A stretch of 49,862 nucleotides of DNA from Candidatus Kaiserbacteria bacterium. GTDB lineage: Bacteria > Patescibacteriota > Minisyncoccia > Phycocordibacterales > Phycocordibacteraceae. The stretch is from NCBI GenBank assembly GCA_029288835.1, contig JARIGN010000034.1:1-49862 (forward strand). Direction: 5' to 3'. Of the stretch, positions 1 to 49,862 are shown in pieces. Position 1 is the first letter of the stretch; every line of letters begins with the position of its first letter. The translations under genes were made by a program, and so were the position numbers. The notes beneath the pieces were generated by a model, which saw nothing but the letters and a program-made list of their open reading frames with translations, had not been told where the DNA came from and made no database searches.

Positions 1-1
1 C

Positions 2-3000
2 GCTTCCTCACTCACCAGTGTCGGAACCCTTACATCCCTCGGCGTCTCAGGCCTCTCCTCACTCGCAAATGTCACAGCTGCAAACGCAACCACCACCAAC
101 CACTTCAGCAGCACGCTCACAGCAAACACCGCAAGCTTTGGTGCAACCGCAACCTCAAGCTTCTCCTCAACCGGCGCTTTGACCCTCGCCTCAGCACTCA
201 CCGTCCCTAACGGTGGTACCGGTCAGACCAGCTTCACGGCAGGAAACCTTGTCTATGGCTCTGGCTCAGGTGCTCTTTCAAGCGTCGCAACCTCCTCCAT
301 CAGCGTCGGTTCCGGCATCAGTGTCACTTCCGGTACGCTTGGCGCTCAGGTCGGCGGCACCAACGTGACCCTTGGTATTGCAAACGGGGCAGTCACCAAC
401 GCAATGCTTGCGAACAGCACCATTAGTGGCGTCGCACTTGGTGGTACCCTCGCAAACCTCTCCTCAACCGACAGCACCCTCACCTTCAGCGGCTCATACA
501 ACGGTTCTGCTGCGCAGACCGTCGGCCTTAACCTCGGCAACGCAAACACCTGGACTGCGCTTCAGCAGTTTAATGGAAATGCGTCGACGACGCAGCTCAC
601 TACAACAGGGAACACCTACCTCGCATCGGCAGGCGGCAAGGTCGGTGTCGGTACCGCTTCACCATGGTCAACCTTTGCGGTCAGCAGCTATGGCGGAAAC
701 ATGTCCTACGGCGACACGAACAGCAACCTCACTTTTAGTATTGCTTCCTCGACAAATGCGACACCATCCTACTCAAATCCAAATGGCCAGGGCAACCGCA
801 CGCTTGCCATGAACGTCTACACCACCCTTAGCGTTGCGCAGGGTACTACGGAGCGCATCATTAACGGTGACACGACAACCCAAAACTACTACTGGAACTC
901 GCAGAGCGCTTCCGGAAATAGCATCACCTTTGACTTTGGTGCTGGGCAGCGTGAGCTCGTTACCGAAATCACGTACTACCAGTCCGACGCTTCAAACATG
1001 GGTACGTGGCAGGCTCAGGGCTCTAATGATGGCAGTACCTGGACGAACATCGGCAGCACCTTCACACTCGGTGGTGCCGCAACCGAGACTATCAGTACCC
1101 TCAGCGGCAACACCAACTACTACCGCTACTACCGCCTTAACGGTGTGAGCGGTACGGTTAGCAACTCACCATGGGTATACCAGTTCACCTTTAAGATTGC
1201 GAGCCTCAACGTAGTGGCAAAAGCACAGGCATTCTCAACGGATGGCACCAATGATACCGGCACCGTACTCAGTCTTGAAAGCGGTGGTGGGGCAGTGACT
1301 ATCGGCGCAGAGACAGCTCCTGAATCCACCCTCAGCGTGCGTGGCAATGCGTCTATCGGTGACGCAACCTACACCGCAACAGAAGCTCCAACCAATGGTC
1401 TCATCGTTCAGGGTCAGACCTTCATCGGTACTAATACCGCTAACTCAACGAACTCTACCGCAGCCCTCACCGTTAATGGTGCTATCCGCGACTATAGCGA
1501 CTACTACCAGTTGAGCGATACGAACACGCCAATTGAATCATTCTCAACCGGCGTTATTGGCTGGTCACCAGATGTACATATCGCAAGTGCTGCGGACACC
1601 GGTCTCGGCAGAAATGCTGCAGGAGTTGTTGAAGTAAATACAGGCACCTTAGGAAGCCTCGGCACATTGGTTGCGGCAAATGTCGGCATCGGTACCACTT
1701 CGCCGTACCAGCAGCTTTCTGTCGCGGGTAATGCGGTAATTGCAAACGGCGTTCTTTCGGTGACGCATGGCGCGGTTAACATCGACCAGTACAGTACCTA
1801 CCAAATTGGTGGCCAAACGTTCGCATATGCATCGAGCAGTACGAATAATCTTGCTATTGGAGTGGGCGCTGGCACACCGTTTCAATATGATGACTTCCAT
1901 ACAGGCAATACTGCTGTCGGAAATCTTGCCATGAATAATAATCTTGGAGATTTTAATGTTGCCGTTGGTTACTCTGCATTAACCTCTAATGTAAATGGAT
2001 CCGATAACGTTGCTATTGGTACTCAGGCCCTTAGTAGTAATACTGATGGAAATTACGACAATGCTATTGGCTCTGATTCACTTAATGCTAATACCATTGG
2101 GATTCATAATGAAGCCTTTGGGTATGACTCACTGTTAAGTAACACTTCGGGCAGTGACAATAACGCGATTGGTTTTGACGCAATGGCAACTAATACCACA
2201 GGTTCATCTAATGAAGTCATGGGTAGCTATGCGATGCAAACTTCTTCCTCTGCATCGCATAATGTGGCGATTGGTGAATATAGTGCTTATGGCCTACAAA
2301 GTAGCAACAATGTCGTTGTTGGTGATAATGCTCTTACTTCCGATATTAATGGTGGAGGTAACACAGCACTGGGTGCATGGAGTGCTGCGGGAGGCCCAGG
2401 ATTTGCAGGAGACGTGAGCAGCACAACTGCGGTCGGCTATTACGCACTCTACAATGAAATGGGTAGTGCTGCCCTTAACACTGCCCTTGGATATCAGGCG
2501 GGATATGGCCTAACGACCGGCTCAAGCAACATCCTCATCGGTGCTTCCACCATCACCGATGCGTTGAACCAAGTCACAACGGGTTCTAATAACATAGCTA
2601 TTGGTAATGATGTGGTCGTACCAAGTAGCACCGCAAATAACCAGCTCGACATTGGTAATCTCATCTATGGCACTGGCCTCGATGGTACCGACACTACCGT
2701 CTCTTCTGGAAACATTGGTATTGGCACCACCACCCCAGCGGCACGCTTCTCCGTAGCAGGAAATGAGCTTATTGGCGGTAATAGCGTCATCACCGGAAAC
2801 CTCACCCTTCCAACGCTCGCGGCTCCAGCGGGCACGTTCCTTGCCGTTAACACTGCAGGGCAGGTGATAGCGACTACTACACCAACTAGTGGTGTCTCAA
2901 GTGTCTCTAACTCTGACGGCACCCTCACTATCGCACCAACGGGCGGGGCAGTGGTCGCATCCCTTAACCTTGCGCATGCAAATACCTTCACCGCGCTTCA

Positions 3001-6000
3001 GCAGTTCCTTGGTAACGCTTCCTCGACGTATATCTCCGCAAACCTTGCTTCCTTCGGTGCAACGGCAACGACCACCATCGGTACGAACGGCGTCATCACC
3101 ACACCAAACATTATTGATTCCGGCATAGCAGCAAACAAACTACTTTACACCAATGGTTCCTCGCAGCTTTCAGCCGTAACGCTTCCTGGTTACGTCACGC
3201 TCACCTCTGGCACCCTTGCTATCTCCCAGCTTCCAATCGCCCAGGGCGGCACCAACGCTACCAGCTTCGCTACAAATGGTAATGCCGTCTACTATAACGG
3301 TACTGCGCTTGTGACCGCAGCTGTAGGTACGGCAGTTACCACGCCATATGCTTCATCAACACAGCTTTCAGTCTCAGGTCAGACCTATCTAACCAATGCT
3401 TCGTCTTCCTTACTCTCAGTCTCTGGTAGCACCTATCTCGCGACCGCAGGAGGAAACGTCGCTATTGGTGCAACCTCTACGCCCGCATCACTACTTTCTA
3501 TCGCTGGCACCGCAAACTTCGCGGCAGCTACCAGCACCATCTACTCAGCGCTTCGCTTAAATGGTGACAACCTCGCACTTCCTGCAGGTACCCCTATTAC
3601 GGCGGGACCGGGACTTAGTCTTGGAGGACCAACTGCAGTACAGAATGGCATGTATATCTCAGGGCGCTACGCCTATGTGGGTAATAGTAGTGGTAGCTTC
3701 ACGATTTTAGATGTGACAAATCCAGCAGCTCCTTCAGTAATAAGTACCACTAATACTGGAGTAACAGGTTCGACGCGCGTATTCGTTTCTGGTCGCTATG
3801 CCTATGTTACGGCGACAACGGGGAATGCCCTCGTCATATTTGATGTTTCAAATCCTAATGCTCCTACAAAGCTAAGTACTATCACTACCGGGCTCAGCTC
3901 ACCAAATTCCGTCTATGTTTCAGGACATTACGCGTATGTTACAAGCGCATCAAACAATTCCCTCGTACTCTTTGACGTGTCCAACCCTGCAGCTCCTGTG
4001 CAGGTGGGTAGTACCAGTGCCGGTCTTTCAACACCAAATGAGGTGGTAGTTTCCGGTACGTATGCCTATGTCACTACGGGAAATGCACTGGTTGCGTTCG
4101 ATATTTCAAATCCTGTCGCTCCCGCAAAACTTGGCAGCATAGCTTCTGGCGCTGGTGGATCACTTTCAGTATCAGGACGTTATGCGTATGTCCTTAGTAA
4201 TACTGGTAGCCTTTCAATATTTGATATTTCAAATCCTACATCAATTCCATCCCCGGTCGGTAGCGTAAATGGACTTGGTACTGTTGGACTCTCTGTATCA
4301 GGTCGCTACGCGTATGCTGTAGGACCGCAACTTACGATTGTTGATGTGGGAATACCTTCAGCACCGGTAGTGGCGAGTACTCTAAGTGGTCTAGGTGGTT
4401 TGGTAGATGTGTTTGTCTCCGGCCGCTATGCCTACACAACAAACACTTCTTCTCTCATTCCAATTGACATCGGCGGCATCGAGACAAATTCCGCGATGAT
4501 CCATTCCCTTGAGGCAGGAAACCTCCAGGTGCGCAATGACATCATCGCGCAGGGCCAGCTCCAGGTCTCGGGCGGCTTGAACGTAGGTGCCGGCGGTATC
4601 TTCTCTTCAGGTCCACTCGCGGTTTCCGTTGCTTCCACTACCCAAGCAAATGCGCTTTCAGCAACGTTCCAGGGCTATGTGGGAGTCGGTACCACCTCAC
4701 CAACCTCGCTCTTCTCGGTAGGAGGTAATGCATTCATCGGTGGTAATGCTGCTATTACCGGTACGCTCACGCTTCCTGCGCTCACCACTAACGCGCTGAC
4801 CTATACAAACAGTACGGGGCAGGTATCTTCCGTGACGCTTCCTTCCTATGTCACGCTCACGAGCGGCACGCTCGCCATCTCCCAGCTCCCAATCGCCCAG
4901 GGCGGTACAAACGCTACCAGCTTCACTACTTCTGGCAACGCTGTCTACTATAACGGAACCGCGCTCGCAACCGCTCCGCTTACCTCTGCAGTCACCACAC
5001 CGTATGCTTCTTCCACGGTCATTAGTACGACGGGTAACGCCTATGTGGGCGCAACCCTTTCTACAAATGCTATCAACGCAACGGGAGCAGTAAACATAAA
5101 CGGCACCACCGGCTACCTCAGTGTAGATACTCTTCCAATCCTTTACGCTTCAAGCACGCTTTCTGACTTCTCCCTCGGCTACATGGCTGGCGCAGCAACC
5201 ACTACGACCGGCACGAATAACTTCGCCCTTGGAAACCAGGCGATGCGTGCTGTCACTTCAGGAAGCGGTAATATGGCAGTGGGTAATAATGCGCTCCAGT
5301 CCCTCTCTACTGGTCAGCACAATACTGCAATGGGCTATAGCGCAAATGGAACCACGAGCGGAGGTAGTGATAATACCGTTATTGGATACCTCACCACGCT
5401 TTCGGGACAATTCTTGAGCAATGCAACGGTTATTGGTTCACAAGCAAAGGGAGGGCCAAATGGCGTAGTGCTTGGATACGAGGCAGGATACAACCAAGGA
5501 GTAGGAAACAATAATAATACCTTTATCGGATACCAGGCGGGATACAGTAATACCACCGGTGCAAACGACGTCTTCTTGGGTTATAACATTGCAACTACTA
5601 CCACGACCGGTTCAAACAATATCGCAATTGGCTATGATGTTAGCTTCGCGAGCACGACCGCCTCAAACCAGCTTGACATTGGTAACGTTATCTTTGGTAC
5701 AGGCCTTAATGCAGAAGGAACAAATCTTCCTACCTCGGCAAACATCGGTATCGGCACCTCTTCTCCATACCAGACCTTCTCGGTGGCGGGCAATTCTGTA
5801 ATAACAGGGAACCTAACGCTTCCATCCCTCGGCACCCCATCAGGTACCTTCCTTGCCGTGAATGCGCAGGGTCAGGTGATCGCAACGAGCTCGGGAGGCG
5901 TAAGCGGCATCACTTCCGTCAGCAACTCAGACGGTACCCTTTCGGTCTCTACTGCAGGAGGCGCGGTAACGGCATCCCTCAACCTCGCACACGCAAACAC

Positions 6001-9000
6001 CTGGACCGCGCTTCAGCAGTTTAATGGCAATGCTTCCTCAACCTATCTCTCCGCAAACCTTGCTTCCTTCGGTGCAACCGGCACCACCACCATCTCTTCA
6101 GCAGGTGTTATTACCACACAGGGTCTCACCAACAACGCCCTCACCACAAACACACTCCTCTATGCAAACGGTTCCAAGCAGGAGAGCTCCGTTACGCTTC
6201 CTTCTTATCTCACACTCACCAGCGGCACGCTCGCTATCTCAGCGCTTCCAAACGCGCAGCTCGCGAACAGCACCATTAGTGGCGTCGCGCTTGGCGGCAC
6301 CCTTGCAAACCTTTCCTCAACCGACAGCACCCTCACCTTCAGCGGCTCATACAACGGTTCTGCTGCGCAGACCGTCGGCCTTAACCTCGGCAACGCAAAC
6401 ACCTGGACCGCGCTTCAGCAGTTCAATGGAAATGCATCCACCACCGGCCTTACCTCAACGGGCAGCACCTACCTCGCAACTACCGGTGGCAATGTAGGCA
6501 TCGGAACTACCAGCCCAAGCCAGGCCCTCTCGGTAAACGGCAGCATTAGTCTTAGCTCAAGCACGCTCCTCTACTGGAATAACAACCCTATCCTCACCCA
6601 GGGACCTCTGGTTACCGTAAATAACTCCACCACGAATTCGCTCTTCTTGGGCTATGGCGCGGGCACTAACTTCCCAAATACGGACGCATACGGAACCGTC
6701 GGTATTGGTGCGGGCGCATTCCACTTCTTGAATGCACCTAACCTTGAAAACACTGCGGTGGGTGGAGATGCTGGCTATGATGACACGACGGGCGGCGGCA
6801 ACACGATTGTGGGTATGCATGCCATGGGCGTATCAAACTCTTCAGCAAACATCGCTATTGGTAATGATGCATACAGCCGTGCAAGCGGCTCGGGCGGTGC
6901 AAACATCGCTATCGGTCGTGCCGCACTCTATGACGGTAATCCTGACAGTGAAGTGGCTATCGGTCTTAATGCACTCCAAGGAAACTCCAATGTTGCGTAC
7001 ATCACCGGAACGCCAACAACGGGCGATACCATTACGCTTACGGTCTCAAGCACGGGCTCAACACCAACTGGTGCGCCATTTGGACCAGTCACGGGTCTTC
7101 CAATCACCTATACCTACACGGTCCAGGCAGGTGATACTCTCAGCACCATTGCTTCCGCCCTTGCGACAAACCTTAATACTCAGGCTGCAAATGTCCAGGG
7201 CAATGGTATCTTTGGCATCGTGCAATCAATTACGCCAGGTGATGGCACGGCGGCAGTGGTCTTCCAGGGAATGCCATCCGCATGGAACTTAAGCTTTACC
7301 AAGAGCGTGACAGGCGCTGGAACAGAGGTGGTGAGCTACCAGGGCGGCGCCAGCTGTGCAAACTGTATCGCCCTTGGAAGCAACGCAATGGAAGGGTTGG
7401 GTATAAGCTCGACCACCGTAGATGATATCGCTATCAGTAACTTCGCGGGAGTAAATCTCACCACGGGCCAATTTGATACCTACATGGGTGCATTCTCTGG
7501 ACTCCATACGACCAGCGCAAGCTTTAACACGTGCGTTGGACCAAATACTTGTGAAGCTGATATTACAGGCTACTGGAATACGGCCTTTGGTGCCAATGCG
7601 TTAACTAATGCCACGGGCTACGCCAATACCGCTATTGGTATTTCGGCAGGATCAAGCGTTACGTCGGGTGCAAATAACATTCTCTTAGGAAACGGCGACG
7701 GATCAGCAACCTTAACTACTGGTTCAAACAACATCATCATTGGCCAGCACCTCGATACGCCAACGTCCGGTACGAATAACTTCCTCGACATTGGCAATGG
7801 CATCTTTGGTACTGGCCTCAGTGGTAGCGGCCTTGTTCCTGAAGGGTTGATCGGTATCGGTACCTCGTCTCCATACGCAACGCTATCCGTCTTTGCGGGA
7901 GGTGACTACGCTTCCCATAGTGCTTCAACAGTCTTTGCTGTCGGTTCCTCGACCGCAGGCACCGCAACCAGCACGCTCTTCTCGGTACTTAGCAGCGGAA
8001 ATGTCGGCATCGGCACCACCTCACCAGCATACGCACTCGACGTAAACGGCAGCATCCAAAGCAATGGCAACCTTTACTTCTCAAGCGCTCCATCAAATGG
8101 AAACTTGAACGGCATGATTTATGTCGGAGGTACACCAATTCTCAGCACCTTTAATTACGGAAATAACGGTACCGTTACCACCCTGGGTCAAAACATCTTT
8201 ATGGGACAAGGTGCGGGTAATACCACGACGGGTTCAACGGCAACAGCAAATTACCAGAGTTCCTATAATATCGGAATTGGATACACTGCGCTCTCAGCAA
8301 ATACGACCGGCTTCAATAACCTAGCGGTTGGTCCTCAGGCACTCCTTTCCAATACAACCGGTGTCGACAATGTCGGGCTGGGCTTAAATGCTCTTAACGG
8401 TAATCAAGGAGGTCAAATAAATACCGCGGTCGGCGTAAATAGCTTAGCAGGAAATATCGGAGGTAATTCCAATGTAGGAGTTGGTTTTAATGCTGGCGAG
8501 TATATGTCCGACGGGGTAACGTTGAATACATCCTCAGGTAATTCTGTATACTTGGGTTCAGGCACCGAAAGTCTTGGGGTGAGTGATAGTAATGAGATTG
8601 TCATTGGGTCGAGTGCTGTAGGTGCCGGAAGCAATACCGTAACCGTTGGTAGTACAACCATCACTAAGACCCTCCTCAACGGAACCGTGGGTATTGGTTC
8701 CAGTTCTCCTATCGCGCTCCTTACCCTCCAGGCCCCATCTTCAAACACAGGCCAGATCCTTGATATCGCTTCAAGCTCCGGTGCTTCTTACTTGCACATG
8801 ACCGCAAGTGGCAATGTGGGTCTTGCTTCTACCTCGCCATGGGGCTTGCTCTCTATAAACGGAAATGGCCTTGGCGCAAACATGCCACAATTCGTTGTCG
8901 GCTCGTCGACCGCCACAAACTTCCTTATAACAAATGGTGGCAGAACTTCTATTGGTGGCACAAATCTCGATCCATATGGAAGCTCTCTTAGTGTTACGGG

Positions 9001-12000
9001 GAGCGCACATATTGCTGGCACACTCTCTGTCAGTGCCGGTAATGCAGGATTCAGTAATGTTGGAAACTTCACCTTTAACGACACAACAGGAGACCTAAGC
9101 TATGCAGCAGTAGGGAGCGGTTCTACGAAGAATTTCATTTTTAACCAAACGGGAAATGTGGGAATTGGCACAACAACCCCATACGCAAAACTTTCCGTCT
9201 TTGCTGGTGGTGACTACGCAGCACGCGCAGCATCTACGCTCTTCGCTATCGGTTCTTCTACCGCAGGTACTGCTACCAGTACGCTCTTCAGTGTCCTCAG
9301 CACAGGAAACGTGGGTATCGGTACTACGTCACCAGTCGCGACGCTCGGTATAAATGGAAGTATCGGTGTGAATGCTTCCCAGCTCTATCTCGCTTCGAAC
9401 GGCTTTGTGGGTATCGGTACCACGACACCAGTTCGAGCACTCGACGTAGCAGGAAATGGTGAAAAGCAGAGCCAGATCCTCATTGAAGACAACAACGCCA
9501 TCGTTACGGCAAACAACCACTACTATGGCCTTCAGGTCGTAAACGGCGTGTTCAACATTAATGCGGTTAATGATAATTACTCGACCTCGACCGCATTCAC
9601 CATTAACCAGAACAATAACGTCGGTATCGGTACCACGTCACCATGGGCACAGCTTTCCGTGGATACCAGCAATATGCCTGCAGGTATTCCTCAGTTCTTT
9701 GTTGGTTCTACTACCGGCACGAACCTCATCGTCGCGAACAACGGCTATGTGGGAATGGGCACCACCTCTCCTTTTGCAAACCTCTCGGTAATGGCTGGTG
9801 ACGATTATCTTTCACACCCATCGAACACAGTTTTTGCTGTCGGTTCTACTACTGCAGGTACCGCGACCTCCACACTCTTTTCTGTGGGAAGCCAAGGTAG
9901 CATCACCTGGGGTGGAAACGTAAATGTCGCAGCAGACGCTGCCTTTAACTACACCGGCGCATATACCGGCGGCTTTACGCTTCAGTATTTAGGTGTCGGA
10001 AAGTTTAACGCCAACGCCTCACAAACTATCTTTAACCAGGCTTCAGTAGGTAACTCAGTGGCCGCAGCAAACGGTACTTATCAGTTCACTCCAGCTGCAA
10101 ACACGGGTATGCAAGCTTCTCTTGCTGATTACCCTCGCATGGTCTACAACTTCGGGGTCACGAATACTCGCGCCTCAGGAGCAGTAACAAACACTAACGA
10201 CATAAAACTCTATCCTTCTATTGAAGGCTATTCAAGCGCGGGTGTTGCTTCCGCGGAAACGATCGCAAGTACTACCGCACTTTATATTGCCGGCGAACCA
10301 ACAGCTGGCCCACTTGCTACGCTTACAAACTCCTATGGTCTCTTTATTGGAGCAACTACGACGACCGCTGTAACGGCTTCCACCACCAACACCTACGGCC
10401 TTGCCGTTCAGGCAAGCGCCTTCGGTACCAATAACTACGCAGCGGAATTCTTGAACGGAAACGTGGGTATTGGTACCACCTCACCATTTGCAAACCTTTC
10501 TATCGGTATGGCATCAACGACGAACGCGTTCGTCGTGGGTGTTGCCGGAAGTACCACGCCTTCCTTTATTGTTAAGTCAGCGAATAACAACGGAGCGGTC
10601 GGTGTTGGTACCACCTCACCATGGCGTTCGTTTGCGGTGAGTGGAACTGTTAGCTTAGCGAACCTCACTGCAGCAGGTACCAGCGGCTCGGCACTCTGTC
10701 TCTCGTCCACCAACGAAGTGGTGGTGAACTCGGGCGTACAGAGCTGTACCGTTTCTTCCCAGCGCTTCAAGAACACTATCCAGTCTTCAAACACCGGCCT
10801 TTCTGAAGTACTTGCCTTGAACCCGGTAACCTACTACCTTAACTCCGACACTAACCACACCGACCAGCAGTACGGCTTCATTGCGGAAGATGCAAATAAA
10901 GTGGATCCACGTCTTGTTGACCTCAATGCTCAAGGCCAGATCCAGTCATTCCGCTATGAGGAATATACTGCGGTTCTTACCAAGGCTATCCAGCAGCTTG
11001 CTGGTGCATACAGCGTGACGAACCTCAGCAACCTTGGCAGCACGTCACCAACCGTTTCGAGCTCCTATGCGGGCAACAGTTCTGCGGCTATCGCGGTTGA
11101 TGCAACAGGAAACGTAGCTATCGCAGGAAATATCACCGCTGCAAATCTCTCTACGGCAAATGTAACCGCAAGCGGTAATGCAACGGTGGCAGGTGACGCG
11201 ACGGTAAGCGGCACGCTTAACGCGCATACCTATGAAGTACCAGGTGCTGCCGGTGACCTCACAGCATTTGCAAACCTTACCGTGGGCAGCAGCACCTATG
11301 CGAGTGCAATCACGCCGGATGGTGGCATCAATATATACAAGCTCGCTATTGCAAACACCAGCAGCATTGCGGCTCTTGCAACGCAGACGGCAGCGCTCGC
11401 GACGCAGACCGACTCAATCTCCACGCAGCTCACTAGCCTTACCGCCCGCGTTTCAGCACTTGAGGCAGGCGCTGCCGCTGCGACCGCAAGCCTTGCAAAT
11501 GCGTCAAGCACTTCAAGCAACCTCCTCAGCGCTTCTACCACGGCAGTTGTAAATGCACTTTCTGAACTCGGTGTGCTCATCCAGAAGGGTGTCGCGCAGT
11601 TTGATACGCTCGTGGTCCGTGACCTCGTCTTCTCAAAGGATAGCACTGGTTCTTCAGCGGCTGGTTCCGGCACGGTGCTCACCGGTAACACCACCGCGCT
11701 CGTCACCAACGCACACATGCTTGCAGGCTCACTCGTTTCAGTGACCGTCACCTCAAACTACGTCGGCACCTGGCATGTCGCGAACAAGCAGGACGGCAGT
11801 TTCCAGGTCATCTTCTCCGTACCACAAACCACGGACGTAACCTTCGACTACGTCATTATCCAGACCCAGGGCCAGATCGCAACGTCCACGCCGGACACGA
11901 CGGGCAGCCCATTCAGCTGGCTCGCGCAGTTCTTCGGCGCTTCCTCAACGAATTCCACCACTTCAAATGCTACCCCGAGCGGAACGAACGGAAGCGGCGT

Positions 12001-12508
12001 TTCAACGAGCGGCTCAAACGGAGGAAGCAGTACGTCTGGCACAAGCGGCTCAAGCACCGCTAATCCAAACGCGCCGGTCGTGACACTCAAGGGAGACGCG
12101 GCAATCAGCATGGTACAGGGCACACTGTATGTTGAGCCGGGCGCTACAGCAGTCGATGCTTCGGGAACCGACATCACGAGCTCCATCGTCGTGAGCGGCT
12201 CGGTGGATGCAAATACCCCGGGCATGTACACGCTTACGTACACCGCAAAGGATGCAACAGGGAACACGGGCAGTGCATCACGTGTGGTCTCGGTAACGGC
12301 AGCGCCTTCGCTTAGTTCCGGCAGTACTGGCAGTGGCTCCACGAGCAGCGCAGGCACTACTTCAACAAGCGGCACAACAAGCAGTGGGGCTTCGGCAAGC
12401 GCCGCAGCAAGTGATTCAACAACGAGCACGAGCGGTTCTACGAGCGGAACCACGTCAACAGGCTCAACCGACACGAGCTCCTCAAGCGGCACAACCAGCG
12501 GAACTTAG
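2..12508 (+). CDS. Giant repetitive surface/fibre-like protein (5'-partial): YadA-head-like repeats, tail-fibre-like GIGTTSP repeats, LVIVD propeller, S74 chaperone domain, Ser/Thr/Gly-rich tail
   Basis: Frame is open from base 2 with no stop upstream of the ORF-track TTG at 179 (ASSLTSVGTLTSLGVSGLSSLANVTAANATTTNHFSST...). Dozens of 'NxAIGxxAL' and 'VGIGTTSPWAxLSV' repeats. Confidence 0.95.
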   Translation, partial: ASSLTSVGTLTSLGVSGLSSLANVTAANATTTNHFSSTLTANTASFGATATSSFSSTGALTLASALTVPNGGTGQTSFTAGNLVYGSGSGALSSVATSSISVGSGISVTSGTLGAQVGGTNVTLGIANGAVTNAMLANSTISGVALGGTLANLSSTDSTLTFSGSYNGSAAQTVGLNLGNANTWTALQQFNGNASTTQLTTTGNTYLASAGGKVGVGTASPWSTFAVSSYGGNMSYGDTNSNLTFSIASSTNATPSYSNPNGQGNRTLAMNVYTTLSVAQGTTERIINGDTTTQNYYWNSQSASGNSITFDFGAGQRELVTEITYYQSDASNMGTWQAQGSNDGSTWTNIGSTFTLGGAATETISTLSGNTNYYRYYRLNGVSGTVSNSPWVYQFTFKIASLNVVAKAQAFSTDGTNDTGTVLSLESGGGAVTIGAETAPESTLSVRGNASIGDATYTATEAPTNGLIVQGQTFIGTNTANSTNSTAALTVNGAIRDYSDYYQLSDTNTPIESFSTGVIGWSPDVHIASAADTGLGRNAAGVVEVNTGTLGSLGTLVAANVGIGTTSPYQQLSVAGNAVIANGVLSVTHGAVNIDQYSTYQIGGQTFAYASSSTNNLAIGVGAGTPFQYDDFHTGNTAVGNLAMNNNLGDFNVAVGYSALTSNVNGSDNVAIGTQALSSNTDGNYDNAIGSDSLNANTIGIHNEAFGYDSLLSNTSGSDNNAIGFDAMATNTTGSSNEVMGSYAMQTSSSASHNVAIGEYSAYGLQSSNNVVVGDNALTSDINGGGNTALGAWSAAGGPGFAGDVSSTTAVGYYALYNEMGSAALNTALGYQAGYGLTTGSSNILIGASTITDALNQVTTGSNNIAIGNDVVVPSSTANNQLDIGNLIYGTGLDGTDTTVSSGNIGIGTTTPAARFSVAGNELIGGNSVITGNLTLPTLAAPAGTFLAVNTAGQVIATTTPTSGVSSVSNSDGTLTIAPTGGAVVASLNLAHANTFTALQQFLGNASSTYISANLASFGATATTTIGTNGVITTPNIIDSGIAANKLLYTNGSSQLSAVTLPGYVTLTSGTLAISQLPIAQGGTNATSFATNGNAVYYNGTALVTAAVGTAVTTPYASSTQLSVSGQTYLTNASSSLLSVSGSTYLATAGGNVAIGATSTPASLLSIAGTANFAAATSTIYSALRLNGDNLALPAGTPITAGPGLSLGGPTAVQNGMYISGRYAYVGNSSGSFTILDVTNPAAPSVISTTNTGVTGSTRVFVSGRYAYVTATTGNALVIFDVSNPNAPTKLSTITTGLSSPNSVYVSGHYAYVTSASNNSLVLFDVSNPAAPVQVGSTSAGLSTPNEVVVSGTYAYVTTGNALVAFDISNPVAPAKLGSIASGAGGSLSVSGRYAYVLSNTGSLSIFDISNPTSIPSPVGSVNGLGTVGLSVSGRYAYAVGPQLTIVDVGIPSAPVVASTLSGLGGLVDVFVSGRYAYTTNTSSLIPIDIGGIETNSAMIHSLEAGNLQVRNDIIAQGQLQVSGGLNVGAGGIFSSGPLAVSVASTTQANALSATFQGYVGVGTTSPTSLFSVGGNAFIGGNAAITGTLTLPALTTNALTYTNSTGQVSSVTLPSYVTLTSGTLAISQLPIAQGGTNATSFTTSGNAVYYNGTALATAPLTSAVTTPYASSTVISTTGNAYVGATLSTNAINATGAVNINGTTGYLSVDTLPILYASSTLSDFSLGYMAGAATTTTGTNNFALGNQAMRAVTSGSGNMAVGNNALQSLSTGQHNTAMGYSANGTTSGGSDNTVIGYLTTLSGQFLSNATVIGSQAKGGPNGVVLGYEAGYNQGVGNNNNTFIGYQAGYSNTTGANDVFLGYNIATTTTTGSNNIAIGYDVSFASTTASNQLDIGNVIFGTGLNAEGTNLPTSANIGIGTSSPYQTFSVAGNSVITGNLTLPSLGTPSGTFLAVNAQGQVIATSSGGVSGITSVSNSDGTLSVSTAGGAVTASLNLAHANTWTALQQFNGNASSTYLSANLASFGATGTTTISSAGVITTQGLTNNALTTNTLLYANGSKQESSVTLPSYLTLTSGTLAISALPNAQLANSTISGVALGGTLANLSSTDSTLTFSGSYNGSAAQTVGLNLGNANTWTALQQFNGNASTTGLTSTGSTYLATTGGNVGIGTTSPSQALSVNGSISLSSSTLLYWNNNPILTQGPLVTVNNSTTNSLFLGYGAGTNFPNTDAYGTVGIGAGAFHFLNAPNLENTAVGGDAGYDDTTGGGNTIVGMHAMGVSNSSANIAIGNDAYSRASGSGGANIAIGRAALYDGNPDSEVAIGLNALQGNSNVAYITGTPTTGDTITLTVSSTGSTPTGAPFGPVTGLPITYTYTVQAGDTLSTIASALATNLNTQAANVQGNGIFGIVQSITPGDGTAAVVFQGMPSAWNLSFTKSVTGAGTEVVSYQGGASCANCIALGSNAMEGLGISSTTVDDIAISNFAGVNLTTGQFDTYMGAFSGLHTTSASFNTCVGPNTCEADITGYWNTAFGANALTNATGYANTAIGISAGSSVTSGANNILLGNGDGSATLTTGSNNIIIGQHLDTPTSGTNNFLDIGNGIFGTGLSGSGLVPEGLIGIGTSSPYATLSVFAGGDYASHSASTVFAVGSSTAGTATSTLFSVLSSGNVGIGTTSPAYALDVNGSIQSNGNLYFSSAPSNGNLNGMIYVGGTPILSTFNYGNNGTVTTLGQNIFMGQGAGNTTTGSTATANYQSSYNIGIGYTALSANTTGFNNLAVGPQALLSNTTGVDNVGLGLNALNGNQGGQINTAVGVNSLAGNIGGNSNVGVGFNAGEYMSDGVTLNTSSGNSVYLGSGTESLGVSDSNEIVIGSSAVGAGSNTVTVGSTTITKTLLNGTVGIGSSSPIALLTLQAPSSNTGQILDIASSSGASYLHMTASGNVGLASTSPWGLLSINGNGLGANMPQFVVGSSTATNFLITNGGRTSIGGTNLDPYGSSLSVTGSAHIAGTLSVSAGNAGFSNVGNFTFNDTTGDLSYAAVGSGSTKNFIFNQTGNVGIGTTTPYAKLSVFAGGDYAARAASTLFAIGSSTAGTATSTLFSVLSTGNVGIGTTSPVATLGINGSIGVNASQLYLASNGFVGIGTTTPVRALDVAGNGEKQSQILIEDNNAIVTANNHYYGLQVVNGVFNINAVNDNYSTSTAFTINQNNNVGIGTTSPWAQLSVDTSNMPAGIPQFFVGSTTGTNLIVANNGYVGMGTTSPFANLSVMAGDDYLSHPSNTVFAVGSTTAGTATSTLFSVGSQGSITWGGNVNVAADAAFNYTGAYTGGFTLQYLGVGKFNANASQTIFNQASVGNSVAAANGTYQFTPAANTGMQASLADYPRMVYNFGVTNTRASGAVTNTNDIKLYPSIEGYSSAGVASAETIASTTALYIAGEPTAGPLATLTNSYGLFIGATTTTAVTASTTNTYGLAVQASAFGTNNYAAEFLNGNVGIGTTSPFANLSIGMASTTNAFVVGVAGSTTPSFIVKSANNNGAVGVGTTSPWRSFAVSGTVSLANLTAAGTSGSALCLSSTNEVVVNSGVQSCTVSSQRFKNTIQSSNTGLSEVLALNPVTYYLNSDTNHTDQQYGFIAEDANKVDPRLVDLNAQGQIQSFRYEEYTAVLTKAIQQLAGAYSVTNLSNLGSTSPTVSSSYAGNSSAAIAVDATGNVAIAGNITAANLSTANVTASGNATVAGDATVSGTLNAHTYEVPGAAGDLTAFANLTVGSSTYASAITPDGGINIYKLAIANTSSIAALATQTAALATQTDSISTQLTSLTARVSALEAGAAAATASLANASSTSSNLLSASTTAVVNALSELGVLIQKGVAQFDTLVVRDLVFSKDSTGSSAAGSGTVLTGNTTALVTNAHMLAGSLVSVTVTSNYVGTWHVANKQDGSFQVIFSVPQTTDVTFDYVIIQTQGQIATSTPDTTGSPFSWLAQFFGASSTNSTTSNATPSGTNGSGVSTSGSNGGSSTSGTSGSSTANPNAPVVTLKGDAAISMVQGTLYVEPGATAVDASGTDITSSIVVSGSVDANTPGMYTLTYTAKDATGNTGSASRVVSVTAAPSLSSGSTGSGSTSSAGTTSTSGTTSSGASASAAASDSTTSTSGSTSGTTSTGSTDTSSSSGTTSGT
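830..1200 (+). other. Discoidin / F5-8C-like jelly-roll domain inside the giant CDS
   Basis: ERIINGDTTTQNYYWNSQSASGNSITFDFGAGQRELVTEITYYQSDASNMGTWQAQGSNDGSTWTNIGSTFTL...YYRYYRL resembles F5/8C-type domains. Confidence 0.6.
3639..4480 (+). other. Seven LVIVD-type repeats, predicted beta-propeller domain
   Basis: Seven tandem '(V)SGRYAYV...L.IFDVSNPxAPxxxxS' units read directly from the translation. Confidence 0.8.
10751..11010 (+). other. Peptidase_S74 / intramolecular chaperone (endosialidase-type) domain within the giant CDS
   Basis: SSQRFKNTIQSSNTGLSEVLALNPVTYYLNSD...QYGFIAEDANKVDPRLVDLNAQGQIQSFRYEEYTAVLTKAIQQL. Confidence 0.85.
12075..12305 (+). other. DUF5011 / bacterial Ig-like C-terminal domain of the giant CDS
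   Basis: PVVTLKGDAAISMVQGTLYVEPGATAVDASGTDITSSIVVSGSVDANTPGMYTLTYTAKDATGNTGSASRVVSV. Confidence 0.75.
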
Positions 12509-12656
12509 GACTCGACGCGAACCTAAGACCCGCGCAGGGGAGCATACTTTTAGTACCCTGATAACCTTGGGGATTGTGCCGCAGGGGAGTGCTAGACTTA
12601 CTATATATAGGTATCGTACCTACATAACGATTATTTACGAATAGAACAGCAAAAAT

Positions 12657-13739
12657 ATGGCCATTCGAGTAGCAATTAACGGTTTTGGGCGTATTGGGAG
12701 GGCATTTGTACGGCAGACCTGGGATAATCCTGAAGTGGAGCTGGTCGCCGTGAATGACCTCGGTTCGCTCGACGATTTGGCCTATTTGCTTAAATATGAC
12801 ACGGTGTATGGCCGCGCGCCCTTCACTATCGAGAAGCGGAACGTAGCGGGTGCCGAAGAGGGAAGCGCTGGTGGCACCCTCCTAATTAATGGGAAAGAAG
12901 TGACGGTACTTTCGGAAAAGGACGCGACCCAGCTTCCGTGGAAAGACCTGAACATTGATGTGGTGGTGGAATGCACCGGTGTATACGACGACTACGAAAA
13001 AGCATCCGCACACATCACAGCAGGCGCAAAGCGCGTCGTTATTTCAGCACCGGCAAAAGAACAGAAGGGGCCAAATGGGGAAGTGCTCGATGAAACGGGC
13101 GGCGCTACCATCCTCATGGGCGTGAACGAAGAAAAACTTTCAAGCTGTCAGGTCACCTCCAACGCATCCTGCACCACGAATGCGTCTTCACCTGTCATCG
13201 CCATCATGGATGAAGCCGTCGGCATTGAGCTCGCGCTCTTAAACACGACGCATGCATACACGGGTACGCAGCTCATCGTGGATGGCCCAGTGAAGGGAAG
13301 TGACATGCGTCGCGGTCGTGCTGCAGCGCAGAACATCGTGCCCTCTTCAACCGGCGCCGCAATCGCCGTGACCAAAGCCTATGAAAACCTCAAGGAAAAA
13401 TTTGATGGTATCTCGCTTCGCGTGCCGGTGCCCGCAGGCTCTATGGCAGACGTCACCTTCATCGCAAAGCGCGAGACCTCAGCACAAGAAATAAATGACA
13501 TTCTCCGCAAGGCAGCAGCCGACGGACGCTGGCAGGGAATTTTCCGTGTGAGTGAGGACCCTCTTTGCTCGAGCGACATCATAGGTGACCGCCATGCGTC
13601 AATTGCAGAACTCTCCATGACGCGCGTCGTGGGAGGAAAGCTCGTGAAGGTGCTTGCGTGGTATGACAACGAGATGGGATACACGGGCACGCTCGTGCGT
13701 CACGTGCTGAAGGCTGGAAACTTAGCACAAAATAAGTAA
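12657..13739 (+). CDS. gap: Type I glyceraldehyde-3-phosphate dehydrogenase
   Basis: MAIRVAINGFGRIGRAFVRQ; catalytic SNASCTTN; WYDNEMGYTGTLVRHV. Confidence 0.97.
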   Translation: MAIRVAINGFGRIGRAFVRQTWDNPEVELVAVNDLGSLDDLAYLLKYDTVYGRAPFTIEKRNVAGAEEGSAGGTLLINGKEVTVLSEKDATQLPWKDLNIDVVVECTGVYDDYEKASAHITAGAKRVVISAPAKEQKGPNGEVLDETGGATILMGVNEEKLSSCQVTSNASCTTNASSPVIAIMDEAVGIELALLNTTHAYTGTQLIVDGPVKGSDMRRGRAAAQNIVPSSTGAAIAVTKAYENLKEKFDGISLRVPVPAGSMADVTFIAKRETSAQEINDILRKAAADGRWQGIFRVSEDPLCSSDIIGDRHASIAELSMTRVVGGKLVKVLAWYDNEMGYTGTLVRHVLKAGNLAQNK

Positions 13740-13749
13740 CACCGCTCGC

Positions 13750-14238
13750 ATGCGCAAAATTTATATTTCTTCCGATCACGCAGGCTTTGCGCTGAAACAG
13801 GTTTTGGTTGAGCACCTCAAAACGCTTGGGCATGACGTAGAAGATCTCGGCCCGTCTTCGTATGAGCCGGAAGATGACTACCCGCTTCTTATTACTCCTT
13901 GTGCTGAGGCGGTTGCAAGCTCACAAGGCGTGGCGCTCGGCATAATTATCGGAAGTAGCGGGCAAGGGGAGGCGATGGTCGCAAACCGTATGCCGGGCAT
14001 TCGCGCTGCCGTCTTTTATGGCGAAGGGAAGGGTCTGGAAACCGTGGATGTAAGCGGAAAACCTGCCCAGGACGGGCTCGACATCGTGCGCCTCGCGCGC
14101 ATGCATAATGCAGCCAATATCCTCTCCCTTGGCGCTCGTTTTATGAGCGAAGACCTTGCCAAAAAGGCCGTAGAGACCTTCCTCAGCACCGCTTTTTCAA
14201 CAGAAGAGCGCCACCAGCGCCGCATTGCCGAGTTTTAG
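13750..14238 (+). CDS. rpiB: RpiB/LacA/LacB-family sugar-phosphate isomerase (ribose-5-phosphate isomerase B)
   Basis: MRKIYISSDHAGFALKQVLVEHLKTLGHDVEDLGP; GIIIGSSGQGEAMVANRMPGIRAA. Confidence 0.93.
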   Translation: MRKIYISSDHAGFALKQVLVEHLKTLGHDVEDLGPSSYEPEDDYPLLITPCAEAVASSQGVALGIIIGSSGQGEAMVANRMPGIRAAVFYGEGKGLETVDVSGKPAQDGLDIVRLARMHNAANILSLGARFMSEDLAKKAVETFLSTAFSTEERHQRRIAEF

Positions 14239-14253
14239 GGGTATACTAGGTAT

Positions 14254-14586
14254 ATGGATCCTGTTCAACCAACTCCACCTCAAAATACGCAGCAAAATAA
14301 TCAACCTCATTTGCATGCTCGAAGCACGCATATAATCTATGGTACTTCTATCGTTGTCCTCGCGTTAGTACTTATGGGCATTATTTGCGTTCAGGCCAAT
14401 ATTCAAATTCCTTATGTTTCCTCACTCTTCGCGGATCAAACCGTTCCGCCACCTCCACCGCCTGAGCCGGTGCACGTGGTACATCACGCAGCGGCAGCTA
14501 CCGCTTCAGTCACCGCCACTTCGAGTGTGGCGACGAGTACTCCCGTAAGTGCAACCACTACGAGCACTAAAAGTATATCTCACTAA
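14254..14586 (+). CDS. Small single-pass membrane protein, Pro/Ala/Thr-rich C-terminus, unknown function
   Basis: One TM segment (IIYGTSIVVLALVLMGIICVQ); TATACT box 12 nt before the ATG. Confidence 0.7.
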   Translation: MDPVQPTPPQNTQQNNQPHLHARSTHIIYGTSIVVLALVLMGIICVQANIQIPYVSSLFADQTVPPPPPPEPVHVVHHAAAATASVTATSSVATSTPVSATTTSTKSISH

Positions 14587-14587
14587 T

Positions 14588-15178
14588 ATGAAATATATGT
14601 ACTACACCCGAAAACAATTTAAGCACAAAATTCTCGCCCGTGCCTTCACGCTGATTGAGCTTCTTGTGGTAGTTTCAATCATTGGTGTACTCTCAACGGT
14701 GATTCTTGCCGCACTTCAAGCAGCACGAAATAAAGCTAATGACGCGAAACGTTTTTCTGATTTACGACAAATGGAAAAAGCACTTGATACGTACTATGCA
14801 GATAATGGAAAATATCCTGGGTCAAGTGATGCTAACTGCAATGGTACCGGTAGTACTAAATACTGCACAGCATGCAGTGGTACTTCAGTCTCAGGTATTT
14901 TCTATACCGATACTACCGCACTATCAGCGCTGGTTCCCAATTACATTCCTTCAATTCCTAACGGCCCTCAAGCTAATGGTAATGCCTCTGGTGGGGTTGC
15001 TGATTGTTATGCTTACGCAACAAATAGTTCAGGAAGTGATTATAATTTTGGAGATTTCTATCCTAGCTCTAATGGAGCAACAGGTAAAAGCCCTAGTGCG
15101 TCAGGTAGTACAGGTTCTTTTTATAATTCATTCCGAAGTGATTGGGCTGTGTGGAGTTCGGGGGGTAGTAGTTTTTAG
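14588..15178 (+). CDS. Type IV pilin-like / pseudopilin protein with prepilin N-terminal methylation motif
   Basis: ARAFTLIELLVVVSIIGVLSTVILAALQAAR prepilin motif; ATG at 14588 preferred over the upstream start in the ORF track. Confidence 0.88.
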   Translation: MKYMYYTRKQFKHKILARAFTLIELLVVVSIIGVLSTVILAALQAARNKANDAKRFSDLRQMEKALDTYYADNGKYPGSSDANCNGTGSTKYCTACSGTSVSGIFYTDTTALSALVPNYIPSIPNGPQANGNASGGVADCYAYATNSSGSDYNFGDFYPSSNGATGKSPSASGSTGSFYNSFRSDWAVWSSGGSSF

Positions 15179-15180
15179 GT

Positions 15181-15393
15181 ATGAGTTCTGAAGTAACCTT
15201 TGACGAAGAAGATAGCATAATGCCACAGCGTGCGCAGGTGCAGGTCAAGCAGTCTGCCTTTGCGAAGCTTGTGATAAAAATGGGTCTTGCAAAAGATGCA
15301 AAGCAGGCGCAATACGTTTTGCTTGGTATTGCTTTGCTTGGATTTGCGATAACGCTCTTTAATATCTACGCGTTTCTTATTCCACACCATTAA
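15181..15393 (+). CDS. Small predicted membrane protein
   Basis: C-terminal hydrophobic segment QYVLLGIALLGFAITLFNIYAFLI; immediately follows the pilin gene. Confidence 0.6.
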   Translation: MSSEVTFDEEDSIMPQRAQVQVKQSAFAKLVIKMGLAKDAKQAQYVLLGIALLGFAITLFNIYAFLIPHH

Positions 15394-15487
15394 AATATAT
15401 GGTGTTTAGGATAGGCTCATCTGGGCCGTTGTCCCCATGCACCCCAGGATGACTTTATGGCGCTTTATGCGGCGCTATACTTAAAGG

Positions 15488-16243
15488 ATGAATGTTATCA
15501 TACCTGCACTCTTACCGGTGTCGAAAGAAGACTTGGCTAGTAAGCTAGCGCGGGTAAAGACGTTTGCGAAGGATATCCAGCTCGACATGGTGGATGGACG
15601 TTTTATTACCCCTGCCTCATGGCCGTATTCAGAGAATCAAAACCAGAAGCTAAATGGAAGGCAAAGTATGCTCTCCAGCATGAAAGATATTCTGACCGAA
15701 GCAGACATGCTTCCGTACGTGGACCAGCTCTCCTATGAAATAGATCTCATGGTTACCAATCCGGAAGACATCACGGGTGAGTGGATTGAGTGCGGTGCTT
15801 CGCGGCTCACTATTCATGTGGAGAGCTCGAAGTACCTTGCGAAAGCGCTTGAAGAGCTTAAGACCAAATATGGCCACGCAAAAGATTTTGTGCCCGGCAT
15901 GCTTTCCGTGGGTCTTGCGATAAACATCACCACGGACCTCGCGATTCTTGAGCCGTTCATCCATGACATCGACTACGTACAGTTCATGGGTATTGCGGTG
16001 ATAGGGAAGCAAGGGCAGCCTTTTGATGACAAGGTATTACGAAAGATTGCACAGTTTCGGCAAAAGCATCCGGACATGCTTGTGCAGGTGGATGGAGGGG
16101 TATCATTGAAGACGGCGCCCGCGCTTCTGAGCGCGGGCGTGGATAGGCTCATCGTCGGCTCCGCACTATGGAACACCGAAGACCCTGCTGCCGAATACCA
16201 CAAGTTTGAAGAGCTCGTGCATGAGTACGGTGTATACTCTTAG
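15488..16243 (+). CDS. rpe: Ribulose-phosphate 3-epimerase-like TIM-barrel protein
   Basis: MNVIIPALLPVSKEDL...IQLDMVDGRF...VDGGVSLKTAPALLSAGVDRLIVGSALW. Confidence 0.85.
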   Translation: MNVIIPALLPVSKEDLASKLARVKTFAKDIQLDMVDGRFITPASWPYSENQNQKLNGRQSMLSSMKDILTEADMLPYVDQLSYEIDLMVTNPEDITGEWIECGASRLTIHVESSKYLAKALEELKTKYGHAKDFVPGMLSVGLAINITTDLAILEPFIHDIDYVQFMGIAVIGKQGQPFDDKVLRKIAQFRQKHPDMLVQVDGGVSLKTAPALLSAGVDRLIVGSALWNTEDPAAEYHKFEELVHEYGVYS

Positions 16244-16245
16244 TA

Positions 16246-17157
16246 ATGGCCGTTACCGACAAAGAGATCTTTGCACTCGAGAAGAAAGCAGAAAAAATTC
16301 GCGAGACCATCGTGGAGATGCTCGTGGAAGCGAAAAGCGGGCACACTGCCGGCCCGCTTGGCATGGCCGATATTTTTGCAGCGTTATATTTTCATGTCTT
16401 GCGGCACGATCCGAAAAATCCTGCGTGGGAAGAGCGTGATCGTCTCATACTTTCCAATGGGCACATCGTGCCCGTGCGCTATGCGGCAATGGCGCTTTCA
16501 GGATATTTTCCGCTTGAGGAGTGCCTGACGCTGCGCAAATTTGGCTCACGCTTGCAGGGCCATCCTGAGCGCGTGCGTCTGCCGGGGCTCGAGACCACCT
16601 CAGGCCCGCTCGGAGAAGGTCTTTCGCAGGCAAATGGCATAGCCTATGCGTGGCTCATGGACGCGAAAAAGGAAAAAATAACGCCGAATGGTGATAGCCA
16701 TTTTGCCGAAGGCAGCCCCGCGCAGCGCCGCGTGTATGTGGTAATGGGTGACGGCGAGCAGGACGAAGGAAATGTGTGGGAGGCCGTGATGTGGGCAGGG
16801 AAGAACAAGCTCCATAACGTGACCGCGGTGATCGATCGAAACAACATCCAGATTGATGGCATGACGGAAGATATCATGCCGCTCGATTCACTGCGTGCAA
16901 AGTATGAGTCTTTTAATTGGCATGTGCTTGAGGTAGATGGGCACAACATTCGGGCATTCATCGAAGCAGTCGATGAGGCGAAAGCAATTTACGAAAAGCC
17001 AACGGTCATTATCGCGCACACCATTCCTGGTAAAGGCGTTCCAGAGATAGAGTTCGACTATCATTGGCACGGCAAGCCCCCCACCAAGGAAGAAGGAAAG
17101 CAATTTTTGAAAGAGCTACGCAGCATGAAAGGCAAAGTGCCACATGAATACTCCTAA
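16246..17157 (+). CDS. Transketolase, N-terminal (TPP-binding) subunit
   Basis: SGHTAGPLGMADIFAALYFHVL; GDGEQDEGNVWEAVMWAGKNKLHNVTAVIDRNNIQIDG. Confidence 0.95.
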   Translation: MAVTDKEIFALEKKAEKIRETIVEMLVEAKSGHTAGPLGMADIFAALYFHVLRHDPKNPAWEERDRLILSNGHIVPVRYAAMALSGYFPLEECLTLRKFGSRLQGHPERVRLPGLETTSGPLGEGLSQANGIAYAWLMDAKKEKITPNGDSHFAEGSPAQRRVYVVMGDGEQDEGNVWEAVMWAGKNKLHNVTAVIDRNNIQIDGMTEDIMPLDSLRAKYESFNWHVLEVDGHNIRAFIEAVDEAKAIYEKPTVIIAHTIPGKGVPEIEFDYHWHGKPPTKEEGKQFLKELRSMKGKVPHEYS

Positions 17158-18238
17158 TATGATTAATTCCGACGCAAAGCTCATAGAAAATATCTTTGAC
17201 CCACAAATCGACCAGAAGCCGACGCGTGACGGCTTTGGCACGGGCACTATCGAAGCAGCAAAGGCAGAAGCCGCAGAAGGGAAGGAGCGCGTCGTGGTGC
17301 TCTGTGCTGACCTTTCTGAAAGTACACGCGCAGAGTGGTTCCAAAAGGAATTTCCTGATCGCTTTATCGAATTGGGAATCGCAGAGCAAAACATGGCTGC
17401 GACTGCCGCAGGGTTTGCGCTCGCCGGAAAGATTCCTTTCATAGCGTCCTATGCGGCTTTTTCTCCGGGAAGAAACTATGAGCAAATCCGTACCACCATC
17501 GCACTCAACCAGCAGCACGTCATCGTATGCGGCATGCATGCTGGAGTTTCGGTTGGACCAGACGGCGCAACGCACCAAATGCTCGAAGACATTGGTCTCA
17601 TGCGCATGCTTCCCAATATGACGGTCATCGCGCCCGCAGATGCTGAAGAGGCACGGAAGGCAGTAGTGGCTGCTGCCCAGTTGCATACAAAAAAAGAAGG
17701 AACTGGCGCGCCGGTGTACATTCGCTTCGGTCGCTCGCCAGTACCAGTCTTCACGACTCCTGAGACACCGTTTGAAATAGGGAAGGCGCTGACGCTCTGG
17801 GAATCAACCGGCATGGGTGCAAAAGATGCTGCTGAGGGAAGTGAAAATAAAGTACAGGGCAGGCCGAAAGTCGCGATCCTTGCTACAGGAAGCATGGCGT
17901 ATCAGGCACTTCTCGCTGCGCGCGCACTCGATACCAAAGGTATTGGTTCAATCGTTCTATCTATTCCAACCATTAAACCGCTTGATGAATCTGCAGTGCT
18001 TGCCGCTGCAAAAAAGACTGGCTATGTCGTGACCATAGAGGAGCACCAGGTGATGGGTGGGTTTGGAAGCGCTGTCGCAGAATTTTTGGGCGAGCACTAT
18101 CCGGTGCCTATGAAGCGTCTGGGTGTGCAGGACCAGTTCGGCCAGTCGGGAACGCCTGAAGAGCTCCTCGAGCATTACGGCCTCTCGCCGCTCCACATTC
18201 AGGAAGCAGTTGCGTCGCTCCTTAAAATTAAATTGTAG
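17144..18238 (+). CDS. Transketolase, C-terminal subunit (start 17144, or 17159 at the next ATG)
   Basis: VVLCADLSESTRAEWFQKEFPDRFIELGIAEQNMAATAAGFAL; overlaps or abuts the N-terminal subunit gene. Confidence 0.95.
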   Translation: MNTPNMINSDAKLIENIFDPQIDQKPTRDGFGTGTIEAAKAEAAEGKERVVVLCADLSESTRAEWFQKEFPDRFIELGIAEQNMAATAAGFALAGKIPFIASYAAFSPGRNYEQIRTTIALNQQHVIVCGMHAGVSVGPDGATHQMLEDIGLMRMLPNMTVIAPADAEEARKAVVAAAQLHTKKEGTGAPVYIRFGRSPVPVFTTPETPFEIGKALTLWESTGMGAKDAAEGSENKVQGRPKVAILATGSMAYQALLAARALDTKGIGSIVLSIPTIKPLDESAVLAAAKKTGYVVTIEEHQVMGGFGSAVAEFLGEHYPVPMKRLGVQDQFGQSGTPEELLEHYGLSPLHIQEAVASLLKIKL

Positions 18239-18275
18239 AAGTCCAGAATTTGAAAACCATTAGAAACTTTTTGCT

Positions 18276-18416
18276 ATGAAGCGCATCTACATTCCTCCCG
18301 TCGTCTCACTTAGTATTATTGCGCTCGTCTCTTTGGGAGCAACTGCATTAATTTTGAATACTATCTCTAAACTGAGTGTTGAGCAGACTGCCTACATTCA
18401 GTCGGCTAATCTCTAA
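18276..18416 (+). CDS. Small (46 aa) single-TM ORF, below the ORF-track cutoff
   Basis: MKRIYIPPVVSLSIIALVSLGATALILNTISKLSVEQTAYIQSANL*; its TAA overlaps the stop of the convergent RidA gene. Confidence 0.4.
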   Translation: MKRIYIPPVVSLSIIALVSLGATALILNTISKLSVEQTAYIQSANL

Positions 18417-18835
18417 ACACTCACCGCGGCTACCACTTCAATCTCTACAAGCTGGTCTACATACCCTAATGCGTTTACGCCTAACAGCGTGGCAGCTGTC
18501 TCCTCATTCGCAAGGTCAAGGCGAACGACTTCATTCCACACGCTTGCGAGCGTAGCGGGATCATTGCTCACCACATATACCGTTATCTTCACTACTTCAT
18601 TCTTTGCAGTTCCGCTCTCTGCTCCTTCGTGGACGCTGCATTCTTGTAAGACTTTTGTAAGGTTTTCAATAACCTTTTGTGTTTGCGCGAGCACGTCACC
18701 TTTTCCAATGAGTTCGCCTTTCTCATTTAGCGGAACACCTCCTGCGGTATAAATTAACGATGAACCTTTTACCATCACGGCATGCGCATAGTGCGGTGGC
18801 TGAGAAAGGTTTGGGCTGGTGTACGGTATTTTCAT
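18413..18835 (-). CDS. RidA/YjgF-family protein
   Basis: MKIPYTSPNLSQPPHYAHAVMVKGSSLIYTAGGVPLNEKGELIGKGDVLAQTQKVIENL...ALGYVDQLVEIEVVA; internal Met at 18835 is the realistic start. Confidence 0.88.
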   Translation of the reverse strand: MKIPYTSPNLSQPPHYAHAVMVKGSSLIYTAGGVPLNEKGELIGKGDVLAQTQKVIENLTKVLQECSVHEGAESGTAKNEVVKITVYVVSNDPATLASVWNEVVRLDLANEETAATLLGVNALGYVDQLVEIEVVAAVSV

Positions 18836-18846
18836 GCGACTACGCG

Positions 18847-19869
18847 CTACGCGTTTAAGGTCGTGATCTTGTATGCCTCGGGAGCGCTCTTGAGGTATTC
18901 GTCGAGCTGGGCGCGCGTGATGAGGCCGCGCTGCGCACCGACATCCTGTACGACGCACATTGAATTGATCGGGCCCCACAAAAGCGCTTCACGGAGGGGA
19001 AGTCCGAGCGCAAGCGCGGCCGAGACGCTCGAGGCGAACGCGTCGCCTGCACCGGTGCGCTCATACGGCGCCTTTTGGTCGGGATACATCGGTACCACGA
19101 GCATTTCGTTTCCGTCGAAGGCATATGCGCCATGCGTGCCGTCGGTGATGGCGATGATTTTTGGACCGAGGGCCTTGAGCCCCTTGAGCAAAGTAGGAAT
19201 CTCTTCATGAGGCGTCAGTTTCAAGATGCGTTCCGCTTCTTCTTTGTTTACGACAAAGAGTTCACTACGCTCATAAATTGCTTTCAGTGCTTCCACTCCC
19301 ATGTTCATCTGGAATGTACCTGGCTGGAAGGTAAGCTTACTTTCCGGATGCTGCGCAAAAAACTCCTCAAGCTTTAGGTGAAAGGGAAGCGAATGCTCAG
19401 ACAGGGAAGAGAGATAGATCCATTTCGGGCTCGTGCTTGGGCCGTTAGCAGTGGTTGGGGGAATAGCAGGAGGCTGGTAGTCAAACTCCGTGTGCTTCAC
19501 GAGGATGGTGCGGTCGCTTTCATACCACAACACAAAATGGTGGTTTGTCTCTTTTCCGTCTTCCTGCACCATGTAGCGAGTATCAACGCCATTGGAGGCG
19601 AGGGTAGTGAGGCACTCGTCGCCGAGCGCGTCTTTTCCGACGTACGCGTTTAGACCAGATTTTAGGCCAAGGCGGGCAGCAGAGACCGCGGCGTTTGCGG
19701 CATTACCAACAGCCGGCATCGGTATCGCATAGTCATACGGTATCTTATCGCCCCATGACATCGCGAGTTCTTGCGCGCCGTCAGGCTTGGTAATAATTTC
19801 TGCTTCACGCAAACGGATAAACGGCTCGGTGACTATGTCCCCTATCGCCAAAAAATCAAGTTGTTCCAT
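18847..19869 (-). CDS. PfkB-family carbohydrate kinase
   Basis: AVGNAANAAVSAARLGLKSGLNAYVGKDALGDE; anion-hole motif ERTGAGDAFASSVSAALA. Confidence 0.93.
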   Translation of the reverse strand: MEQLDFLAIGDIVTEPFIRLREAEIITKPDGAQELAMSWGDKIPYDYAIPMPAVGNAANAAVSAARLGLKSGLNAYVGKDALGDECLTTLASNGVDTRYMVQEDGKETNHHFVLWYESDRTILVKHTEFDYQPPAIPPTTANGPSTSPKWIYLSSLSEHSLPFHLKLEEFFAQHPESKLTFQPGTFQMNMGVEALKAIYERSELFVVNKEEAERILKLTPHEEIPTLLKGLKALGPKIIAITDGTHGAYAFDGNEMLVVPMYPDQKAPYERTGAGDAFASSVSAALALGLPLREALLWGPINSMCVVQDVGAQRGLITRAQLDEYLKSAPEAYKITTLNA

Positions 19870-19901
19870 ACTTCCCTATCCTAGCATGCTAGAATTAAGA
19901 C

Positions 19902-20930
19902 ATGTTTGATCTTTCGGAAGTGGCTCGAGGCTTAGTGGCGCCAGGCAAGGGAATCCTTGCGGCGGATGAAAGTAATAAAAGCGCTGATGAAAAGCGTTTG
20001 GCGCAGTATGGCATTCCGGTAGGGCCGGAGATGCGTCGCCAGTTCCGCGACATGCTCCTCGAAACACCAGAGATAGAGAAGTATCTCTCAGGGGTCATTC
20101 TTTTTTCTGAAACACTCGACCAGAAAGACGATGAAGACGGTCTCTACTTCCCTGAGTCGCTCAAAAAGCGCGGCATCCTTCCGGGCATAAAGGTGGATGA
20201 AGGCCTGGAGCCGTTTCCGGACAGTCCTGAGGAGACCATCACCAAGGGCCTTGTGGGCCTCGAAGAGCGTGTGCTTGAGTTTAAGAACAAGCACCACCCG
20301 GGCTTCACGAAATGGCGAGCCGCGATCACGATAGACGGCGACCGCCTCCCAACTACCCGCGCGCTTGTGGAAAACGCAAAGCGGCTCGCCATCTATGCCA
20401 ATGAAGTCCAAAAGGCAGGCATGGTGCCAATAGTCGAGCCGGAAGTTTTGCTTGATGGCAACCACAGCCGCCTTCGCTGCCGTGAAGTCATCACCAAAAC
20501 CATGCAGGCGCTCATCGCTGCCATGGAAGACCAGGCAGTCGATATGGGCGCCGTCATCATCAAGACCTCCATGGCGCTTTCCGGAAAAGGAAAAGACGGG
20601 GAAGGCAAAAATGGCAGCGTGCATGCGGACACCCCTGAAGAAGTAGCAGAAGACACGCTCGGTGCGCTGATGGAAGCTGTTCCGGCAATAATTCCCGGCA
20701 TCGTTTTTCTTTCTGGAGGGCAGTCACCGGACGAAGCCATCGCAAATCTCGCAGCTATCACGAAAGCAGCGCATGCAAAAAATGTCCCATGGCCACTCAC
20801 CTACTCGTTTGCCCGCGCGTTTCAGGAAGAAGCGCTCATCGCTTGGGCCGGAAAGCACGAAAACGTGCCTGCTGCACGCGAAGCATTCCTTAAACGTCTC
20901 GAACAGGCCTCCGCAGCGTTGGTTGGGTAG
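19902..20930 (+). CDS. Class I fructose-bisphosphate aldolase
   Basis: MFDLSEVARGLVAPGKGILAADESNKSADEKRLAQYGI; VEPEVLLDGNHSRLRC; GIVFLSGGQSPDEA. Confidence 0.96.
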   Translation: MFDLSEVARGLVAPGKGILAADESNKSADEKRLAQYGIPVGPEMRRQFRDMLLETPEIEKYLSGVILFSETLDQKDDEDGLYFPESLKKRGILPGIKVDEGLEPFPDSPEETITKGLVGLEERVLEFKNKHHPGFTKWRAAITIDGDRLPTTRALVENAKRLAIYANEVQKAGMVPIVEPEVLLDGNHSRLRCREVITKTMQALIAAMEDQAVDMGAVIIKTSMALSGKGKDGEGKNGSVHADTPEEVAEDTLGALMEAVPAIIPGIVFLSGGQSPDEAIANLAAITKAAHAKNVPWPLTYSFARAFQEEALIAWAGKHENVPAAREAFLKRLEQASAALVG

Positions 20931-20991
20931 TGTTACGTAGTCGTGGGATAACTCCTTGCACGTCTTTTATATACGCTACAATAAGAAGAGT

Positions 20992-21951
20992 ATGGGCAGG
21001 CTCACAAAAGCACAGATTGGGGCGATGGTTGCGCTCGTGGTTATTATTGCGTGCCTGGTGGCAGTCTATTTTTTTCACGCACCCAAAGCATCTCCTTCAG
21101 TTTCAAATGGAATAGGAAAGGTGGGCGTTTACATGAGCTATTATCCGGTCGGCTTGCTTTATTCAACAGCCCTCTCTACATCTTCTACCCCTACTCTGTA
21201 TGCAGTGCCTCACGCACCAAATAAACTGGTACTCGGCATGGCAGGCGATGCCTCTACCACCTACTACCTTATTTTGGGAGCAGATCAGCTGCATTCTGAT
21301 CTCTTCATGTCGCATGCAAGTGATCCAAATCAGCCTCTTTTGCAGCTCACGCATTCGCAAACGCTTAAAGCAAATCTCACCTATGACCCGGGCTCGCATA
21401 TGGTGGCGTACCAGTCTGTGCCACTCGCAAAAAATACAAATATGTTCAGTACGCTTCCGTGGGAGGTTACTTTGTATAATACGTATACTAATAAAGAGGT
21501 TGCACTTCAGTCTGGAACGAAACCGCTTCTTATTGCGGGAGGTCAGTATATATACTATCTAGCAACCTCAACGGTGAATGTTACGGGCATAAATGCTCAC
21601 TCGGCTTCGAAAGTAGTTCTCCAAAACGCTCGGTTTAATACTGCTTATGCTTTCGATCCAAAAACGTATATGCTTGCGCTCTATAACCCGACCTCGCAGA
21701 GCATCAATTATTTTGATATGCACGGAGTTGATACCGCAAAATACCTTTCTTCTGAATCAGTCGCATTTTATCCAACCTCCATACTCATTGACGGCAACAC
21801 TACCCTAATTGCTGGGCCAATTAAAGGAGATTTGAAACATTTCCTCATACAAACTATACGGGGAAATACAGTTAGTACGCCGATACAGCTCGCAACACCG
21901 CAGCCTGGTTTGATTCCTCAGAATCTTACGCTCTTATCCTCATCTTCCTGA
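20992..21951 (+). CDS. Cassette 1, gene A: membrane-anchored extracytoplasmic protein (paralogue of 30960..31901)
   Basis: N-terminal TM (IGAMVALVVIIACLVAVYFF); shares KA[NH]L[TS]YDP.SHMV.Y, GGQY.[VY]Y and AGP blocks with 30960..31901; ATG 20992 chosen over the upstream TTG. Confidence 0.85.
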   Translation: MGRLTKAQIGAMVALVVIIACLVAVYFFHAPKASPSVSNGIGKVGVYMSYYPVGLLYSTALSTSSTPTLYAVPHAPNKLVLGMAGDASTTYYLILGADQLHSDLFMSHASDPNQPLLQLTHSQTLKANLTYDPGSHMVAYQSVPLAKNTNMFSTLPWEVTLYNTYTNKEVALQSGTKPLLIAGGQYIYYLATSTVNVTGINAHSASKVVLQNARFNTAYAFDPKTYMLALYNPTSQSINYFDMHGVDTAKYLSSESVAFYPTSILIDGNTTLIAGPIKGDLKHFLIQTIRGNTVSTPIQLATPQPGLIPQNLTLLSSSS

Positions 21952-21953
21952 TT

Positions 21954-23900
21954 ATGAACTTTTTACAAACACAGCATATGAAATGGCTTTTCATCCTTGG
22001 GATCATGGCATCACTTTTTTTCGCAGGAGTAGTACATGCTGCCTCGTATAACTACATCCCAAATGGTGAGACTTCATCCTATTATACGTCGCAGCCACCG
22101 ATGACCGATACTTGTACTGATGCGTATGGAACCTATCATAATGGTGGGTCGCCAATTGGTATTGGGGGGTGTTACTACCCAAATGGTTCTGATTCTTGGG
22201 GAGATCCTCCAGGAACTATTAGTCCTGTATCCACTTATCCAGCATATGGCACTTCATGTGCAGCGGATGCGGCAACGCTTGGTATATCTACCACCCAGAC
22301 CTCCTACTGCGCAGACACTACTCTCAATTATGTGCAACCCTATGTATACATACAGTGGCTTGGTGGACCACAGTCGAGTGGATACGCCCAAGTAGGCATC
22401 AACCACTTCAGAACTTTTAGTTATAGCGACCCTTCTAACTCAAATGCAAGCCAGGGAGTGGCATATTCCTGTGTAAATAATCCTTCACAAAGTGATTATT
22501 GTACGGTTTATGTAAACACCGTAGCGGCAACGCTCCCCGCACCAACCGCTACTCTCGCAGCAAACCCGAGCACTATCACGGCCGGGGGTACGACCTCGCT
22601 CACCTGGAGCCAGACCAATGCAACCTCATGCTCTATTGATAACGGAGTCGGGGCCGTAACCGGCAGCAGCGGAACGGTCTCGGTCAGTCCTGGAGCGACC
22701 ACTACGTATACGATTACCTGTTCCAACTCCCAAGGTTCAGCAACCGCCCCTGCAACGGTAACAGTGACTCCTGCACCCCAGCCTACCGACACTCTCACGA
22801 TTAATGGTTCAACAAACGTGATAGTCTATAACAATACTGCCGTAACGCTGGCCTGGGGGGCGCAAAATGCAACAAGCTGCAGCATTAGCCCGAGTGTAGG
22901 GACGGTCTCTGCGTCCGGTGGCTCACAGCAAGTCACGCCGCCAAGTAACACGACCACTACCTATACCATCACCTGTACTGGCGCGACGGGCACTACGCCT
23001 GCCACCGCCACTGCACAGGTAACGACTGTTCAGGAAACCTCACCAACCGGCCTCTCCGCAGCCTGCAGCGCTGACGGCACGAGTGTCACGCTCTCGTGGG
23101 CTCCGACAACGGGCGCGGTAAACTATAACGTGCGCCTCGATGACGTGAGCGAGACAAAGACCAGTTCCTGTGCCTTTAACTGGGTATGTAGCTCGCCCCC
23201 TGACTACTACAATAACTACTACACGCCAACCTCCGTGTCATACCCAACCACTCCCGGTGATACCTATAATTGGTGGGTAGACTCCGGAAGCTCGAGCTAT
23301 ACCACGGTCGTGAACGGTCTTGTCTGTAAGGCACCACCGTCTCCTGCGCCGAGCTGCTCCATCACCGCAAATAATGCTTCTTCCGTTACTATTGCTCCAG
23401 GGCAGTCGGCAAATATCGCATGGTCTTCCACTAATACGAAGTCGTGCACCGCAACGGCACCGTCGAGCGGTTTCAGCACCGGCAATGCCGTATCAGGAAG
23501 TGCTTCCACCGGCGCGCTCAGCACATCTGGTACCTATCCGTATGACATTTCATGTCTCGGCAATGACGGCTCGACCTGTAATGCGACCGTCGCAAATGTC
23601 ATTGTTTCTGGGCCTTCAGCGACCCTCACGGCAAATCCAACCCGCGTCGCTAAAGGCGGCACAACCGCGCTTTCTTGGAGCTCCACGAACGCAACAAGCT
23701 GCTCCATTACGCGAAACGGTGTAGCATGGACGACCCCAGGAACTGGTTCAGGTTCTGCCTCGCTCACTGGCACCAACGTTACGGATACCTCACCTCTCAC
23801 TACCCAGACTACCTACAAGCTCACCTGTACGGATGCCTACAGCAACAGTTCCAACGCGTCGGTTACGGTTAATGTGGCGCCAAACTTCCTTAACTTCTAG
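21954..23900 (+). CDS. Cassette 1, gene B: secreted Cys-paired Ig-like repeat protein, C-terminus VNVAPNFLNF
   Basis: Signal peptide (MKWLFILGIMASLFFAGVVHA); repeats 'TWSQTNATSCSI...TYTITC'; starts 2 nt after the stop of gene A. Confidence 0.88.
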   Translation: MNFLQTQHMKWLFILGIMASLFFAGVVHAASYNYIPNGETSSYYTSQPPMTDTCTDAYGTYHNGGSPIGIGGCYYPNGSDSWGDPPGTISPVSTYPAYGTSCAADAATLGISTTQTSYCADTTLNYVQPYVYIQWLGGPQSSGYAQVGINHFRTFSYSDPSNSNASQGVAYSCVNNPSQSDYCTVYVNTVAATLPAPTATLAANPSTITAGGTTSLTWSQTNATSCSIDNGVGAVTGSSGTVSVSPGATTTYTITCSNSQGSATAPATVTVTPAPQPTDTLTINGSTNVIVYNNTAVTLAWGAQNATSCSISPSVGTVSASGGSQQVTPPSNTTTTYTITCTGATGTTPATATAQVTTVQETSPTGLSAACSADGTSVTLSWAPTTGAVNYNVRLDDVSETKTSSCAFNWVCSSPPDYYNNYYTPTSVSYPTTPGDTYNWWVDSGSSSYTTVVNGLVCKAPPSPAPSCSITANNASSVTIAPGQSANIAWSSTNTKSCTATAPSSGFSTGNAVSGSASTGALSTSGTYPYDISCLGNDGSTCNATVANVIVSGPSATLTANPTRVAKGGTTALSWSSTNATSCSITRNGVAWTTPGTGSGSASLTGTNVTDTSPLTTQTTYKLTCTDAYSNSSNASVTVNVAPNFLNF

Positions 23901-23960
23901 GCTTGCATTTCCGCCGATTTTCAGGCATACTCCATGCACTATCCACGTTAAGAAAAAGGC

Positions 23961-24599
23961 ATGATTACGTTAACCGCAACACCACGCACCATCACCGGCA
24001 AGACTTCGAGCCGCCTCGCAAAGGAGGGGCAGATGCCTGCAGTTGTCTATGGCCCAAAGCAGGAGACGGTCTCAATCTCTCTTCCCGTCCTCGAATTCAA
24101 GCGCATCCTCCGTGAGGAAGGCGAGTCGAGCGTCATTGAGCTTTCTGGTGTTACCAAGGCTCCGCTCCAGGTCCTCATCCACGAGGTAGATCGTGACCCT
24201 GTCACCGGCCAGCCACGCCATGCAGACCTCTACGCTATCGAGAAGGGCGCAAAGGTTGAGATTTCTATCCCTATTTCCTTCATCGGCGAAGCTCCAGCGG
24301 TGAAGCTGGGTGCAAATATCGTAAAGGTGATGCACGAGCTCCCAATTGAGGCAGAAGCGGCAGACCTTCCGCACGAAATCGAGGTAGACATTTCAAGCCT
24401 TGAGAATTTTGGCGACCAGGTCCACGTGAGCGACATCAAGCTTCCAAAGGGAGTCGTTGCGACGGTTGAAGCAGAGGAGGTCGTTGCGCTCGCGCAGGAA
24501 ACCCATGAGGAAGTTGAGGCAGACACTGCTGCTCCTGACATGGACGCTATCGAAGTAGAGCAGAAGGGCAAGGGCGAAGTGGAATCAACGGAGGAATAG
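23961..24599 (+). CDS. rplY: 50S ribosomal protein bL25/CTC (long form)
   Basis: ITLTATPRTITGKTSSRLAKEGQMPAVVYGPK...VLIHEVDRDPVTGQPRHADLYAI; acidic C-terminal tail. Confidence 0.93.
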   Translation: MITLTATPRTITGKTSSRLAKEGQMPAVVYGPKQETVSISLPVLEFKRILREEGESSVIELSGVTKAPLQVLIHEVDRDPVTGQPRHADLYAIEKGAKVEISIPISFIGEAPAVKLGANIVKVMHELPIEAEAADLPHEIEVDISSLENFGDQVHVSDIKLPKGVVATVEAEEVVALAQETHEEVEADTAAPDMDAIEVEQKGKGEVESTEE

Positions 24600-24679
24600 C
24601 AAAACACACCTTTGAAGTGTGCGCTCCAGGCCGCTAGGCCAAATCTTACACACCTCAAAGGTGTGTTTTGCTATTCCTC
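24591..24679. repeat. Long-hairpin element copy 1: 31-nt arms (one A/C mismatch) around conserved 27-nt core 24622-24648
   Basis: Arms gaggaatagcaaaacacacctttga-A-gtgtg / cacac-C-tcaaaggtgtgttttgctattcctc; core cgctccaggccgctaggccaaatctta. Confidence 0.9.
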
Positions 24680-24709
24680 TCTCGAGCTTGCAAGTTATTT
24701 AGAGAAAAC

Positions 24710-24735
24710 AAAAAGCCGGCGAGAGCCGGCTTTTT
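24710..24735. terminator. Rho-independent-type terminator, bidirectional
   Basis: aaaaagccggc-gaga-gccggcttttt. Confidence 0.85.
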
Positions 24736-24823
24736 GTAAGTTTCACTCCGCATGATTATGCGTGAGCAACCCTCATCAAGGCTAATAGTATTCCTGAGAG
24801 AATGGACTGTCAATATTGTGCGG

Positions 24824-24892
24824 TGCCGGCAGAGGGATTCGAACCCTCGGAGCGAAACTTGATGAGGGTTAGCTCTACACCATGCTGCCGGC
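24824..24892 (-). tRNA. Atypical tRNA-like element (perfect acceptor stem and T-arm, no standard anticodon arm; isotype unassigned)
   Basis: Minus strand GCCGGCA...GAGGG-TTCGAAT-CCCTC-TGCCGGC-A; 69 nt; canonical D and anticodon arms could not be folded by eye. Confidence 0.5.
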
Positions 24893-25018
24893 TTACTCTA
24901 ACCGTACGAAATTTCTTTTCAATAAATCATCAAAAAGTCCTAAAGTTTCCCTGAGTTTTATATTGGAAAAAGAAAACACAGCGACCAGAAGAATAGAAGT
25001 GGTAGCAGGCACGTAGGT

Positions 25019-25111
25019 TCGAAATCATACAAAATAAGCTCAAAAAGTGTGTAAGACTTGGCCTAGCGGCCCGGAGCGTACACTTTTTGAGCTTATTTTG
25101 TATGATTTCGA
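25019..25111. repeat. Long-hairpin element copy 2: perfect 32-bp arms; core 25051-25079 in opposite orientation to copies 1 and 3
   Basis: tcgaaatcatacaaaataagctcaaaaagtgt / acactttttgagcttattttgtatgatttcga; reverse complement of core acgctccgggccgctaggccaagtcttac. Confidence 0.92.
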
Positions 25112-25139
25112 GCACGTCCGCGTGGTATACTGATATTCC

Positions 25140-26567
25140 ATGCAGAAAGGGGGCTTCAGGTTCTTTTTTGCGCTACTCGTAACCGCAATCATAGGAGGAA
25201 CGGCGCTACTTGCCGGGCCCCGTTTTATGTACGCCCAGACGGCAGACACTTCCGCTTCAACCGACGTGTCCGCCCGACGTGCCGAGCTTCAGGCCCAACT
25301 GAACGCGCTCGACTCTCAGATTGCAGACACTCAAAGCACCCTTAATACGCTCCATTCCCAGCACACCTCGCTCCAAAACCAGATCGATACCCTCACCGCG
25401 CAGATTAAAAAGTCGCAGCTCCAGCTCCAGGCGACGCAGCTCCAGATCGAGGCGTTGAAGAGCAACATTGTCATCCAAAGCAACACCATCACCGAGCTCT
25501 CTGGCCAGCTCACTAACGAGCAGCAGACCTTGGCACAAATCATTCGTCAGACCAATCAGATTGATAATTATTCGCTCGTGGAAGTGGCGCTTTCTTCACA
25601 GGACATCTCAGGATTCTTTGCGGACCTTGATTCATTCAATGCCATAAACCAGGAGCTTAATGCTTCGTATCACCAAATAACTGATACCCGCTCCGCGACC
25701 GAAGACCAGAAGTCTGCCCTCGAAGACCAGCAGACCCAGGCTCAAAAGCTTGCGACCGAGCAGTCCCTCGAAGAGGCAGCCATCCAGAGCGAAGAAAGCC
25801 AAAAACAGGCACTCCTTACCCAGACCAAAGGACAGGAAGCTACCGAGCAGAAAATCTATAACGTGCAAAAGCAGTCCATCGCGCAGATCCAGGCAGAACT
25901 CTTCGCCCTTGCGGGTAGCTCTGGTTCAATCTCTCTGCCAACCGCTATCTCCCTTGCAAAAACTGCCGGAGCAGCGACCGGCGTGCAGCCAGCGCTCATT
26001 CTCGCCATTCTCAAGCAGGAGACTGACATAGGAAAAAATATCGGTACCGCGCATTACCAGGAAGCAATGAACCCGACGCGCGACGTGCCGGTCTTCCTCA
26101 CTATTGCGCAAACCATCGGCTTTGATCCAAACACCGTTAAGGTCTCTGCAGCGCCTTCCTATGGCTGGGGCGGTGCAATGGGCCCAGCCCAGTTCATTCC
26201 TTCCACCTGGGCCTGCTACGGTGGCTTCGTTAACAGCACGACTGGCGTCTGCGGCAAGGGGACAGACGGCACGTACGCAGGGCCTTGGGAATATAACGCC
26301 GCAAAAGATCGCATTGCGAAGCTCGCGGGCCATCCAAGCACCCCGTCAAACCCCTACAACAACCTCGACGCTTTCACCGCCACGGCGCTCCTCATGGCAG
26401 ACAATGGCGCCACCGCACAAACCTTTAGCGCTGACAGGGAAGCCGCGCTTCGCTACTTTGCCGGCTGGGGCAATGCCGACAATCCTGCCTATGCCTTTTA
26501 CGGAGACGACGTGATGGCCTTTGAAGCACAGTTTGAATCAGATATTCAGACCTTGGGCGGAAGTTAG
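25140..26567 (+). CDS. Secreted coiled-coil protein with C-terminal MltB-like lytic transglycosylase domain
   Basis: Signal/TM N-terminus; Gln-rich coiled coil; ILKQETD catalytic-Glu region; YGWGGAMGPAQFIPSTW. Confidence 0.85.
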   Translation: MQKGGFRFFFALLVTAIIGGTALLAGPRFMYAQTADTSASTDVSARRAELQAQLNALDSQIADTQSTLNTLHSQHTSLQNQIDTLTAQIKKSQLQLQATQLQIEALKSNIVIQSNTITELSGQLTNEQQTLAQIIRQTNQIDNYSLVEVALSSQDISGFFADLDSFNAINQELNASYHQITDTRSATEDQKSALEDQQTQAQKLATEQSLEEAAIQSEESQKQALLTQTKGQEATEQKIYNVQKQSIAQIQAELFALAGSSGSISLPTAISLAKTAGAATGVQPALILAILKQETDIGKNIGTAHYQEAMNPTRDVPVFLTIAQTIGFDPNTVKVSAAPSYGWGGAMGPAQFIPSTWACYGGFVNSTTGVCGKGTDGTYAGPWEYNAAKDRIAKLAGHPSTPSNPYNNLDAFTATALLMADNGATAQTFSADREAALRYFAGWGNADNPAYAFYGDDVMAFEAQFESDIQTLGGS

Positions 26568-26619
26568 TGTTGTTCCCTGTCCCCACTGAATACGACTGTG
26601 CTTGGTTTATACTAAAGAG

Positions 26620-27543
26620 GTGAATGGCATATCTCGGGAAAAGATTCTTGCCACAGGTGGCATAGGGTTGCTGGTACTCGTTATTCTTGCGGGTGGCATT
26701 TACTATTATTTCTTTTCACCTGAGGGAAGAAATGCAAACCACCTAAACGCCGAGCACGCCCGATTTTATGTTGTAGCGGGAGATAGGGTGCAATGGTATG
26801 AAATCCAAGGCACTACGGTGAATGCTGTACGAGGTCCTGCAGACTTTGATACGAGCTCGGTCGATGTTATCCAGGCTGCTCAGCCGATGAAGTCGGGGGA
26901 TACACCGATACTCGTGTTTAACCCGCCAAACATCATGCAGCTCGTGGCAATGCGGGGTACGCCGCCGCACTACTCGGTCTATCTCTCAAAAGACTGGCTG
27001 CCAAAGATTGGCGTTGCTGATGACGATTCTGGTGACGTGGTCTTTGCTGAGTATATAGCTACGAGTACCGCACAAAAGAGCCCTTCAAAGGGTCAGTGGA
27101 CGTTAGTGGGAACTACACTCGAAGAAACCATGCCAGCAGGAACAAATCTTGGTACCGGCTTTGATCCCGTCTTTATTCCTAAGAGCAATAGAAGCTTCCT
27201 TGCGATAGGTCCTGAAGGACTTGTACAAGTGGGTGCGGAGGGCGGTCGCTCTACGGTCGTAAATGCGCCAAATCCTGATCTGCCTGCCTCGGCTGTTGCA
27301 CCCGATGCACAAACGGCGCTTTTGTATCATGACCTTACCCAGCAATTTGACATATTCTCTCTCTCGACAATTCCTGGGACTAATACTATCCAAGCCACCT
27401 ATCGTTCCTCCCTCAAAACTCCTGCCCTTGCTACAGCCTTCCTGGATACCAGTACGTTCATCGTACAAGTAGACGCACATACCTTCGTGCTCTATGAAGT
27501 TACTGCCAAGGGGGCGATCAAAATTAAAACGCTCACGCTATGA
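26620..27543 (+). CDS. Cassette 2, gene A: membrane-anchored extracytoplasmic protein (GTG start preferred)
   Basis: N-terminal TM (ILATGGIGLLVLVILAGGIYYYFF); the ORF-track TTG at 26602 lies before a TATACT box at 26608, so GTG 26620 is likelier; ATGA overlap with the next gene. Confidence 0.75.
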   Translation: MNGISREKILATGGIGLLVLVILAGGIYYYFFSPEGRNANHLNAEHARFYVVAGDRVQWYEIQGTTVNAVRGPADFDTSSVDVIQAAQPMKSGDTPILVFNPPNIMQLVAMRGTPPHYSVYLSKDWLPKIGVADDDSGDVVFAEYIATSTAQKSPSKGQWTLVGTTLEETMPAGTNLGTGFDPVFIPKSNRSFLAIGPEGLVQVGAEGGRSTVVNAPNPDLPASAVAPDAQTALLYHDLTQQFDIFSLSTIPGTNTIQATYRSSLKTPALATAFLDTSTFIVQVDAHTFVLYEVTAKGAIKIKTLTL

Positions 27544-30500
27544 AATTCCCATACAATAATCTCCATTACCTATTCATTGTATTTATATGTCTATGGATGT
27601 GCATACCCTCTCCATCATATGCTATCGGTGTAGGATTTAATTCCTCCGGGTATACCTCGACCACAGGGGGGAGATGTTCCGGAACTGCTGCAGGCTATAG
27701 CGGTACATTTGATGGAAATCTTAACGATATTCCGACCTATCCTGCGGATTACTATGTACCTAATAAATACTGCATAACGGTTACTGATACCCCGTCCTGT
27801 ACAACGCAGCAAAGACAAAGCGGCACGTGGACCGATAACTACACGTACTATTTTTATAATGGAACGGGAGAGTCAATTAATACCGGCTACAGCTACCAGT
27901 GCACTGACTCAGAAAGCATTCCGTATGCAAAGAACAGCTGGTATGCATCGATTTACCCCACGCCCCAGGCGACCATTACCCTTAGTCCTACAAGCATTAA
28001 TGCAGGACAGACGGCAACACTTGGCTGGTCTACGTATCCAGGAAACTTCACCTCGTGTACGGGTACCAACTTCAGCACCGGTGGCGCGACCAGCGGCAGT
28101 GTTTCCGTTAGTCCTTCCCAAACGACCACCTATAGCATCAGCTGTACATACAGTGATGGAAATGGTTCGCATACCGCAACTGATAGTAAGACGCTAACGG
28201 TTGTACAGCAGCTCGGTGCTTCTACCGTGAGCTGCTCGGTAAACCAAACCACCGCGCAGCAAAATGCGCTCGTCACTTGGACGGCAAACGTCACTGCGGG
28301 TGCTGGTACGCCACCCTATTCCTATCTTTGGAATGGCGATGGGTTCTTGAGTGCAAAGCCAACCTCATCTTCACCCTCTGGAACCTATACCTCGGGAGGA
28401 AAGAAATATGGCATGGTAACTGTGAAAGACTCTTCAGCGAATTCCTCCAATACAACCTATACCTACTACGATAATGGTGGCTACCAGTGTACGGGGGCAA
28501 GGATTTCCGGTGCTGATAATCGAGACGTGAATGACTTTGGCACAGAGCAAGATGCCTATAAAGACGCAGTAGGGAATGCCTATGTTCCAGGTATGTGGAA
28601 TGGTGCGCCCGCTGATTTCTTTAATAATCCACAAAATTATTGCGTAAACGTGCAAGTTACACCGCAGTGCGGGAATCCCCAGCATTTTAACGGAGTATGT
28701 TATTACAATCTAGATGATTACCTTTATACCGGAAATACTTCCGCACCCTATACACCTTCATATTCTGAACAATACGACCAATTCGGTGCTGAAACAGTGT
28801 CGGCACAAACGACAACCTCTGGCCCCCAATCCACAACGCAGCAGTGTACTAATTACGTAACGATTAACAGTGCACCGAACCAGCCAACGCTCACGTGTCC
28901 TGCAACGGGAATTGTAAATCAGCCGGTAACCTTTACCGTACAAGGCACCGATCCCGATGGTGATCCTATTAAATATGGTATGGACTGGAATGGCGACGGC
29001 ACCGTGGATACCTGGTCACCTTCGTCGGGCACCGTATCAAGCGGTACGTCACAGTCACCCACTAAGACTTGGACCACGGCAGGAAGCTATATTGTCCAAG
29101 CCTTAGCACAGGACTCTAATGGCAACACGGGCACCTGGTCGAGCCAGTGCACGGTCGCCATCAATTCTGGTGCTCCGGTACTCACTGCAACTCTTCCGTA
29201 TACCTCTACAACCACCGTTGCGGGTGTTTCAGTCTCTCTTCCTGCAACAATTTATAACAATGGCTCGGGGGCTACCGGAAAATATTTTTACGATACCTAT
29301 TGGCTCTCAACGTCTCCAAGCATGAGCGGGAAGACGGATCCATTTACGTATCCTTCAGCTACGCATGGAATTCCCGGCTCCTTTGAGAGCGGTGAACCGG
29401 GTGGTTTTCCTGCAAATTATAACGAGACGATTGGCACCGGTGCGATTCCGGCAGTTACGTATAATTTCCCCTCAACAGGAACTTACTACCTCCAGGTCTG
29501 TGCTGACCAAGACCAGTATGGAAACAGCACAATTGTTACACCCGAAAGCAACAATTGCTCCGGCGTCGAGACTATTACCGTGGGGCCAGCAAGTCCTACT
29601 AATCTACAAGCTTCCTGTAATGCTGCAGGAAATTCAGTCAATTTAACGTGGTCACCTGGTACTGGAGACACGGGCGGATATATGGAACGCATCTATGATT
29701 CGCCGTATTCTCCCGCCGCAAGTTGTCCAGTAAACGGCACTCCTTGGCAACTCTATACCACGGATTATGCGACCTGTTATCCGAACCCAGACGTGCCACA
29801 GGCGTCAAATTCCATAACTAATTATTCAGTTACACCGGGTCAAACCTATACCTGGTGGATTCACGGTTGTGTCAGTGCAGGTAATTGTAGTACCCCAACA
29901 GTAAGTACCTTTACGTGCGCAGCCGTGCCGGACCTTGAAGCAAATACTCCGACCGCCACAAGCGGCACGCCTGGTGCCACCCAAACGCTTTCAGGAACGG
30001 TATTTAATTCTTCCTCAGCCAGCGCTTCGGCACCTTCCGGCTTCCATAACATCATCCAGGTGTGTGACAACACTTCCGGCACCTACTGTGGTGCGTATGA
30101 TTCAGTCAATGATACCGGCGCGTACCCAAGCTCCCTTGCTGTGGGTGCGACGAGCGCCGCGGTAAGCGCCAGCGTTTCAATTCCAACGAACGCGGGAACC
30201 TATTATTACCGCATCTGTGCGGATGAGACTGGCTCCGGTTCCAGCTTCAGCCATTCAAGCGCTACCGAAGGTGACACGACCAACAACTGCAGCGCGTGGT
30301 CCCAGCTCCAGGTCACCAGCCCAACCTGTATGGGATCACCAACCAGTGCTGCGATTGGCCAGACGGTCACCTGGACCGCCCCTTCACTTAGTGGTTCGCC
30401 AACCTATTCCTGGAGTGAAGTAGGCGGAAAGGGGACTGCTATCGGCGGAACCACTAACTCATCCTTTACTAATTACTACAGCCAAGGCGGTAGCTACACG

Positions 30501-30890
30501 GTGGCGCTTACGTATTCGTACGGCAGTCCATCGACCATTTTCTGCACCCCGGTTACCGTACCAAGTCCGGCAGTTACCCTCACCACTACGCCTGACCGCG
30601 TGACCAGCGGCACGCTTGAGAAAACGCTTTCCTTCAGCTGGACCTCCACGAGCCTCACGGATCCTTCTAATACGTGCTCACTTACCAGAAACGATGGTAC
30701 CACCATACCCGGTGCAACAGGGCTTTCGCCGACCGGTTCCTACAACGGCACCACCAATAACGACACGAACACCATCACAAAACAAACTATCTATACGATT
30801 ACCTGCTCGACCGGTACATCGGCACAGCCGGGCACCCCAGTAACTTCCACCTCAACAGTGAATATTGTGCCTTCCTTCACTAATTTCTAG
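27540..30890 (+). CDS. Cassette 2, gene B: secreted multidomain Ig/PKD/CARDB-like protein, C-terminus VNIVPSFTNF
   Basis: Signal peptide; repeated Cys-paired Ig-like domains; CARDB-like 'YYLQVCADQDQYGNSTIVTPESNNCSG'; ATG overlaps the TGA of gene A. Confidence 0.88.
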   Translation: MKFPYNNLHYLFIVFICLWMCIPSPSYAIGVGFNSSGYTSTTGGRCSGTAAGYSGTFDGNLNDIPTYPADYYVPNKYCITVTDTPSCTTQQRQSGTWTDNYTYYFYNGTGESINTGYSYQCTDSESIPYAKNSWYASIYPTPQATITLSPTSINAGQTATLGWSTYPGNFTSCTGTNFSTGGATSGSVSVSPSQTTTYSISCTYSDGNGSHTATDSKTLTVVQQLGASTVSCSVNQTTAQQNALVTWTANVTAGAGTPPYSYLWNGDGFLSAKPTSSSPSGTYTSGGKKYGMVTVKDSSANSSNTTYTYYDNGGYQCTGARISGADNRDVNDFGTEQDAYKDAVGNAYVPGMWNGAPADFFNNPQNYCVNVQVTPQCGNPQHFNGVCYYNLDDYLYTGNTSAPYTPSYSEQYDQFGAETVSAQTTTSGPQSTTQQCTNYVTINSAPNQPTLTCPATGIVNQPVTFTVQGTDPDGDPIKYGMDWNGDGTVDTWSPSSGTVSSGTSQSPTKTWTTAGSYIVQALAQDSNGNTGTWSSQCTVAINSGAPVLTATLPYTSTTTVAGVSVSLPATIYNNGSGATGKYFYDTYWLSTSPSMSGKTDPFTYPSATHGIPGSFESGEPGGFPANYNETIGTGAIPAVTYNFPSTGTYYLQVCADQDQYGNSTIVTPESNNCSGVETITVGPASPTNLQASCNAAGNSVNLTWSPGTGDTGGYMERIYDSPYSPAASCPVNGTPWQLYTTDYATCYPNPDVPQASNSITNYSVTPGQTYTWWIHGCVSAGNCSTPTVSTFTCAAVPDLEANTPTATSGTPGATQTLSGTVFNSSSASASAPSGFHNIIQVCDNTSGTYCGAYDSVNDTGAYPSSLAVGATSAAVSASVSIPTNAGTYYYRICADETGSGSSFSHSSATEGDTTNNCSAWSQLQVTSPTCMGSPTSAAIGQTVTWTAPSLSGSPTYSWSEVGGKGTAIGGTTNSSFTNYYSQGGSYTVALTYSYGSPSTIFCTPVTVPSPAVTLTTTPDRVTSGTLEKTLSFSWTSTSLTDPSNTCSLTRNDGTTIPGATGLSPTGSYNGTTNNDTNTITKQTIYTITCSTGTSAQPGTPVTSTSTVNIVPSFTNF

Positions 30891-30959
30891 CGGTTTCGTT
30901 AGTCACAGTTTTCTGCACTTCATCTTCGTATAGAAAAAACGGGTGCTACTATAGTTCCT

Positions 30960-31901
30960 ATGGTCCACGTATCAAAAATACGTTGGATAGTGGTTGTGAT
31001 CCTTGGGGTAGTGGTTCTGGGAGGAGGAGTATTTCTTTACGAGAAAATATTTACTAAAAGCTCTCACGTACCTGGCGCGAATTCCGCGCCCGCACAAGGA
31101 ATTGTGTTTGGATCACCGCTTTCTGGCACGCTCTACACCCTTACTTCTTCAGGGAACACCGCTCCTTACACACTTCCCGGAATCTCCACAGCCATTCAAG
31201 AAATAGTGGGGGACGCCACCACGAGCTATATCCTGGTTCCTGCTGCCGACGGCACAAACTCTAGCTTGGTGGCCTGGATTCATGCAGGCGCAAAGCCACT
31301 GCAGCAGATTGTCCCGACCAGCCCGAGTTTCAAGGCACACCTTTCGTATGATCCTGCTTCGCATATGGTCACGTATGCGGTAGTGACCGAAAAGCCGCTT
31401 GCTTTTCCCACGTCAAAGGTTGTCTTATACAATCCTTTCGCACGAACCGAGACGACACTTTTTGATGGTGCGCAGCCGTATCTTTTGCCCGGAGGACAGT
31501 ACGTGGTGTACCAAGCAAGTTCCTCTATAGAGCTCGCGGCAACGCAAAAAGGGAGCATACCGACCATGCTCATACAAGATGACCCGTTTCGGTCGGTCTT
31601 TGCGGTTGATCCAGCATCCGAAACGCTCGCGGTGTATATACCTCGTACGCACACCATCGATTATTACGACATCCACTTCAAGGATTCCATAAAATATCTT
31701 AAGTCTGAATCGATCCCAGATTCCTTAGTACCTACAGCAATCGCGTTTGAACACGGATCGGTCTATATTGCTGGCCCCCGCGATACGGCTTTTACCACGT
31801 CATTTTTTATGGAAGTAGGCCAAAAAACGTACACGACGATTACGAATCCAAAAAAGAATACCCAGCCGGAAGGATTGTTTATGATTGCGCCACAGAAATA
31901 A
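30960..31901 (+). CDS. Cassette 3, gene A: membrane-anchored extracytoplasmic protein (paralogue of 20992..21951)
   Basis: N-terminal TM (WIVVVILGVVVLGGGVFLY); KAHLSYDPASHMVTYAVV, LLPGGQYVVYQASSSIEL, VYIAGP blocks match cassette 1. Confidence 0.87.
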   Translation: MVHVSKIRWIVVVILGVVVLGGGVFLYEKIFTKSSHVPGANSAPAQGIVFGSPLSGTLYTLTSSGNTAPYTLPGISTAIQEIVGDATTSYILVPAADGTNSSLVAWIHAGAKPLQQIVPTSPSFKAHLSYDPASHMVTYAVVTEKPLAFPTSKVVLYNPFARTETTLFDGAQPYLLPGGQYVVYQASSSIELAATQKGSIPTMLIQDDPFRSVFAVDPASETLAVYIPRTHTIDYYDIHFKDSIKYLKSESIPDSLVPTAIAFEHGSVYIAGPRDTAFTTSFFMEVGQKTYTTITNPKKNTQPEGLFMIAPQK

Positions 31902-31913
31902 AAAGAGAACTCT

Positions 31914-34082
31914 ATGAAAACAACTTTGCAAAAACTTTTCTCTTCCTCACAAGCACTCTTCGCCCTCGCCCTCTTTGCCCTTGTGCCTTTCAGCGCCCTT
32001 GCGATGAATACAACAGGGTGGGTGCAATACAACAATGACATATGTGGGGGCACGTCCGCTGGGTATTTCTATGCTGTCAATCCGGTTGCAACCTTTTCCC
32101 AAATTCCCACCTCAAATCTTCCGGCAGACTACACGACGCCTGGCAAGTACTGTATTGATGAAACGACGTGTATGCTTGGCCAAGGATCTCTCGAGGATTG
32201 TTTTTATGTAGATAATGGGACTTCGCTAGTTTCAAATTCTTCTTATACCTCAATCATCCTGCCGGCAGGATCAGCTCCCACGGTCACGCTGACCGCCTCT
32301 CCTCCATCAATCGTCGCGCAAAATGGTTCGTCCAACCTTGCCTGGACGACCGGAAATAGTCCAACTTCCTGCACTATAAATAATGGCGTGGGGACTGTTT
32401 CTACTGCGGGTGGAAATACTTCGGTAAGTCCAAGCACAAGCACCACTTACACAATCACGTGTACTAATGCGTATGGAAGCGCGAATGCCTCGGCAACGGT
32501 CACGGTAACACAGCCACCAAACCCCACTGACAGCATCACGGTGAATGGTTCCTCAAGTGTAACGATAACCGCGGGGAATTCCGTAACGGTGGCCTGGGGT
32601 GCAACAAACGCCACAAGCTGCAGTATTAATAATGGCATTGGTTCGGTCTCAGCCTCGGGAGGTTCGGTAACCCAATATCCTTCTTCAAGCATGACCTACA
32701 CCATTACCTGCAGTGGATTGACTGGTACGACTGCCGCTACGGCGAGCGCGAGCGTCACGGTCACGCCTGTTCCCGCGGACATGTATGCGTCCTTTACGGC
32801 CGCTGAGCAAAATCTCACCGCAACAGCAGGACAGCCCGTTTCCGTGCAGGCGACGGTAGGGAATAATAGTAGTACCGCTACGGGAGTTCCGGTTAACACC
32901 ACCTTTTGGTTCAACAGTTCTCAAAGTACCAGCGGTGCCTCGTATAAAATCTTCTCAAGCTGCCAGCCTTCAGGATGTCCCGGGAACTGGAGTGAGACCG
33001 AAGGTACGAACCTCGACTCTACCTTCACCTATACTTTTAATACGCCTGGAACCTACTATTACGAAGTGTGTGCCGATGAAGACCAAAACGGCAGCTATAC
33101 CGTAACCGACTCTAATACGGCAAACAACTGCTCCGGATGGGGAACAATAACCGTACAGGCTGCACCCGACCTCACCGCAACAACGCCTTCGCCATTTTCT
33201 GATTATATCGATAGCGTGCATTCATTCACCGATACTATTTCGAACCTTTCTCTTACCAGTAGTGCTACGAGTGGATTCCACAGCATCATGCAGTTATGTG
33301 ACTACACAAACAGTACCTATTGCGGAACCTATGATCTGGTAACCGATACCGGAGCCTATGGCAGTACCATCCCTCCTAACAGTAGCGGCTCGGTTACTGC
33401 GTCAGGTATCAGCGACCCGCATACTGCAGGTACCTATTACTATCGTTTCTGTGCAAATGAGTATGCGACGTCCGGCTCAAGCTTTGCTCAATCAAGCGAA
33501 ACGGAGACTGACTATAGTAATAACTGCAGCGGTTGGGCTCAGTTTACAGATAATGCGCCGTATGTCGTATGCTCAATCACTTCGCCAAGTGGCACGATAT
33601 ATCCAGGTACCCCTATTTCCTATGCTGGTTCAGAATATGGTTTTGCACACTATGCAACCTTAACCTGGGATGGAGGCGCTACAGGATCCACCTATTCAAA
33701 CAGTTATAGCTCCCCGGGACTTTATACAGTGCAGCTCGTCGGAAGCTATGGAGGCGGCATAGAAAGCGCAACCACAACGTGCTCGGTAACGGTTTCCTCT
33801 CCGAATGTGACCTTAGCGGCTAGTCCGGACCGCGTGGCAAAGAACACCACAGGAGTAGGGCTCACCTGGACTTCGGGTGGCCTCACCGACCCGAATGACC
33901 GCTGTGTGCTTTCGAGAGGGGACATAGGGACCGTCGACAGTACCCAAAGTACCTCAACCACCTATATTGATCCGAATGCCATCCTTTCACAAACGCTTTA
34001 TACGATAGCTTGTGGGAATGGGGTCTCAAGCAGTACTGCTTCCACGACCGTAAATATCATTCCGGGGTACTCAAACTTCTAA
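31914..34082 (+). CDS. Cassette 3, gene B: secreted Ig/CARDB-like protein, C-terminus VNIIPGYSNF
   Basis: Signal peptide; 'TNATSCSINNGIGSVSASGGSV...YTITC' domains as in cassette 1; two CARDB-like domains. Confidence 0.88.
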   Translation: MKTTLQKLFSSSQALFALALFALVPFSALAMNTTGWVQYNNDICGGTSAGYFYAVNPVATFSQIPTSNLPADYTTPGKYCIDETTCMLGQGSLEDCFYVDNGTSLVSNSSYTSIILPAGSAPTVTLTASPPSIVAQNGSSNLAWTTGNSPTSCTINNGVGTVSTAGGNTSVSPSTSTTYTITCTNAYGSANASATVTVTQPPNPTDSITVNGSSSVTITAGNSVTVAWGATNATSCSINNGIGSVSASGGSVTQYPSSSMTYTITCSGLTGTTAATASASVTVTPVPADMYASFTAAEQNLTATAGQPVSVQATVGNNSSTATGVPVNTTFWFNSSQSTSGASYKIFSSCQPSGCPGNWSETEGTNLDSTFTYTFNTPGTYYYEVCADEDQNGSYTVTDSNTANNCSGWGTITVQAAPDLTATTPSPFSDYIDSVHSFTDTISNLSLTSSATSGFHSIMQLCDYTNSTYCGTYDLVTDTGAYGSTIPPNSSGSVTASGISDPHTAGTYYYRFCANEYATSGSSFAQSSETETDYSNNCSGWAQFTDNAPYVVCSITSPSGTIYPGTPISYAGSEYGFAHYATLTWDGGATGSTYSNSYSSPGLYTVQLVGSYGGGIESATTTCSVTVSSPNVTLAASPDRVAKNTTGVGLTWTSGGLTDPNDRCVLSRGDIGTVDSTQSTSTTYIDPNAILSQTLYTIACGNGVSSSTASTTVNIIPGYSNF

Positions 34083-34133
34083 AGTTGCCTGATTTGGCGG
34101 CATTTGGTATAGTCCTAGCACACTCTAAGGAAC

Positions 34134-34394
34134 ATGAAAAAGGATATACACCCCTCTGAATATCGAACCGTCCTCTTCGAAGATATGGCTTCCGGAGAGC
34201 AGTTTTTGATCGGTTCCACCATTCGCACCACCGAGACCGGTGTCTTTAAGGCTGACAAGAAGGAATACCCGAAGTATGTCGTGGAAATCTCCAGCAAGTC
34301 GCACCCGTTCTATACTGGTGAAGACCGCACTCTCGACAAGACCGGCCGCGTCGAGCGCTTCAAGCAGCGCGCAGCTGCAGCAAAGAAGAAATAG
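34134..34394 (+). CDS. 50S ribosomal protein bL31 type B
   Basis: [30 protein letters not shown]...[26 protein letters not shown]. Confidence 0.93.
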
Positions 34395-34426
34395 CAAAAA
34401 AGCGGCGTCAAAGCCGCTTTTTTGCT
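34393..34426. terminator. Terminator hairpin overlapping the bL31 stop codon
   Basis: agcaaaaaagcggc-gtcaaa-gccgcttttttgct. Confidence 0.85.
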
Positions 34427-34437
34427 ACAATGACCCA

Positions 34438-35394
34438 ATGCTTGAGTATTCGCCAGAGTTTAAGGCAAACCATAAGATCGCCTATTTCGCCGAAGAATAT
34501 GAGCGCCTTGGCGCGGAGCTTCGCGATTCCCAGGAAAGCGCAGGGGACGACCCGGAGCTTATGAAGATGGCGGCGGAGGACGCAGTGCGCATTGAGGCGC
34601 GCCAAAAGGAGCTGCTTGAGGAGATTGAGCGCATCTTGGAGAAGGATAAGGAAGAAGCGGAGAAGCCAAAGGCTATCGTACTGGAATTCCGTGCCGGCGC
34701 TGGTGGCGATGAAGCAAACCTTTTTGCCCAGGAGCTGAAGGACATGTACCAGAAATATGCGGAAGGGAAGCGGTGGCGCGTCAAGATTCTCGATGATCTC
34801 ACGCTCGAGATAGACGGCACCGATGCGTACGACGCGCTTCGCTATGAGACTGGTGTGCATCGCGTGCAGCGCGTGCCCGTCACCGAGAAGACCGGCCGCA
34901 TCCATACCTCCACCGCATCAGTCGCGGCGCTCCCTATCCGTAACAAGCCGACGGTCACCATTAACCCTGCCGATATTGAGATAGAATTCTCGCGCAGTGG
35001 AGGAGCCGGCGGCCAAAACGTGAACAAGGTGGAGACGGCCGTGCGCCTTATCCATAAGCCGACCGGCATTGATGTGCGCTCCTCGAGCGAGCGTAGCCAG
35101 CTCGCCAACCGCGAAAAGGCGATGGCCATCCTTTCGGCAAAGCTGGAAGGGCTTGCAGAAGAAGAAGAGGCAAAGAAGCATTCTGCAGACCGAAAGGCCC
35201 AGATTGGTACCGCTGACCGCTCGGAGAAGATTCGCACCTATAACTTCCTCCAGGACCGTGTGACCGACCACCGGATCAAGGAATCCTGGCATAACCTGCC
35301 GAAAATCATGGCGGGCTATATTGACCCGATCGTCGAGGCGCTGGCTGCTGCGGCAGCGGGTGGGGGAATTGGGGAGGCAGAAGATGAGGAATAA
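34438..35394 (+). CDS. prfA: Peptide chain release factor 1 (compact, 318 aa)
   Basis: [26 protein letters not shown] (PxT-type); [24 protein letters not shown]; start at ATG 34438, not at the ORF-track start inside bL31. Confidence 0.93.
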
Positions 35395-35458
35395 CGGCAT
35401 GTCCCGCGGGTTTTGCGCGGCAATTGCAGCATTTTAGGCCTTGTGGTATCTTCTATCT

Positions 35459-36172
35459 ATGACAACCGATACATCGGCTAAGCAAAGCACGCGCGAAAAC
35501 GTTGAGCGTCTCTTCAAAACAGGCGGTCATTTTGCGCAGCTTAAGAGCCGCCGCCACCCTTCAATGAAGCCATTTATCGTGGGTTCAAAGTCCAAAGTTG
35601 AGATCTTTGACCTTGCAAAGACCGACGCCCAGCTCGCAAAGGCAAAGGAAATGATGGCAGCGTTCGCAAAGGAAGGAAAGATCGTGCTTTTCGTCGGAGG
35701 CAAGAGCGAAGTAGCTCCCGCTATTAAGGACGCAGCTACGCGTATTGGCCAGCCATATGTGGCAGGTCGTTGGCTCGGTGGCACTATCTCAAACTTCCCT
35801 GAGATCAAAAAGCGCATTGACCACCTTGCCGACCTCATCCAGAAGCGTGACTCCGGCGAGCTCGCAAAGATGTATACCAAGCTTGAGCGCGTCTTTATCG
35901 ACCGCGAAATCGAGCGTCTTGAGACCCGCCTCGGTGGCCTCACCGACCTCGCGCGCAAGCCAGACGTCTTCGTTATCGTGGACACCCGCCACGAGGCACA
36001 CGCTACCAAGGAAGCACGCGATGCACGCATTCCCGTCATCGGCGTGATGAGCTCAGACTGCGATCTTCACGATGCGACCTATCCTATCGTTGTTAACGAT
36101 GCTTCTCGCGAAACTGTTAAATTGATTCTTTCGGAGCTCACTGAAGCTTACGAAGAAGGTCGTAAGGCATAG
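35459..36172 (+). CDS. rpsB: 30S ribosomal protein uS2
   Basis: RLFKTGGHFAQLKSRRHPSMKPFIVGSKSKVEIFDLAKT; PDVFVIVDTRHEAHATKEARDARIPVIGVMSSDCD. Confidence 0.95.
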   Translation: MTTDTSAKQSTRENVERLFKTGGHFAQLKSRRHPSMKPFIVGSKSKVEIFDLAKTDAQLAKAKEMMAAFAKEGKIVLFVGGKSEVAPAIKDAATRIGQPYVAGRWLGGTISNFPEIKKRIDHLADLIQKRDSGELAKMYTKLERVFIDREIERLETRLGGLTDLARKPDVFVIVDTRHEAHATKEARDARIPVIGVMSSDCDLHDATYPIVVNDASRETVKLILSELTEAYEEGRKA

Positions 36173-36206
36173 TAAGTAGTTGAGTAAGGATCAAGAAACT
36201 TGAGAG

Positions 36207-36342
36207 GAGGCTCGTCATATCTCTTGAGTAACGCAGCCTTTGGGCGGTACATTTTTGAAGTTTGCATGTCCTCTCGAATGTTGTAGGGAAAAATGTAGCG
36301 GGTGCCCAAAGGCGAGTAACGCCGAGAGCATATGCGAGCCTC
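36207..36342 (+). ncRNA. Large (~136 nt) imperfect hairpin between rpsB and tsf, candidate regulatory RNA or attenuator
   Basis: gaggctcg...cgagcctc outer stem, gcctttgggc/gcccaaaggc, tacattttt/aaaaatgta, with gagtaacgc on both strands between them. Confidence 0.55.
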
Positions 36343-36354
36343 ACGTAAATTTGT

Positions 36355-36360
36355 TATAAT
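36355..36360 (+). promoter_or_regulatory. Extended -10 promoter element upstream of tsf
   Basis: TGtTATAAT, 21 nt before ATG 36382. Confidence 0.6.
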
Positions 36361-36381
36361 CATTTCACTAATTTAAATACT

Positions 36382-36966
36382 ATGGAAATCACAACGGAAA
36401 CAATTAAAATCCTTCGCGACAAGACCGGCGTTTCAATCATGCAGTGCAAAAAGGCACTTGAAGAGGCTGAAGGCGACATGGACAAGGCGGAAGTGATCCT
36501 TCGCAAACGCTCCGGCGCTGCGGCAGACAAGAAGGCAGACCGTGACCTCGGTGCAGGCGCTATTGGTGTGTACGTGCACGAAGGCGCTATTGGCGCGATG
36601 GTGCTCCTTTCCTGCGAGACTGACTTCGTCTCCCGCAACCCTGAATTTCCGGTCCTCGCACGCGAGATTGCCATGCAGGTAGCGGCAACCAACCCTTCCT
36701 ATCTTTCCGACACCGACATTGCTCCTGAAGCTCTTGAAGCAGCAAAGGCAGTATTCCAGGCGGAAGTTGCTGATAAGCCGGCAGACATGCAGGAGAAGAT
36801 TCTCGAGGGCAAGATGAAGAGCTACTTCCAGGACCAGGTCCTCATGAACCAGACCTACATCAAGGACGAGACCAAGACCATTCGAGACCTCGTCACCGAG
36901 GCTTCACAGAAGTTTGGTGAGCGCGTTGAGGTTTCAAAGTTTGTGCGCATGTCCGCACGCGGCTAG
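36382..36966 (+). CDS. tsf: Elongation factor Ts (short form, 194 aa)
   Basis: TIKILRDKTGVSIMQCKKALEEAEGDMDKAEVILRKRS; GAMVLLSCETDFVSRN. Confidence 0.95.
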   Translation: MEITTETIKILRDKTGVSIMQCKKALEEAEGDMDKAEVILRKRSGAAADKKADRDLGAGAIGVYVHEGAIGAMVLLSCETDFVSRNPEFPVLAREIAMQVAATNPSYLSDTDIAPEALEAAKAVFQAEVADKPADMQEKILEGKMKSYFQDQVLMNQTYIKDETKTIRDLVTEASQKFGERVEVSKFVRMSARG

Positions 36967-36990
36967 CGATGCGTGTGGCGTAAAACGCCT

Positions 36991-37395
36991 ATGCTCTACA
37001 TTCTCCTCATCATCACGAGCGTCGTTCTCTTCTGGGCTTTTTTGAGTTTGACTATCGTTGAGGCGCGTACCGGTACGCGCCTTTTCGCTGACTCACGCCT
37101 GAAGCTGGATAGGCAGGTGGGGAGGGCACTCTTTATCGCAAAGCACGTGGACTGGCTTGAGTTCATTAACCACGCCCTCCAAAGCTTCTTTGAGCGCGTG
37201 CTCCATGACATTGCACAATTCTTCCTCTTCCTCGTGCGTGGCATCGAGCGTGAGCTTTCAGAAACCGTCCGCTATCTTCGTGGCCGCCGGCCAAACCTGC
37301 TCGCGCCAAAGCCTTCCCGCACGCCACTCCAGGAGCAGGCAAAGCGCTATGTGCGCCGCACCTTCCGGCACTTTGTGTCTCGGGAAAAGAAATGA
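36991..37395 (+). CDS. Small membrane-anchored basic protein, unknown function
   Basis: MLYILLIITSVVLFWAFLSLTIVEAR TM segment then Arg-rich tail. Confidence 0.65.
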   Translation: MLYILLIITSVVLFWAFLSLTIVEARTGTRLFADSRLKLDRQVGRALFIAKHVDWLEFINHALQSFFERVLHDIAQFFLFLVRGIERELSETVRYLRGRRPNLLAPKPSRTPLQEQAKRYVRRTFRHFVSREKK

Positions 37396-37448
37396 TACTC
37401 TAGGAAAACGTGCTCAGGAGTTCGGCAGGCCGAACCTTGCGCATACCA

Positions 37449-37521
37449 GCCGCCTTAGCTCAGTCGGTAGAGCAACACTTTTGTAAAGTGAAGGTCCCCA
37501 GTTCGAGCCTGGGAGGCGGCT
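37449..37521 (+). tRNA. tRNA-Thr(TGT), CCA encoded downstream
   Basis: GCCGCCT acceptor/AGGCGGC; D-arm AGCTCAGTCGGTAGAGC; anticodon loop TTTGTAA; T-arm CCCAG-TTCGAGC-CTGGG; CCA at 37522-37524. Confidence 0.97.
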
Positions 37522-37590
37522 CCAAATATAGTATTGATGAGGTTGGGGACAAGACCTTACATAGAACTAAAGTATGTCATTATAAAAGGT

Positions 37591-38085
37591 ATGACAGTTC
37601 CAGAAAATTCGCCGACAACAGAAAAAGTACTATCTCAACCAATGGGTACTTCTACAGAAAATACTTCAGGGATGAAAGAAAAAGCCGTAGTACCTCCAGA
37701 AATAATGAAATGGAATTGGGGCGCTTTCCTATTAGGTTGGCTCTGGGGATTGCCGAATAGGAGCTACATTCCCCTCTACGGATTGCTCTATTTACCCCTT
37801 TCATTTGTTATAAGCATTGTAAGTTCGGGGATAAAGTCATTAGGAATACTCCTCACAATTATTCTATACATAGGGCTATTAGCTTTCATGGTCTTCAGTG
37901 GCATAAAAGGAAATGAATGGGCATGGAGAAACATGAAGTGGGCAGATGTAGAATCATTCAGAAAAGTTCAACAAGGTTGGGCATGGGCCGCATTGATTAG
38001 CTTTGTTCTCATAGTTATCATGATTATTATGAGCGTATTTGTATTCGCATTCTTTTCACTTTTATTTCATGATTCTCCTTCATAA
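37591..38085 (+). CDS. Multi-pass membrane protein, unknown function
   Basis: IMKWNWGAFLLGWLWGLPNRSYIPLYGLLY...FSGIKGNEWAWRNMKW; start at ATG 37591. Confidence 0.75.
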   Translation: MTVPENSPTTEKVLSQPMGTSTENTSGMKEKAVVPPEIMKWNWGAFLLGWLWGLPNRSYIPLYGLLYLPLSFVISIVSSGIKSLGILLTIILYIGLLAFMVFSGIKGNEWAWRNMKWADVESFRKVQQGWAWAALISFVLIVIMIIMSVFVFAFFSLLFHDSPS

Positions 38086-38136
38086 GGTATTTCATATCTT
38101 TTAAGTTCTCTAGGCTTGGGTTTACGTCATTACATA

Positions 38137-38958
38137 ATGGAACAAGTTCTCTTCACCTTAAATCCGCAGTTAGCACTTCAAATGATAACAAACCTTTCAC
38201 AGAAAGGAGGTTTGTATATACTCTCTAGGCTTGTTCTGCCGCTACTTTTTGCTATTGGGTTTATTAGTGTTTTTATGGTTACTTCAAACCCCTGGTTTGT
38301 TGTCCCTGGATTCTTTTTGTTCTGTGTACCTCTTTTCAGTATGGTGCAAGTGTATAAGACTTTAGAAAATAAATATTACGCTAGCATAGCGCAGTCCCTG
38401 CAGTATACCTATAACGCTAAAGACGCAGTTCCTTCGTCGGGAAAACTTTTTACGTTTGGAAGCAATCGTTCTTTAAAAAATGTATTGACAGGTATCTACA
38501 AAGATTTACCTTTTTGGTTCGGGAAGTATACCTTTGGAGTAGGAGGGGGGAGATATGAGCAATACTATATTTATACCGTAGCAGCGTTACAGACAAGAAA
38601 ATCACTTCCTCGAGTAGTATGCGTTCCGGTGAACCTAAGTACTGGCTCTCTGCTTAACTCATGGAAAGAAGAGAATTGTGAACATGTATCCTTGGAGGGT
38701 GATTTCAATAAGTTTTTTAAGGTATATGTAGAAAAAGGAAAGGAAGATGAGGCATTAGAAATACTACAGCCAAACACTATGAGCATGCTCATGGATACCT
38801 ATAAAGAGTATGGTTTTGAATGTAGTGGCTCAACACTTTATATATTTAAATTAGGATATCCCGAAGGAAATCAGGATGAGGTATTGGCACTGTGTAAGGA
38901 ACTGCAGGAGTATTGCGACCTTCTTCTCTCAGCTTTACGTTCGATAACAAGTAACTAA
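38137..38958 (+). CDS. Two-TM membrane protein resembling the DUF3137 type
   Basis: LEGDFNKFFKVYVEKGKEDEALEILQPNTMSMLMD resembles the DUF3137 core; two N-terminal TM segments. Confidence 0.6.
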   Translation: MEQVLFTLNPQLALQMITNLSQKGGLYILSRLVLPLLFAIGFISVFMVTSNPWFVVPGFFLFCVPLFSMVQVYKTLENKYYASIAQSLQYTYNAKDAVPSSGKLFTFGSNRSLKNVLTGIYKDLPFWFGKYTFGVGGGRYEQYYIYTVAALQTRKSLPRVVCVPVNLSTGSLLNSWKEENCEHVSLEGDFNKFFKVYVEKGKEDEALEILQPNTMSMLMDTYKEYGFECSGSTLYIFKLGYPEGNQDEVLALCKELQEYCDLLLSALRSITSN

Positions 38959-38964
38959 GACGTA

Positions 38965-39675
38965 CTACTTTTTTGCTGTTATTGCGGTAGTTGAAGCGGT
39001 TGTACTTGTGGCAAAAAGGCTTGGTGGAAAGTCTTTCTCAAAATCAGAAAGGGAAGTGTAACCATAGTATTGCTTGTTATTGATGACGAAGGCAGGGAAG
39101 GTCGGCCTTACCTTCTCAACAGTCTCAAGTGTCTTGAGGGCAGCTAGGTCAAGGTTATAGTCAAAGGAATACACGCGAATGGATGGATAGGTTTGGCGTA
39201 GGTACTGCAGGTCTGCGGAAGCCTGGTCACATTCCGTGTTACAGCTGCCCGTGTTATTTGAATAGAAATAAAGCACGATGGTCGGCTTCAAGTTACAGGT
39301 TTTTGAGAGTTGCTCGGTAAGGAGATAGTCACGAATTTCGAGAAGCGTGTACTGGTCCTTGAGCTGGAGTACCTGCGGGTCGGTGGAGCCGAGCTTGCTT
39401 TCCGTATAGGAAAGCTTATCGCCGAGGCTGCTTACTTCCTGCGAAAGGAGTGTGTCTTCGGTCGAAGAACCATTGGTGAAGTCGCTACAAGGCGCGTTTT
39501 CAAGAAGCGCATACTGGGTTTCCACGGAGAGTGTGTCTGTGGAGAGCTGGTCCTCAATGGTGTTAAGCTGCGCCACGCGCTGCTGGTTTAAATAATTAAT
39601 GGCATACACAACCGTGCCGATAAGGACGACGGTAATAACGAGCGAGATAATGATGTTGCGGGTGAGAATAGACAT
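38965..39675 (-). CDS. Membrane-anchored thioredoxin-fold-like protein
   Basis: N-terminal TM; IVLYFYSNNTGSCNTECDQASADLQYLRQTYP...FPAFVINNKQYYGYTSLSDFEKDFP. Confidence 0.65.
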   Translation of the reverse strand: MSILTRNIIISLVITVVLIGTVVYAINYLNQQRVAQLNTIEDQLSTDTLSVETQYALLENAPCSDFTNGSSTEDTLLSQEVSSLGDKLSYTESKLGSTDPQVLQLKDQYTLLEIRDYLLTEQLSKTCNLKPTIVLYFYSNNTGSCNTECDQASADLQYLRQTYPSIRVYSFDYNLDLAALKTLETVEKVRPTFPAFVINNKQYYGYTSLSDFEKDFPPSLFATSTTASTTAITAKK

Positions 39676-39703
39676 AGAGGTATTTTAACGCATCTTATGG
39701 ACT

Positions 39704-40945
39704 TTAGCGCCAAGCTCGCTTCGTGCCTGTTGCTAAGTCATAGACGGAGCGCATAAGCCAGAACGGTGCAATGAAGCCATAAATGGTGAGGTAGGCAATT
39801 ATGCCAATGACAAGGTTTCCGGGAGTCTTCGAAATGCGCTTGCCGAGAAGCATGATGGTGACGCCCATGATGATAGTTATGAGGCTAAAGAGTAAGACGG
39901 CAGTGAGCGGAATATAGAACCAGGTGAAGTTTTGGAGATGCGGCGTGAGGAGATAGGAAAGCGGAAGTCCTCGGGAAATGATGAGGCCGTGTATGAGGTT
40001 CAATACAAACTGCACGATAATCACGAAGAACATCAGGATACCGCTTACGTTTGCAAGGAGGCCAAGCGGAAGCATGATGATGCCAAGCGTGCCAAATTTT
40101 GGATTCCCCACCATGTCCCAATAGTCATACACAACGTTGCGGAGGAAGCCCGTGGTCCAACGGGTGCGTTGTTTGATGAGCGAAGGGACGGTTATTGGGG
40201 TCTTGGTATAGACGCGGGCGCGTGGGGCGTTTTCTATTAAGTAGCCGGCGCGCTGAAGGCGGAGGGCCATCTCCAGGTCTTCGGTGCTGTGGCCTTTTTG
40301 GAATCCTCCTACTTCGAGAATGATGTCGCGCCGGTAAAAAGAAAACGGCCCCGGCGTCACATAGAGGCCGTTGAGGGAAGAAATGACATGGCGCATCGTG
40401 ATGCCGTGGATGTAGTCCGCATGCTGCATCTTCTCAATCCAACGCTTCGGCTCGTGCACGGACATGGCAGCCGTCACCGCACCCACTTTTGGATCATCAA
40501 AATAGCCGATGATCTCGCGCAGCGCATCTGGCTCAACGAATGAGTCAGCATCAAGGCAGCCAACAAACTCTGCCTGCGGAGAGCGCTCGATGCCGAGATT
40601 CACTGCTGTGTGCTTTCCTCCATTCTCCTTATGAATCACCTGAATCTGCGGATGGCCCTGGTATTCATCCATCACCGCTGCGGTGTTATCGGTGGAGCCG
40701 TCGTCAACGAGCACGATGGAAAGCTTTTCTTTTGGATAGTCGAGCGCAAGGAGAGACTCGACGGTTCCCTGTATTGTTTTCTCTTCGTTCCAACACGGGA
40801 CAATCACCGCAACAGGCGGAGTCTTAGGAGAAAGCTGCTGCTTCCGGCGCTCGGTGGCTGGCTCGGAAAGGAAGGTGACGAGCAAAAATACCTCGAAGAA
40901 GACGGCAATGAAGATAAACGGGTAGGTAAGTACCTCAAGAGACAT
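39704..40945 (-). CDS. Membrane glycosyltransferase family 2 (processive/BcsA-HasA-like)
   Basis: VAVIVPCWNEEKTIQGTVESLLALDYP; VDDGSTD; DADSF; QRTRW (QxxRW); several TM; Met 40945 preferred. Confidence 0.92.
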   Translation of the reverse strand: MSLEVLTYPFIFIAVFFEVFLLVTFLSEPATERRKQQLSPKTPPVAVIVPCWNEEKTIQGTVESLLALDYPKEKLSIVLVDDGSTDNTAAVMDEYQGHPQIQVIHKENGGKHTAVNLGIERSPQAEFVGCLDADSFVEPDALREIIGYFDDPKVGAVTAAMSVHEPKRWIEKMQHADYIHGITMRHVISSLNGLYVTPGPFSFYRRDIILEVGGFQKGHSTEDLEMALRLQRAGYLIENAPRARVYTKTPITVPSLIKQRTRWTTGFLRNVVYDYWDMVGNPKFGTLGIIMLPLGLLANVSGILMFFVIIVQFVLNLIHGLIISRGLPLSYLLTPHLQNFTWFYIPLTAVLLFSLITIIMGVTIMLLGKRISKTPGNLVIGIIAYLTIYGFIAPFWLMRSVYDLATGTKRAWR

Positions 40946-40997
40946 AGGGCCGATATGCTGTGCAGTATAGCAAATATAGGCTAAAATCAGAAGTGAT

Positions 40998-41798
40998 ATG
41001 GCTGAGGGACGATTGCATCCTATAACGGTGGCAGTCCGCGAAATCGCGGACATTTTCGGTAGGATGGGCTTTGGCGTTGCCTATGGCCCGGAGCTTGAAG
41101 ACGAGTGGCATAATTTCACCTCGCTCAATGTGCCACCTGGCCACCCAGCTCGCGACATGCAGGACACCTTTTGGCTCCAGGGAGCGGTTGCGACGAACGT
41201 TTCCGCAAGCGAAAAGGAGTCGCGCGAAAAAGAACTGGAGCGAAGCGTGCTGCGCACGCACACCTCGCCCGTGCAGATGCGCTACATGGAGGAGCAGGTA
41301 AAGGCAGGCGTGATGCCGCCGTATCGCGTGATCGTACCCGGGAAAGTCTTTCGCAATGAAGCAACCGATGCGACACACGAGGCACAGTTCTATCAGAACG
41401 AAGGACTCGCAATCGGCGAAAACGTAACACTCGCGCATCTGAAGGGCACACTGGATACTTTTTTTCGCGAATATTTGGGACCGGAAGCAAAGGTGCGTTT
41501 TCGCCCGAGCTTCTTTCCCTTCACTGAGCCATCGGTGGAGGTGGATGTGTGGTTTAAGCCGCAGGCACGTGCAGGTGAGCCAGAAAGTGAAGGCCGTTGG
41601 CTTGAGGTGATGGGTGGCGGTATGGTGCATCCGCAGGTTATTGAAAATGCTGGCCTTGATTCAAAAAAGTACCAGGGCTTTGCGTTCGGCGGCGGCATCG
41701 AGCGTTTGATCATGGTGAAGCATGGCGTGAATGACGTACGGCTTTTCCATTCCGGCGATTTGCGCTTTGTGTATGGGTTTGAGGAAAATGTGCAATAA
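40998..41798 (+). CDS. pheS: Phenylalanine-tRNA ligase alpha subunit, lacking N-terminal coiled-coil
   Basis: GRLHPITVAVREIADIFGRMGFGVAYGPELEDEWHNFTSLNVPPGHPARDMQDTFWL; FGGGIERLIMVKHGVNDVRLF. Confidence 0.95.
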   Translation: MAEGRLHPITVAVREIADIFGRMGFGVAYGPELEDEWHNFTSLNVPPGHPARDMQDTFWLQGAVATNVSASEKESREKELERSVLRTHTSPVQMRYMEEQVKAGVMPPYRVIVPGKVFRNEATDATHEAQFYQNEGLAIGENVTLAHLKGTLDTFFREYLGPEAKVRFRPSFFPFTEPSVEVDVWFKPQARAGEPESEGRWLEVMGGGMVHPQVIENAGLDSKKYQGFAFGGGIERLIMVKHGVNDVRLFHSGDLRFVYGFEENVQ

Positions 41799-41832
41799 CT
41801 TTTGAAATGCAGTAACGCACGAACGTAACCCT

Positions 41833-43854
41833 ATGAAAATCTCTCGAAACTGGCTCCAAGAATATTTTGAACAAGCGCTTCCGAGTGTGGAAGAACTTGC
41901 TGAGGCGTTGACCTTCCATTCATTTGAAATAGAGGAGGTTGTGAGTAGTGATGTTTTCGACGTGAAGGTCCTGCCGGACCGCGCGGCTGACTGCCTTTCG
42001 CACCGAGGCGTAGCCCGGGAGATTGGCGCCGTGCTTAATCAGCTCGTGCTAAGTGATTCGCTGCGGCATCCGGTTGAGCCGTTTCCGGAAAGTGGTTCAC
42101 TGAAGGTCTCAATTGATAACCAGGAAAAATACCTTCGCTATATGGCAGCATATGTGCGAGGTGTAAAAGTGGGGTCTTCGCCAGCATGGCTGAAGGAAGC
42201 GCTCGAGTCAGTGGGGCAGCGCTCGATTAATAATGTCGTGGATGCGACGAACTTTGTGATGCTCAATATCGGCCAGCCGCTGCATGCCTTTGATGCTGCA
42301 CGACTTCAAGAAGTTAATGGCAAATTTTCTATCTTGGTGCGCGAAAGTGCTCCTGAAGAAAAGATCGTCACCCTTACCGGCGAAGAATATGCATTACCGG
42401 AAGGTACACTGCTCATTACTGATGCAAACACGAACGCGCCGATTGGTATTGCCGGTGTAAAAGGAGGAAAGGCTGCAGAGATTTCAAACGATACGATCGA
42501 CATTATCATTGAGTCTGCAAACTTCGATGGAGTGAGCGTGCGTAAGACGTCGCAGGCTCTGAAGCTTTGGACTGATGCGTCGCAGCGGTATCAAAATAAG
42601 ATTTCACCAGAGCTTGCTAGCTATGGCATGCGTGATGTGCTCGAGCTTATTCAACAAGTTGCGGGAGGGGAGCTGGAGGGCGTTATTGATGTATACCCGC
42701 CTGAGGTCGCACACGCAGCGAAGCCAGAGCCGCTTGAGATTACGGTCGAGAAGATTAATGCCGTGCTCGGCACTAGTTATACTGCAGGTGATGTGAAGCA
42801 TGTCTTTGACCGCCTTGATTTCAGGTTCCAATTTATTCCCTTTATGGATCCTGAACATGGCCCTTCCGAAGAAAAGGGAACGTACATAGTTATGCCGCCT
42901 TTTGAGCGCCGTGACCTCACCATTCCAGAGACGCTCATTGAGGAAGTTGGGCGCATTTTAGGGTATGAGCAGGTAAAGCCTGAGCAAATGCCGGAACTTC
43001 CGGTGGGGCGTTCTGCAGATCAAGCTCGCTATCGCGGCATTGAACGCGTGAAGGATTTTCTCACCGAGCGCGGCTTCACAGAAATTTCGACACAGACGTT
43101 TGCGGCTGAGGAAAAAGAGGGCGGCAAAAGTGCTGATGAAAAAATCATGCTTGCGAACCCTCTCGACCAGACGCGCCCGGCGCTCCGCTCTTCACTTGCG
43201 GAAAATATGGAAGACGCCCTCATGCGCGCAACCAATGTCGCGCCGCGCGTGCTTGGTCCTGCTGCGGAAGTAAAACTTTTTGAAATCGGCACTATCTTTA
43301 AAAAAGATTCTGAAGAACTTTCACTCGTGCTGGGGTATAAGCAGCTCACCGGCAAGCAGTCCCAAACGCTTCTCTCGCAGACGCTTCAAGATTTGGCAGC
43401 AGAACTTCCTGGCGCAGTGCAGACTTTAGAAATGCAAGATGGCTCCTTTGGCCCTGGAGTAGGCGAATGCATACTTTCTATCGATGGCCTCATTGCACTC
43501 GGCAAAGCCTATGAGCCGCGCAAAGTCTTGCTTGGCCCATACAAGCAGTTTTCGCAGTATCCTTTTGCGCTGCGCGATATTGCGGTGTGGACACCAGAAG
43601 GTACGGAAGAGTCTGAGGTATCGAGCGCGATCGTCGGCGCTTTTCAAAAACACGTCGAGGACATGAATGATGTACAGCTTGCGCGCATCGATCTCTTTGA
43701 TCGATTTTCAAAACAAATAGACGCAGAAGAAAAAGTTTCCTATGCATTCCGTCTCGTCTTTGAATCTTTCGAGCGAACGCTTTCCGATGCCGAACTAAAT
43801 CCTCTCATGGACGCAATCACAGCTGCGCTTAATCAGAAATGGCAGGTGCGGTAA
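41833..43854 (+). CDS. pheT: Phenylalanine-tRNA ligase beta subunit, apparently lacking the EMAP-like tRNA-binding OB domain
   Basis: MKISRNWLQEYFEQALPSVEELAEALTFHSFEIEEV then directly DVFDVKVLPDRAADCLSHRGVAREI; C-terminal FDX-ACB-like domain. Confidence 0.94.
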   Translation: MKISRNWLQEYFEQALPSVEELAEALTFHSFEIEEVVSSDVFDVKVLPDRAADCLSHRGVAREIGAVLNQLVLSDSLRHPVEPFPESGSLKVSIDNQEKYLRYMAAYVRGVKVGSSPAWLKEALESVGQRSINNVVDATNFVMLNIGQPLHAFDAARLQEVNGKFSILVRESAPEEKIVTLTGEEYALPEGTLLITDANTNAPIGIAGVKGGKAAEISNDTIDIIIESANFDGVSVRKTSQALKLWTDASQRYQNKISPELASYGMRDVLELIQQVAGGELEGVIDVYPPEVAHAAKPEPLEITVEKINAVLGTSYTAGDVKHVFDRLDFRFQFIPFMDPEHGPSEEKGTYIVMPPFERRDLTIPETLIEEVGRILGYEQVKPEQMPELPVGRSADQARYRGIERVKDFLTERGFTEISTQTFAAEEKEGGKSADEKIMLANPLDQTRPALRSSLAENMEDALMRATNVAPRVLGPAAEVKLFEIGTIFKKDSEELSLVLGYKQLTGKQSQTLLSQTLQDLAAELPGAVQTLEMQDGSFGPGVGECILSIDGLIALGKAYEPRKVLLGPYKQFSQYPFALRDIAVWTPEGTEESEVSSAIVGAFQKHVEDMNDVQLARIDLFDRFSKQIDAEEKVSYAFRLVFESFERTLSDAELNPLMDAITAALNQKWQVR

Positions 43855-43871
43855 TCGCGCGACGTGTAACT

Positions 43872-44219
43872 ATGGACCACATCACCATCGACGGATTTAA
43901 AATACAGGCGACGCATGGGCACTATGAGCACGAGCGGCATGTCGAGCAGGAGTTTGTGGTTTCGCTGCGGGTCGGATATGACATGCACAAGGCTGCAGGA
44001 AGTGACGCGCTTGCCGATACTATCGACTATGACGACCTTCGTACGATCATTCAGGACATATTTAACGGGAAGTCCCATTATTTAATTGAAGCGCTTGCCG
44101 AGGAAATTGCACAACAGATTCTGGAGAAAACTCCCGCACAGGAAGTGACCGTCTCGATACAAAAAACCGCCGCATGGCCGAATGGGGTACCGGGTGTGTC
44201 GATCACTCGTCATACATAA
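43872..44219 (+). CDS. folB: Dihydroneopterin aldolase-family protein (FolB-like)
   Basis: MDHITIDGFKIQATHGHYEHERHVEQEFVVSLRVGYDMHKAAGSDALADTIDYDDL. Confidence 0.85.
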   Translation: MDHITIDGFKIQATHGHYEHERHVEQEFVVSLRVGYDMHKAAGSDALADTIDYDDLRTIIQDIFNGKSHYLIEALAEEIAQQILEKTPAQEVTVSIQKTAAWPNGVPGVSITRHT

Positions 44220-44256
44220 AGCACGCTTGCTTCTTTGCAAGTGTTACACTATATCA

Positions 44257-44595
44257 ATGAGCCGCATACCACCACCAACCATTGCGCCGATTGAGTATAA
44301 CGACCTTCGCATTATATCCGAGTATGAAATTACTATAGGAAATCCTGAAGGAGACTTTTCAGTTTCCGTCCAAGCACAGCGTCCAGGGACCAATGAAACT
44401 GTTTGGAAAACAGTCTTATACCGCATCACCTATGATCCAAAAATGGAAGGCGATGTGCAAAATGTACATTTGAAGAGCCTTACGCTTCAGCATCATAAAC
44501 TCGTTGCTGAAGACGAAAATGGAGATACCTATTATCTCGATCCTGATACCGGCGCTTTTATTGAGGGAAGTGCGTTCAAACATACGGTGAACTGA
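44257..44595 (+). CDS. Hypothetical protein
   Basis: Coherent 112-aa ORF; ATG 44257 with TACACT 12 nt upstream. Confidence 0.65.
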   Translation: MSRIPPPTIAPIEYNDLRIISEYEITIGNPEGDFSVSVQAQRPGTNETVWKTVLYRITYDPKMEGDVQNVHLKSLTLQHHKLVAEDENGDTYYLDPDTGAFIEGSAFKHTVN

Positions 44596-44612
44596 GACTC
44601 TGAAGAGTTATG

Positions 44613-44637
44613 AAAAAAGCCCGTGCATGCACGGGCT
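44613..44637 (-). terminator. Rho-independent terminator of the minus-strand Gam-like gene
   Basis: Perfect palindrome AGCCCGTGCATGCACGGGCT followed on the minus strand by a T-run; overlaps the minus-strand stop. Confidence 0.88.
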
Positions 44638-45268
44638 ATGGTTCGTCGGAGTCTTTGGCAGATTTTCTTCTTTTTGATTGTGATTCGGATTCCTCGATTT
44701 CCCATTGCGGGTCATCAAGACGTCGAGAAATTCCGACGGTACCTATGGGCTGAATAGAGAGAATTTCCCCATCCTTGAAGGTGATGCCTTCTACGGCTCT
44801 CTTTTCGAAGAGCTCGCGCGCCCTCTTGATCCCCGCCTTATCAAGCTCTTCTTTTGTCCGCACAAACCGTTTTAGTCTCTTTCGCTTGAGTTTTTGGATA
44901 AGCTCTGCGATAGCCGCCTTACCCTCCGGCAGAAGCAGTTCAGTGGTCTTGCGCCAGCTGAAGGAGCCACCAGGATGGTTGATCGTTTTGGTTCGCTCTT
45001 GGTTGGTGAGAAGCTCACGATTTTCGGTGGCGAACTTCTCGATAGCCTCAGCACGCGTAAAGATTTCTTGCCCGATTTCCGTCAGTCGTTTGTTGGTTGG
45101 GAAAAGTGCGTCGGCAACTGCCTGACCTCTTTCTACGGTGAGCCGGTCAAGCTCTCGGAGCAAATCACCAAGCTCCTGCTGGCGCTGGGTAAGCTCATCT
45201 TGATTGGCTATGTCAGGGATAGGCTTAGCCTCTACATCAGAAAGGATAAGCAGGTCTTTGAGCTTCAC
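44636..45268 (-). CDS. Mu Gam-like (host-nuclease inhibitor / DNA end-binding) protein
   Basis: HPGGSFSWRKTTELLLPEGKAAIAELIQKLKRKRLKRFVRTKEELDKAGI...VEGITFKDGEILSIQPI; GTG start with AAGGAG upstream. Confidence 0.72.
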   Translation of the reverse strand: MKLKDLLILSDVEAKPIPDIANQDELTQRQQELGDLLRELDRLTVERGQAVADALFPTNKRLTEIGQEIFTRAEAIEKFATENRELLTNQERTKTINHPGGSFSWRKTTELLLPEGKAAIAELIQKLKRKRLKRFVRTKEELDKAGIKRARELFEKRAVEGITFKDGEILSIQPIGTVGISRRLDDPQWEIEESESQSKRRKSAKDSDEP

Positions 45269-45354
45269 GAGGTATTCTCCTTTATATGGTTTTAAGGGGC
45301 TCCACAGACGAGTATAGGCGCTAAAACATGACTTTTTTATGAGGATTTTGCTGA

Positions 45355-47586
<2,232 letters not shown>

Positions 47587-47588
47587 AG

Positions 47589-47671
47589 GAAAAATCAAAA
47601 AAGCTTTTCAAATGACCGCTCCGGGCCGCTTGGCCAAGTCTAAGTCATCTGAAAAGCTTTTTTGATTTTTC
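47589..47671. repeat. Long-hairpin element copy 3: 28-nt arms (one A/C mismatch) around conserved core 47617-47643
   Basis: gaaaaatcaaaaaagcttttca-A-atgac / gtcat-C-tgaaaagcttttttgatttttc; core cgctccgggccgcttggccaagtctaa. Confidence 0.9.
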
Positions 47672-47691
47672 TGCTGAATGCCCACTCGCGA

Positions 47692-48462
47692 TTAGCTTCC
47701 AGTCTGGAGGATAGTAACGGCAGCGGCGGCGCTGTTGTTTGCTTCGTTTGATTCGGTAATTGAATCAGTTGGGTCTACCTGGACGGTGATGGTTTGTGCA
47801 GGGCCAGGGATCGCGTTATTGAAACCGAGCGTGAAGACCGTGTGGTCGCCAGGGTTGAGCGAAGGCTCGACCGGGGAAGCGAATGCTGTGTTGTTGTAGC
47901 TTGGAATCTGCGCGCCGAAGTTCCAAGGACCGGTTACGTTGGTACCGACGTTTGCCACAGAGAACTGCACCGCAGGATGTGCACCTGGAGGGATGATGTT
48001 TGCGGGTACGAAAGAATCAGTTGAAGGGCCGGCAAGGTATCCTGTCGCAATGATGTGCACGGTGAGGTCAGGAAGACCGTATGGTGCTTGCGGACGAGAA
48101 ACTGCCGCATTTGTTTCAGAAGGCTCCGTAGCAGGCGCTACCGCTGCAATAGCAGGGGCACGATAGCTCGATGGGGGAATGAGGGCGGTTGTCGTGCTAG
48201 AAGTGATGATGGTGCCTGATCCGCCGAAAGGAATGGTGGAACTTGAGGTTACCACCGCGAGGCCGTCATCGCCGTCTTTGTTGGCATGGTTTTGCGCGAT
48301 GCCAGAAATCTTTGAAACTGCGACAGGTATATAGCGCGTGCTATAGATAGCAAGCGCGATGCCAATAATAAGGAGTGCAATGAAACCAACCACCGCGAGG
48401 GCATTAATAGCCGCGGTTTTGCCGGTATCCTGCTGGTTTTCTTCAACTATTGTTGTTGCCAT
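47692..48462 (-). CDS. Membrane-anchored CARDB-domain protein
   Basis: TM (INALAVVGFIALLIIGIALAIY); DLTVHIIATGYL...VQFSVANVGTNVTGPWNF...VDPTDSITESNEANNSAAAAVTI. Confidence 0.85.
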   Translation of the reverse strand: MATTIVEENQQDTGKTAAINALAVVGFIALLIIGIALAIYSTRYIPVAVSKISGIAQNHANKDGDDGLAVVTSSSTIPFGGSGTIITSSTTTALIPPSSYRAPAIAAVAPATEPSETNAAVSRPQAPYGLPDLTVHIIATGYLAGPSTDSFVPANIIPPGAHPAVQFSVANVGTNVTGPWNFGAQIPSYNNTAFASPVEPSLNPGDHTVFTLGFNNAIPGPAQTITVQVDPTDSITESNEANNSAAAAVTILQTGS

Positions 48463-48585
48463 ATAACCCTATATTTAGCATAGCTTAAATGTTTTGTCAA
48501 GCCCATCCGGAGGCGAGCTTTCATGGCAGGATACGCTAGGGAACCTGAACAATAGCTGAAGGAAGACTAAGAGAAACCTGAAATG

Positions 48586-48667
48586 TGCCCAGGAGAGGAC
48601 TTGAACCTCCACCCCCGAAGGGACCTGCTCCTAAGGCAGGCGTGTATACCAATTTCACCACCTGGGC
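48586..48667 (-). tRNA. tRNA-Leu(TAG)
   Basis: GCCCAGG...CCTGC-CTTAGGA-GCAGG...long variable arm TCCCTTCGGGGGT...GGTTCAAGTCC...CCTGGGC-A. Confidence 0.95.
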
Positions 48668-48724
48668 GTTCAAAATAGTATTGCAGAAAACTCCTCAGAA
48701 GTCCAAAACGGGGAGCTTGAGGAT

Positions 48725-49573
48725 TTACTGAGTCCCCGTGCTCAAAAGCTGCGGATTATTAAGAAGAATATCTTTGAGCGTGGCCGCATCATCTGCAGAG
48801 AGACTTCCCGTATACGTGACCTTCTCAGGCGTGGTGTTATAGATCTTGGAAAAGAGGACGAGCGCGGCGAGATAGGTTCCGGCGTATGTGGGGTGCGAGC
48901 CATCGCCGCTATAGAGCTCGATAGGGTGCGAGGAATTGTTATTTATCTGCCAGGCATCACCGACCCACGCGACTGACGCATTACTCGTGCCAATAGTGTC
49001 TAATGCATGCTGGTAGGAATTGTGAATGCGAAACTGCATGTCATCAGGATTTTTTCCAAGCCATGCTGTATTTATCTGCCCATTCTTCCAAAGCTCGGCG
49101 CTACGTGCCCAGGTCTCATAGAGCACGACATGTGCGGAAGGGTTGTACTGCTGGATTTGGGTGTAGAGGGAAAAGACCGCGCCGTCCATTGCTGCGCGGT
49201 TGCGTGCGTATGTATATGCATAGGCTGGCTCCTCACTTTGTTCCTGAAGCACCACCGCGTCCCAGTGCTTGCCGGAAGGAGTACCTTTTGCAATGAGATT
49301 CTGGGTCACGGTAGAAGTGGCGTGCTCGGTGAGGGTCATGCCACCGGGCGTGTCAGACATAACGAAGGGCTTTGGATAGCCGGCGCTCATGGCCATGTTT
49401 TGAAAGACGGTGGGGAGGTCGTTAGCGGAAGTGTAGCTGTTACCGATGAAGAGGACGCGGAGGCCTTTGCCTTCTGAAGTGGTTGAATGTGTAGAGAAAT
49501 AATAGGCGGTGCCGAGGGCGGCGAGGAGCGCGAAGAGGATGAAAAGCCAAAATGTGTGGCGGAAGTGGGGCAT
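48725..49573 (-). CDS. Secreted/membrane SGNH (GDSL-like) hydrolase
   Basis: VLFIGNSYTSANDLPTVFQ; C-terminal DGSHPTYAGTYLAALV (Asp/His pair). Confidence 0.8.
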   Translation of the reverse strand: MPHFRHTFWLFILFALLAALGTAYYFSTHSTTSEGKGLRVLFIGNSYTSANDLPTVFQNMAMSAGYPKPFVMSDTPGGMTLTEHATSTVTQNLIAKGTPSGKHWDAVVLQEQSEEPAYAYTYARNRAAMDGAVFSLYTQIQQYNPSAHVVLYETWARSAELWKNGQINTAWLGKNPDDMQFRIHNSYQHALDTIGTSNASVAWVGDAWQINNNSSHPIELYSGDGSHPTYAGTYLAALVLFSKIYNTTPEKVTYTGSLSADDAATLKDILLNNPQLLSTGTQ

Positions 49574-49774
49574 GGGAGAGGTGGGTGGTGCCTATGAAAA
49601 CTCTAACATGATTTTATGCAATGCTGGTGGACTCGCTCCTTACAGGAGCAGGTATACCTTGTGGATTTTTCATTTCGCAGCACTCATGAAAAATGCTCAC
49701 AAGGTTTTCGAGTCCAGGCCGCAAGCGCCCCGCGCTTGCTTAGGCGGCCACTCACTCACTAAAGTTCGTTCGTG

Positions 49775-49847
49775 TCCGCCTACCTGGACTCGAACCAGGG
49801 ACCATATCCTTAAGAGGGATCTGCTCTACCAACTGAGCTATAGGCGG
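49775..49847 (-). tRNA. tRNA-Lys(CTT)
   Basis: CCGCCTA-TAGCTCAGTTGGTAGAGCA...ATCC-CTCTTAA-GGAT...CCTGG-TTCGAGT-CCAGG-TAGGCGG-A. Confidence 0.93.
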
Positions 49848-49862
49848 TTCTCACGAGTATAG

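Follow-up and report, generated by a model that had tools for sequence, protein, structure and literature searches.

Little is settled about how the ultrasmall Patescibacteria, which depend on hosts, construct their cell surface and vary it, and a locus from a Candidatus Kaiserbacteria genome raises the question in concrete form: what might a recurring pair of genes, one for a membrane-anchored protein (A) and one for an exported immunoglobulin-like (Ig) chain (B), do at the surface of such a cell? We analysed a window of 49,862 nt, which is one complete contig (C21) of a genome of 802 kb in 37 contigs, together with related genomes that are available as draft assemblies. The reading that we favour, with the scales about level for and against it, is that of a modular cassette for surface display, in which the C-terminal domain stays constant and serves for docking, the outer part varies and the membrane partner can be exchanged.

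Three A–B gene pairs in one window

All six ORFs of the preliminary description were confirmed. They lie on the forward strand as three pairs whose A-to-B gaps, taken from the ORF coordinates, are +2, −4 and +12 nt. In the first pair, A1 (20992–21951) encodes a one-TM protein with a predicted extracytoplasmic six-bladed beta-propeller of the TolB/PD40 type, and B1 (21954–23900) encodes an exported, Cys-rich Ig chain of 648 aa with the tail VAPNFLNF. A2 (26620–27543), a divergent member of the A family, starts with GTG in a frame that is open from a TTG at 26602, and its stop codon overlaps the start of B2 (ATGA; 27540–30890), which encodes an exported chain of 1116 aa with PKD domains and the tail IVPSFTNF. 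The third pair consists of A3 (30960–31901), a paralogue of A1, and B3 (31914–34082), which encodes an exported Ig chain of 722 aa with the tail IIPGYSNF. A3 and B3 share one reading frame in which they are parted by a single TAA and four codons (30960–34082); read-through would yield a 1040-aa fusion, and the shared frame is probably due to chance. Promoter and terminator scans gave a signal no better than that of shuffled sequences.

The preliminary description had presented the pairs as a tandem triplication. A fresh triplication is at odds with the window, since pairs 1 and 2 are parted by rplY (L25) and by a gene that we call X (25140–26567, +), encoding a coiled-coil/SLT murein hydrolase with an EnvC-like coiled coil and a lytic-transglycosylase-like domain, and since the DNA match among the three B genes is a single short one of 146 bp at 68%. 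The shared C-terminal end of the B proteins, also described previously, is real: a degenerate tail-plus-stop pattern occurs at just three sites in the window, all of them B ends, where 0 are expected in shuffles, and across the whole 802-kb genome the same three B ends are again its sole matches.

The A family and its genomic setting

A1 and A3 are clear paralogues, as had been proposed (36% identity, E 9e-37 in a pairwise comparison). A2 had been taken to be alike in size and topology only, and it has no usable pairwise match to A1 or A3; a family HMM built without A2 nevertheless finds it at E 1.7e-18 (the leave-one-out values are 5.7e-30 for A1 and 1.1e-28 for A3), so that, judged by profile, A2 is a true homologue of the other two. 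Its nearest relative is an A protein of another genome (G139). Single-sequence searches with A1 or A2 recovered almost nothing in relatives, and the family seemed rare before profiles were used.

Taken alone, A1–A3 have no confident match in Pfam and no family match in NCBIfam, whereas 5 of 30 family members match Pfam PD40 and the A profile retrieves TolB at E 2e-10. The AF2 model of A1, built with 30 aligned relatives (pLDDT 85.7, pTM 0.79), consists of an N-terminal helix and an all-beta propeller, for which the best Foldseek matches in the PDB are designed six-bladed propellers, TolB and kelch domains (E ~3e-9, TM-score ~0.55). On profile and model, A belongs to the PD40/TolB-like beta-propeller superfamily, with a six-bladed fold predicted. 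The 29 A proteins checked have a single hydrophobic segment near the N-terminus, preceded in most by a net positive charge, which suggests an N-in topology with the propeller outside; cysteines are few or absent in the same proteins.

A thus resembles TolB of the Tol-Pal system in fold, by both profile and structure matches, and in extracytoplasmic location, but it differs in having an N-terminal TM anchor and no match to the TolB N-terminal domain. The partners in the matched TolB structures are, to judge by the entry titles, Pal or a colicin peptide and not a secreted Ig chain. We rejected the assignment of A as the TolB of a Tol-Pal system on account of the anchor, the missing N-terminal domain and a genome in which no Omp85 was found by a search that was positive in 7 control genomes.

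A genus-wide profile search located A in 24 of 93 genomes, giving 36 distinct A proteins, one of them at a contig end. In all 35 cases with downstream sequence an exported ORF lies directly 3′ of A, so that the order of one-TM A followed by exported B, first noted in the window, holds throughout. The spacing is nearly always between −49 and +12 nt (in L058 the mechanically called B ORF overlaps A), and among the 29 B ends visible after an A gene, 28 finish in F and one in EI. The usual gene order is rplY–X–(A–B)1–3–rpmE–prfA–rpsB; other sites for A–B pairs are the fba/rplY interval, as in this window, and the prfA/rpsB interval in G021. Beyond the genus, A is seldom met (in 10 of the 244 genomes sampled from the order), with a direct A–B pair at L185, L186 and L188 and with one intervening gene, or a cut, at the remaining loci. 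The preliminary description had named unrelated A folds and a lack of A–B adjacency elsewhere as observations that would count against it; what we found was a single A family and recurrent adjacency. Its interpretation as a surface-diversification locus is a fair one, because both the number of pairs (1–3) and the length of B across relatives (~330–1600 aa) vary.

Two features of the surroundings deserve mention in their own right. X is the usual upstream neighbour of the A–B array, which it adjoins in many relatives, and it could remodel peptidoglycan at the site of display; with the X protein as query, just two named loci came up, one in an uncultured bacterium and the other in a MAG of Candidatus Parcubacteria. 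The fba–rplY slot, which A1–B1 occupy in the window, has in G018 just an 80-aa ORF ending in a TM-like segment (L007:6257–6499), which is possibly the remnant of an A gene.

The B chains, their C-terminal end and their partners

B1–B3 appear to be exported, with N-terminal signal peptides judged by eye, and they contain 20–32 cysteines and ~30% Ser/Thr. Ig-like blocks are common to the B proteins, with 42% over 336 residues between B2 and B3, and B2 matches PKD at E 2.1e-5 and CARDB below the cut-off. With the signal peptides, the PKD match in B2 and an Ig-like C-terminal model, B fits the bacterial secreted Ig/PKD/CARDB proteins. Two further ORFs of the window deserve notice. One, of 4109 aa (179–12508, +), is a candidate for a very large surface fibre: besides numerous head repeats of the VAIGxxAL type it has five LVIVD repeats, a match to a NedA-like galactose-binding domain, an endosialidase-chaperone domain (S74) and, close to its C-terminus, a bacterial surface Ig domain. 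The other (47692–48462, −) is a 256-aa one-TM protein with a CARDB match at E 6.6e-8 and without the VNVxP tail.

The last 105 residues of B1 (23583–23897) are modelled by AF2 as an Ig-like sandwich (pLDDT 89.3, with ~85 for the tail), and profile and tail pattern mark the same domain at 30573–30887 in B2 and 33765–34079 in B3. We found no significant relative of the B1 domain in the PDB, no Pfam family that describes the tail domain and no NCBIfam match to B1–B3 at E 0.1. The last domain of B ends as VN[VI]xPx[FY]xEF exactly at the C-terminus. In the last ten residues of 96 B proteins, which were sampled by profile score and whose ORF starts are mechanical, the pattern is V (92), N (94), [VI], x, P (65), x, [FY] (87), x, E (74) and F (93), and the full motif is terminal in 81 ORFs and internal in no B. 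The domain profile matches 87 of the 93 genomes of the genus, some matches not being terminal, and it reaches its last column in several other families of the order, with ends such as LIPVFQEF and LIPSFEEF.

This constancy might be purely structural. A serious though rather unlikely alternative to the cassette is that the tail, instead of being a docking signal, is where the last Ig domain ends structurally, that the B proteins just have in common a terminal domain which is often duplicated, and that A and B form a surface complex which has no common receptor. The tail may just complete the fold, since AF2 predicts it to be ordered and puts it confidently after the last strand. Duplication is suggested by an analysis of 29 A–B pairs from 18 genomes, in which, for the 19 multi-pair cases, the nearest relative lies in the same genome 14 times for the B C-terminal domain, 7 times for A and 4 times for the B N-terminus. 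Mean identity within and between genomes is 0.56 vs 0.35 for the C-terminal domain, 0.25 vs 0.18 for A and 0.22 vs 0.18 for the B N-terminus; A paralogues often find their best match in another genome, whereas the C-terminal domains resemble each other inside a genome. Duplication anchored at the 3′ end could alone explain this pattern, and 3′-anchored DNA tracts do connect B paralogues: G055 has one of 873 bp (79%), G039 one of 420 bp (81%) and G012 one of 869 bp (75%), which in G012 links a B that has a propeller as partner to one whose partner is of a different kind. What speaks against a purely structural end is that the tail is never found on the internal Ig domains of the same proteins, and that V, N and F are near-invariant at a fixed distance from the stop codon despite unrelated partners.

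Shorter 3′ matches of 36–40 bp were considered as a recombination site and rejected, as most pairs show homology no further than the stop codon, for which constraint on the protein or an ordinary duplication is explanation enough. In G034 the homology of the first two A–B units runs past the B stop into the intergenic region (L062:5860–5990 and L062:11720–11850), pointing to duplication of the whole unit.

The upstream partners of B are varied. Among the 80 B genes that bear the tail and have an ORF upstream, 27 are preceded by A, while 9 follow TPR proteins with one TM (three confirmed by Pfam), 7 a family of ~190–210 aa, 5 the FTQPASAPP family, 5 X directly and 3 proteins with a C-terminal TM; small one-TM proteins of ~100 aa also stand upstream of some, and a number of the upstream ORFs among the 80 are probably spurious. 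The one-TM TPR proteins, of which examples lie 5′ of tail-bearing B genes at L056:1008–1811, L113:6323–7132 and L101:6006–6740, make up a second partner class that apparently extends outside the genus (L158, L163, L171). A is therefore not the obligate partner of B that was proposed earlier: every A with downstream sequence precedes a B, but only about a third of these B genes have an A, and the presence of A in just 24 of 93 genomes means that B in general does not need it. As many B genes follow unrelated membrane proteins, the shared tail cannot be a site for docking to A in particular; its behaviour is that of a module which all the B proteins of a genome have.

Such a variety of partners would also be expected if A and B were mere operon neighbours, A having a sensory or TolB-like envelope role and B being an independent secreted protein. 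Covariation between the two leaves room for this. Similarity among A proteins predicts similarity among B N-termini (r 0.735, p 0.0016 in a score-based test against within-genome shuffles), to a lesser degree similarity in the middle of B (p 0.07), and not similarity at its C-terminus (p 0.09). A mirror-tree analysis on tree distances finds a signal that is weak for the N-terminus (p 0.04) and absent for the C-terminus; the score-based test is the stronger of the two, but both use the same pairs. The orthologous A proteins of G120 and G039 are 65% identical and their B N-termini 70%, while their C-terminal domains do not discriminate. From these comparisons, any A-specific signal would sit in the B N-terminus, which fits a contact between A and that part of B. 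Linkage would fit as well, since A lies right next to the 5′ end of B and the signal becomes weaker with distance. We nonetheless regard simple neighbourhood as improbable, given that A precedes B in 35 of 35 cases, that the pair recurs at several places in the chromosome and also in other families of the order, and that the two genes overlap start to stop or have very short gaps.

Known systems and a proposed display mechanism

Secreted surface proteins of the Ig type that share a conserved module at the C-terminus are already known. The T9SS CTD proteins of Bacteroidota are variable multidomain secreted proteins with one conserved C-terminal Ig-like sandwich (PMC4804311), and the design of B resembles this principle, by which many different secreted chains end in the same conserved Ig domain. 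B differs from them in its motif and in a genome that contains no Omp85, and we rejected B as a T9SS CTD protein because no NCBIfam sorting model matched B1–B3 at E 0.1; SprA_N had no match in this genome, and likewise none in the control genomes. The lack of Omp85 means that there is probably no outer membrane for B to cross, and the lack of Omp85/BamA led us to reject B as an outer-membrane protein with a C-terminal Phe beta-signal.

Host-attached Paceibacteria have secreted Ig/PKD proteins among their most expressed genes, and the highly expressed secreted Ig-like and PKD proteins of Ca. Yanofskyibacterium and Minisyncoccus on methanogens resemble B in these features; the accessible part of that account makes no mention of a membrane-propeller partner or a conserved tail (PMC10936435). 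An archaeal surface-layer protein (PDB 1l0q), which gives a weak Foldseek match to the B C-terminal domain (E 0.017), combines a YVTN propeller with PKD on the cell surface, a mix of modules like that of A and B. Both modules are in one chain there, whereas here they are divided between two genes, with the TM anchor on A and the tail on B. The preliminary description had recognised no named system, and we too found none that matches; the two-gene organisation with its tail appears to be undescribed in the literature searched, whose coverage is incomplete.

Two more specific attachments were weighed against the cassette. It is very unlikely that B is covalently anchored by one of the genome's two sortases (G000:C25:1125–1526, L200; G000:C13:10836–11249, L201) through a non-canonical C-terminal signal: both genes score above the Pfam cut-off and Pro is conserved in the tail, but the tails read xPx[FY]x[EN]F, and B has no LPXTG-like motif, no C-terminal TM and no positive end, for which reasons we rejected it as a sortase substrate. 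Another patescibacterial propeller held outside the cell, on a stalk in the membrane or pilus, is PilX2 of Saccharibacteria; unlike A, it has the seven blades of an RCC1 propeller and sits on a minor pilin that belongs to a type IV pilus system (PMC12206443). Even with this precedent and with pilin-like genes near some arrays, a type IV pilus tip in which A is a PilY1/PilX2-like propeller and B an adhesive shaft is scarcely credible, as the A N-termini carry no pilin leader, A has no pilin domain and the conserved locus, flanked by rplY, X, rpmE and prfA, holds no pilus assembly genes.

The cassette reading draws on the gene structure, the modelled fold of A, the adjacency, the conservation of the tail, the exchangeable partners and the within-genome similarity of the C-terminal domains. 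According to it, A would be inserted N-in through its one TM helix, with the TolB/PD40-type propeller held outside the membrane, and B would be exported and fold as a disulfide-rich string of Ig/PKD-type domains. The C-terminal Ig domain and tail would dock every B of a cell to one shared, hypothetical envelope component. A, replaced elsewhere by a TPR protein or another membrane partner, would contact the N-terminal part of its own B, and may be a membrane-held receptor or assembly factor that guides the folding, assembly or presentation of B. As the unit duplicates, A and the N-terminal part of B would diverge while the C-terminal end is kept, so that a single chassis would present a set of different surface chains, which probably serve to make contact with the host or with neighbouring cells. 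Binding between A and B, a docking role of the tail and an adhesive function are what we infer, and each single contact is held with less assurance than the cassette as a whole. The signal peptides, the kinds of domain and the anchoring of the partner suggest display at the surface, and a role in host contact is suggested by the lifestyle and by the high expression of secreted Ig/PKD proteins reported for host-attached Paceibacteria (PMC10936435).

More tentatively, the cassette may reflect a wider display system of monoderm-like Patescibacteria, a possibility to which we give distinctly less weight, in which the C-terminal Ig domain and tail serve as a general address tag and the membrane partners as cargo-specific assembly factors. 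An envelope component would then read the tag, and variable host-contact chains would be plugged onto a constant chassis. The putative tag domain is present in nearly every genome of a genus of 93 species, and in a quarter of them there is a membrane partner in strict linkage. From the domain one can predict which of the secreted proteins would be displayed jointly, which part of them would vary and which part should be used in seeking a common receptor, and it allows the annotation of many hypothetical proteins in these genomes.
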